Virus record (IMG/VR): IMGVR_UViG_3300042383_000213
Coordinates: 1 to 39,222 of that record
Direction: 5' to 3' (one strand)
Origin: a virus
Length of the DNA stretch: 39,222 bases
The notes below the pieces were generated by a model. That model searched no databases. It had not been told where the DNA came from and saw nothing but the letters and a program-made list of their open reading frames with translations. The translations under genes were made by a program, and so were the position numbers. How positions within the stretch are numbered: the stretch's first letter is position 1; the number at the start of each line of letters is the position of its first letter. Positions 1 through 39,222 of this stretch are shown one piece after another.

Positions 1-127
1 CGGGGCGGGCGTCCGATAACCGCGGTCACCCTAACGGACACCTAACGAGCCCCCCTTGGGGGGTGCGGGCGCGCGTCAATCAATCAAACCCTTCTCAGAT
101 TTTTTCACCAAATAGTCGCAACTCAGG
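1..127. repeat. Terminal direct repeat, left copy
   Basis: These 127 bases are identical to the last 127 bases of the window, so the contig is closed on itself. The copy holds one CCGATAACC element, a C6-TT-G6 hairpin and the last 33 bases of the metallopeptidase gene. A length of exactly 127 is a common maximum assembler word size. The overlap is therefore more likely an assembly overlap inside or near the true packaged terminal repeat than the repeat's real length. Confidence 0.95.
49..64 (-). terminator. GC-rich hairpin downstream of the last gene
   Basis: Six C, TT, then six G form a strong short hairpin about 30 nt downstream of the metallopeptidase stop. It could end late transcripts at the genome end. 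No U-run follows on the minus strand, so it is not a typical intrinsic terminator. An identical copy lies in the right terminal repeat. Confidence 0.35.
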
Positions 128-481
128 GTTACCCCTAAAGGCATCCCCAAGTGCAACCTCAAGTGTCCTGATCTGCCCTTCGTCCAACTCCAGACCGTAC
201 ATCTCCGACACCGCATGGAGGAGTTCGTGGAACAGGGTCATCCAAGCCGCAGGATCCTCTAGGAGCTCGTCCACGACGATCTTAGGGGTAGGGTAGTACC
301 TGAACTCTCCAAACTCCTCCTGAGGCATCCTAGCGCGTTCTACGGCAATCCTGATGCCCCCTACCCGGATCTCAGTAGGAAGTCCGGGGCTGCGGGACGT
401 TTCGGGGGCGGACTGCGAGAGGCGAGATGTCCGGATCTGCGTAGAGCTCCGGGGGGAGCTTCGGGTCAGCCTTGAGTCCAT
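95..481 (-). CDS. Putative HExxH zinc metallopeptidase-like protein
   Basis: The C-terminal half carries HELLH followed by a downstream acidic helix, the zinc-binding pattern of small metallopeptidase-like proteins common in phages. Substrate and role are unknown. The conserved-looking part begins around residue 40 (EIRVGGIRI). Residues 1-38 are Ser/Arg/Thr-rich and overlap the preceding gene by 110 nt, so they may not be translated. No ATG, GTG or TTG lies near the apparent domain start, so the ATG at 481 (GAGGAG upstream) is kept with doubt; the next ATG is at 328. A frameshift from the upstream gene is another possibility. The stop lies inside the 127-bp terminal repeat. Confidence 0.6.
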   Translation of the reverse strand: MDSRLTRSSPRSSTQIRTSRLSQSAPETSRSPGLPTEIRVGGIRIAVERARMPQEEFGEFRYYPTPKIVVDELLEDPAAWMTLFHELLHAVSEMYGLELDEGQIRTLEVALGDAFRGNPELRLFGEKI

Positions 482-701
482 TAATCATCAGCTCCTCTCG
501 GGGGCCGACAGGCCCACCGCCGGAAATACCGAGCAGACGACGCATCAACATCGCAAGCATTGCGTGTGCGTTGTACGGATATTGGTCAGCGTGAACGTTC
601 CGAAATTGGTGGTAAGTGCTCGGGAGTTGTGCGAATTGATCGCCGCCACCCTTACCCGGCTGCGCATCGCGTACTACTTCGCCGTCGTTTGCAATTGTCA
701 T
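372..701 (-). CDS. Hypothetical protein, 109 aa
   Basis: The ORF has an excellent ribosome binding site (AGGAGG, 6 nt before ATG) and follows the strand and spacing of its neighbours. The N-terminal half is Gly-rich and the C-terminal third is Pro/Arg-rich. No domain, signal peptide or membrane segment is recognised. It overlaps the reading frame of the downstream metallopeptidase. The protein belongs to the cluster of small genes after the large terminase, a position that varies among T7-like phages. Confidence 0.6.
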   Translation of the reverse strand: MTIANDGEVVRDAQPGKGGGDQFAQLPSTYHQFRNVHADQYPYNAHAMLAMLMRRLLGISGGGPVGPREELMINGLKADPKLPPELYADPDISPLAVRPRNVPQPRTSY

Positions 702-714
702 GTTCGCCTCCTAT

Positions 715-921
715 TCAGTAAGACTTCCGCTTCTTGCGGGTGATCTTGAGTGCGGACGGGTTCATGAGCGGCTTCGGGCTACGAGCAGCAGAGCTCGTCT
801 TTGCCCGAGTTCCGCCCATCTTCGCCTGAGCCGAAGAAGTCTTAAGCGCAGTAGTCACGGTAACCGGAGAAGGAGTCGGGTTGCCCTCATCGTCACCTGT
901 CGGGATCTGTCCCTTTGCCAT
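715..921 (-). CDS. Small basic hypothetical protein, 68 aa
   Basis: The start is supported by AAGGAAAG just upstream of ATG. The product is rich in Ser, Thr, Lys and Pro, with a very basic tail (KKRK near the C terminus), so it may bind nucleic acid or be disordered. No family is recognised. It lies between the HNH-like gene and a 109-aa unknown in a tightly packed cluster. Confidence 0.55.
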   Translation of the reverse strand: MAKGQIPTGDDEGNPTPSPVTVTTALKTSSAQAKMGGTRAKTSSAARSPKPLMNPSALKITRKKRKSY

Positions 922-929
922 GTCTTTCC

Positions 930-1154
930 TTAGTGTTTAGCCCTGTTAACAGAACGATGGACGATCCGAAGGTTACTCAGGGTGTTGTTCCTCGGATTTC
1001 CGTCTTTGTGGTCGATGTCCATGTTCGACCCCTTCTTGACCTTGCCGTCTCGGATCGCCTTACGGCGAACTTTGTTTCGAGCAGCTCGGTCAAGCTTGTA
1101 CTTCTTCGTACCGTGGTACTTTCGGTACTCTTCTTTGTAGTCGCGGTCAGCCAC
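930..1154 (-). CDS. HNH endonuclease-like small protein, 74 aa
   Basis: The protein is very basic at its N terminus and ends with a motif like the HNH beta-beta-alpha core: IDHKDGNPRNN then LSNLRIV. Asp-His provides the catalytic end, and the Asn-rich loop precedes a final Asn. Similar short proteins are frequent in aquatic phages and are usually labelled HNH endonuclease. Translation appears to start at a GTG that overlaps the stop of the upstream 42-aa gene (GTGGCTGA), implying coupling. Nuclease activity is inferred from the motif only; the protein is shorter than most active HNH enzymes. Confidence 0.65.
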   Translation of the reverse strand: MADRDYKEEYRKYHGTKKYKLDRAARNKVRRKAIRDGKVKKGSNMDIDHKDGNPRNNTLSNLRIVHRSVNRAKH

Positions 1155-1275
1155 GCTTCTGCACCTTGAGCTTTCCCTGCTTCTTGAGGATCGCCGTAGC
1201 GATCGCCCAAGCGGAAGATTCGCTCTTCCCTTGCTTCTGGAGCTTCGTAGCGAGTTCGTGGAGCTTCTTAGGCAT
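1147..1275 (-). CDS. Small Lys-rich protein, 42 aa
   Basis: The gene has AGGAA upstream of ATG and overlaps the next gene by 8 nt. The product begins MPKKLHELA and contains a helix-like segment, SSAWAIATAILKKQGK, resembling short basic proteins found repeatedly in aquatic phages. Function is unknown; the charge suggests nucleic acid or virion association. It is shorter than usual gene-calling limits and easily missed. Confidence 0.6.
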   Translation of the reverse strand: MPKKLHELATKLQKQGKSESSAWAIATAILKKQGKLKVQKRG

Positions 1276-1289
1276 GTGTAGATTCCTAG

Positions 1290-1541
1290 TCACCAAGCCC
1301 TGCAAGACCAGTATCTTGCACCCGTCTTCGGGCCGGGGTTGTCGCAGTTATGCCGAGCTCGGAAGTTAGCTCTACGACCGGGAATGTGCTTCTTGATCTT
1401 CATGTTCGGATCACCGAAGCGGACGATCTTCACTCCGTCTCCCGAAGAGACGCATACCGCAGACTTCTTCGACTCCCCCGGAGTCTTCCAAGGCTTGTTC
1501 AAAGCCTTCCCCTTACATGGGCCTGAAGTCTTCTTTGGCAT
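1290..1541 (-). CDS. Conserved basic phage protein (DUF5872/DUF6321-like), 83 aa
   Basis: The product starts MPKKTSGPCKGKALNKPWKTPG. Its core runs VKIVRFGDPNMKIKKHIPGR, then NFRARHNCDNPGPKT and YWSCRAW at the end. I recognise this pattern from small proteins widespread in marine phages, with conserved Cys, His and aromatic residues that could bind a metal. The family name is from memory and uncertain; function is unknown. AAAAGGAA precedes the ATG. The gene follows the long inverted repeat at 1556-1643. Confidence 0.65.
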   Translation of the reverse strand: MPKKTSGPCKGKALNKPWKTPGESKKSAVCVSSGDGVKIVRFGDPNMKIKKHIPGRRANFRARHNCDNPGPKTGARYWSCRAW

Positions 1542-1555
1542 GATATTCCTTTTCT

Positions 1556-1643
1556 AGATCTGGATAGATCCCCCCCTACCCCCCATGAACAGCCGAAGCT
1601 GCTCAGCGGCGAACCGCACTAGGGTAGGGAGAGATCCAGATCT
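1556..1643. repeat. Long imperfect inverted repeat between terminase-side and end-cluster genes
   Basis: A 10-bp outer stem (AGATCTGGAT, 1556-1565, with 1634-1643) and an 8-bp inner stem (CCCTACCC, 1574-1581, with 1622-1629) flank a loop that has its own small hairpins. A T-rich run follows on the plus strand (TCTTTCTTTTCT), but no U-run follows on the minus strand, the strand with all genes. It could be an RNase III-type processing site for the leftward message or a terminator for rightward transcription. Confidence 0.55.
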
Positions 1644-1676
1644 TTCTTTTCTGAGTCTGGATGAGTCCCCGGACGC

Positions 1677-1865
1677 CTAAGCGTCCATATGGTCACCGAT
1701 TTCTTTCGGGAGGAAGTCCCGAAGCTCCCTCATAGCCCGCGCTAGCTTGATACTAGAGCCCTTGGAACCCCTCAGGAAGTCCTCGTACTTCTTGACGGCG
1801 TTGTAGGACAGGACAGTCAATTCGACGTACAGGTCGTCAATGTCTACTCGTTCAGCCGGATCCAT
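1677..1865 (-). CDS. Small protein, possibly histone H1-like (Hc1 type), 62 aa
   Basis: The C-terminal half (YEDFLRGSKGSSIKLARAM, then RELRDFLPKEI) recalls the Hc1/histone H1-like segment found as short phage proteins (FxxGNKxAGxRARKxLxEI). The match is loose because the basic run is reduced. The start is supported by AAAGGTGG before ATG, and the gene overlaps the 3' end of the large terminase by 22 nt. A DNA-binding or packaging-linked role is inferred from family resemblance and position only. Confidence 0.55.
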   Translation of the reverse strand: MDPAERVDIDDLYVELTVLSYNAVKKYEDFLRGSKGSSIKLARAMRELRDFLPKEIGDHMDA

Positions 1866-3511
1866 GAGTCACCACCTTTATCCTTTCGTCCGATAACCGT
1901 TTCCATGAACTTCTCCAGTTCACGGTTCAGGAGATCGTCCTTACGGATCCGCATCCGGCGATCAGCGTCCTGCGCCATCTGTTGCGCCCAATAGCCGACA
2001 GCCATCGACAGGGCGTCTAGGCGGTCATCGTGGGCGAGAGAGCCGCGACCACGGGTGATCCGGCTCATTTGGTAGAACAGTTGGTACTGGAGCCGCTTGT
2101 CGGAGCTGTGGCTGCTCGTGCTCTCGTAGTCCTGCTTGATCAGCTTCTCGTTGACTACTAGCCTGTGTTGGTTCATCACAGGTTCTAGGGTGTCGATGAT
2201 CCGCTTTTCTTTCTGGATGTTGTGGCGAACTTCTTCGATCGTGCAGGGATATTCCTTCATCAAGTACGGTTTCAGCAGTTCTTGGAACATGCCGTCACCG
2301 AAGTTTGATTCCACGATCAGGAAGTTTATCTTCTGCTTCTTAGCGATCCGGACGATCTCTTCCATCGTCTCTTTGCCGTACCCGCCGGGTAGACCGCCCG
2401 CCTCTAGGACGTACAGGAAGCCATTAAGCATCTTTACGACCGCGTAGGACGTTTCGTCAGCTCCGCGGCCCGAAGGGTCGATCGCCATCACGGAGCCCGT
2501 ATAAGGGATCCAAGAGCCTGTAACGGCCATCGGCCTGTAGTACCTGTCGCCGTTGAAGCCGACGACCGGGGCGTCCATGACCGCATTACGGGGGTCTGCG
2601 GCCCAGATCGGCTTCTCCGGGGCGTTCTCGTCGTTCAAGGACATCACGATCAAGTCAGACAGCTTGAGTGGATACCTGTCAATGTCGCTCAGGGTCGTGT
2701 CCAACATGAACTGAAGGTCGAACCCGGATCGACCGTAGCCGAGCTCACGCTCCTTCAGGCCGAATTCATCGAACCGGATCGGCTCCGTAGGGCTCATGTC
2801 GTCTGGCCCAGAGGCGATCATCGGAGCGAGACGGCTACCGTAAGTCGCCCGACGCTTTGAATCGGGGTAGCGGGCGGGCCAGATTCGGATCGTGTAGCCA
2901 CGCTCGGACAACAGGTTGTAGATCGACTGCTCCGTCTGCGGGGTTCCGAGGTAGATGATGTCCCCACCCGGCTTCAGGACTGCCTCGAACTCCTTGACCG
3001 TCTCCGCAAGCTTGTCCCGAAGCGTGATCGTCGCGCTGTTGTTCGAGCTCTCAACGTCGTCCGCAATGATCAAGTCAGCGCGGCTACCCGTGATCTGGCT
3101 CGTGATGCCCTTGGACACGACGGACGGCGCGTGGCTAGCAGGAGCAGGGCCAACGTCAAACGCGATCTTCGAGTTGCGCTGAGTCTCCTTAGGACGCAGA
3201 TGCTGAAGCATCGGCATCTCGTGGATCAACCGTAGCGTGAACGTGGAAAAGTCGTCTGCACGTTGCTTAGACGCGGAGACGACCAGAATGTTCTTCGTCG
3301 GATCAAGGAGCAGCGTATGGACGACATAGGCACTCGTGATCCAGCTCTTGCCAACACCACGGAACGCCTCGACGATTCGACGCTTCGGCCCGTTCTGGAC
3401 GAACTCGGCAATGTCGTATTGAATCGGCGTCGGGTCTGGGAGCCTGAGGTGATCCCAAACGAGGAACAAGAAGTTCCTGAAGTCGTGTAGCCGGGGGTCA
3501 ACTTGCGTCAA
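1844..3511 (-). CDS. terL: Terminase large subunit (T7 gp19-like)
   Basis: This is the ATP-driven DNA packaging motor and headful/terminal-repeat nuclease. The ATPase domain shows a Walker A-like AFRGVGKSW (about residues 49-57) and Walker B LIIADDVE. The nuclease domain shows acidic clusters at MAIDPSGRGADE, VESNFGDG and a C-terminal HDDRLDAL. At 555 aa it is near the T7 gp19 length. Translation probably starts at a TTG that overlaps the stop of the small terminase gene (TTGA). A GTCCGATAACCG sequence in its 3' end (1887-1898) matches the repeats at the genome end. Confidence 0.97.
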   Translation of the reverse strand: MTQVDPRLHDFRNFLFLVWDHLRLPDPTPIQYDIAEFVQNGPKRRIVEAFRGVGKSWITSAYVVHTLLLDPTKNILVVSASKQRADDFSTFTLRLIHEMPMLQHLRPKETQRNSKIAFDVGPAPASHAPSVVSKGITSQITGSRADLIIADDVESSNNSATITLRDKLAETVKEFEAVLKPGGDIIYLGTPQTEQSIYNLLSERGYTIRIWPARYPDSKRRATYGSRLAPMIASGPDDMSPTEPIRFDEFGLKERELGYGRSGFDLQFMLDTTLSDIDRYPLKLSDLIVMSLNDENAPEKPIWAADPRNAVMDAPVVGFNGDRYYRPMAVTGSWIPYTGSVMAIDPSGRGADETSYAVVKMLNGFLYVLEAGGLPGGYGKETMEEIVRIAKKQKINFLIVESNFGDGMFQELLKPYLMKEYPCTIEEVRHNIQKEKRIIDTLEPVMNQHRLVVNEKLIKQDYESTSSHSSDKRLQYQLFYQMSRITRGRGSLAHDDRLDALSMAVGYWAQQMAQDADRRMRIRKDDLLNRELEKFMETVIGRKDKGGDSWIRLNE

Positions 3512-3723
3512 GCAGCGTCTGCCTCAAGGTCGAAAGGCAAGGACTTCGCGAGGTTCGCGAGGGGCTCAGAGTGCTGAGCGAGGGCGTCAATGCCGTTGTC
3601 CTTCAGGAACTGGCGGGCAACCGACAGGTCAGCAGCGGTAGCTGAGCCATCCTGAATTCGTCGAAGCAGATCTGCTGCAAGGGCTTCGTGCAAGGAACCG
3701 AGAGTCTTTTCAAGCTTGCTCAT
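3508..3723 (-). CDS. terS: Terminase small subunit (T7 gp18-like)
   Basis: The 71-aa protein is short and mostly helical, with LHEALAADLLRRI and ATAADLSVARQFLKDNGI, the pattern of gp18-like small terminases in T7-like phages. It recognises or regulates DNA entry for the adjacent large subunit. It starts at an ATG overlapping the holin-like stop (ATGA), with AAAGG upstream, and its stop overlaps the TTG of the large subunit. The gene order holin, small, large terminase matches T7. Confidence 0.85.
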   Translation of the reverse strand: MSKLEKTLGSLHEALAADLLRRIQDGSATAADLSVARQFLKDNGIDALAQHSEPLANLAKSLPFDLEADAA

Positions 3724-3944
3724 GTTAGAACCTTTGTTAGTGCGGTCAGGCCGACAGACACGATACCTCCAACGAGAGCAGCCGCACCAAGCATGAACGA
3801 GCGGGAGTGCTCAAGTTCCCGAAGGCGGGCGTCGTGCGACTTGAGCTGTTCCTCTTGGATCCGCTGCATTTGAAGGATCGCGTCCATCTTCCCCTCAAGA
3901 CGCCCCAAAGCAAGCATCACTTCCGATTCGGTATGGAGAGCCAT
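3720..3944 (-). CDS. Holin-like protein (T7 gp17.5 position), 74 aa
   Basis: Residues 1-48 are charged and look like an amphipathic coiled coil (LGRLEGKMDAILQMQRIQEEQ). Residues 50-73 form one hydrophobic membrane segment (FMLGAAALVGGIVSVGLTALT). This resembles XhlA-type proteins, and the position between tail fibre genes and small terminase is that of the T7 gp17.5 holin. It probably forms or helps form the inner membrane lesion for lysis. It starts in a TAATG overlap with the collar gene. No endolysin is adjacent. Confidence 0.7.
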   Translation of the reverse strand: MALHTESEVMLALGRLEGKMDAILQMQRIQEEQLKSHDARLRELEHSRSFMLGAAALVGGIVSVGLTALTKVLT

Positions 3945-4306
3945 TAGACCTTCGTCCTGTTCCGGGCGCGAATCGCGTAAGCACCGCCCAACGAGAAAAC
4001 GACAATTTCAGTCGGAGTCGTCAGGCTCGGAAGAGTGAAATGAGTCGTTGTTTCACCGAATGACCCGCCAATTTCTGCATACAGCTCCGGATACGAAGCT
4101 TTAGCAACGGACGTTCCGTCGCAAGCAAGCCATCCGGAATCTACGGCAAACTGCGTATCGTTTACAAACAGCACGATCATTCCGATCGGGAAGTTGTCCT
4201 GAAGACCCGCGTTCTTGATCACAGTATCGACGTTTAGCGACTGTGTCGTGATGTCCGTGCGGAGCACGTTTTCAGTCATCTGAGCTTGAATTTTGTTGAG
4301 GGGCAT
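3944..4306 (-). CDS. Phage tail collar domain protein, 120 aa
   Basis: Residues about 40-100 match the tail collar pattern: PIGMIVLF, GWLACDGT, YPELYAEIGGSFGE and FTLPSL. Such domains cap tail fibres or take part in receptor contact. Here the domain is a separate short protein directly after the fibre gene rather than fused to it. An N-terminal segment (IQAQMTENVLRTDITTQSLN) may link it to the fibre or virion. AAGGAG precedes ATG. A role in the fibre tip or host recognition is inferred. Confidence 0.8.
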   Translation of the reverse strand: MPLNKIQAQMTENVLRTDITTQSLNVDTVIKNAGLQDNFPIGMIVLFVNDTQFAVDSGWLACDGTSVAKASYPELYAEIGGSFGETTTHFTLPSLTTPTEIVVFSLGGAYAIRARNRTKV

Positions 4307-4315
4307 AGGTGCTCC

Positions 4316-6358
4316 TTACTGAGCGGTTCTGTAGGAAATCGTGGCGATGATTCTGTTTGCAGAGTTTCCTGCGGGAGCAGTCTTAAGAATGTTGTTTACC
4401 GAAAGGTAAAGCGTATCTGCATTTGTTATCTGTTGAGTCAAGTAGATAAATCCGTTTTCAGAGTTTGCGCCCGCAACTCCAGTTTGGCCGGGGTGTGCGA
4501 ATCCGGTGCTCGGCCACAGGGTCAAGAATGATTGCGTAGATCCGATAGTCAAGCATCCGCCGCCCTGCAACGTCGGCTTGTACGGAAGGTTTCCGATTGC
4601 TAGATACCAACTTGCTGCGGGAGTTCCTGCGGGAGCTGTAACTGGCCCGTCAGTCGCGATATCAAACGCGAGATGAACAAGATTTCCAATTTTGACGTAG
4701 CGGCCCGACGAGATGTCGTATGTGCAGTTCAGCGGCCTCCACACGTTTTCCGGAGTCGCTCCGTTGCGTGAGAAGAAGATAAAGTTTGGAGTCCACCCTC
4801 CTTCCGAATAGTCGTCCAACGTGTTAGCGTCACTCGACAAATTTGCGGTTGCCGGAAACTTCAGCTGACCCGCTGCAAGCGTGACAAGCCCATCGTTGCC
4901 AATAGTCACGCGGGTCGTGTTGTTCGTGCCGAAGAGCATCGGCCCGTTTTCGTAGTTCCACACATATCCGGTAGTTGACGCGGCCTCAAGAGACATTCCG
5001 CGATTATTCGACGCGGTCGTCGCGCTGTTAGTTACATTGATCCTAGTTGAGGTGGATCCTGAATCATGAACGTGCAGCCGCTGCTGCGGCGCGGTCGTCC
5101 CGATTCCGACAGTTCCCCCCGCCTGAATCCGCATTCGCTCAATTCCAGTAGTAGCGAAGCGAAGACTAGTCGCCTCCTCGTTCCAAACCTGTGCTGCGCC
5201 GTCTTGATCAATGAACAGCTTAAATCCGTCAGTTGCCGCCGTTCCCGTCGTCGTGTTTGTCAGCCGGATTACTGCCTGAGTTGCGGATGGCGTGTGAACA
5301 TCAAGATTGTTCAGAGGAGAATTTGTTCCAATGCCAATCTTCCCGTCAGCCGAAATCGTCGCTCGGGTCGAGTTATTAGTCCCGAACAGAAGCGGGCCGC
5401 TTTCGTAGTTCCAGACATATGCGGTGTTGCCTGAGTTTTCAAGAGTAACGCCATTTGCCGCAGAGGAGTTTCCGGTGGTGGAATTAGTTACCTGAATTCG
5501 GCTAACACTCGTGGTGCTATTAACATTCAGAGTGCTATGCGGAGCCGTTGAGTTGACGCCGACGCGGTTGTTAGCCATGTCAACAGACAGCGTCCCGCCA
5601 TCGACCGTAATCGTCGATCCGCTGATCGTGCCGCGGGAAACGCCGAGGTTGCGAACTTGGATCGTAGTGGACGCAGCGACGACCGCCGTGAATTGGAGGT
5701 AGTAGTTGCCGCTTCCCTGCGTGATCGTGTAGTTCGTCACGGGGTGCTGAAGAACTCCACCAACCTCAACGATGAACAGCTCCGGATCTGCGGCAGACGG
5801 AACCGGATTGTTCAGGATGTACTGATCCGTTCCGTCACCGACAAGACTCCACGCCTGTCCAGAAGTCTGGTTTACTCCGTACAGAGCTAGCGTATCGACG
5901 TACTGCTTGTTGACTGCATCAGTATTTGCGGTGGGAGCAGAGACATTCTTGATCTGCTTTGACTCGGCGTCCCAATTCAATCCGTCGAGAGTTGCTGCAA
6001 GAGCACCGCTTCCGGTGTCGTCAGATTCCTGCACGAGATACAGGAGCTGCTGAGTGTTCTTGTCGAGATCGGATGCGGTAAGAACCGATCCGTCCGTGAA
6101 ATCGACGATGGGCTGATTGTTAGGAGCGGCTGCGCGACCGGGGGTTTCTCGGTAGATCCTGAGCGTATCCGTACCTACGAGCGCAGAAGTCAGCGTGATC
6201 TGCGGAGTAGGGGAAGTGCTGAGGGTGTAGTTCGTTCCGAGAGTAAGCAGAGTTCCGTTCTTCTCCACCTTGATGTGTGCGGTAGAAATGTACGGGAACG
6301 TGAAGTTGAAAGGCCCGGTTCCGGTCTGGTTCGTGTAGAGGACGTAAGAAAGTGCCAT
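4316..6358 (-). CDS. Tail fibre protein with T7 gp17-like N terminus
   Basis: The first ~140 residues match the T7 tail fibre N-terminal domain that docks to the tail (YVLYTNQTGTGPFNFTFPYI, FTDGSVLTASDLDKNTQQLLYL). The shaft contains three ~75-residue repeats beginning near residues 266, 341 and 417, each with the motif xGIGTxxPxxxLxV. Two of them share VWNYExGPxLFGTNN. The distal part (about 500-680) is unlike T7 and probably binds the receptor. AGGAG lies upstream of ATG. The separate collar protein follows immediately. Confidence 0.9.
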   Translation of the reverse strand: MALSYVLYTNQTGTGPFNFTFPYISTAHIKVEKNGTLLTLGTNYTLSTSPTPQITLTSALVGTDTLRIYRETPGRAAAPNNQPIVDFTDGSVLTASDLDKNTQQLLYLVQESDDTGSGALAATLDGLNWDAESKQIKNVSAPTANTDAVNKQYVDTLALYGVNQTSGQAWSLVGDGTDQYILNNPVPSAADPELFIVEVGGVLQHPVTNYTITQGSGNYYLQFTAVVAASTTIQVRNLGVSRGTISGSTITVDGGTLSVDMANNRVGVNSTAPHSTLNVNSTTSVSRIQVTNSTTGNSSAANGVTLENSGNTAYVWNYESGPLLFGTNNSTRATISADGKIGIGTNSPLNNLDVHTPSATQAVIRLTNTTTGTAATDGFKLFIDQDGAAQVWNEEATSLRFATTGIERMRIQAGGTVGIGTTAPQQRLHVHDSGSTSTRINVTNSATTASNNRGMSLEAASTTGYVWNYENGPMLFGTNNTTRVTIGNDGLVTLAAGQLKFPATANLSSDANTLDDYSEGGWTPNFIFFSRNGATPENVWRPLNCTYDISSGRYVKIGNLVHLAFDIATDGPVTAPAGTPAASWYLAIGNLPYKPTLQGGGCLTIGSTQSFLTLWPSTGFAHPGQTGVAGANSENGFIYLTQQITNADTLYLSVNNILKTAPAGNSANRIIATISYRTAQ

Positions 6359-6373
6359 GTAATGCGCTCCTAA

Positions 6374-9300
6374 TTAGCGTTGCTTCGATTCTTCTGGAAG
6401 GTTCTTGCCGAGCCGCTCTTCCAACAGAGAAAGTCCCTGTCCGATTCCGTAGAACCGTCCCATCGGGATCGTCATTCTGAGGTTGTGCAGATCTTTCTGA
6501 CTGTAGTCGTAGTCAGAATTCAGCATCGCCCTCACAGGCCCACGAGCGGCCTTGAAGGCGCGATCAAGCACCGCCCACGCGGGCGTTGCAGTCAAGTCAA
6601 GCGGGTTAGACGACAACCCCGTGTATCGGATCCGATCACCGAATGTACTGCGACCGAACGCCAAGTTGGACAAGGCATCGGTTGCGGCGATCAGCATGAA
6701 GTTTTCCGTAGGGCCAGACGCGAACATTGCCGCAGCTGCGCCCATGCTGAAGTTCTCCTCAGCAAACTTCTTTCGCTTCTTTTGATCAGTAATCGCGGCG
6801 TAGTCGAGCTGCTTACGGGCGGTCTGGGTAAGCATTGCAACCGTACCCGTAAGTAGATACTCCTTGAGCACCGTAGCATCACCTCGCTGCAACGAAGTCT
6901 TCAGGAACGAGTCGATGCCCTTCAGGTTGAACGTCCTGAACTGAATCATCAGCTTGCCGACAGGGGTGAAGAAGAACTTGTGGAAGTCTCCACGAGCCGG
7001 GGGATCCTGAATCGTCGCAATAGTTCCACGCTCGACGAACGTCAGGAACGCTCGGAATGCGTCCGTATCCCAATTCTCCTCGTTCAGCGCGATCACGCGG
7101 CCATTCTTGTCTACGTCAGCGAACTTCTTGATCGACGCAATGACGGTGTCATACTGCTTTCTTGAGATGCCCCATTGGGTAATCAAGGTATCCGCGAAGT
7201 CCTTGTCGCCCTTAGTGCCGATTCGGTACATCCTTTGAATCAGCGACATCGCCGTCAGGTGCTGCGTAGCCGACGTAATCGGAGCTAGACCAGTTAGATC
7301 CGCGAATGCGAAGACGGCGGCATCCAAGTTGGCGTCGAGCTTCGACAGTTTCTTAGCCATGCTCCGATACCAACCGACGCGAATTTCGGGTGGATACCGA
7401 TTCAGGGCGTCGTCAATTCGACCCGTCGTGCGTCGAATTCGGTCAGAAGCGAGGCCGAACGTCTGCTCCAGAAGGTAAGTCACCTCGTTGACAGGCTCTC
7501 CACGCTTCGCAGACTTCAGCAGATCACTTACAACCGGAAGCTGACTCCAGACAGAACGGAATCCTGCACGAGCGATCGCACGAGAGATTTCGTTAATCTG
7601 AGCAAGCGCAAAGTACGAGCCGTTCTGGAGGTAGGAGATCTTCATCAACCTACGAGCGTTCTCCGAGAACAGAGTGCTCATCGTGTTGTCCCCGCCAAAG
7701 TTAGACGGGTCTGGCTCACTACGCATGTTTGCGCGGAGCTCACGGAGCGATCCGATCTGAGCATCCAGATCATCCGCAGTCATGTTCGTCCGGTTACGCT
7801 CACGGACGTACTCAATGATGTCCTCGAACTTCTCAATCTTGTTAGCGATCTCTTCGCCGTCACGCGCAGCGACTTCAGCCTTGAACCGGGCGATCAGCTT
7901 CGTCTCTCCGATAGCACCGGAGACGGATCGGACGTAGGAACCAAGTGCGGTCGGGATGTCAGTCTCGACGAACGTCGAAAGAGACGCCTTCGAGCCGTCC
8001 TTGAGAGTCACGAGCGGATCCGCCTTGAACCGGGCGCGGACGCGGGGAGTCAGGATCGGCCCCTTCGGATCCTTCGGCTTCTTCATGTTGCCGAGGACTT
8101 CCAGAACCTCTTCGTCAAGGTTGAACACGGAAGCCTTCCGCTCACCGCGGGCAAGCTTCACGAGACGCTCTGCGAGGAGCGTGGACAGGGCTTCAGCTTC
8201 CTCTCCGGACAGCTCAGCCTTGTCGATGGCATTTAGCAGCACCTTCTTGAGCTCATCTTGCCCGTGCTTCAGGACAAAAGCGTCGATCGCGTCCCACCGA
8301 TACAGGCGCGGGAAGTAATTAGGATCGGAAGCAAGGTTCTCGAATCCTGCGACCTTAGCTTTCTTAGCCAAGCCAGCCATCATCTTGAACTCTGCCCGTG
8401 CAGCATCTGCCGCAGCCTTCACGTTCCTGTCGGCGTGAGCTCCGGGGCTGTGAATCTCTTCGTAGACCTTGAGATTGAATTCCGCCTTCTTGTCGTGGCG
8501 GAACATGTTCTTAGCCCGAGCGACCGAACCAATCTCTTTGTAGCTCTTCCCGCCGCTCACATACTCGTTGAAATTCTTGTTGAACGACCGAAGGAACCGG
8601 GCTTCGCTGACCGCCTTGATTCGGTGGACGAACTCATTGACGGTCGTCGGCTGAGCGATCAGGTTGCCGAACTTGTCGCGAGGGGCGACGCGGGTGAAGT
8701 GCATGTTGTATGCAAGCCAACGAATGTCGCCCGCAATAGATCCCATAGCGCGAACGCTTTGGTTCAGCAGCGTGGATCCGACGCCGTAGATGCCGCTGAT
8801 ATTAGGAACTTCTGCCCAATTCTTGCTCGTCCCGGTAGGTTCAACATCGGGAATCGAAAGCGCGTCTTCAGCACCGAAGCCAGTACCGGATCCAGAGGAC
8901 GCCCGAAGAAGGCTGTTCATGAACTCCTGTTCAGCCGCTTGCTTGACCTTGATCTCGTTGACAAGCACCTTCTCGAACATGTTCGCGATTCGCTGATTCG
9001 GCTTTCGACCGGACAGCAGACGCGGATCGCTCATTCCGTCGTAGACCTTCGCCAAGAACAGGCGAACCTTCTCAAACACCGGGATGACGTTCTCCGGAAT
9101 GTCGTCCTTCTCCCCGGTCATCATCCAACGGAAGAATCCGTTTGCGAACTTGCGCTCGTCTCCGCTCGTCCACTTCGTAGTGCGAACGAGGCGTCGAGGG
9201 CCACCGGGAGTCGTCTCCTTGACGAACATTCCACCGACGACGCCTCCGGGGCCACGCTCAGCTTCTCGGAAGATCCTTGGCCCGCGACCGAGCCACTCAT

Positions 9301-10489
9301 CGACGATACGAACTTCGTTGTCTGTCAGACCTCCGCGGGAAGTTTCCGGAAGATCGGCGTTGAACAGGCGACGACGAATGATTGCCGCGACTCCACGAAG
9401 GGCTGTCTCGGGATTCGGGGTGTCGTTGTAGAACGACCGAAGTATCGCGCGGCCATCCTCAAGGAACTCGACAGTTCCCATCTCCATGCCGTCAATGTTG
9501 ATCTTCGTCGATCCGACGACGCCCTTCATCTTTCGCCCGCCAACCGCAAGATTGGATCGCGACAAGTCGATTCCAAGGGCGTCACCGAGAGCGATCAGGG
9601 CAGCAGCTTCAGATCGGTCGATGTTCGTCGCATCAGCAAGTCGAGCTACAAGATCATCAGCTCCGAATCGCGGCGGCAATTGATATCCGCGATTAAGCAG
9701 ATCCTGCTCCAAACGGCGTCCTGCGCTGGCCAGTTCAGAAGCTAGAATTGACTTTCCGGCAAGAGCGTTGAAACTGCCGCCAAGAGCAGCACCGAAGATC
9801 GCTGCGCTACGGAAGTCGTGTGCTTCCACGGTTGGATCGACCATAGAGTCAATCGTCGTGTAAGCGAGGGCTTCGCCCATGCCCACGAGAGAGCCGCGGG
9901 CAAACAGGCCGATTCTGGAGGCGTTTGCAGCCACCTCAGCAGCCGCTACAGCCCTCTGGGACGCCTTAGCCACCCTGAGGGCTCGGAAGGTCTGGGAAGC
10001 CGTCCTGAAGCCTCTGTAGCCCGTCCCGACGAGAGCGGGGGCAGTCGCGGGGAACGTCAGCGCACCGAGGGCAGCACCCTCAAACAGGTTGATCGCTAGG
10101 ACGGAGCCGACACCAAGAGCACCAGAATCAGCAACCCGCTGCATGTTTCGGAGCTTCTCGTCAATTGTCGTCTTCTCAAAGATAGCTTCGTTGAAGGACG
10201 ACGATGACAAGAGGTCATCGTGGTACTCAAACGGCGTCGAAGCCAACATGTTGTCGAGCTCGGACGAGTACTTTTCTCGCCAATCAGGCTCCGAGTTGAA
10301 CCCCTCGACCGTCTTTCCGAGCCAACGACCAATGTCTGAGCTCAGGGTCGTGTCGGCAACCGCAGACCAAAGGCTCGGGCGGTTTTTCTCGTACAGGAAC
10401 TGATCGACATCCTGCTCAAATCGTCCGGGGGACTCAATGAAGCGGGATGGTTCCGGCCACTTCCCGACAGGTGCGTTCTTGTCTTGCAT
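6374..10489 (-). CDS. Large internal virion protein (T7 gp16-like)
   Basis: The longest gene (1371 aa) sits exactly where T7 gene 16 does, after gp14- and gp15-like genes. T7 gp16 forms part of the ejected internal core that conducts DNA across the envelope. Alanine-rich helices near residues 140-200 and 210-250 suggest membrane interaction. I do not see the N-terminal soluble lytic transglycosylase motif of T7 gp16. Assignment rests on length and order, and it begins 2 nt after the gp15-like stop. Confidence 0.85.
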   Translation of the reverse strand: MQDKNAPVGKWPEPSRFIESPGRFEQDVDQFLYEKNRPSLWSAVADTTLSSDIGRWLGKTVEGFNSEPDWREKYSSELDNMLASTPFEYHDDLLSSSSFNEAIFEKTTIDEKLRNMQRVADSGALGVGSVLAINLFEGAALGALTFPATAPALVGTGYRGFRTASQTFRALRVAKASQRAVAAAEVAANASRIGLFARGSLVGMGEALAYTTIDSMVDPTVEAHDFRSAAIFGAALGGSFNALAGKSILASELASAGRRLEQDLLNRGYQLPPRFGADDLVARLADATNIDRSEAAALIALGDALGIDLSRSNLAVGGRKMKGVVGSTKINIDGMEMGTVEFLEDGRAILRSFYNDTPNPETALRGVAAIIRRRLFNADLPETSRGGLTDNEVRIVDEWLGRGPRIFREAERGPGGVVGGMFVKETTPGGPRRLVRTTKWTSGDERKFANGFFRWMMTGEKDDIPENVIPVFEKVRLFLAKVYDGMSDPRLLSGRKPNQRIANMFEKVLVNEIKVKQAAEQEFMNSLLRASSGSGTGFGAEDALSIPDVEPTGTSKNWAEVPNISGIYGVGSTLLNQSVRAMGSIAGDIRWLAYNMHFTRVAPRDKFGNLIAQPTTVNEFVHRIKAVSEARFLRSFNKNFNEYVSGGKSYKEIGSVARAKNMFRHDKKAEFNLKVYEEIHSPGAHADRNVKAAADAARAEFKMMAGLAKKAKVAGFENLASDPNYFPRLYRWDAIDAFVLKHGQDELKKVLLNAIDKAELSGEEAEALSTLLAERLVKLARGERKASVFNLDEEVLEVLGNMKKPKDPKGPILTPRVRARFKADPLVTLKDGSKASLSTFVETDIPTALGSYVRSVSGAIGETKLIARFKAEVAARDGEEIANKIEKFEDIIEYVRERNRTNMTADDLDAQIGSLRELRANMRSEPDPSNFGGDNTMSTLFSENARRLMKISYLQNGSYFALAQINEISRAIARAGFRSVWSQLPVVSDLLKSAKRGEPVNEVTYLLEQTFGLASDRIRRTTGRIDDALNRYPPEIRVGWYRSMAKKLSKLDANLDAAVFAFADLTGLAPITSATQHLTAMSLIQRMYRIGTKGDKDFADTLITQWGISRKQYDTVIASIKKFADVDKNGRVIALNEENWDTDAFRAFLTFVERGTIATIQDPPARGDFHKFFFTPVGKLMIQFRTFNLKGIDSFLKTSLQRGDATVLKEYLLTGTVAMLTQTARKQLDYAAITDQKKRKKFAEENFSMGAAAAMFASGPTENFMLIAATDALSNLAFGRSTFGDRIRYTGLSSNPLDLTATPAWAVLDRAFKAARGPVRAMLNSDYDYSQKDLHNLRMTIPMGRFYGIGQGLSLLEERLGKNLPEESKQR

Positions 10490-10490
10490 G

Positions 10491-12947
10491 TTATGGGTGG
10501 TAGCTCTGCGACCAAGCGCGCATTGCGTTGTTCCAGTTTTGCTGACGCTGCTCGTAGTTCTTCTTGGAATCTGCGCTGATTAGCTTGCTCAGCTCCTCAA
10601 CAGAGTAGGAGAAGACGGCATCCGGAGCCTCCTGCTCACCGCGGTACAGAACATCCAGAGCTCGTCCATCGTCCTTGTACACGAGGTCGTAGTAGACGTT
10701 GTCACGCCCCATAGATCGCGGCGACCAAGTGATCTGGTCTGCATTGATCGGGGGTGCGGTTGAACCAGACGCCTTCAGCTTTTCGTTGATTGCCTTGACA
10801 GCCGCATCTCGCGCCGCGCCCCAGTTGTCAGGGTTTCGACCTAGGACGGTCGTAGTCACAGGAACGAGGACAACGGTGTTCTCGAAGACGACAGCATTGC
10901 TGCTCACCCACGCCTTAGCCTGAGCGAGGGATTCAGCCATGCCCGCACCCTTCAGCTGATTGAGCATCACGGAGTCATGGATAGCTTGCTCCACGTTGCC
11001 CATTCCAGTAGCACCCTCAGAGACTGCGTTTCCGAACCACGAGCCGGAATCGTTCCACTCAGCGGCTGCAACCTGAATCTCCTCCCGAGACGGCTCCTTG
11101 AAGGTCATCGTCCGAGACGTTCCAGAAGTCATCTGATTCGCCCTGCGGAATGCGTCAGTCTGGCCCGCGCCGCCACGACGAAGAGTCGTGACCGCCTCCA
11201 AGAACTGCTTAGAACCCTCAGTAAGTCCGAGCATCTCCTGTTCATTCGCCGCACTAGCAACCTCATAGAGATCTGCCGCCATCAGCACCTCGCGGGGAAT
11301 TTGAGTTGCATCCGCATTCGGCTGATTCCACGCTTCGATAGCCGTGCGAATCATCGGAGTGACGCGAGGGAGGTACTTTGCCCCGACAGCTCTTCCTGAT
11401 TGAATGAGGGTGACGAGCCCATCACGAGTAGGAAGCCCCGTATTTGGGTCATTCGGAATGCTGTCGTAGACGGCCTCAATGACTGCTCGACGAAGGTGAT
11501 CCTTGTCAATAGTCTTCGGAAGATCCGCGTCCTTGAGGCTGTACGCCCGCTTCATAAGACGAATCTCATTCTCAGCGTCTTCCGCCAGAGCGTTGATATC
11601 CAGACGCTGCGCGATTCGACTCATTTCTCCGCGGGCTTCTGAAAGACCCTTAGCATCGCCACTAGCGGCAGCCAGAGAAGCCCTCTTCGCAACGTCAGCG
11701 TACCTCTGTCCAATCTCTGCTCCAAGCTGCGCCCCCATGCCGTAGACGACGTTGGACGCTTCCTGCTTGATGATCGACGACTTCATTTCCTCGTAGTCAC
11801 CCCGGATGTTTTCATAGAGCTCTGAGCTGACATTCATCCTGCGGATGTCCTGCTCAACGTCTTTCCAAGATGGAAACCCCTTGCCCTCCAAGATGTCGCT
11901 GCTGCTCATCTTCCTGATTCGATCCGGGGAAAAGAAGCTGCTGATGTAATCACGAATTTCATCCCGCTTAGCAATCGACATTCGACCGCGGGAAGCATCA
12001 ATCTGCTGCGCTCGTGCGGCCTCCGCGGCCTTGTATCGGGTCGTCTTTGTCAGCTGACCTCCGGGGGTCTTGATTCGATCAGCTACCGCAGTAATACGCG
12101 GATCGTCGCCGTACTGAAGACGAAGCTCCATGATCGCTTCGACTGCTGTAGCGTTTGCGGCCTCCCCGCCGATCGTCTGCGCGACCTCGTCAATTCGCCC
12201 CTGAAGATTCTTCGCAGCCTGAGAAATGTAAGTCTCGTTCGTTGCCTTGACGAACTCGCCAAAGTCGATGACGCCGTCCTTCTTTGCGGTACGACCAAGG
12301 ATCGGAGTATCACCGATGTCCTTCATCATGGAGCCGATGTCCGACGCAATTCCAACGGAAAGACCTTCGGACATCTTCTTGCGGCGAAGCTGACCGACGC
12401 CGACAACGTGGTTCTTAGAAAGCTTCGCTACGTCCGGATCAATCTCACTAAGGAACGTGTTGACCCAGATCGGATTCTGAACCCCGCTAGATGCAGCCTG
12501 TCGAATCCGCTCGTTCGCGAACGTGTCAAAGCTGTCCACGCTGCTCATGAACATCGGGTTCTTCGCCGCCTCAGCCTCGTAGTCCGCTTCAAGCTTTGCC
12601 GTGAAGTCACGAGCAGAAAGAATCGCGTCTGCTTGAGCAGCCCCGTAAGCCTCCCACGGATTAGTTGCGGGGTCGATCTTGCCGCTGTCCACGAGCTGCC
12701 GGAACGTCTTCCGGCTAGCCATGAGCTTCGCCTGTCCGGACTTGATGTCCTCTTCCTTCTTGATCGACGCCTGACGACCGACGAACGACGCCAGAGTCTG
12801 GCTGAAGTTCATGAACGCAGGGCCGATGTCCTCCATGCCCTGCCCGAGCTGCACCTGAACTGGCGTAGGAGCCGCGGTAAACGGCTGCGAGAACGTCGAG
12901 GTGGGGGCGATCTGCGGGTTATAGAAAGGTTGAGGTAGACCTGTCAT
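10491..12947 (-). CDS. Internal virion protein (T7 gp15-like)
   Basis: At 818 aa, rich in charged helices and without cysteine-rich or enzymatic motifs, this matches T7 gp15 in size and position. In T7, gp15 assembles with gp16 and gp14 into the periplasmic ejection tunnel. The start overlaps the gp14-like stop (TAATG), and a strong ribosome site is not obvious, which suggests coupling. The N terminus is proline/glutamine-rich and probably flexible. Confidence 0.85.
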   Translation of the reverse strand: MTGLPQPFYNPQIAPTSTFSQPFTAAPTPVQVQLGQGMEDIGPAFMNFSQTLASFVGRQASIKKEEDIKSGQAKLMASRKTFRQLVDSGKIDPATNPWEAYGAAQADAILSARDFTAKLEADYEAEAAKNPMFMSSVDSFDTFANERIRQAASSGVQNPIWVNTFLSEIDPDVAKLSKNHVVGVGQLRRKKMSEGLSVGIASDIGSMMKDIGDTPILGRTAKKDGVIDFGEFVKATNETYISQAAKNLQGRIDEVAQTIGGEAANATAVEAIMELRLQYGDDPRITAVADRIKTPGGQLTKTTRYKAAEAARAQQIDASRGRMSIAKRDEIRDYISSFFSPDRIRKMSSSDILEGKGFPSWKDVEQDIRRMNVSSELYENIRGDYEEMKSSIIKQEASNVVYGMGAQLGAEIGQRYADVAKRASLAAASGDAKGLSEARGEMSRIAQRLDINALAEDAENEIRLMKRAYSLKDADLPKTIDKDHLRRAVIEAVYDSIPNDPNTGLPTRDGLVTLIQSGRAVGAKYLPRVTPMIRTAIEAWNQPNADATQIPREVLMAADLYEVASAANEQEMLGLTEGSKQFLEAVTTLRRGGAGQTDAFRRANQMTSGTSRTMTFKEPSREEIQVAAAEWNDSGSWFGNAVSEGATGMGNVEQAIHDSVMLNQLKGAGMAESLAQAKAWVSSNAVVFENTVVLVPVTTTVLGRNPDNWGAARDAAVKAINEKLKASGSTAPPINADQITWSPRSMGRDNVYYDLVYKDDGRALDVLYRGEQEAPDAVFSYSVEELSKLISADSKKNYEQRQQNWNNAMRAWSQSYHP

Positions 12948-13654
12948 TAGAAGATCGGCTTAAAGGAGGTGGTTGGCATGTTTGACGGCGGGAACATGGA
13001 TTGAGCGTATCCGCCCATCGCCGTGTTATACGACTGTCCGGTCAGACCGCCGGGAGCGGACGATCCTTGGAGGAACGTACCCGGCCCCTGAAGAGACTGA
13101 AGAGCACCCGCGACACCGATAGCCGTCGTCGCTCCATTGAGGATTGCCGGGATCGGGCTAGGCATCCGAGTCGGAGGCAAGGGCATTGGCACGTTCTGGT
13201 TGATTGCGCTCTGACCGCGGTTGCGAATCGCCTGAGCTTCAGAAAGCATCTGCTTGTACCGAGAGTCAAGCTCGTCAATCCGAGACGTAGCGAAGTTGCT
13301 GAAGTCAACCTCGAACTCTCGAATCGCTTGATCTACGGTTCGACCCTCGACCCCCGCGGAAGCAAAGCCAGTTTCCATGACCGCCGCGGACTTGAGCGCA
13401 TCACTAGCGACGTTGTTGATCTGCATCATCATCGCCTTTCGCTGCTCTCCAAAGTTCGTGTAGAGCTGATCGGTCTGTAGTCCGACATCTCTGCGAACTT
13501 CCTGAGCAAGAAGGCCGAACCGCTCGTTGTTCGCCTTGCCGAGCTTGTTGTTGTAATCAGCTTGATCGCGGGCCGCTTGATTCTGACTCGCAATGGATGC
13601 AGCTGAGGAGGCAGCACCAATAGTTACTGCCGTGATTGTCAGGGGATCACACAT
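12947..13654 (-). CDS. Internal virion protein (T7 gp14-like)
   Basis: The 235-aa protein begins MCDPLTITAVTIGAASSAAS, typical of gp14-like proteins (Cys-Asp-Pro start, then a small Ala/Ser-rich hydrophobic helix). A long helical section with many Gln/Arg follows, then a Pro/Gly-rich C terminus. T7 gp14 is ejected first and sits in the outer membrane. Its ATG overlaps the end of the upstream GNAT-like gene by 8 nt. Confidence 0.88.
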   Translation of the reverse strand: MCDPLTITAVTIGAASSAASIASQNQAARDQADYNNKLGKANNERFGLLAQEVRRDVGLQTDQLYTNFGEQRKAMMMQINNVASDALKSAAVMETGFASAGVEGRTVDQAIREFEVDFSNFATSRIDELDSRYKQMLSEAQAIRNRGQSAINQNVPMPLPPTRMPSPIPAILNGATTAIGVAGALQSLQGPGTFLQGSSAPGGLTGQSYNTAMGGYAQSMFPPSNMPTTSFKPIF

Positions 13655-14123
13655 TGTTGATGATCTTTGCGAATTCGATTACTGGTTCGCCGTTTGATTC
13701 CGTGTTTCTCAGGAACGTGAATCCGAGCCATCGGATCCACTTGATGTGTTCTTCGTTGCTTTCGTGAACGACGTTGCAAAGCAAATCAAATCCATAGCCC
13801 ATGTGCTTGAGCCAGTACTTTGATTCGCGCAGGAACTTCCACCTGTGCTCAATTAGTTCATCGGTTCCGAGGAGCCAGATGCTTCCGATTTTCAAGTCAT
13901 CCACGGTGAATGCGGCAACTCCGAACATCGCCGCGGGACGACCATCAGGAAGAGCGATCGTCCTGCAATCCTTGCTGTAGACATACCCACGGATCAAGGA
14001 CTCAAGTGGATCTAGCCCCGCCGCCGCTACGTCCTTAAGGTCAGCCTTTCGGAGACGCTTAGCCAAGTAGTGGCAGTCAGGGATTATCGGGAGCCTCGTG
14101 TGTAGCTCAGACACGACTTGCAC
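13647..14123 (-). CDS. GNAT-like internal protein (T7 gp13 position), 158 aa
   Basis: The protein resembles the GNAT fold proteins encoded at the gp13 position of T7-like phages: LALPDGRPAAMFGVAAF-like strand, IWLLGTDEL, then a long helix and a C-terminal WIRWLGFTFL segment. The usual acetyl-CoA pyrophosphate loop (R/QxxGxG/A) is not evident, so enzymatic activity is doubtful. It begins at a GTG overlapping the tail tubular B gene by 17 nt. In T7 gp13 is needed for correct virion assembly. Confidence 0.78.
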   Translation of the reverse strand: MQVVSELHTRLPIIPDCHYLAKRLRKADLKDVAAAGLDPLESLIRGYVYSKDCRTIALPDGRPAAMFGVAAFTVDDLKIGSIWLLGTDELIEHRWKFLRESKYWLKHMGYGFDLLCNVVHESNEEHIKWIRWLGFTFLRNTESNGEPVIEFAKIINNV

Positions 14124-16569
14124 GTTCGTTGAACGACGCTTCGTATTCCATCGAAATCAGGTTGCTAGGCAGGGGGCTATCGTTCAGGATACGCAGCCTG
14201 AGCCCCGTGTTCTTGCAGTATACCGGGATCTTGTATGTTCCCGTCTCTAGCGGAACCTGAGTCGTAAGAATGTTGTTTCCGGATCCAAGCAGACGAGCGG
14301 TGAACTCGTAGTCGTAAGTCGATCCGTACTCGACGATGACCTGTGCCTTGAAATACGCGGTATTTCCGAACGACAGGGTCGCATATCGAATCTGATATCG
14401 ACCACCCGAAGCAGTCAAAGAGCCTTCACTAGAAGCGCGGAACCGGGGCTCCGACAGCTCATAGATCATCGTGTAGTTCTCTCCCAACCAAACATCCGTT
14501 GCCGCATAGTCTCCCTGCACAGTAACTGTCGTGCTTGATGCTTGGGTTGTCGCGAGTTTGACGCCTGTCTTGGTGACAATTTGAAACGTCGCGCCTGTTC
14601 CGATCTGGTATGGAAGGACATAGGTAGTCAGGCCAGTACCGGATGAGTACGTCGCCGTGCCTCCGAGGGCGAGGAGCTTTGCCCGATCCATTCGTCGATC
14701 TAGGGTCGTGACGTAAGTACTGGACGTATCCACTCGCCCCGTCTCCAACTTCATTGACTCCAGACTTGTTTTAGATCCTCGTTGAACGACGATGTACAGA
14801 GTCGAATCAATAAAGTAAGAGGACAGAATTGTTCCAGACGACAGCGTGAACTTGCTCCACGAGCTCTGGACTCGTTGTTCTCCGATCTGAAAGTACTTGT
14901 ACACGAACAGCGACGAGGTGTCCAAAGAGCTTCTAATAATTAGAAGGTTTTCGTGAGTACTTCCCGCCATCTGCCGGATAGTTCCGGGGATGTACTGAGG
15001 AACGGTCGCCGTCATGTCATCGGCCTCGAACTTGCCGTCGAGACGATTAGTCAGATTCATCTCTCGAATACCGCAGAACGAGCCGCGGCTAAACGCGAAG
15101 AAGAGAGAGTTTCCGGATGCTACAGGCTCTACCGAAAGATTCTGGTAGTCACCTACGACAGACATGGAAATCGTCGTCGGAGACAGCGGGCCATTGCTCG
15201 TGATTGAGAACTGAGACGACTGAGAGAACAGAATGAGCTGATTCTCGAACGGGGTCGCACTCTGTAGATTAGCGACATTCGGGCTCGTGGACGCAACATC
15301 AATCGTATCCGTGGAAACGGAGTCAGTAACGGTCGTGCGCCAGAAATTGAAGAACTGCGAAGTCTGGCTGAAGATCGCGTTCTCACTCGACAGGAACAGA
15401 AGACGACTCTGGTAAAGAGATACGTCGTTGATTTTCATGCCAACGAATGATGGCTGCGGATTCGTGAGGTCATCACCAACAAGTCGATCTTGCCACTTGA
15501 AGGCGGGGTACGACGCCGCTCCGGTCGCGGGCCTGAACCTGAATTGCCCGTTTGCTTCGCGGATCAGAATGTGTGGCATCGTTTCCGGATCAATCTTGTA
15601 CTTGAGTCCGGGGCCAATGCACTCATACCAAAGTCCGGACGCAGGAACCGTAGTGCTCGTCGAAGTGGAGTTCTGAATGAACTCAACCCAATAGTCATCA
15701 GACCTAGACTCGGGGCTACCCGCAACCTTGACCTTCATAAGGTGCGGGGCAACGGCAGGAAGATCCTCAAAGGAGCGAACCTCGTCCTTGATGAGAATCA
15801 GCCCTTCGCCTCCGAAGTCATCGGACACGCTGATGTTGAGCGGCTGTGTTCCAGACTCTCTCACAAAGAGAATCACGGATGCGTAGCGATACGCATTGAT
15901 TCCGGCGAGTGTCACCGGATTTGCAGCCTTTGCGGTTCCAAACTTAGTTACAAGCTCGGAGGCAATGTGCTCGGTTCCGATGTTGTCGCCCGCGCCGCTT
16001 CCTGTTTCGTGTTGAAACGAAATCCCGTTAATCGTGACGATGCTCTTACGCTTGTAGTTCGTCTGAGCGACCCAAACGAGAGCTTCCGGCTCAGGAGTCG
16101 TCTTGTTTCGGCTGTACTTGCTAACGTCAGCAGTAAGAGCGACCGTCTTATTCGTGTTGACGACGAACGTCACATCGCCAATCGTCATCGCCTTCAGCTT
16201 CGTATCGACGCCCGCTTCGTTGATGTACGTCAACGCAGGGGAATCAATATTCGTTGCAATTCTCGTTCCGTTGATGTCATAGACATGAACGAAAGCCGAG
16301 CTCGTAGCGTTGTTGCGCCCGAACACGGCAAAGTACCGCTCTTCCGGAGAACGATCAATCTTGTGGACGAAAAGGGTCGAGTACACGAGATCTGCGTTTG
16401 ATCCGTCCAGAAGGTTCTTCAGATGCTCCGTAGGAGGCCGCTTAGTCAGCCCCTCAACAGGAGACGACACGGCGTTCACCTGTTCGTTGCATTGATTCTG
16501 AAACCGCATCGCGGGGGGCTGCTGAGAAACCCCACCGAGGAAGTTTGAGATGGATGAAACTGTAAGCAT
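14107..16569 (-). CDS. Tail tubular protein B (T7 gp12-like, nozzle)
   Basis: At 820 aa it matches T7 gp12 in length and order. The N terminus (SISNFLGGVSQQPPAMRFQNQ) is the conserved start of tubular protein B. Six copies of this protein form the tail nozzle. It is rich in Ser/Thr and beta strands. The ATG overlaps the gp11-like stop (TGATG), indicating coupled translation. Confidence 0.95.
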   Translation of the reverse strand: MLTVSSISNFLGGVSQQPPAMRFQNQCNEQVNAVSSPVEGLTKRPPTEHLKNLLDGSNADLVYSTLFVHKIDRSPEERYFAVFGRNNATSSAFVHVYDINGTRIATNIDSPALTYINEAGVDTKLKAMTIGDVTFVVNTNKTVALTADVSKYSRNKTTPEPEALVWVAQTNYKRKSIVTINGISFQHETGSGAGDNIGTEHIASELVTKFGTAKAANPVTLAGINAYRYASVILFVRESGTQPLNISVSDDFGGEGLILIKDEVRSFEDLPAVAPHLMKVKVAGSPESRSDDYWVEFIQNSTSTSTTVPASGLWYECIGPGLKYKIDPETMPHILIREANGQFRFRPATGAASYPAFKWQDRLVGDDLTNPQPSFVGMKINDVSLYQSRLLFLSSENAIFSQTSQFFNFWRTTVTDSVSTDTIDVASTSPNVANLQSATPFENQLILFSQSSQFSITSNGPLSPTTISMSVVGDYQNLSVEPVASGNSLFFAFSRGSFCGIREMNLTNRLDGKFEADDMTATVPQYIPGTIRQMAGSTHENLLIIRSSLDTSSLFVYKYFQIGEQRVQSSWSKFTLSSGTILSSYFIDSTLYIVVQRGSKTSLESMKLETGRVDTSSTYVTTLDRRMDRAKLLALGGTATYSSGTGLTTYVLPYQIGTGATFQIVTKTGVKLATTQASSTTVTVQGDYAATDVWLGENYTMIYELSEPRFRASSEGSLTASGGRYQIRYATLSFGNTAYFKAQVIVEYGSTYDYEFTARLLGSGNNILTTQVPLETGTYKIPVYCKNTGLRLRILNDSPLPSNLISMEYEASFNERASRV

Positions 16570-17174
16570 CAGAAGACTCGCGGAGCGATCCGGGGCCGAT
16601 TGACGATTTCACCAATCGTGAAGTTGTCAAACATCGTGTAGTCGCCCGTCTCCCCTTCGTATTCCTTGAGGGTGATCAAGGCTCGGAACTCGTCATTTGA
16701 GCTGTACTCGTGGTGTGCCTTGTCTCCAACCATTCGATTGTTGAAGACGCGGGCAGCTCGGAGAGTGATGTAGTTGCGGGCTGCTTGCGGAAGCCTGTCA
16801 AAGTCGAACAGGTAGACGACAGAGCAGTACAGCGTCGCACCGACAGCCCAAGTCGAGCTGAGGTTGAACTTGTTGTAGATCTTGTCGTCTCGGACGATCA
16901 GCTCAATGCCGTAAGTCTTATCCGTCTGCTCCAGACGAAGGACGTTCTCAGGAACCGCAATCGTCCCGGTCGCGTCGGCAATGAACGGAACGCGGTCGTC
17001 CGTGTTGAAATGCCATCCCTCAGCCTGAACTTCGCGAGAAACGTCGTCGAGGATTGACCCTGCAATCAGGACATCGGCCCGATTCACACCCGCCAAAGAG
17101 TTGACGGGAGGCTCACCGATGACCGACAGCATCGTGTTGATCGCCTCAATGCGCGTTGTCTTGTTCGTTGCCAT
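16569..17174 (-). CDS. Tail tubular protein A (T7 gp11-like, adaptor)
   Basis: The 201-aa protein has the typical gp11 start (RIEAINTMLSVIGEPPVNSL) and the internal WHFNTD and PENVLRLE motifs. It forms the ring joining portal to nozzle. The gene has GGAGG close to ATG and lies just after the strong terminator that follows the capsid gene. Length agrees with T7 gp11 (about 196 aa). Confidence 0.95.
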   Translation of the reverse strand: MATNKTTRIEAINTMLSVIGEPPVNSLAGVNRADVLIAGSILDDVSREVQAEGWHFNTDDRVPFIADATGTIAVPENVLRLEQTDKTYGIELIVRDDKIYNKFNLSSTWAVGATLYCSVVYLFDFDRLPQAARNYITLRAARVFNNRMVGDKAHHEYSSNDEFRALITLKEYEGETGDYTMFDNFTIGEIVNRPRIAPRVF

Positions 17175-17184
17175 ATGTCCTCCA

Positions 17185-17222
17185 AAGAAAAGGGAGCCAC
17201 CACCTTTCGATGGTGGCCCCCA
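17185..17222 (-). terminator. Intrinsic terminator after the capsid gene
   Basis: On the minus strand GGGGGCCACCA pairs with TGGTGGCTCCC around an 8-nt loop, followed by TTTTCTTT. It sits 22 nt after the capsid stop and just before the tail tubular A gene, the same place as the T7 late terminator T-phi. It probably lowers tail gene transcription relative to capsid. Confidence 0.9.
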
Positions 17223-17243
17223 AAGTCACATCTTCAGTAGCGA

Positions 17244-18365
17244 TTACGCATCGCCACGGAGCCAGAAGCAGCACTCCTCGCGGAGGACGCCGTGGCCCAT
17301 AGCGTACTTCGCAACCATGAGCGTACCCTGACGCTCAATCTGGTACTCGCTCTCGACGCCGAGATCCAGAAGCTTGACCGTACCAACGGCCTCCCTCTGG
17401 AAGATGACGCCCTTCGAGCGGCTGAAGTTGAACGCACCGTAGCCCACGCCGCTGCCGCCGAAGACATCGTTCTGCACACCGCCGTCGTTGTGCGGAGCGA
17501 TAGCAGTCGTTGCTTCGTCGGTAGAGGGGATGTGGTTCGACTTCATGATCTTGATGCCCGCGATGGACATGATCATGCCGCCCGCGATGCTGCCGTTTCC
17601 TTCAGGGTTGAAGTCGCGGTTGATCGCGTCGGTGCTGTAAGACACGAGCTGGTAGTACACCTGAGGCGTCACGATTGCGTAACGATCGTTCGACGGAACG
17701 TTACGCTCGTCCATCTTCTGAGCAGCCGAGAAGAACGCCTGAACGAGCTCCTCACCCAGAGTCGGCGAGGTCGCGCTAGTAGCCTCGTCGTTGTAGGAAA
17801 TCGTGTCGCCAAGATACGCCGCGCTAGAACCGCCGAAGCGATCCGTAGTACGGGTAGCACCCGCGATCACGGTACGGATGAGGTTCTTATCCGCAACGTA
17901 AGCAAGAGCGCGACCGATCTCGGTGGTGTAGATCGAACGAACGTCGTAGTGGTTCTTCGCCTCGTCGATGTTCGCAACGAAGGCCGCACTCACGAGCATG
18001 TCATCAATCGTGATGATGCGCTCCGAGTGGTTGAACTTCGTCGTGTACTTGTTCGAGGAGGGGAAGGTAACCGCAAACGGCGTGGTTCCGGACTGAGACG
18101 GAGTCGAACCCGTCTCAGCAAGGATCGAATCGCCCGGAGTGTGGTACTTCGCCGAAGCGACGCCCGTCACAGGGAACGACGCGGACTTGCCGCTCGAAAT
18201 AGAGCGAACCATGTGAAGGGGCATCATCACGTTCTGCTCTTCAAACGTGGTGAGAACTTCGCCCGCGAACTGCTTAAGGAACAGTTCGTTGTTTCCTGCG
18301 CCCGTGTTGGCCGCATTAAGGCCAAGCCGAGACGGGTCGGCAGAAATCTGATAAGTGCTTGCCAT
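17244..18365 (-). CDS. Major capsid protein (T7 gp10-like)
   Basis: The 373-aa product is the HK97-fold shell protein of T7-like phages. Supporting stretches are LFLKQFAGEVLTTFEEQNVM near the N terminus, ADKNLIRTVIAGA in the middle and GYGAFNFSRSKGVIFQREAV near the C terminus. It lies between scaffold-linked genes and a strong terminator. The ribosome site GAGGAG is good, but it is inside a 14-bp perfect inverted repeat (18367-18380 with 18433-18446), so translation may depend on RNA folding or processing. Confidence 0.96.
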   Translation of the reverse strand: MASTYQISADPSRLGLNAANTGAGNNELFLKQFAGEVLTTFEEQNVMMPLHMVRSISSGKSASFPVTGVASAKYHTPGDSILAETGSTPSQSGTTPFAVTFPSSNKYTTKFNHSERIITIDDMLVSAAFVANIDEAKNHYDVRSIYTTEIGRALAYVADKNLIRTVIAGATRTTDRFGGSSAAYLGDTISYNDEATSATSPTLGEELVQAFFSAAQKMDERNVPSNDRYAIVTPQVYYQLVSYSTDAINRDFNPEGNGSIAGGMIMSIAGIKIMKSNHIPSTDEATTAIAPHNDGGVQNDVFGGSGVGYGAFNFSRSKGVIFQREAVGTVKLLDLGVESEYQIERQGTLMVAKYAMGHGVLREECCFWLRGDA

Positions 18366-18366
18366 T

Positions 18367-18446
18367 TGAGATTGCTCCTCAAAAGGTTGTGTGAATTGGA
18401 CAGCGAATTCGATGTCTATCTAGGTGGACGACGAGGAGCAATCTCA
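18367..18446 (-). promoter_or_regulatory. Inverted repeat enclosing the capsid ribosome binding site
   Basis: In the minus-strand RNA, TGAGATTGCTCCTC (18446 to 18433) is perfectly complementary to GAGGAGCAATCTCA (18380 to 18367), with a 52-nt loop. The second arm contains the capsid Shine-Dalgarno GAGGAG and ends one base before AUG. Pairing would hide the site until it is opened or cut. It may be a riboregulator or an RNase III substrate. Confidence 0.75.
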
Positions 18447-18474
18447 GTTATCCGGCGCACCGGGCTGACGCTAT

Positions 18475-18580
18475 CTGTCCGTCCTAAAAGGACAGTATCC
18501 CTCCAAACTGTCCGTCTTGGAGGGATACTTTAGTTCAGAAACCCGTGTTGCCACGGGTCGGGCCGAAGATTCGATCTTCG
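18475..18580 (-). repeat. Cluster of hairpins upstream of the capsid gene
   Basis: Four inverted repeats follow each other in a 221-bp gene-free stretch. The first is an 8-bp stem at 18562-18580 (CCGAAGAT-TCG-ATCTTCGG). Next is a 7-bp stem at 18541-18558. A 13-bp perfect stem follows at 18496-18531 (AGTATCCCTCCAA arm). The last is a short stem at about 18475-18495. The 7-bp hairpin is followed by TTTCTG on the minus strand. Likely roles are mRNA processing, stability or partial termination before the capsid message. Confidence 0.65.
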
Positions 18581-18586
18581 GCGGGG

Positions 18587-18682
18587 TTAGATCTTCTTGC
18601 TCTTGCAGAGCCACACGCCCGCGCACAGGCCAACGACACCGAGCAGCAGGGCGAACCAAACAGATCCGAGGAAAGATTCCAT
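18587..18682 (-). CDS. 31-residue single-pass membrane peptide
   Basis: A short ORF with an ideal ribosome site (AAGGAG, 8 nt before ATG) overlaps the preceding stop as TAATG. The peptide is MESFLGSVWF, then a hydrophobic stretch to about residue 26, then KSKKI. It therefore has one membrane helix with a positively charged, presumably cytoplasmic tail. It resembles small holin-like or accessory membrane peptides, but no family is recognised. It lies between the lipoprotein and capsid genes, where T7 has no gene. Confidence 0.65.
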   Translation of the reverse strand: MESFLGSVWFALLLGVVGLCAGVWLCKSKKI

Positions 18683-19158
18683 TACCGTGTCTCCTTAGCA
18701 GCCCGCGCCTTTTTAAAGGCGGCGTCGAAGAGAGGATCCGCACGGCGGGCTGCAAAGTACTCCCGTGCGCTCTCAGGCTTGGATTCGTCTAGAACATCCG
18801 CAGCGAGGTTCGCTTCAACCTGAGTCTTGCGCGGGATCCATCCGATCATGATTCTGATTACGTTGCCTAGTCCTGTTTGCCAAAGGACGACGATGACAGC
18901 GATCAATGCCGCAACGATCAATCCCCATTGCAGGGTCACGAGCCACGCCGGAACCTGATCCTCTACACGAGGCAGTAGCAGATGAATGCTAGCAGCAGCA
19001 GCATCAATCCGAGTCGCAGCGTTGACAACGACAGGATCTTTGATCGCCGTGCCGTGGTCAATGAGGAGCTGCGCGTCTGTCCGAATGGAATTCGCATTTC
19101 TACCGATTTCCTGAGATGCGCTGCACCCGCTTAGAAGCAGGAGCAGCAGCCACCTCAT
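18682..19158 (-). CDS. Putative lipoprotein with transmembrane segment, 158 aa
   Basis: The N terminus is a short lipoprotein signal with a lipobox L-S-G-C (Cys12; Ser at +2, which normally favours outer membrane sorting). About 55 polar residues follow, then a strong membrane helix (about 72-94) and a charged C-terminal tail of about 50 residues. A lipid anchor plus one membrane helix recalls unimolecular spanins, but the segment between them is short and the helix is not terminal. It is inserted between scaffold and capsid genes and starts in a TGATG overlap. A lysis or envelope role is only a hypothesis. Confidence 0.7.
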   Translation of the reverse strand: MRWLLLLLLSGCSASQEIGRNANSIRTDAQLLIDHGTAIKDPVVVNAATRIDAAAASIHLLLPRVEDQVPAWLVTLQWGLIVAALIAVIVVLWQTGLGNVIRIMIGWIPRKTQVEANLAADVLDESKPESAREYFAARRADPLFDAAFKKARAAKETR

Positions 19159-19916
19159 CAGAAGACCTGAGAGATCGACAGACGAGCCTCAACGTCCTTG
19201 CGGTAAGCCGGATCCTTGCGATACCGAGGATCACGCATTGCTTCCGTAACCTCAGCGAGACTGCGGAACGGAGAGCTGCCGGGGCCGGAAGTGCCGCCCT
19301 GAAGGAGTCGCGGAGAGTTGTTCTCTGCCATGTACCGAGCCTGAAGACCGCGGACGGCGAAGTTGATCGACGCCGGATCACCAGACTCAATCATCGCGTT
19401 GAACGCATCAATCTCGTTGTCGGGGAGGTTGTCAGAAGCCCAACCAATCATCGACTGATACTGCTCAGATCCACCCACCTGATTATAGATCTGAGCAACC
19501 TGAGACTCCGCGACCGCCTTCTGGCCTTCAATGTAGCTCTCGACGACGTAGCGCGGGATTCCGCGGGCTTCGAGCGAAGCGAAACTCTTGTCAGTCAGAG
19601 TGCCGAGCTGCATGAACTCCTGAGAGAAGCTCTGCATCTCATCTTGCGAAATGTTCGCAGCTGCCGCCTTTTCGCCGAAGTTCTTCTGGTTTACCTGTGT
19701 AAACCGGGACTCAAGCTCGGCGTAAGCCTGAGCAAGGTCTTCAGGGCTCTGGAACTTCGGGGGAAGCCACTCAGGACGATCTCCCTGAGTCGGAGAAACT
19801 GGCGTCATTCCCTGAGGCTGACCATTCACGATGGTCTGTGCATCAGCCGGAACGGCGGAAGGTTCGTGGGTGCGGGAAGCGACTTGGTTGTGGATTTCGA
19901 CGCGATCGACGCTCAT
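19158..19916 (-). CDS. Capsid assembly scaffolding protein (T7 gp9-like)
   Basis: The protein is 252 aa, acidic and glutamine-rich, with the motif RPEWLPPKFQSPEDLAQAYAELE typical of gp9-like scaffolds, and a helical C terminus. It guides procapsid assembly and then leaves. It is shorter than T7 gp9 (about 307 aa). AGGGA lies upstream of ATG. One perfect GTTTAC-N4-GTAAAC palindrome is embedded in its coding sequence (19689-19704), the only copy outside the early region and RNA polymerase surroundings. Confidence 0.93.
   Translation of the reverse strand: MSVDRVEIHNQVASRTHEPSAVPADAQTIVNGQPQGMTPVSPTQGDRPEWLPPKFQSPEDLAQAYAELESRFTQVNQKNFGEKAAAANISQDEMQSFSQEFMQLGTLTDKSFASLEARGIPRYVVESYIEGQKAVAESQVAQIYNQVGGSEQYQSMIGWASDNLPDNEIDAFNAMIESGDPASINFAVRGLQARYMAENNSPRLLQGGTSGPGSSPFRSLAEVTEAMRDPRYRKDPAYRKDVEARLSISQVF
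19689..19704. repeat. GTTTAC-N4-GTAAAC palindrome inside the scaffold gene
   Basis: Perfect arms with loop CTGT (plus strand), extended to 18 bp by flanking G and C. It encodes FTQVN of the scaffold protein. Ten kilobases from the other copies, it is unlikely by chance (12 fixed bases). Confidence 0.85.
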
Positions 19917-19919
19917 GTG

Positions 19920-21458
19920 TTATCCCTGTTGGGCGGGCTGATTCTGATTAAGATACATCTGCAAACCCGCTTGTGCAGCAGGAGATGCCATCTGCTGCAT
20001 GAATTGCTGCTGCATCGCAGCCTGACGCTCAGCCATGATCTGGTCTTCGGACTTCACGAGCCCTTCCGTCTCAATTCCAAGGGCAGCGGCTCGTCGGTTC
20101 ATGTACTCGCGGACGTTAATCGTCTCCCCGAGAGCCTGAGGGCCAACCATCTGACCGATGCCCTGTAGGTACAGGTCAAGACGCTGAAGGTCGTTGCCGC
20201 GGCCAAGGGCGTCGATTCCCGTGATGATCGTCGGGGTGACGAACTTCTTCGGGAGCTTCGGCAGCTTCTTGCCCTTTTCCATCTGCTCCATGATCTTGTT
20301 GACCAACGGCAACTGGAATTCGAGCGACAGGAGGCTGTAAACACCTCCGAGCTGACGTTCGATGCTCTGGGTAACGAGCCGGATCTCTTCGGCGGTCACG
20401 CGCTCAGCGTTCCGAATGGACGCCTCAGTCAGCATGAATGCGTATGAGAGACGCTCGGTAATTGCACCGATCATCTGGAGGCCGACAGAGAAGTCTGCGG
20501 CCTTGTTCGCCTGAAGCACCGTAACATCTGCGGCGTTTCCTTCGCGGATAGCACCGTTAGGAGCCTTCGCAAGCGTCGCAGCCCGCGTGGAGCCGTTCGG
20601 GGCGACGAGAATCAGGATCTTCGCCATCGCCGCAGAACCCTCAATGATGACTTGCATCAGAGCCTCTAGGCTCTTCAGGTCACCGAGGTACTGCTCGACG
20701 TATCCACGCCCGTAGTCTTCGCCGTCGATCCGCACCATTCGCAGGGGGATGAACGGCGACTTGGACTTCTCGACAATCGTGTAGCTGTCGGGGATGATCT
20801 GGCCCTTGACTTCCTGATAGACCTCGACCTTGCCTTCGCCCATAGAGCGAATGCAAGTAAACATGTCAAGGTAAGGCTCATCAAAGGCAGACTTCTCCAG
20901 ATTGAGGCCGGGGGGCAGCATCGACGGAGAAATGCTCTCCTTGATGATGACCTTGTCCACGCAACCAGAGGGACACCGCTTGACGACGTAACGGTCGAGC
21001 CGGATGACTCGCATGGAGCCGCCATCCGTTGGGAAATACAGGCCGACATTTCCCGCGACGATCAGGTGCTTGATCGCCTCGAAAGTAGCAACACGAATCG
21101 CCTGAGCCTCAATCTCGCGCATGACGAGCCGCTCACGCTGACTCATCGACTTCTCGACTTCGGCCTTGATTTGAGGATCCATCGACTGCATCTTGCGAAG
21201 AGCAGTTTCATCCACAAGCAACCTGAAGAAAGGTGCATTAGGTGGGAGGAGGGAAAGCAGAAGAGTGCTAGCGAGGTTGTTCACCCCACGAGCACCAACG
21301 GACTGAAACGGCGTAGGAAACCGCTTGTCCGTTGTGGATCCTTCGTCTGGAATGAGGGTCGGCAGCGTGAGTCGAGAACAATCACGAGCACGTTCGAGGA
21401 ACGCGCTGCGGATTGACTCCAGTTTGGAGTACTCGCTTTGTGCTGACCCTTGAATCAT
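19920..21458 (-). CDS. Portal (head-tail connector) protein (T7 gp8-like)
   Basis: The 512-aa protein shows the T7-like portal N terminus (RARDCSRLTLPTLIPDEG, GVNNLASTLLLSLLPPNAPFF), central SPFIPLRMVRIDGEDYGRGY, and a Gln/Ala-rich C terminus (QQQFMQQM). Twelve copies form the DNA channel at the capsid vertex. Length and order match T7 gp8 (536 aa). It begins 3 nt after the preceding small gene. Confidence 0.96.
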   Translation of the reverse strand: MIQGSAQSEYSKLESIRSAFLERARDCSRLTLPTLIPDEGSTTDKRFPTPFQSVGARGVNNLASTLLLSLLPPNAPFFRLLVDETALRKMQSMDPQIKAEVEKSMSQRERLVMREIEAQAIRVATFEAIKHLIVAGNVGLYFPTDGGSMRVIRLDRYVVKRCPSGCVDKVIIKESISPSMLPPGLNLEKSAFDEPYLDMFTCIRSMGEGKVEVYQEVKGQIIPDSYTIVEKSKSPFIPLRMVRIDGEDYGRGYVEQYLGDLKSLEALMQVIIEGSAAMAKILILVAPNGSTRAATLAKAPNGAIREGNAADVTVLQANKAADFSVGLQMIGAITERLSYAFMLTEASIRNAERVTAEEIRLVTQSIERQLGGVYSLLSLEFQLPLVNKIMEQMEKGKKLPKLPKKFVTPTIITGIDALGRGNDLQRLDLYLQGIGQMVGPQALGETINVREYMNRRAAALGIETEGLVKSEDQIMAERQAAMQQQFMQQMASPAAQAGLQMYLNQNQPAQQG

Positions 21459-21461
21459 CTA

Positions 21462-21680
21462 TTAGCCCCGAGGAATCGTCAGCATCGCCTTGCCTCGACG
21501 CTGAGTCAGAAAGCTGAACATATTGGTGGCATCAACCCCACCAGTACCGCGGGCGGCTCCGGGAGCGCGCTGACCGCTCTCTTGGCTAATCGACTTGATC
21601 ACAGGAGCCGGGGGAGGAGGGGCAGGAGGCAGCTGCGGAGGCGGCGGGGGGGCCGGGGGCATCTTAGGTCGAGCGCACAT
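21462..21680 (-). CDS. Small proline-rich virion-associated protein (T7 gp7.3 position), 72 aa
   Basis: The product starts MCARPKMP and continues with a long Pro/Ala tract, then ends RRGKAMLTIPRG. Small proteins with a similar end (GKxxLxIxR) lie directly before the portal in T7-like phages, where gp7.3 is a tail-associated host-range factor. The match is positional and at the C terminus only. The proline tract suggests an extended linker. Confidence 0.6.
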   Translation of the reverse strand: MCARPKMPPAPPPPPQLPPAPPPPAPVIKSISQESGQRAPGAARGTGGVDATNMFSFLTQRRGKAMLTIPRG

Positions 21681-21681
21681 G

Positions 21682-21882
21682 CTATTCCTCTTCGATTTGG
21701 GGGTTATAACGGGCGTTATGCCAGACGCGGAGCATTTCCACGACTGATCGCTGCCCGCAGTAGTGCCAAATCTGACGTTCTGGGGTAGAAAGTTCAGGAC
21801 AACGGGCCGGAATTGCCACCTCCAAGTGCTCTAGAAGAGCCTTTGGAACGTCCGGAATTTCATCGCGATTCCGTATAGTCAT
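21682..21882 (-). CDS. Hypothetical protein, 66 aa
   Basis: A compact acidic/aromatic protein with no recognised domain; the central PERQIWHYCGQRSVVEMLRVWHNARY is helix-rich. Its ATG overlaps the end of the preceding small gene by 23 nt and its stop is 1 nt from the next gene. Placement at the border between replication and structural genes matches small unknowns of other T7-like phages. Confidence 0.6.
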   Translation of the reverse strand: MTIRNRDEIPDVPKALLEHLEVAIPARCPELSTPERQIWHYCGQRSVVEMLRVWHNARYNPQIEEE

Positions 21883-22018
21883 CTATTTGCTCTCCCCTCT
21901 CGGTCATCCGCTGCAAGAGCTTATCTAACGCCTTGCTTGCTATAGCCGCGGCCAGATACTGACTCATGTTCGTACCGTTCGCCTCGTTGAACCTCCGGGC
22001 TACTTCCGGCCACGGCAT
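21860..22018 (-). CDS. Hypothetical protein, 52 aa
   Basis: The frame extends upstream, but the ATG at 22018 is preferred because AGGGG precedes it; the upstream part overlaps the DUF1599-like gene and is low-complexity. The product (MPWPEVARRFNEANG start, then LAAAIASKALDKLLQRM) looks like two helices and could be a small DNA-binding or adaptor protein. No family is recognised. Confidence 0.5.
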   Translation of the reverse strand: MPWPEVARRFNEANGTNMSQYLAAAIASKALDKLLQRMTERGEQIDDYTESR

Positions 22019-22352
22019 CAGCCCCTGATCCTGCTTCCTTTTTTGATCGGACGTAGGCGAGGAAAAGGATGCTGTAGTTGATGATGTCTTCAACGGTGTC
22101 CTCCAGTTTTTCGTCAGCAACTTGGAACGTCCCGGTGTCGCAGAACGTGCTCAGTCGGCTCATCTTGTCGGTGAGACGGACGAGGAATCCTCGCTCCGTG
22201 CTCGTGATTCCCATCGACTCACAGCGGGTGAAGTTCAGGAACGGATCAGCACCGTTGTTGCCGCCGCTGTAGTCCGCATTCTTGCGGCACATCAGCGAAT
22301 AAGCGCGGGTGCAGACTTCACGATGCAGATTTAGCAGCTTTTCGCGGTTCAT
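21921..22352 (-). CDS. DUF1599 / nucleotide modification associated domain 1-like protein, 143 aa
   Basis: Residues 1-100 match the DUF1599 pattern: KNADYSGGNNGADPFLNF, MGITSTERGFLVRLTDKMSRL, and LEDTVEDIINYSILFLAY. The family is found in phages and has been linked by genomic context to nucleotide modification; its biochemical role is not established. The C-terminal ~40 residues are polar and probably disordered. The ATG at 22352, inside the 3' end of the exonuclease gene, with GGAG upstream, is chosen over the longer open frame. Confidence 0.75.
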   Translation of the reverse strand: MNREKLLNLHREVCTRAYSLMCRKNADYSGGNNGADPFLNFTRCESMGITSTERGFLVRLTDKMSRLSTFCDTGTFQVADEKLEDTVEDIINYSILFLAYVRSKKEAGSGADAVAGSSPEVQRGERYEHESVSGRGYSKQGVR

Positions 22353-23103
22353 TGGCGTTGGGGCTCCAGAGGCGGACGAAATTGGATGGAATGTCATATT
22401 CACCGTGTCGGAGAATCCGCGCAACCCGTGCTTGGATGAGTGCTTCAGACTCGCCCAATCCCGCGTCTGAATAGGCGGCGGCAACGGCGGGCCAGAGGTC
22501 AGACCCAGAAACAGCTCCAAGAACTTTCTCAGCGGTCTTCGGCCCGATTCCGGGGCATCCGGTGTAGCCGTCCGCGGTGTCTCCAACGAGGGTCTGGTAC
22601 ATGTGGTTCCAATCGGCTTGTTCACGCGAGATCTCCTGAATGCCGAGTTCCGGCTTGTCTGGGTTGTAGAGTTTGCCGGGGATCGTCTTGAGATCCTTGT
22701 CGGCGGAAACGATGATCTTGTCGCCCCTGATCTTCTTGTTCGTCGCGTAGATGCCGAGGACATCGTCCGCTTCAATATTCGGGTACTCGACGACCGCGTA
22801 GACGCTTCGGACGTAGTCCTTAGCCGCCGGGTAAACGACAGGCTTTCGCGTACCCTTCCGATTTGCCTTGTAAGTCGGCAGTACGACCTTCCGCCAGTTC
22901 GTCTCCCCGCTCAGAGCAATGATGACCCTGCTAGCCTTGAGCTCGTCCGTGAGCCCGTTGACTTCATTGTCGATCTGCTCACGAACTTCCCGCTCGTCTG
23001 CGTGAAGCGTCCAGAGATCATCGCCCCAATAGAACGGCTGTTCAGCCGCGGCGCAGACCTGATACAGCAGGATGTCGCCGTCAATCAGAATGGTTGTGTT
23101 CAT
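22318..23103 (-). CDS. 5'-3' exonuclease (T7 gp6-like)
   Basis: The protein has the FEN/5'-nuclease layout: ILIDGDILLYQ at the N terminus, then EADDVLGIYA and IIVSADKDLKTIPG with metal-binding acids. GDTADGYTGCPGIGPKTAEKVL is the helix-hairpin-helix DNA-binding motif. It removes primers and degrades host DNA in T7-like phages. The start at 23103 is set by GGAGG 6 nt upstream. At 261 aa it is close to T7 gp6 (about 300 aa). Confidence 0.93.
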   Translation of the reverse strand: MNTTILIDGDILLYQVCAAAEQPFYWGDDLWTLHADEREVREQIDNEVNGLTDELKASRVIIALSGETNWRKVVLPTYKANRKGTRKPVVYPAAKDYVRSVYAVVEYPNIEADDVLGIYATNKKIRGDKIIVSADKDLKTIPGKLYNPDKPELGIQEISREQADWNHMYQTLVGDTADGYTGCPGIGPKTAEKVLGAVSGSDLWPAVAAAYSDAGLGESEALIQARVARILRHGEYDIPSNFVRLWSPNANEPRKAAKSAS

Positions 23104-23305
23104 TAGTGTCCTCCATGACACGCTTGACCATGTCAGCAAGACCAACGACACCGTGGCACGAGCCCTTGAAGAAGAAGGTGTAGTGGTCGTTTTCGGTCGT
23201 CTTGTTCAGGTAGCCGACGAACAGCACATCGTCGAAACGACGCTGAATCTCCTTAAGAAGATCCCTCGTTCCGATGTATTCCAAAGGCGCAGAGTCAGCT
23301 TCCAT
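23081..23305 (-). CDS. Hypothetical protein, 74 aa
   Basis: GAGG lies 6 nt before ATG; the start overlaps the homing endonuclease stop and the end overlaps the exonuclease start. The sequence has an N-terminal helical half and a middle strand region (YTFFFKGSCHGVVGLADMVKRV), ending in His/Asn/Asp. No family is recognised. It would follow the DNA polymerase directly if the homing endonuclease were absent. Confidence 0.6.
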   Translation of the reverse strand: MEADSAPLEYIGTRDLLKEIQRRFDDVLFVGYLNKTTENDHYTFFFKGSCHGVVGLADMVKRVMEDTNEHNHSD

Positions 23306-23678
23306 ATTCGATCCTCTTCATCTTGCTGAGAGCTTCGATCCTTCGGCGTCGTCCTTCGCTGTTCGGCGGAAATTCACCGATCTGCATAAGTATCGACGCT
23401 TGCTCCCGCTTTTCCTTCAAATATGGTAGCAGAAGGGAGCACAATTCGATTGCATTCTGGCTGTAAATGTTCCACTCGAACGCAGATCTTGCAGTCCCGT
23501 TGCCGACAAAGACCTGACTTACGGATCCCCCGAAGGTGTGCTGCAACCAACGTAGAACATGCGGATAAGTCGTCTTTACTGAGACGCGGGCGGTTCTTGA
23601 CCATCGAAAGCATCCTTCCCCATCAATGAATCCTGCTGCATATGCAAGATCAATGTGTCTCGGCCCAATTCCGTCCAA
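23295..23678 (-). CDS. LAGLIDADG homing endonuclease
   Basis: The core motif LAYAAGFIDGEGCF is a clear LAGLIDADG signature, followed by beta-rich DNA-binding sequence (RVSVKTTYPHVLRWLQHTFG) and a C-terminal basic helix. One motif means it would act as a dimer. Such enzymes cut a specific allele and copy themselves into it. It overlaps the polymerase 3' end. The open frame begins at 23771, but the TTG at 23678, just before the domain, is a plausible start; an ATG at 23765 is an alternative. It looks free-standing, since the polymerase C terminus is intact. Confidence 0.85.
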   Translation of the reverse strand: MDGIGPRHIDLAYAAGFIDGEGCFRWSRTARVSVKTTYPHVLRWLQHTFGGSVSQVFVGNGTARSAFEWNIYSQNAIELCSLLLPYLKEKREQASILMQIGEFPPNSEGRRRRIEALSKMKRIEYGS

Positions 23679-25371
23679 TCTTGTACTCGCCTGAGAGTGG
23701 GCATCGGAACTTGAATTGACGCCCCGCTTCTCGGATCGCTTCGACCGCAATGCGACCAACCTCATCGGCAATTTCCTTCTTGCAATCGTATTGGATTTCG
23801 TCGTGGATGTGCGCCACCTGACGCACGACTAGACCGCGCTTCTTGAACTGCTCCGCGGCAATGATCGTCGCCTTCTTGACCAGAAGAGCACCCGCCGATT
23901 GCAGTAGGGTGTTCAGGGCAAGATGCTTAGACCTGATGTGAAGCTTCCTGTTGTCCAGACCGTTCAGATAAGCACGACGCTGCAAGGTGAGATCAATCCG
24001 GCTGCGAAGCAGCTTGATTGCCGGGAATCGACGGAAGAAGTCGTCCTTGAGCTTCGCACCCCTCTTTGACCCGCCGCCGACGATGGAGCCGAGCTTCGTA
24101 TTCCCTGCGCCGTAGATCAGCGCATAGATGAACGTCTTAGCCTGATTCCTCGTCTCCAGACCCGCCGCCTTCTGGTTCTCGGTGTGAACGTCTCCCTCGC
24201 ACACGAGCTTCGCGTACTGCCCATCGTCGTACTGAGCCATGAAGTGCGCTAGGCAGCGAAGCTCCAGACCGGACGCATCAACACCAACGAGGACGTTGCC
24301 GGGAGACGCCGTGAACAAAGAACGGCACTCAGAGCCGTATGGGCTTCCGACACGGGGAACTTGCGCCATGTTCGGGTTGGAATGTGAGCACCTACCCGTC
24401 ACCGTACCGTTCGTGTTGACACGCCCGTGGATCTTGCCACCCTTCTCCAACTTGATCCAAGCGTTGTCTCCGTTAGCGATCTGCCCAAGCCGCTTGTCAA
24501 CCAACAAGTACTCGGAAAGAAGCTTCGCTTCGGGGTAGTCCAGAGCAGCGAGAACTGACTCGTCAACCTGAGGGCGACCGCTGTCGGTAAACTTGTCTGG
24601 CTTCCATCCGTACTTTTCGATCAGACCGTCAGAGATGTGAAGTCTGCTAGCGGGGTTGAACGGGATGATCTTCTGCTTCGTCTTGAGCTGCACGATCCGG
24701 GCAGGGAACATCGTCTTGAGCTGCGCTTCAATCTCAAGCTTCCGGCTAGTGAGGCTTGTCATGAGCTGCTTTGCGCCCTCGACGTTGAAGCAGAATCCGT
24801 TCCGCTCCTGTTCGATGATCACTTCTGCGAACGAATGCTCCAGTAGGAACGAATCCTCTGCGAATGCTTCGCGGACAATCGCGTCATGAAGATGGCGAGT
24901 GACAACAACGTCGTTGCAGCAATAGTCGAGCATCTCCGGAGAGAACGACTCAAAGCTCCCTGTTTCATTGAAGTCTCCCTTGAGGACACCTAGCCTGTGT
25001 CCCCACGCCTTCAGGCTGTGGCTTCCCGCCATCTTTGACGGAAAGTCGGTGCGAATCAAATCCTGAGTGATGATCTCGGGCCAGACGAGCCGTGAAGCAA
25101 CGAGCGTGTCGAAGGACTGCTTCGGGATAAACCCGAAGACGTTCTTGAGCACAGGAAGGTCGAACCTGAGGATGTTGTGACCAATCACTACATCCGCCTC
25201 CTTCAGCAGCTCAATCGCCTTGTCGAGGCGATCTGGGCCGAAACCCTCTGGTCTATCTCCGTTCATGGAGACGCTGATGCAATGCACGGTTTGGAAGTCG
25301 CTCAGGTTGAGCCAATCCTTGCCGTAATTCGTTTCAATGTCAAAGTAAGCAACGTGTCCGAGGTGGTTCAT
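23650..25371 (-). CDS. DNA polymerase, family A with 3'-5' exonuclease (T7 gp5-like)
   Basis: The 573-aa enzyme has an exonuclease domain with AYFDIET (residues 8-14), IGHNILRFD and DYCCNDVVV. It also has polymerase motifs A (VGVDASGLELR), B (RNQAKTFIYALIYGAG) and C (HIHDEIQ). The residue equivalent to E. coli Pol I Phe762 is Tyr. The C terminus KIGRNWAETH aligns with the T7 end, so the gene is complete. It is shorter than T7 gp5 (704 aa). AGGAGG before the ATG at 25371 fixes the start. Confidence 0.97.
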   Translation of the reverse strand: MNHLGHVAYFDIETNYGKDWLNLSDFQTVHCISVSMNGDRPEGFGPDRLDKAIELLKEADVVIGHNILRFDLPVLKNVFGFIPKQSFDTLVASRLVWPEIITQDLIRTDFPSKMAGSHSLKAWGHRLGVLKGDFNETGSFESFSPEMLDYCCNDVVVTRHLHDAIVREAFAEDSFLLEHSFAEVIIEQERNGFCFNVEGAKQLMTSLTSRKLEIEAQLKTMFPARIVQLKTKQKIIPFNPASRLHISDGLIEKYGWKPDKFTDSGRPQVDESVLAALDYPEAKLLSEYLLVDKRLGQIANGDNAWIKLEKGGKIHGRVNTNGTVTGRCSHSNPNMAQVPRVGSPYGSECRSLFTASPGNVLVGVDASGLELRCLAHFMAQYDDGQYAKLVCEGDVHTENQKAAGLETRNQAKTFIYALIYGAGNTKLGSIVGGGSKRGAKLKDDFFRRFPAIKLLRSRIDLTLQRRAYLNGLDNRKLHIRSKHLALNTLLQSAGALLVKKATIIAAEQFKKRGLVVRQVAHIHDEIQYDCKKEIADEVGRIAVEAIREAGRQFKFRCPLSGEYKIGRNWAETH

Positions 25372-25388
25372 GGTTTCCTCCTGTTCCA

Positions 25389-26102
25389 TCAGTTCTCCAT
25401 CAACGCTTCCCAAGAAACAGGGAAGAGTTCGGCGCAGTACTTTGCAATCTCAGTAGCAACGCCCTTCGTCTCACGCTGAGCATACTCGGTTGTCCTGAGC
25501 TTGACAACCCGGCTGAATGCGTACAGCGAACCGCTCCAGACCCACTCGGTCACCATGCCCTGCGGAAGAACGGCACGAGCCATCTCTGGGCAGACGCCTT
25601 CGGCAATCAAGCTGTCGTAAGTACGCATCGCAAGCTCGACCGCGTACCTGTAATCCTGAATGAGACGCTCGTTCGGCACGAGCTCTTCAGAGCTTCCCTG
25701 CTTGACGCTGTCTGACGCCTTCCTGAACCCGGACGGCATCCAGACGCGGGGTCTGGTCTTGATGTATCGACGGCTGACCTCGTTCCACGCAAGACCGATC
25801 TGGTGCTTCGCTAGCTGCCTAGCGACGAAGATCGGGGCTTGGATCCGATAGGACATCATCGGATGGGCGAACGGCGACCAATGGTTGTGCTTAGCGAGGT
25901 ACTTGATCAGCTTGACGTTCAACGCCGCGTTGTAGTGCTCACGACGCTTGCTGAAGGAGACACGAGCAGCATCGACGACCGTGTCATCGCTGCCCATGTG
26001 GTCAATCAGCGCAACGCGAATCGTGTTCGTCGGCGGGCCGAAGTCGAACAAGCCAAGCTCTTCGTCGAGCTCTGCGAGTTTGTCGAGTGAGTCAAAAGAC
26101 AT
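25389..26102 (-). CDS. thyX: Flavin-dependent thymidylate synthase ThyX
   Basis: ThyX makes dTMP from dUMP using methylenetetrahydrofolate, FAD and NADPH. The signature region reads KHQIGLAWNEVSRRYI, a variant of the RHRxxSxNExSxRY motif, preceded by NHWSPFAHP and followed by WVWSGSLYAFSRVVKLR, which fits the C-terminal substrate-binding part. The enzyme supplies thymidine for replication and lies directly before the polymerase. The ATG at 26102 is preferred over 26111 because AAGGA has proper spacing to it. Confidence 0.95.
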   Translation of the reverse strand: MSFDSLDKLAELDEELGLFDFGPPTNTIRVALIDHMGSDDTVVDAARVSFSKRREHYNAALNVKLIKYLAKHNHWSPFAHPMMSYRIQAPIFVARQLAKHQIGLAWNEVSRRYIKTRPRVWMPSGFRKASDSVKQGSSEELVPNERLIQDYRYAVELAMRTYDSLIAEGVCPEMARAVLPQGMVTEWVWSGSLYAFSRVVKLRTTEYAQRETKGVATEIAKYCAELFPVSWEALMEN

Positions 26103-26367
26103 CGCAGTCATCCTTCATTGCGTCATGGATGTCGAGAAGACGACGCATCATCGTCGGATCAAGCGGAATCGCGAACTGAACCTCGTCCTTGTCGCTGCGA
26201 ATTCCGCTGTCTGATTTGCATCGCAAGACGTTCATGTTGATGCCGCTGTCGCAGATCTCAACCTCGAAATAGAGCTTGTTTCCCGGTTCAACCTCTTCGA
26301 TGATCTCGCACATGCCCATCGGGACGTTGTAAGTCACCCAATCTTCGCTGCTGTCGTGGTTAGGCAT
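26092..26367 (-). CDS. Hypothetical protein, 91 aa
   Basis: An acidic protein (many Asp/Glu) with probable beta strands (KLYFEVEICDSGINMNVL) and a C-terminal helix. No domain is recognised. The start overlaps the upstream gene's stop (AATGCCTAA) and its end overlaps the ThyX start, so the three are probably co-translated. The replication setting suggests an accessory role. Confidence 0.65.
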   Translation of the reverse strand: MPNHDSSEDWVTYNVPMGMCEIIEEVEPGNKLYFEVEICDSGINMNVLRCKSDSGIRSDKDEVQFAIPLDPTMMRRLLDIHDAMKDDCDVF

Positions 26368-26602
26368 TTAGCATTTCCTCGCAAGTAAGGATGTCTCCCC
26401 TGTAGAGGAGCATCGGTGTGTCCTCCCCGACATACGAGCCGAGGATGTTGAAATCAATCCACTCAATCGCCTCCTCTTCGCTCATTCCCTGAGCGACAAA
26501 GTGCTCGACGAGCTTGTCGAACTCGTAGCACACGACGCTACGCAGTCCGCAACGGGCAACGACTCCGACGATCGCTGAATCGCATCCCGTCCAAGTGATC
26601 AT
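26360..26602 (-). CDS. Conserved hypothetical phage protein, 80 aa
   Basis: The pattern EAIEWIDFNILGSYVGEDTPML resembles a small protein seen in many phage replication regions (EWxxxNxxxAYVGExTP). Function is unknown. It begins as ATGA overlapping the primase-helicase stop and runs into the next gene by 8 nt. Confidence 0.65.
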   Translation of the reverse strand: MITWTGCDSAIVGVVARCGLRSVVCYEFDKLVEHFVAQGMSEEEAIEWIDFNILGSYVGEDTPMLLYRGDILTCEEMLNA

Positions 26603-28215
26603 GACTCGACCTCCATGTCGATGTTGATGTCCACGACATCCGGAAGCGCGACCTCGAACATGCGCCCGGTGTTGCGGTCGTACTCAAGGTTGGCGCACAG
26701 TCCGTTGTCGCCGCACCATCGGTTCTTCAGGACACGCACCGAAGTGATGTGCGCGTTCTCAGGATCCTGCTGATTGCGCTCCAGACCGATGCAGCCATCA
26801 GAAAGCTGCGCGATCGCGTGGGAGCCGCGAAGCTGACTGAGGCTCGTCTGAGCACCCTCCTCGTGCCCCTGACCGGAAGGACGCTTCAGGTGCGACACGA
26901 CGAACATCGACACATCAGTCTCCTCGACGAGTGATCGGAGCTTCGTCATTGCGTTGTCAATGATACGTCGTTCGTCTCCCTCGTCAAGCCCGGACACGAC
27001 GATGCTCAGATGGTCAAGGAAGATATGAGTGCATCCCATGCCCTTCGCCATGTAGCGAATCTGGGAGATGAGGTTGTCCGAGTCACACGAGCCCCAATGG
27101 TCGTAAAGAACGATCTTGCCCTGACCCAAAGTCGCATCGAAAGCCTCCCGCTTCTGCTCCATAGTCACGCCGCGCTCCTTCCAGAGGAACAGCGGAATGT
27201 TCATGTGCAGAGCCATCATGTTCTCACCCGTCCTCCGCACGTTCTCTTCGAGTGCGATATAGCCGATCTTCGCCCCCTGACCCATGAGCCAGTACGCAAG
27301 TTCGCGGCAGAAGGAGCTCTTTCCGATTCCGGATCCGGAAGTGATCGTGATGAGCTCACCTGAGCGGATGCCCATGAGCTTCGAGTTCAGCCCCTCCCAC
27401 GGATACGGAATCGTAGGAACATCGTCCTCAGACGAGATCAGCGGCCAGAGCTCCTCGCCGGGAACGACGCCATCAGGGCGGAACACCTTCGCAGCCCAGA
27501 TCGCATCCACGACTTCCTTGCCCTTGCCGTTCACGACGCACTCGTTCGGATCCTTGCCGGGAAGCCCGGTGACGATCTTCGCCTTGCCGGGGGTGAACAG
27601 CAGGGCGCATTCCTGTGCAGCCTTCTGACCCGGCTCGTCGTTGTCGAAGCACAGCACGACAGTCTCGAACTTCTCAAGCCAATCAAGGCTCTTCGCGAGA
27701 TGCTTCGCCGCGCTCTGAGCACCGTGCGGAATGGACACGACAGGCCACTTGTTCTGGAACAGCTGCGACACAGTCAGGGCGTCGATCTCTCCCTCCGTGA
27801 TCGTCACCATCTTGCCGCCGTCACGCCACAGGTGCTGACCATAGAGCCCGATCTTGTCGGACTCACCGACGATCATGAAGCTCTTGTTCGGCATCCGAAG
27901 CTTCTGCGCCACGACGTTGCCCGTCTCGTCGCAGTAGTTCGCAACCTGAACAGGGATGCCGTTGTACTTGCCGACGCCGTACCGCCACTTGCGGCAAGTG
28001 TCCTCGTTGATGTCACGCTTGGACAGAGCCGTGATCTCGTATTCGATCAATGCCTTCACGTTGGTTTCCTTCTTCTCGTGTTGTACTTCGCCGTCCCCGC
28101 CCTCGTAGTGCTTGCATCCGAAGCACCACGCATGTCCGTCATCGAACCTTGAGAGGTTGTCTTTTGAGCCGCACTTTGGACACGGCTCGTGTCGAACGAA
28201 CTTGCTTTTCTTCAT
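26599..28215 (-). CDS. DNA primase-helicase (T7 gp4-like)
   Basis: The N terminus holds a zinc-binding module, CPKCG then CFGCK, for primer site recognition. A TOPRIM-like primase part follows (VTITEGEIDALTV, VVLCFDNDEPG). The C-terminal DnaB/RecA-type helicase has Walker A (SGSGIGKSS) and Walker B (IFLDHLSIV). It unwinds and primes at the fork with the polymerase and SSB. The ATG at 28215 just before the zinc module is preferred; no strong ribosome site is seen, and the gene overlaps the resolvase 3' end by 77 nt. Confidence 0.95.
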   Translation of the reverse strand: MKKSKFVRHEPCPKCGSKDNLSRFDDGHAWCFGCKHYEGGDGEVQHEKKETNVKALIEYEITALSKRDINEDTCRKWRYGVGKYNGIPVQVANYCDETGNVVAQKLRMPNKSFMIVGESDKIGLYGQHLWRDGGKMVTITEGEIDALTVSQLFQNKWPVVSIPHGAQSAAKHLAKSLDWLEKFETVVLCFDNDEPGQKAAQECALLFTPGKAKIVTGLPGKDPNECVVNGKGKEVVDAIWAAKVFRPDGVVPGEELWPLISSEDDVPTIPYPWEGLNSKLMGIRSGELITITSGSGIGKSSFCRELAYWLMGQGAKIGYIALEENVRRTGENMMALHMNIPLFLWKERGVTMEQKREAFDATLGQGKIVLYDHWGSCDSDNLISQIRYMAKGMGCTHIFLDHLSIVVSGLDEGDERRIIDNAMTKLRSLVEETDVSMFVVSHLKRPSGQGHEEGAQTSLSQLRGSHAIAQLSDGCIGLERNQQDPENAHITSVRVLKNRWCGDNGLCANLEYDRNTGRMFEVALPDVVDINIDMEVES

Positions 28216-28603
28216 CGTACTGAATCGCAAGGTGGATCTGCGGTGAGCCCCACGACTTGCGGCCTTCCATGACTGTGATCTGATCGTCGTCCTGCCAGAG
28301 GATTCCGTTGAAGACATCCAATGTCTTCAAGTAGTTGTCTACGTCACCGATCGGCCACTCCCGCTTGGAAGTCTTCGGCTTCTCCACGATGTATACCGCA
28401 GTCAGCCGAAGACTTCCAAGCAGCGGAAATCTGATACCAGATTGTTCGAGGGCATCTCTGAACAACTCAGACTCCAAGTAGCGAGTGGCTTCCTTCCTGA
28501 ACGCCGTGTAGTTCTTGCCGTAGTACGGCTTGCCGAAACGGCTGAACCGAGGCCGCGAAGCCGGGACAGGAACTAGCGGGACAGTCAGGAGGAATTGCGC
28601 CAT
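28139..28603 (-). CDS. RusA-like Holliday junction resolvase
   Basis: The motifs VPASRPRFSRFGKPYYGKNY, then IGDVDNYLKTLDVFNGILWQDDDQI are characteristic of RusA-type resolvases; the spaced acids (GDVDN, WQDDDQ) bind the catalytic metal. It would resolve branched DNA before packaging, the job done by endonuclease I (gp3) in T7, and it occupies the same position. It starts in a TGATG overlap with the SSB gene. Confidence 0.88.
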   Translation of the reverse strand: MAQFLLTVPLVPVPASRPRFSRFGKPYYGKNYTAFRKEATRYLESELFRDALEQSGIRFPLLGSLRLTAVYIVEKPKTSKREWPIGDVDNYLKTLDVFNGILWQDDDQITVMEGRKSWGSPQIHLAIQYDEEKQVRSTRAVSKVRLKRQPLKVR

Positions 28604-29235
28604 CAGAACGACGAGGCGTCGTCGGAGGATTCGTCATCCGAGAACGAAGGCTCTTCCTTCGCCTCGAATCCGTCTTCCTGCTCGAAGCCGTAGTCCTTGA
28701 AGCCGCCGCCGCTGAACTCGACGAGGTCGATGACCTGAACCGCGAGAACACGGAGGCTGACGCCGCAGCCAACGGACGGGACGTAGTACGGGAACAGCTC
28801 GTAGCCCACCTTGATCGTGGAGCCGGAACCGATCTTCACATCAGCCGGAAGCGGCTTGCCCTTCGCGTCGAACAGGCGGGGCTTCTGCGCCCATTGCTTG
28901 TCCTTCGATCCGGCCTTCGCCTTCAGCTTGAACTTGAACTCAACCTCGCCCGTGTCGTTGCCGTCCTCGTCGAGCACGGGCTTGTACGGCATGTCCGCTT
29001 CCTTGACCTTCGGCGGCTTGCCCTTGCCCTTGAGCTCCTTCACGACCTCAGCGACCTGAGCCTTGTGGGCGTTGTCGATCTGCTGCATGAACGTAGCGGC
29101 GTCCTGCACGGACAGACGGAGGTTCACGCTGTACATGCCGTTCGGATCGAACGTACAGTCAGGCTCGGTCAGCCGGGGCCAAGCAGCGATTCCCTTCGGG
29201 GACGTACCACGAACGTACTTCTTCTTGTCAGACAT
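28603..29235 (-). CDS. Single-stranded DNA-binding protein (T7 gp2.5-like)
   Basis: The 210-aa protein has a beta-rich core typical of gp2.5 (FDPNGMYSVNLRL, KVGYELFPYYVPSVGCGVSLRV). Its acidic C-terminal tail ends in Phe (SDDESSDDASSF), the tail that contacts polymerase and primase in T7. AGGAG precedes ATG. It is the first gene after the RNA polymerase and opens the replication operon. Confidence 0.92.
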   Translation of the reverse strand: MSDKKKYVRGTSPKGIAAWPRLTEPDCTFDPNGMYSVNLRLSVQDAATFMQQIDNAHKAQVAEVVKELKGKGKPPKVKEADMPYKPVLDEDGNDTGEVEFKFKLKAKAGSKDKQWAQKPRLFDAKGKPLPADVKIGSGSTIKVGYELFPYYVPSVGCGVSLRVLAVQVIDLVEFSGGGFKDYGFEQEDGFEAKEEPSFSDDESSDDASSF

Positions 29236-29338
29236 TGGTTTCTCCTAAGTGTCTAGCGAATGACTGAGGGTAGTACACACTACACTTCACTAATCATTCT
29301 AAGTTGCCTAAGGGTTTACATTAGTAAACTAGACTTTC
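29236..29338 (-). promoter_or_regulatory. Intergenic region between RNA polymerase and SSB genes
   Basis: A 103-bp gene-free stretch with a GTTTAC palindrome and a minus-strand segment with repeated AGTG/GTGT steps before CTACCCTC. In T7-like genomes phage RNA polymerase promoters precede this gene class, so one is expected here. I cannot identify a consensus. Confidence 0.35.
29314..29329. repeat. GTTTAC-N4-GTAAAC palindrome after the RNA polymerase gene
   Basis: Perfect arms, loop ATTA on the plus strand. It lies 10 bp beyond the RNA polymerase stop, 79 bp before the SSB start, and has no ribosome-site loop. Confidence 0.85.
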
Positions 29339-31732
29339 TTAAGAGAAGTAATAGTCACTCTTAAGTACGTCTTGGATATCCAAGGTTCCCTTAGGTGGAA
29401 CAGGGGGGAATTCTACAGACTTCGGGAGGAGCGCGGAGATCTGGGAGGCGAAATCTTCCAGAATTTCTTCACTAAATAGCTTCACCGTTGCTTCCCTCAC
29501 GCAGGAAGACATAATTCCCGCATCTGAGGCCAAGACCGCAATTTCATCGTGCGTAGGACGGATGCTGCTGACGTTGTTTGCAACAGCCATGTTCACAGTC
29601 ATGCCGAGCAGCCCACCCAATCCGTCGAGTCCGTGGACGAAGTTGGGTGCAATCGCGTTCTTCGTCTTGCGGGAGTCGAGTTTACCGTTGGATACCCGAA
29701 GCTGATGCTGACGAATCTTTCGTCCGATTGCGGTCTTGACGTTGATCGCGTCGGTCTGCTCGTACCGCATGTCGATAAGAAACCCATTTGGAGTCCACCA
29801 AGTCGGTGAAACTTTGTGCTCCATGCACAGGTTTGCAACATCCTGAAGCCATTCCATGCAAACACGGGCAGACTTCACGACCTCTCCGATCGACTCCCAA
29901 ATGACTGAGGCCAAGAAAGCGCATGGCTTGTACGTCTCCTCGTTGAACGGATTCGTCTTGCCGTTCTTCTTGATCTGCTCGTAGAACCATTCTGTCGTGT
30001 AACTGCGGCAGCTGAAGAACGTGCTTCCATAGGGCAGAGTCATCGTCTGCCGCTTCGTCGTCTTCCTGTCGATGCCGAATGCAAGCCATTTCGCAGCGTA
30101 AGGATCCGTGGACTCCGAGAGCTTCTGCTTCACGACATCCGCAACCTGACCATAGATGTCGTTCGGTGCTTCACGAGGCAAGCAGTTCGTCGCCATGCCG
30201 CCGACAGGATCACGAAGCAGGAGGCTGTAGATCTGTAGCCCCTGCGTCGTAGCGTCCATAGACACCGGAAGGCGGCTCTCGTAGCCGAAGCCGACACGGC
30301 GGAACATGTTCCACTCAACGCAAGCTGCGAGGAACTGAAGCGGCTTGTCTGCTGACGCCCAATCCGTGATGTCCTTCGGGTACTGACCAATGCTCCGGAT
30401 CCAATCGTCGTTGTCCTTGACCCACTTGATGCGCTGATCAAACGGCAGCTTGTCGTTGCCGTAAGTGTTCGCAACGTGAATCGCAAGCCACGCCGCATCG
30501 CTGTCATCACGAATCGGCTTGCCCTGATCAAACAGCAGGAGGCTCTTCGAGATATCCGGCCCCTGTGGCTGCAAGTAATACGGGATCGGATACTCGCGCC
30601 CGCGGAAGTCCAACTGCCTCGGATACCAGATCCGCTGTCCCTTGAACTTGTCCGCTAGGTACAGGATCTTCGCGACCTGAAGACGCTTCGACTGCTGACG
30701 CTCGTTCTCGAAGTGAGCACGAGCGGCGTCCTTCCGCCATTGGCGTCGAGACTCCTGATTCGTGTCGATGTCCCTCGGCTTCGTCGGGAGCAGCAGTTCG
30801 CCGTTGTTCGGGATGCCTTCGATGTTGAGCCCGTTATCCCAACAATGCTGCACGACATCAAGAAGCGGCTCGTTGATTCGATACGCAGTCCGCTGCAATG
30901 CGTTGATCGCTGAGTACACGTTCGGCATACCGACGTTCTCAAGCGTCTGCATGTAGTTCTTCGTGCGGTGCTTGATGAGTGGACGGTTCCGATGGAAGAT
31001 CATTCCATACCCGCCATTAGCGGGCTTCTTCCAATCAAGCGGAGTTTCGACCATCGGCAAGTACACGGGGCGAAGAATCTCTCCGGACTTGTGCGCGTTC
31101 TTGAGCCATGCCATCAAGTCATCGGTTGGCCTGACAAGTGTGACGGACTTGCCCATGATGTTCGTCCGGGTGACGATGTCGATGATCCCGGTTGATTCCC
31201 GCATGAGCTCAATGCACACGAGCCCAACCTGAACCATGTCCTTCTTGTCCCAAGACGGAGGAACGACCCCAACGGATCGTGCGGAGTTCTTCAGGAACTT
31301 AGCCTTGCGGCTGTAACTAGCCCCGCTGTTGAGGACTCGGTTCGCCGCTTGCCACAGGGGCTGATGCTCCTCCTTGAGGAATCGGAACTGAACCTCATCC
31401 TGCAACAGCCGAGCAACCTGAGTCGCGGTGCTGACAATCTTCCGGTTCTGACTGATGCAGTCCAACACAGCCTGAGCCGTAATCGCCGCTGTCATCGCGG
31501 TCGGCAGCTGCGTCAGGTACTCATAAGCACGGTGACGCCGTCCCGGCTTCTTTTCTGCGTTGCTAATCCAAGACTTGATCGACTTGTCCAACCGCCCGAC
31601 GCACTCGCTCAAGAGGCGTTGACCTACGTCAGTCGTGCTCTCAAGACCTAGCTCCTTAGCCTTGTTGACACGGTTCCAGTAGCGACTCTTGCCGAGAGTC
31701 TCCATCTCTTGATTGACCTTGCGTTGATCCAT
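29339..31732 (-). CDS. Single-subunit DNA-dependent RNA polymerase (T7 gp1-like)
   Basis: This 797-aa enzyme transcribes middle and late genes. Catalytic blocks align with T7: RLPVSMDATTQGLQ (Asp537 region), KRQTMTLPYGS (Lys631 and Tyr639), and RPTHDEIAV (His811-Asp812). The end LKSDYYFS resembles the T7 foot. It is somewhat shorter than T7 RNA polymerase (883 aa). Start: ATG with GGAGG 4 nt upstream. The gene lies after an intrinsic terminator, so it is reached by read-through or an unidentified promoter. Confidence 0.97.
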   Translation of the reverse strand: MDQRKVNQEMETLGKSRYWNRVNKAKELGLESTTDVGQRLLSECVGRLDKSIKSWISNAEKKPGRRHRAYEYLTQLPTAMTAAITAQAVLDCISQNRKIVSTATQVARLLQDEVQFRFLKEEHQPLWQAANRVLNSGASYSRKAKFLKNSARSVGVVPPSWDKKDMVQVGLVCIELMRESTGIIDIVTRTNIMGKSVTLVRPTDDLMAWLKNAHKSGEILRPVYLPMVETPLDWKKPANGGYGMIFHRNRPLIKHRTKNYMQTLENVGMPNVYSAINALQRTAYRINEPLLDVVQHCWDNGLNIEGIPNNGELLLPTKPRDIDTNQESRRQWRKDAARAHFENERQQSKRLQVAKILYLADKFKGQRIWYPRQLDFRGREYPIPYYLQPQGPDISKSLLLFDQGKPIRDDSDAAWLAIHVANTYGNDKLPFDQRIKWVKDNDDWIRSIGQYPKDITDWASADKPLQFLAACVEWNMFRRVGFGYESRLPVSMDATTQGLQIYSLLLRDPVGGMATNCLPREAPNDIYGQVADVVKQKLSESTDPYAAKWLAFGIDRKTTKRQTMTLPYGSTFFSCRSYTTEWFYEQIKKNGKTNPFNEETYKPCAFLASVIWESIGEVVKSARVCMEWLQDVANLCMEHKVSPTWWTPNGFLIDMRYEQTDAINVKTAIGRKIRQHQLRVSNGKLDSRKTKNAIAPNFVHGLDGLGGLLGMTVNMAVANNVSSIRPTHDEIAVLASDAGIMSSCVREATVKLFSEEILEDFASQISALLPKSVEFPPVPPKGTLDIQDVLKSDYYFS

Positions 31733-31757
31733 AGATCCTCCGTTTAAGGAGTATACG

Positions 31758-31773
31758 GTTTACATGTGTAAAC
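31758..31773. repeat. GTTTAC-N4-GTAAAC palindrome upstream of RNA polymerase
   Basis: Perfect 16-bp site (loop ATGT), extended by flanking G and C to 18 bp. It lies between the terminator and the RNA polymerase ribosome site, where a bound protein or RNA hairpin could control polymerase expression. Confidence 0.88.
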
Positions 31774-31777
31774 CATA

Positions 31778-31818
31778 GCAAAAGAAAAGCTCCCGCCCTG
31801 CCGAAGCAAGACGGGAGC
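31778..31818 (-). terminator. Intrinsic terminator before the RNA polymerase gene
   Basis: On the minus strand GCTCCCG pairs with CGGGAGC around a TTCG-containing inner hairpin, followed by TTTTCTTTT. It closes the early transcript after the DUF932-like gene. RNA polymerase lies downstream of it, so termination here would limit polymerase synthesis. Confidence 0.92.
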
Positions 31819-31870
31819 CGCTCACAGGAGGAAACCGAGTTCAGTATAACAACTGCTCGGTTCCCTGAAG

Positions 31871-32683
31871 TCACAGAATCGCTGCGAGTTCCTCCGGAGT
31901 CTCGTTCTCAAGAGCGAACTCCTTCTTGAGCAGACTGTGCAGACGACCGTAACGGTCAGCGGACGCGAACATGGAGCGACCGCGGTTGTACGAGGTGAAG
32001 GCGTTGTACAGCGACCACAGGTTGCGCTCCTTGAACTCGTTGTGCTCGGGGGTCTTCCAATGCTTGTAGACCTCCAAGATTCCGGAGCCGGGGATGACCT
32101 CCTGCCGCGCAGCTTCCACGAGAACGTGGTCGATCAGGCGGTCGTCGGTCATGTTGACCTCGCGAGTCGCGTACTCCTCGAACATGTCACGGATCGCCCA
32201 AGCACGGCGACTAGTAGTCAGGACGGAGTGCATGACGAACTCGTCCAGACGGTCGAACACGTTGAGCGTGTGCCGGGTCTTGAGCTTGACCTCCGCGCTA
32301 AACATGCCGTTCGTGCAGATCCGAACCTCCGTACCGACGCCCGTACTGACGGCGCGGGACTTGTTGTAGGAGTTTAGGATGCCCGCCGTGTAGCCGAATT
32401 CCGCGTTGACGCCGTTGATCTTCAGGTCATCGCGGGTGATGCCGACGACGCTCACGAACTGCGCCTTGTTAGTCCAATGCACGGGGTCGGACAACTGGAA
32501 TCCGGCTTGCTGCATTGCGTCAGCCCACATGGAGAACAGGGTGTCCTGCGGGACGGGGACGTAGCTGTCGGTGCGGGCGGGAAGCGGGATCTTACGGATC
32601 TCGTCCAACGTGCTGTAGGCTTCTCCCCACTTGCGGTTGGTGTAGGTTGCGGGACGGTTCGGGTTGCTAGCAGAGACGATCAT
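31871..32683 (-). CDS. DUF932-like phage/plasmid protein, 270 aa
   Basis: The middle part (ILNSYNKSRAVSTGVGTEVRICTNGMF, then KTRHTLNVFDRLDEF) matches the pattern of DUF932 proteins of phages and plasmids (SYDKSxA, CxNxM, RHT). Biochemical function is unknown. The ATG at 32683 with AAGGA upstream is chosen over the longer open frame at 32740. It is the last gene before the early terminator, so it belongs to the same early unit as the repeat protein upstream. Confidence 0.65.
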   Translation of the reverse strand: MIVSASNPNRPATYTNRKWGEAYSTLDEIRKIPLPARTDSYVPVPQDTLFSMWADAMQQAGFQLSDPVHWTNKAQFVSVVGITRDDLKINGVNAEFGYTAGILNSYNKSRAVSTGVGTEVRICTNGMFSAEVKLKTRHTLNVFDRLDEFVMHSVLTTSRRAWAIRDMFEEYATREVNMTDDRLIDHVLVEAARQEVIPGSGILEVYKHWKTPEHNEFKERNLWSLYNAFTSYNRGRSMFASADRYGRLHSLLKKEFALENETPEELAAIL

Positions 32684-32750
32684 TGCAGTTCCTTGTGAAA
32701 GAGGTTTCGATCCTGCGCGTTGTGTGTATGCGCGCCCCACAGGTAGGACT

Positions 32751-32766
32751 GTTTACAGATGTAAAC
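32751..32766. repeat. GTTTAC-N4-GTAAAC palindrome
   Basis: Perfect site, loop AGAT, directly abutting the stop of the nonapeptide-repeat gene and 68 bp upstream of the DUF932-like start. Confidence 0.87.
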
Positions 32767-33426
32767 TCAGCGGCTAGCGACGGAGGTCGCTTCGACATAA
32801 GCCTTGCAGAAGGCGTGGACGAAGTGGGACATGCCGTCCGGGTTCGTGGACAGCCACTTGGCGAACTCGCGGGCAACGACCTCGTCGTTGACCTCGACAT
32901 GCCGAGCGACCTCCTCAAGGTCGAGCTCCGACGCGATCTCGGAGACAGACAGGCAATCCGCGACGCGACGGGCGTCGAGCTCGGAAGCAACGTCGCTACA
33001 GTCGATCTCGCGGGCGATCTCCCGATCGCTGAAATGCTCCGCGATCTCGGCTGCGTCGAATTTGTTCGCGAGATGATCAGCAAGGTCGGACATGTCGATC
33101 TCGCGGGCAATCTCGCCCGTGTCGATCTCCTGAGCGAGGGCAGACATGTCGATACGCTCTGCAACGTCTTGCATATCCAGCTCGACTTGCTCAGCGACCT
33201 TGGCGGCGAAGCTGTCGCCCCCGGTGTCGATGATGCTGTTGACGAGGGGGTCGCCGTGGTTGTCGATGATCTGCTTGGCGACATGCTCAGCCAGATCCGG
33301 GGAGAACGTCGGGAGCGGGGCGTCGAGCATTGCCTGCTCTTGCATCGTCGGCAAGAACACTTGCTTGAGCTGAGCGACGACTTCGTTCGGGATCGTGATG
33401 CTGACGTTAGTAAGGTCGAGTGGCAT
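32767..33426 (-). CDS. Acidic early protein with tandem nine-residue repeats, 219 aa
   Basis: Residues about 84-185 consist of some eleven tandem units, mostly nine residues long, with consensus D-x-S-E-[IVL]-A-x-E-[IL]. Examples are DMQDVAERI, DMSALAQEI, DTGEIAREI, DCSDVASEL and DLEEVARHV; one unit is longer (DMSDLADHLANKF). The protein is strongly acidic and has no known enzymatic motif. A rod-like or DNA-mimic fold, as in other early host-takeover proteins, is speculation. Ribosome site: AGGAG before ATG. It is the first gene after promoter P5. Confidence 0.8.
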   Translation of the reverse strand: MPLDLTNVSITIPNEVVAQLKQVFLPTMQEQAMLDAPLPTFSPDLAEHVAKQIIDNHGDPLVNSIIDTGGDSFAAKVAEQVELDMQDVAERIDMSALAQEIDTGEIAREIDMSDLADHLANKFDAAEIAEHFSDREIAREIDCSDVASELDARRVADCLSVSEIASELDLEEVARHVEVNDEVVAREFAKWLSTNPDGMSHFVHAFCKAYVEATSVASR

Positions 33427-33448
33427 GGTTCTACTCCTGTGAGAGGCG

Positions 33449-33464
33449 GTTTACACTTGTAAAC
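33449..33464. repeat. GTTTAC-N4-GTAAAC palindrome in the P5 leader
   Basis: Perfect site, loop ACTT, 46 bp downstream of the P5 -10 element and 23 bp before the repeat-protein start. Confidence 0.88.
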
Positions 33465-33509
33465 CTGATTTAGTGAGTGCCGCAGGAACGCTCCTTTGGC
33501 GATAAGTGA

Positions 33510-33538
33510 ATGGTAACACAAACGGGTTGTTATGTCAA
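33510..33538 (-). promoter_or_regulatory. Early sigma70-type promoter P5
   Basis: Minus-strand -35 TTGACA (33538-33533), 17-bp spacer, -10 TACCAT (33515-33510). It overlaps the stop of the upstream 70-aa gene and drives the repeat-protein and DUF932-like genes. Confidence 0.82.
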
Positions 33539-33539
33539 G

Positions 33540-33752
33540 TCATTTATTCCGATTCTTCATCGCGTCAAGACGCTTGTGCAGATCGGAAACCTTGTCAATG
33601 TATGCGTCCTCCTCTGGCGAGAGCCAATACTGTGGGTGAGCTCGAATAGTCCGGATGAACGGTATCGTCTTGTGAATAAGACCGGGGGTTGTTGCGAGTC
33701 GAACGATTCTTCGGATGCAATCCGTGACGATCATTGTCGAAGACTTGTGCAT
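33540..33752 (-). CDS. Hypothetical protein, 70 aa
   Basis: A basic protein with a hydrophobic-basic N-terminal half (MIVTDCIRRIVRLATTPGLI) and a C-terminal helix rich in Asp, Lys and Arg. No family is recognised. GAGG lies 12 nt before ATG, which is rather far; an ATG six codons later is an alternative start. It is the last gene of the P4 unit, and no terminator separates it from P5. Confidence 0.5.
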   Translation of the reverse strand: MHKSSTMIVTDCIRRIVRLATTPGLIHKTIPFIRTIRAHPQYWLSPEEDAYIDKVSDLHKRLDAMKNRNK

Positions 33753-33766
33753 TTAATCAGCTTACC

Positions 33767-34480
33767 TCAATGCAGCGGGTAGTCAACGTTCATGACATCG
33801 GGTGACCAACACGCACGGCAGTCGCCGCACTTGCCGCCCTGCGTGTACGCAACGCATTGGAATCCTGCGTTCGCGCCCACAGACGAAGTGTGCTTGCTGA
33901 TCATGTTCTTGAGCGGAGCACCAACCATCGGTGCGCTGAGCCGAATGATCAGGTTGCCGGGGATCTCCCGCCGCAGCCGTACCGCGCCGACGAAAGTGAC
34001 TTCGCGAGTCGGGAGCCAGAAGCGAACGTCGGGCATCGCGCGGGCGATCTCAACGATCACGTTCAGGTGATTGATCCCGAGCAGATCGCCGCTGTCGTGC
34101 CACCGGAAGTAGCGGTTGCCCGTCTTCCGGATCGACTTGATCATGCCCGCTGCCCACATCGACGGGTTCTGCCGAAGCTTCGACAGACGACGCTCGTGAG
34201 CCGCTTCGACGTTCGGGAAGACGTATCGACCCTTGAGTGCGTAGCAGTTGCTGCACACGCTGCCGGGAGTCTCGCGGAGCTTGCTGCCCGTGCGGCAGAT
34301 CTTCGCGCTGATCGACCAAGAGTGACACGGCATCTTGGAGGGGGACGACAAGCCTCCGGTGATCGAATCAAGCTGAGCCCAAGTCGGATTGTCGGGGAGC
34401 TGACGCAGATCGTGGTCGATGCTCGTCGGATCCGTCCAACGAACGTCGTTCGCGTTTGGTTTCAGTACTGTGAGTTGCAT
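33767..34480 (-). CDS. GP88-like cysteine-rich phage protein, 237 aa
   Basis: Residues about 45-85 contain SKMPCHSWSISAKICRTGS then CSNCYALKGRY, and RYFRWHDSGDLLG follows around 120. A second cysteine cluster near the C terminus reads CVAYTQGGKCGDCRAC. This pattern resembles the phage gene product 88 family, whose function is unknown; the cysteines could hold a metal or Fe-S cluster. It begins directly after an SD-bearing GTTTAC palindrome (34483-34498). Confidence 0.7.
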   Translation of the reverse strand: MQLTVLKPNANDVRWTDPTSIDHDLRQLPDNPTWAQLDSITGGLSSPSKMPCHSWSISAKICRTGSKLRETPGSVCSNCYALKGRYVFPNVEAAHERRLSKLRQNPSMWAAGMIKSIRKTGNRYFRWHDSGDLLGINHLNVIVEIARAMPDVRFWLPTREVTFVGAVRLRREIPGNLIIRLSAPMVGAPLKNMISKHTSSVGANAGFQCVAYTQGGKCGDCRACWSPDVMNVDYPLH

Positions 34481-34482
34481 TG

Positions 34483-34498
34483 GTTTACTCCTGTAAAC
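34483..34498 (-). repeat. SD-bearing GTTTAC palindrome before the GP88-like gene
   Basis: On the minus strand GTTTAC-AGGA-GTAAAC lies 2 nt before ATG, so AGGAG both forms the loop edge and serves as ribosome binding site. Confidence 0.92.
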
Positions 34499-34501
34499 TG
34501 A

Positions 34502-34606
34502 CTAGTCGTCGTTGCCTGTGAGGTATGTGTAGAGGCAGTAGATGCCGCCTATGACGATGAACGCGAGGTACAGCAACGCTGCTGAATCAAGGATGCGCCT
34601 GAACAT
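34502..34606 (-). CDS. 34-residue membrane peptide
   Basis: The ATG at 34606 overlaps the stop of the upstream gene (TGATG). The product is MFRRILDSAALLY, then a hydrophobic helix to about residue 27 and LTGNDD. It is predicted to be a single-pass inner membrane peptide expressed early; function unknown. The open frame continues upstream, but that part is a shadow of the neighbouring gene. Confidence 0.6.
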   Translation of the reverse strand: MFRRILDSAALLYLAFIVIGGIYCLYTYLTGNDD

Positions 34607-34941
34607 CAAGCATCGCCGCCCTGCTGCGTCTGCTCCATACGCTTGATACGGCGGTCGATCTCCCGGCGGGCGTCCTCGTACTTGCTGCGGACTTCGATCC
34701 AACCGCGGCGTTCCTTCATGCTTGCTCCGCACGACAGGATGTCGCCCTGCGCGTAGAACTTCGGCAGGAACTCGTTAGCGAGGTCGGCAAGACCCGCCAT
34801 CCTGTACAGCTCGACCATGAGCCCTGCGACATCTGCGTCGTTGCTCCGTAGCCCTGCGACGAGAATCGGGACGACACCAGACCACGTTGGCGTGATGTCG
34901 ATGTATTTAGTCGGCTCCGTGACTGACGTTGGCTCTGACAT
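34606..34941 (-). CDS. Hypothetical early protein, 111 aa
   Basis: A mostly helical protein with a charged C-terminal coil (RSKYEDARREIDRRIKRMEQ). No family is recognised. It is the first gene after promoter P4 and is preceded by an SD-bearing GTTTAC palindrome 2 nt before its ATG. Small early proteins of T7-like phages commonly target host functions, but nothing in the sequence shows which. Confidence 0.7.
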   Translation of the reverse strand: MSEPTSVTEPTKYIDITPTWSGVVPILVAGLRSNDADVAGLMVELYRMAGLADLANEFLPKFYAQGDILSCGASMKERRGWIEVRSKYEDARREIDRRIKRMEQTQQGGDA

Positions 34942-34943
34942 TG

Positions 34944-34959
34944 GTTTACTCCTGTAAAC
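34944..34959 (-). repeat. SD-bearing GTTTAC palindrome, first gene of P4 unit
   Basis: GTTTAC-AGGA-GTAAAC on the minus strand, 2 nt before the ATG at 34941 and 38 bp downstream of the P4 -10 element. Confidence 0.92.
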
Positions 34960-34970
34960 TTGGCGTCGGG

Positions 34971-34992
34971 CGAGGACGTTCCTCGACCGTGA
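34971..34992 (-). promoter_or_regulatory. P4 leader hairpin, identical to the P2 leader
   Basis: A 22-nt block identical to 37820-37841. It holds the hairpin CGAGGA-ACG-TCCTCG (minus strand), beginning near the predicted transcript start, likely a 5' stabiliser or regulator binding site. Confidence 0.75.
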
Positions 34993-34996
34993 CTAA

Positions 34997-35025
34997 ATCG
35001 TATCATAAATGAGCTAATTTGTCAA
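34997..35025 (-). promoter_or_regulatory. Early sigma70-type promoter P4
   Basis: Minus-strand -35 TTGACA (35025-35020), 17-bp spacer, -10 TACGAT (35002-34997). It drives the genes from 34941 leftwards. Confidence 0.85.
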
Positions 35026-35124
35026 GTGCTGCGGGCTGTAAGAATAAAGTGCTACAGTTTCTTACAAGTGTAGTAGTTACGCCCCAAAACACTTACGGTC
35101 GCCGCGATTCGCTGTCATCGTTGC

Positions 35125-35173
35125 TTTCGTTTGCCAAAACGTATACAAACAGGCTAACTAACGGCAAACGAAA
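35125..35173. repeat. 11-bp perfect inverted repeat upstream of P4
   Basis: TTTCGTTTGCC (35125-35135) and GGCAAACGAAA (35163-35173) flank a 27-nt loop that contains AACGTATAC. The second arm runs into the U-tract of the P3-unit terminator, so the two structures may compete or form a composite terminator. A GCTGTCATC motif lies just beside it (35111-35119). Confidence 0.65.
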
Positions 35174-35205
35174 ACCCCCCGGTGGCTCCGTAGCACACCG
35201 AGGGG
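35170..35205 (-). terminator. Intrinsic terminator of the P3 unit
   Basis: Minus strand: CCCCTCGGTG pairs with CACCGGGGG around an 11-nt loop, followed by TTTT. It lies just past the GTTTAC palindrome that follows the last gene of this unit. Confidence 0.9.
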
Positions 35206-35212
35206 AAGGTAG

Positions 35213-35228
35213 GTTTACAGTTGTAAAC
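35213..35228. repeat. GTTTAC-N4-GTAAAC palindrome between stop and terminator
   Basis: Perfect site, loop AGTT, 3 bp after the stop of the 139-aa gene. No gene starts behind it. Confidence 0.87.
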
Positions 35229-35231
35229 TAG

Positions 35232-35651
35232 TCACCACCACGAGTCGTAGTACAACGCCCACCCGTGGTCAAGAATGTCCATCGCTCGGCTGACAAACGC
35301 GGCGTCTTCGGCTTTCATGGATGGGTCGGAATGACCGAAGAAGAAGCCAGAAGTAGCCGGAAGACGGTCGTTTCGCAGATCGTCGATCAGCTCTGACAAG
35401 TCCTCACGGTGCAGACGGACGCTCACGCAGTTGAAGTCGCCGTCGCCGCCGCGGCTGCGGTAGAGACGCTCCATCCACCCGTGGAGGTTCGGGTGCTTCC
35501 TCCAGTACATCACGGGGAACCGCGGGTTGTCCAGAAGGTAGAGCTTCACGACATCCTCCGGTGCATCCTCCGCGATCCGGGGGTGCGTGTAGCCGATGTC
35601 GGGAAGGTCGCCCGTGTCACGGACGGCGTAGCAGTATTGGTCGAGTCCCAT
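35232..35651 (-). CDS. Conserved phage protein with YWRKHxNLHGWM motif, 139 aa
   Basis: The blocks MGLDQY, YWRKHPNLHGWMERLY, DFNCVSVRL, LPATSGFFFG and the end LYYDSWW form a pattern I recognise from many phage and some bacterial proteins, often mislabelled as phosphoglycerate kinase. The real function is unknown. It is the last gene of the P3 unit, preceded by an SD-bearing palindrome. Confidence 0.75.
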   Translation of the reverse strand: MGLDQYCYAVRDTGDLPDIGYTHPRIAEDAPEDVVKLYLLDNPRFPVMYWRKHPNLHGWMERLYRSRGGDGDFNCVSVRLHREDLSELIDDLRNDRLPATSGFFFGHSDPSMKAEDAAFVSRAMDILDHGWALYYDSWW

Positions 35652-35655
35652 TGTT

Positions 35656-35671
35656 GTTTACTCCTGTAAAC
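35656..35671 (-). repeat. SD-bearing GTTTAC palindrome before the 139-aa gene
   Basis: GTTTAC-AGGA-GTAAAC on the minus strand, 4 nt before the ATG at 35651. Confidence 0.92.
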
Positions 35672-35674
35672 TTG

Positions 35675-36151
35675 TTAGTCGATGATCCGGTCGGTTTCCG
35701 GGTTGTACACGAAGCAGCCGAAACGGTCGTCGCCTTCAGGCGCGACGATGTTCTTGAGGTAAGAGTCGAGAGACGCAGCAGCCTCCTCCGAGCACATCAA
35801 CGGCGGGAGGTTGACCGTGTTGAATCCGCTGTCCGCGGTCAGGATCGCGTTCCCGTGCAGGGAATTGCGGCTGATGAGGGACGCCCGCTCGTTGAAGACG
35901 GGGTTGTCCTTCATGAGCCCGCACTCGTCCACCCACAGGATCATATGGGCGGCTCCGGGAATCTCCTCGCCATCAGGGAGGCGGACACGCTCGACTGTGT
36001 CGCACCCGTTGCCGATCAGCGGGTACATGGACTTGAGCGCAGACCACTCCGTCTTGGAGAAGAACTCCAACTTGAGCGTCTTGAGCTGAATCGGCTCCTT
36101 GATGTTCGCGGGGATGAGGTAGCAGAGAACTTCATTCTTCGGGTCGATCAT
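35675..36151 (-). CDS. DUF3846-like protein, 158 aa
   Basis: The segments KTLKLEFFSKTEWSALKSMYPLIG, ILWVDECGLMKDNPVFNERASLI and LHGNAILT follow the DUF3846 pattern (a 'vDE.Gl..n.p.N..As.l' stretch followed by 'i.G.vvl'). Such proteins are common in phages and plasmids and have no known function. The ATG is preceded by an SD-bearing palindrome. Confidence 0.65.
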   Translation of the reverse strand: MIDPKNEVLCYLIPANIKEPIQLKTLKLEFFSKTEWSALKSMYPLIGNGCDTVERVRLPDGEEIPGAAHMILWVDECGLMKDNPVFNERASLISRNSLHGNAILTADSGFNTVNLPPLMCSEEAAASLDSYLKNIVAPEGDDRFGCFVYNPETDRIID

Positions 36152-36153
36152 TG

Positions 36154-36169
36154 GTTTACTCCTGTAAAC
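36154..36169 (-). repeat. SD-bearing GTTTAC palindrome before the DUF3846-like gene
   Basis: GTTTAC-AGGA-GTAAAC on the minus strand, 2 nt before the ATG at 36151. Confidence 0.92.
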
Positions 36170-36172
36170 TGG

Positions 36173-36400
36173 TCAGTCGTTGTTGATGAATGCGTTGAAC
36201 GCGGTGTACGCTTGCTTCTCTGACGAGAACACGGGCGTGTCGATGACGCTAGCGCGAGTGTCGTTCGGGGATTGCTCCTTGACGTAACTAGCGAATCCGA
36301 GGGCAGACTTCTTGCTGCTGAAGATGAATGCCATCTGGGGCAGCGGCAGGGGCTGACCGTCGTCATGCTCCACGAATACGGTGTAGACCTTACTTGCCAT
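36173..36400 (-). CDS. Hypothetical early protein, 75 aa
   Basis: The ATG at 36400, inside the end of the upstream gene, fits AGGGG upstream and the domain-like start MASKVYTVFVEHDD. The product has alternating strands and two similar segments, FSSKKSALGFASYV and FSSEKQAYTAFNAFI, which may be a short internal duplication. No family is recognised. It is one of the few early genes without its own GTTTAC palindrome, because it overlaps its neighbour. Confidence 0.65.
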   Translation of the reverse strand: MASKVYTVFVEHDDGQPLPLPQMAFIFSSKKSALGFASYVKEQSPNDTRASVIDTPVFSSEKQAYTAFNAFINND

Positions 36401-36614
36401 TCGGGAACCCCTGCGCTTCGGCAATCGCGTCTGCGAGTTGGGACAGATCCGGGCGGTGATCCGGCTGAACGCACGGCTCCTCGTTGAACGTCAGCGTGAA
36501 GTAGCCGTCGAGCTCGTGCGCTTCCACGAGGGACTGAAGGGTGTCGCACAACTGCTCGTACCGCTTGTGCTCCCCCTTCACCGGGATCTCCAAGTACATC
36601 GTTACTCGTGCCAT
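36390..36614 (-). CDS. Hypothetical early protein, 74 aa
   Basis: The sequence alternates strand and helix (MARVTMYLEIPVKGEHKRYEQL, then YFTLTFNEEPC). It looks like a small alpha/beta domain but no family is recognised. It is the first gene after promoter P3, with an SD-bearing palindrome 2 nt before ATG. Confidence 0.68.
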   Translation of the reverse strand: MARVTMYLEIPVKGEHKRYEQLCDTLQSLVEAHELDGYFTLTFNEEPCVQPDHRPDLSQLADAIAEAQGFPNGK

Positions 36615-36616
36615 CG

Positions 36617-36632
36617 GTTTACTCCTGTAAAC
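36617..36632 (-). repeat. SD-bearing GTTTAC palindrome, first gene of P3 unit
   Basis: GTTTAC-AGGA-GTAAAC on the minus strand, 2 nt before ATG and 45 bp downstream of the P3 -10 element. A leader hairpin lies between (36647-36669). Confidence 0.92.
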
Positions 36633-36676
36633 TCGTGCCTACCTTTGCGACGGAGACGATCCCCGACGCTGAACAT

Positions 36677-36705
36677 ATTGTAACCTAAACGGGGCGTCCT
36701 GTCAA
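36677..36705 (-). promoter_or_regulatory. Early sigma70-type promoter P3
   Basis: Minus-strand -35 TTGACA (36705-36700), 17-bp spacer, -10 TACAAT (36682-36677), five of six consensus bases. Confidence 0.88.
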
Positions 36706-36764
36706 GCCCGTAATGCAATCCCCCGTGCGACCGCTGTCATCACGGCGTATGCACGGCGTGTCAA

Positions 36765-36801
36765 CGAAAAAACCCCCCGGTCAGCCGAAGCTGCCGAGGG
36801 G
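36765..36801 (-). terminator. Intrinsic terminator of the P2 unit
   Basis: Minus strand: CCCCTCGGCAGC-TTCG-GCTGACCGGGGG with a six-base T run. It is 30 bp after the last gene of the P2 unit. Confidence 0.93.
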
Positions 36802-36815
36802 CGCAGAAAGGACGA

Positions 36816-36831
36816 GTTTACTCCTGTAAAC
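36816..36831. repeat. GTTTAC palindrome with SD loop but no downstream gene
   Basis: Same AGGA-loop version as the gene-start sites, but it touches the stop codon of the 110-aa gene and is followed by a terminator rather than an ATG. It suggests the element has a role apart from translation, or marks a lost gene. Confidence 0.9.
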
Positions 36832-37163
36832 TACTTGATGACGCCCATGTCCTTCAAGACGGTCATGAACGTACCCTGAAGATCGACCTCATCCGGACAG
36901 GTGATCTCCACCGTGAAACAGGCGATGTACGCGCCCGCCTTCGGCTCAAGGATGTCATCCAAGTAGCACAGGATCGAAGATCCTTCGTACCCCGGATAGA
37001 TCTTCCACAGCGGGATCTGGCGCATGAACGCCATGTGCATATCCTCGCTGAAGACGGTCGCGAAGTCCTCCGGGGAAACCCCCCCGTCACCGAAGACGTT
37101 GGAGAGGTCGTAATCGGTGAACCCGAACTCGCAGTCACAGACGGCAGTTTGCATCTTCGTCAT
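36831..37163 (-). CDS. Hypothetical early protein, 110 aa
   Basis: An acidic protein with several aromatic and Cys residues (VCDCEFGFTDYDL, LCYLDDILEPKAGAYIACFTVEITC), probably alpha/beta. No family is recognised. It is the third and last gene of the P2 unit; its start has an SD-bearing palindrome and its stop touches another. Confidence 0.68.
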   Translation of the reverse strand: MTKMQTAVCDCEFGFTDYDLSNVFGDGGVSPEDFATVFSEDMHMAFMRQIPLWKIYPGYEGSSILCYLDDILEPKAGAYIACFTVEITCPDEVDLQGTFMTVLKDMGVIK

Positions 37164-37165
37164 TG

Positions 37166-37181
37166 GTTTACTCCTGTAAAC
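37166..37181 (-). repeat. SD-bearing GTTTAC palindrome before the 110-aa gene
   Basis: GTTTAC-AGGA-GTAAAC on the minus strand, 2 nt before ATG. Confidence 0.92.
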
Positions 37182-37184
37182 TGG

Positions 37185-37553
37185 TTAGAGGCGGCTGCAC
37201 TCAATCGCTGAAGCGATCTCGTCAAACGACAGACCGTCAATGTCATTCATCTGGGAAACGGACGAGAATCCTCCGGGCAGCAAGATGGCAGGATCCTCCG
37301 CTTCAAGCCCCGCCCACTCACGGACGAGCGGCGGCAGCGTAGCACCGTACCCCAAGAAACGGAACTGGTTCTCGTTCTCGTCCTGCTCCCACGGTGCATT
37401 GTCCCCGACATCACCCCTGTAGAGTTCGCAGAGGACGCCGAGGGCGCAGTAACAGAGCCCGAGGCTGTCCCGGCGGGCGAGAGCACCCCATGTCTGTTCA
37501 AACTCGCCGGAACGGAGAGCACCGATCCACATCTGCTTGATTCGCTTGTTCAT
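37185..37553 (-). CDS. Conserved small protein of unknown function, 122 aa
   Basis: The layout KQMWIGALRSGEFEQTWGAL, CYCALGVLCELY, LPPLVREWAGLE and SQMNDIDGLSFDEIASAIE matches a family seen in phages and bacteria (W..ALRSG.Y.Q....L......CCLGVLC.L......L...V..W.G). No function is known. It is in the P2 early unit behind an SD-bearing palindrome. Confidence 0.72.
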   Translation of the reverse strand: MNKRIKQMWIGALRSGEFEQTWGALARRDSLGLCYCALGVLCELYRGDVGDNAPWEQDENENQFRFLGYGATLPPLVREWAGLEAEDPAILLPGGFSSVSQMNDIDGLSFDEIASAIECSRL

Positions 37554-37555
37554 TG

Positions 37556-37571
37556 GTTTACTCCTGTAAAC
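37556..37571 (-). repeat. SD-bearing GTTTAC palindrome before the 122-aa gene
   Basis: GTTTAC-AGGA-GTAAAC on the minus strand, 2 nt before ATG. Confidence 0.92.
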
Positions 37572-37574
37572 TGG

Positions 37575-37781
37575 TTAGCCGATACCCATACCCTGACGGC
37601 ACTCCGGGCAGACACCGTTCGTCGTGCAAGGATCGACGATGCCGCAGCACTCGCAAGTGACCGCAGCACAGCGTTCGATGAGACGATCCGCAGCAGCCTG
37701 AAGCAGCGCGTCAGCCTCCTTGCGGGCGACATCCTGACGGAGGCGAACGGAATCGTGACGACCTTCCCACTTGATTGCCAT
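37575..37781 (-). CDS. Small zinc-ribbon-like protein, 68 aa
   Basis: The N-terminal half is a helical Arg/Asp/Ala stretch. The C-terminal half has CECCG followed by CPECRQG, a four-cysteine pattern that could bind zinc. It may be a nucleic acid- or protein-binding adaptor. First gene after promoter P2, preceded by an SD-bearing palindrome with the ATG 4 nt away. Confidence 0.68.
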   Translation of the reverse strand: MAIKWEGRHDSVRLRQDVARKEADALLQAAADRLIERCAAVTCECCGIVDPCTTNGVCPECRQGMGIG

Positions 37782-37785
37782 AACG

Positions 37786-37801
37786 GTTTACTCCTGTAAA
37801 C
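37786..37801 (-). repeat. SD-bearing GTTTAC palindrome, first gene of P2 unit
   Basis: GTTTAC-AGGA-GTAAAC on the minus strand, 4 nt before ATG and 45 bp downstream of the P2 -10 element. Confidence 0.92.
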
Positions 37802-37819
37802 TGTCCTTCCTGCGTGAGC

Positions 37820-37841
37820 CGAGGACGTTCCTCGACCGTGA
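37820..37841 (-). promoter_or_regulatory. P2 leader hairpin, identical to the P4 leader
   Basis: A 22-nt block identical to 34971-34992, containing CGAGGA-ACG-TCCTCG on the minus strand, just downstream of the -10 element. Confidence 0.75.
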
Positions 37842-37845
37842 GTGA

Positions 37846-37874
37846 ATTGTAACACAATCTGACCCTCCTGTCAA
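37846..37874 (-). promoter_or_regulatory. Early sigma70-type promoter P2
   Basis: Minus-strand -35 TTGACA (37874-37869), 17-bp spacer, -10 TACAAT (37851-37846). Confidence 0.9.
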
Positions 37875-37931
37875 GTCGATTGACTCTGACTGACGCTGAC
37901 TGACCCCGCGCCCCGCGCTGTCATCACCCCG

Positions 37932-37947
37932 GTTTACACGAGTAAAC
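37932..37947. repeat. GTTTAC-N4-GTAAAC palindrome upstream of P2
   Basis: Perfect site, loop ACGA, 58 bp upstream of the P2 -35 element in gene-free DNA. It cannot act in translation. Confidence 0.88.
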
Positions 37948-38060
37948 CGAGGTCGAGCCGCGACCTGATCCAACGGCGACGGCGGTGACCCTGACCCCGA
38001 TTCGCTGTCATCACCCGCCACCCGCGGGCGACGCGCGACCCCCCGAAAGTCCGGAAACAA

Positions 38061-38095
38061 TAAAGCCCCCACCCACGGTTTCCCGTGGGCAGGGG
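38061..38095 (-). terminator. Intrinsic terminator of the P1 unit
   Basis: Minus strand: CCCCTGCCCACGGG pairs with CCGTGGGTGGGGG around a short loop, then CTTTATTGTTT. It ends transcription after the single gene of the first unit. Confidence 0.88.
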
Positions 38096-38100
38096 CGGCG

Positions 38101-38116
38101 GTTTACACTTGTAAAC
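38101..38116. repeat. GTTTAC-N4-GTAAAC palindrome between stop and terminator
   Basis: Perfect site, loop ACTT, 3 bp after the first gene's stop and just before its terminator. Confidence 0.87.
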
Positions 38117-38119
38117 CGA

Positions 38120-38812
38120 TCACTTCGCGGCGGTCGCGCAGTACCCTTCCGCGAGCCCGACCGCCCCGCGCAGGGCGTCCAGTAGGCGGGCGGCGGTTTC
38201 CGGCGTCGTGTCGCGCCGGGCGAGGGCGGCGGTCACCATATCCCCGATGGCGTCCGCGAGGGCGGCGGCGGTCACCGCGCTCTTCCGTCCGCTCTTCGTG
38301 CTACCCTCTTCGGCATCGTCCGCGCCATCGTCCGATCCGGTCGCGGCGGGCTTCGCGGGCTTCGCGGTCGCCGCCTCAACGTCCGCTCGCTTCAACGTCC
38401 GGACGAACGCCTCGCGCGTCTCCACGTTGGAAGCCTTCCACAAAGCCTGAACGGCGCGAGCGTCCGTCTCGCAGCGAATCAGGTGCGGAACGTCCGCGCC
38501 CGTGACGCGCTCCTCCGCGTCGATCCAAGCCCCGTAGGTGACGTACTGCGAGAACCGTCCCTTCGAGGCGAGGAGCCCGCATTCCGCGACCGCCCAAGCG
38601 AACGCGCCCTTCCCGGACGCGCCCGTCCACTTGGACGCCTCGCCGTGGACGGTCGCAGCGTAGAACGCAACCGCCATTTCGCGCACGGCGTCCGCGCCCT
38701 TCGCAACCGCCGCCCGCATCGTTTCCGTGAACGCCCCGAACCCCATAGCGGTCATGCGGTCGGCGTCGGTCATGCGGGCGGGCTTCGTGCTCTTCGTGCT
38801 CTTCGTTGCCAT
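38120..38812 (-). CDS. First early protein, 230 aa, function unknown
   Basis: The first gene transcribed on entry. It starts with a Lys/Thr/Ser-rich stretch (MATKSTKSTKPAR), then a helical domain rich in Ala with FTETMRAAVAKGADAV and YGAWIDAEERV. A low-complexity Asp/Ala/Gly linker follows (about 155-175), then a C-terminal Ala-rich helical part. The coding DNA is noticeably more GC-rich than its neighbours, suggesting a different origin. AGGTAGGAAA precedes ATG; the GTTTAC palindrome is 44 bp further upstream rather than at the ribosome site. No family is recognised. Confidence 0.75.
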   Translation of the reverse strand: MATKSTKSTKPARMTDADRMTAMGFGAFTETMRAAVAKGADAVREMAVAFYAATVHGEASKWTGASGKGAFAWAVAECGLLASKGRFSQYVTYGAWIDAEERVTGADVPHLIRCETDARAVQALWKASNVETREAFVRTLKRADVEAATAKPAKPAATGSDDGADDAEEGSTKSGRKSAVTAAALADAIGDMVTAALARRDTTPETAARLLDALRGAVGLAEGYCATAAK

Positions 38813-38855
38813 TGTGGTTTCCTACCTTTGTGTCCGCGTTCCGTTCGCTTGCCGC

Positions 38856-38871
38856 GTTTACTCGTGTAAAC
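38856..38871. repeat. GTTTAC-N4-GTAAAC palindrome in the P1 leader
   Basis: Perfect site, loop TCGT, 34 bp downstream of the P1 -10 element and 44 bp before the first gene. Confidence 0.88.
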
Positions 38872-38904
38872 CGTCCGGCTGCGAATCGGATCCGCGACGA
38901 ACGG

Positions 38905-38933
38905 AGTATCGCACAATTCGGGCGTCCGGTCAA
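38905..38933 (-). promoter_or_regulatory. Early sigma70-type promoter P1
   Basis: Minus-strand -35 TTGACC (38933-38928), 17-bp spacer, -10 GATACT (38910-38905). It is the first promoter next to the genome end and drives the 230-aa gene. The -10 is weaker than that of P2 or P3. Confidence 0.78.
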
Positions 38934-38946
38934 GCCCATTCCACGA

Positions 38947-38962
38947 GTTTACACGCCTAAAC
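38947..38962. repeat. Imperfect GTTTAC palindrome upstream of P1
   Basis: GTTTAC-ACGC-CTAAAC, one mismatch, 14 bp upstream of the P1 -35 element. Confidence 0.7.
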
Positions 38963-39011
38963 TTCAGAAAGTTATTATCGGACACAATAAACGGGCAGGC
39001 GCACGGACGCG

Positions 39012-39116
39012 CCGATAACCCTAGGTGACCGATAACCCGCGCCCCTCGCATCCCGTCCGATAACCACCGGAAACCGGAGAGTCCGATAACCCCTACGGGG
39101 CGGGCGTCCGATAACC
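39012..39116. repeat. Five direct CCGATAACC repeats (iteron-like)
   Basis: Exact CCGATAACC at 39012, 39029, 39057, 39083 and 39108 (spacing 17, 28, 26, 25), three of them preceded by GT. A partial inverted copy (TTATCGGAC) lies at 38974-38982. Repeats spaced near multiples of a helical turn suggest protein binding: replication initiator, terminase or host factor. Which one is not shown. Confidence 0.8.
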
Positions 39117-39222
39117 GCGGTCACCCTAACGGACACCTAACGAGCCCCCCTTGGGGGGTGCGGGCGCGCGTCAATCAATCAAACCCTTCTCAGATTTTTT
39201 CACCAAATAGTCGCAACTCAGG
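39096..39222. repeat. Terminal direct repeat, right copy
   Basis: Identical to positions 1-127. Joining the two ends gives a circle of about 39,095 bp and restores the metallopeptidase gene. Confidence 0.95.
39190..39222 (-). CDS. Partial copy of the metallopeptidase 3' end
   Basis: These 33 bases repeat the last codons and stop of the gene at 95-481 (ending LRLFGEKI). It is incomplete because the window ends here and represents the same gene after circularisation. Confidence 0.85.
   Translation of the reverse strand, partial: PELRLFGEKI

Follow-up and report, generated by a model that had tools for sequence, protein, structure and literature searches.

The window, that is the whole stretch of 39,222 nt analysed here, carries a phage genome with the T7 gene order, in which RNA polymerase (RNAP), SSB, primase/helicase, polymerase, exonuclease, portal, scaffold, capsid and tail genes were assigned from open reading frames and relatives. 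The RNAP gene (797 aa, 29339-31732) was identified by tblastn as encoding a T7-type single-subunit enzyme. All the features described below, including the genes of the early region, are on the minus strand. The first early gene, win_02, encodes a protein of 230 aa (38120-38812) and is preceded by a putative sigma70-type promoter, TTGACC-17-GATACT (38905-38933). Further putative sigma70 promoters, all of them, like the first, recognised by consensus match only, are found at 37846-37874 and 36677-36705 (both TTGACA-17-TACAAT), 34997-35025 (TTGACA-17-TACGAT) and 33510-33538 (TTGACA-17-TACCAT). Neither tyrosine (PF00589) nor serine (PF00239) recombinases were matched in the window phage (G000) and six relatives, which supports the absence of an integrase proposed in the initial annotation, and comparison of a set of early proteins with Pfam and PHROGs gave no match to a MarR-like regulator.

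The exact palindrome GTTTAC-N4-GTAAAC occurs 18 times in the window and never in 100 dinucleotide shuffles. Consistent with the initial annotation, exact search placed 17 of these copies within 29314-38871, an early region of about 9.6 kb, and one inside the scaffold gene (19689-19704); the extra copy with one mismatch noted upstream of P1 was also found, as the only one of its kind (GTTTAG-GCGT-GTAAAC, 38947-38962), just upstream of the putative first promoter. Coding sequence makes up 85.5% of the early region; even so, the early sites all fall in gene gaps, the one partial exception being a site that shares a single base with a stop codon. Briefly, and with the four central bases given on the coding strand, an ACGA site (38856-38871) precedes the first early gene by 43 nt, so that its promoter has operators on either side, and an AAGT site (38101-38116) lies 3 nt past the stop codon of the same gene, ahead of a terminator-like hairpin. 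The intergenic TCGT site (37932-37947) is upstream of the promoter at 37846-37874, the AACT site (35213-35228) is 3 nt past the stop codon that ends a mini-operon, and the ATCT site (32751-32766) immediately follows a stop codon. A second AAGT site (33449-33464) is 22 nt before the ATG at 33426, with a separate Shine-Dalgarno sequence, ACAGGAG, downstream of it. A good -10 box precedes the RNAP gene, with no -35 element at the canonical distance, and directly upstream is the ACAT site (31758-31773), 2 bp from this TATACT/TATAAT -10-like box and 25 nt from the ATG; the TAAT site (29314-29329), whose centre is TGAT, TGAG or TACG in relatives, is found 9 nt past the RNAP stop codon. The scaffold-gene site has the centre ACAG and is read as the codons TTT ACA CAG GTA AAC. 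To the eight centres listed in the initial annotation must be added CTGT, the plus-strand centre of the scaffold-gene site.

The remaining nine of the 18 sites share the centre AGGA. They had been listed as TCCT, in a reading that missed the minus-strand orientation of the genes and hence the Shine-Dalgarno role of this centre. Indeed, eight of the nine end 2-4 nt before an ATG, which puts AGGAG at ribosome-binding distance and thus a Shine-Dalgarno sequence within the operator: 37786-37801 (4 nt before the ATG at 37781), 37556-37571 (2 nt, 37553), 37166-37181 (2 nt, 37163), 36617-36632 (2 nt, 36614), 36154-36169 (2 nt, 36151), 35656-35671 (4 nt, 35651), 34944-34959 (2 nt, 34941) and 34483-34498 (2 nt, 34480, the start of a GP88-family gene). 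The ninth (36816-36831), which overlaps a stop codon at the final base of that codon, has no start codon downstream and is followed by a terminator-like hairpin.

The arms of the palindrome are under selection. Between the window and the relative G001, substitutions affect 0 of 192 arm positions and 5 of 28 positions in centres other than AGGA (p=2e-5); between the window and G002, the corresponding values are 3/120 and 14/20 (p=4e-12). AGGA centres are unchanged in both comparisons (0/36 and 0/20, respectively). The scaffold-gene site retains its rare codons TTT (15%) and GTA (5% use in the window) in 5/5 related genomes. All seven distinct genomes have a site ahead of the first early (regulator) gene, the nearest being at 5-172 nt and G002 being counted by a one-mismatch site, and in 11/11 records checked, which cover every lineage examined, a site precedes the RNAP gene by 13-54 nt. 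In G008, whose RNA polymerase is 55% identical, the two half-sites vary independently of each other, as they also do in G016. Because the arms are fixed and the centres free, the half-sites vary independently in G008, and a site is kept before both the first early gene and the RNAP gene, the initial proposal that these dispersed palindromes are DNA operators of a dimeric DNA-binding protein is supported.

A de novo palindrome scan returned the core TTTAC..GTAAA as the dominant palindrome in G002, G003, G011, G013 and L021, and a related set, GTNTACC..GGTANAC, in G008; no dominant palindrome was returned in G012, nor in the parts read of HTVC168P, LUZ100 (26.7 kb) and Pasto. The spacing of the arms is N4 and N5 in L021 and N4 and N6 in G003, which is odd for a rigid dimer. 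We looked among related records for phages with the same genes and promoters and without the palindromes, and found instead that exact sites are kept, or that the same or shifted sets occur (G008, G011, G013 and G016). The one complete relative devoid of palindromes is G012, in which the candidate protein described below was not detected either. The degenerate pattern was not matched in the fragments G014 and G015, but these contain the RNAP gene only in part and none of the sequence upstream of it. Megablast returned no close public relative, the best RNA polymerase identity among public phages was 37% (tblastn), and a scan of a genome collection for prophages and hosts using the RNA polymerase alignment gave 57 pattern matches and no relative.

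The initial annotation saw no repressor, which is probably wrong, as the win_02 protein makes a good candidate. This protein belongs to a new family of helical proteins whose core, with the motif RxSQ, is HTH-like (SKGRFSQYVT in the window). The family is present in 7/7 distinct genomes that bear the sites (the membership of the G013 protein being marginal by sequence, with E about 0.01) and was not detected in G012, a co-occurrence that comes from one clade and one negative genome. Site type and RxSQ core change together across genomes, as a correlation only. The predicted model of the core is all-helical (mean pLDDT 92.7, pTM 0.87). In structure comparison, Raf1 came first (Z 6.5), then the KorB-operator (1r71) and ParB-parS (6s6h) complexes, each at a Z of 4.5, which falls within the chance range for helical models, and 8qa9 at Z 3.3. 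The HTH-like part of the candidate may remotely resemble KorB and ParB, but the likeness is weak. Foldseek against PDB and BFVD gave no significant match, and the sequence had no match in PDB, Pfam, PHROGs or the phage collection. A profile comparison with R751 KorB was null, with a score within that of shuffles. The predicted model leaves no room upstream of the HTH-like part for the N-terminal CTP-binding domain of ParB proteins, and Pfam gave no match.

We infer that the first early gene product binds the palindromes; a host binder is possible, because an unrelated phage, G017, has similar sites without the candidate protein. Its early region contains five exact and three one-mismatch copies of GTTTAC-N5-GTAAAC, four of them with an embedded Shine-Dalgarno sequence, and no member of the candidate family was detectable in it. 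The phage could then have adopted the operator of a host transcription factor to set the timing of its early genes or hold them back, the first early gene doing something else, and the weak backing that structure comparison gives to the HTH reading of the candidate would fit this explanation. However, the operator type shifts with phage lineage (GTTTAC-N4, GTNTACC..GGTANAC and [CG]TTTAC-N5-GTAAA[CG]), each lineage having the phage family with a changed RxSQ core, and sites and family are jointly absent from G012. Host factors could also differ, and we regard this explanation as unlikely. When exact GTTTACAGGAGTAAAC, GTTTACNAGGAGTAAAC and GTTTACCATGGTAAAC were searched in viral contigs, most contigs with a single match were at about the estimated chance level, and the true clusters were those of the relatives and of G017. 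G018 and G019 were set aside as unrelated; their two N5 sites lie in tandem, with an HNH gene on one side and packaging genes on the other.

The sites might also act as RNA, a 6-bp GUUUAC/GUAAAC hairpin with AGGA in a loop that ribosomes, or a translational repressor that binds RNA, would recognise. Indeed, a Shine-Dalgarno sequence would occupy the loop just before an ATG at 8/18 sites, an AGGA site folds at -3.4 kcal/mol, and loops of 4, 5 and 6 nt exist among relatives. Against this, the nine other sites are without AGGA, several of all the sites being after stop codons, beside a promoter or within coding sequence; no compensatory arm changes were seen in the window clade, and no Rfam match was obtained. 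Of 19 sites in G008 and G016, 8 would have a mispaired stem as RNA and fold hardly or not at all, as for GUAUACCAUGGUAGAC, which does not fold. Because half-sites vary independently in G008, the unit that is read is double-stranded DNA and not an RNA hairpin; this variation and the sites distant from start codons led us to reject the hairpin as the main reading, which we consider very unlikely.

Returning to protein-bound DNA, we suggest, with somewhat better than even confidence, that a dimeric repressor encoded by the phage restrains its own gene and the early mini-operons as well as the RNA polymerase gene, which would be the main target. The binder would be a dimeric protein of helix-turn-helix type, most probably the first early gene product. 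During infection, several sigma70 promoters would let host RNA polymerase transcribe the early region, and the first gene product would build up and then occupy the operators. Those on either side of the promoter of the first gene would provide negative feedback, the one beside the -10 box of the RNAP gene would lower the amount of phage RNA polymerase, and sites about 40-45 bp downstream of other mini-operon -10 boxes and at gene junctions may block initiation or act as elongation roadblocks. Early transcription would be shut off or held off, with early shut-off as the outcome and perhaps also immunity or dormancy. As the four central bases are free, AGGAG could have been put into the centre where the gap is only about 21-23 nt, combining operator and ribosome-binding site in one 16-bp element, a compact regulatory part.

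The same sites could in principle serve an activator that recruits RNA polymerase or prevents termination at early genes, with no repression, as the RNAP gene, lacking a canonically spaced -35 element and having a site directly upstream, might suggest. Strong TTGACA-17-TACAAT promoters with sites downstream of them exist elsewhere, however, and sites over ribosome-binding sites or after stop codons fit blocking better, which makes activation quite improbable in our opinion. Similarly improbable is that the sites are boundary sequences without a protein reader, identical 16-24 bp junctions allowing homologous recombination to shuffle early gene cassettes: sites do separate small genes and their flanks are often identical (cca...caATG), and win_05 and win_07 have homologues in different slots in L021 and the window, but flanks are less conserved than arms, sites away from cassette junctions (RNAP promoter region, scaffold interior) keep the arms only, and the degenerate sites of G008 are unsuited to homologous recombination.

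In the literature that we searched, an incomplete set, no relevant report of palindromic operators in Autographiviridae, or of a T7-like prophage with a repressor and inverted repeats, was found. The repressor-operator circuit suggested by the joint retention of sites and candidate protein in relatives would, within that literature, be of a kind new to T7-like phages. These phages are the textbook example of strictly lytic, RNA-polymerase-driven development; if the repressor model is true, a T7-like clade would have a circuit for braking or dormancy while lacking an integrase. More speculatively, and we think this rather unlikely, an integrase-less T7-like clade could use its own global repressor, of a new HTH family with a DNA-binding part remotely like those of KorB and ParB, to silence the whole early region including the RNAP gene, the genome being held as a dormant or immune episome, while operators doubling as ribosome-binding sites would let one 16-bp element gate both transcription and the start of translation. 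With one small protein and one 16-bp site, the system is directly testable; the site shift between lineages would offer a natural series on the joint change of a repressor and about 18 operators.

The LUZ100 group also has the T7 layout and a T7-type RNA polymerase, with repressor control of the RNAP gene proposed there as here, and additionally a MarR-like regulator and an integrase (PMC10134795), whereas the window phage and six relatives have no integrase and no palindrome dominates the 26.7 kb of LUZ100 read. The stoperators of L5-type (Cluster A) mycobacteriophages, present in 20-30 copies in promoters and short gene gaps, with a motif that varies with the repressor between relatives (PMC6550527, PMC9283540), offer another comparison. 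The resemblance suggested in the initial annotation holds for the layout, namely a short site repeated far more often than chance would give, at promoters and between genes, and a motif varying between relatives, but not for symmetry. Each L5 stoperator is an asymmetric 13-mer to which a monomer binds (PMC9283540), and these stoperators are oriented with transcription and distributed throughout temperate mycobacteriophage genomes, whereas the present sites are perfect 6+6 palindromes, nearly all in the early region of a T7-like phage, eight with an internal ribosome-binding site. A repeated element (SPBRE) at various intergenic regions is likewise found in the Bacillus prophage SPbeta, where one master repressor, MrpR, binds it (PMC10516654); MrpR has a tyrosine-recombinase fold, whereas our candidate is small and all-helical and has an HTH-like core. 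Dispersed palindromes with TTTA arms also exist in the IncP plasmids RK2 and R751, and the candidate's HTH-like part weakly resembles KorB/ParB DNA-binding domains. KorB, the global repressor that reads the plasmid palindromes (PMC11790492), differs from the candidate, which is without the CTP-binding N-terminal domain, has no partition partner that we could see and showed no sequence homology in profile comparison. In 50 kb of R751 we counted 9 copies of TTTAGC-S-GCTAAA. This sequence is the consensus of the KorB operator, OB.

Consistent with the initial annotation, exactly 18 GTTTAC-N4-GTAAAC palindromes were counted in the window (none in 100 dinucleotide shuffles), and the additional one-mismatch copy was found at 38947. 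All 17 early sites fall in gaps, in a region whose coding fraction is 85.5%, and nine of them have a stop codon at most 3 nt away. Read on the minus strand, which carries the genes, nine centres are AGGA and the others are ACGA, AAGT (twice), TCGT, AACT, ATCT, ACAT, TAAT and ACAG. An ATG follows 2-4 nt past the palindrome in eight of the nine AGGA sites, which places the AGGAG inside the palindrome at ribosome-binding distance; the ninth, at 36816, overlaps a stop codon and is followed by a terminator-like hairpin.

The window is a T7-like genome with a 127-bp exact direct terminal repeat (1-127 and 39096-39222), which would fit either a complete genome or an assembly that was circularised. 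From the right end the early genes extend as far as the RNA polymerase gene (29339-31732, minus strand), with replication and structural genes beyond. Putative sigma70-type promoters (TTGACA, 17-bp spacer, -10-like box), assigned by consensus match, lie at 37874, 36705, 35025 and 33538, and about 40-45 bp 3' of their -10 boxes stands an operator, AGGA-centred at the first three and AAGT-centred at 33538. A weaker putative promoter at 38933 has one operator on each side, and a TATACT/TATAAT box lies 2 bp from the RNA polymerase gene operator in the window and in its relatives G001 and G002. From these positions, and by analogy with T7 biology, the sites span the region expected to be transcribed by the host RNA polymerase. 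A second dispersed element, GATGACAGCG, occurs seven times (0.19 expected), at 38003-38012, 37916-37925, 36732-36741, 35110-35119, 31487-31496, 30499-30508 (-) and 18892-18901 (+), four copies being in gaps 5' of early sigma70-like promoters. GGTTATCGG, which looks like half a DnaA box (TTATC), also occurs seven times (0.2 expected), at 39012-39116, 13-21 and 1890-1898 (-), with five copies at the right end, 5' of the first promoter. The early mini-operon leaders (34963-35008, 36643-36688 and 37812-37857) share a repeat of 61-83% identity with a hairpin, CGAGGAACGTCCTCG, ahead of the AGGA operator, possibly a 5' RNA-stability element.

The same exact sites were found in several related genomes, including G001 (16), G002 (14), G003 (11), G004 (7), G010 (5), L021 (4) and G009 (3). 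At orthologous places the arms are constant and non-AGGA centres vary: substitutions affect 0/192 arm positions against 5/28 in non-AGGA centres between the window and G001 (Fisher 2e-5), and 3/120 against 14/20 between the window and G002 (4e-12), p-values that serve as a guide only because the sites share descent. AGGA centres were unchanged in both comparisons (0/36 and 0/20). The scaffold-gene site is kept as TTT ACN NNN GTA AAC in the five genomes having it; GTA and TTT are thus retained there, although in the window they account for 5% of Val and 15% of Phe codons, respectively. In G008 and G011 a similar scaffold peptide, RFTQA, is encoded and the exact site is absent.

De novo palindrome counts and pattern scans gave one dominant site type per genome: GTNTACC..GGTANAC in G008, whose RNA polymerase is 55% identical, [CG]TTTAC-N5-GTAAA[CG] in G011 (12 copies) and TTTACCRTGGTAAA in G013 (11 copies). 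L021 has three GTTTAC-CCGG-GTAAAC sites, plus four GTTTAC-TAGGA-GTAAAC at ribosome-binding sites, and G003 adds to its N4 sites three N6 sites, one covering the ribosome-binding site of the candidate regulator gene. The ribosome-binding site is separate, 3' of the site, in G008, G011 and G013, and the embedded Shine-Dalgarno therefore characterises the side of the family to which the window belongs. Half-sites GTTTAC, GTATAC and GTCTAC are freely combined in G008 and G016, where 8 of 19 sites would be mispaired as RNA; a dimer on duplex DNA would allow such mixing, an RNA stem would not.

Two positions always carry a site. One is 5' of the first early gene (38120-38812, minus strand, in the window), where the nearest copy is 5-172 nt away in all seven distinct genomes (window, G002, L021, G003, G008, G011 and G013), the G002 copy having one mismatch; the other is 13-54 nt 5' of the RNA polymerase gene, occupied in all 11 records checked. 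Homologues of the first early gene's product, always in the equivalent first-gene place, are 44% (G002), 42-43% (L021) and 32-34% (G003) identical; those of G008 (E 0.0095 with a profile built without it, KGRVSQLV conserved), G011 (E 3e-11) and, weakly, G013 (E 0.01) were also detected, and W, RxSQ, A and ExxAR are invariant across seven members. The AlphaFold2 core model (pLDDT 92.7, pTM 0.87) is almost wholly helical. VIA-align placed Raf1 first (Z 6.5), with KorB on operator DNA (1r71; Z 4.5, 4.2 A, 97 residues) and ParB on parS (6s6h; Z 4.5) at ranks 2-3, and the full-length model also gave Spo0J (1vz0, Z 5.5). For a helical protein such scores are low, and comparing the sequence with R751 KorB was null. 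We read the modelled core as HTH-like and DNA-binding, its family being uncertain. G012, a complete relative with terminal repeats, yielded neither sites nor candidate protein.

G017 (L102 and L103; contig positions 16186-26310), a phage whose head and terminase genes are unrelated, carries early-region GTTTAC-N5-GTAAAC sites (five exact, three with one mismatch), AAGGAG preceding a start codon in four of the five exact ones, and no detectable member of the candidate regulator family. Either a host protein reads the half-site, or another regulator converged on it. We propose that the first gene product would bind the sites as a dimer. It would block initiation at its own gene and at that of the RNA polymerase, and repress the early mini-operons at this step or just after it, junction sites acting as roadblocks. 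Such repression may serve lytic early shut-off, or immunity and dormancy too; an integrated prophage is unlikely because no integrase, of which the initial annotation saw none either, was found in 7 records.

The nearest known systems in layout are the L5 phage stoperators (PMC9283540, PMC6550527), SPBRE/MrpR (PMC10516654) and KorB/OB (PMC11790492); R751 has nine OB sites. Among T7-like phages with proposed repressor control, LUZ100 comes closest, via a MarR-like protein (PMC10134795). To judge from these papers, symmetric sites, a Shine-Dalgarno within the site and a T7-like early region do not occur together in any of these systems.

Among other genes, 32767-33426 (-) encodes an acidic 219-aa repeat protein (EIDxxDVAxEID), with counterparts in G003 and, by position, in G008 and G011. 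This protein may serve in DNA mimicry or anti-defence. Two HNH-type endonuclease genes were assigned by PHROGs match (23295-23771, adjoining the DNA polymerase gene, and 930-1154 (-)). Finally, L104 and L105 (records G018 and G019) carry, where an HNH-like gene ends and ahead of packaging genes, two tandem GTTTACCAG[GCA]AGTAAAC sites that are 31 bp apart.
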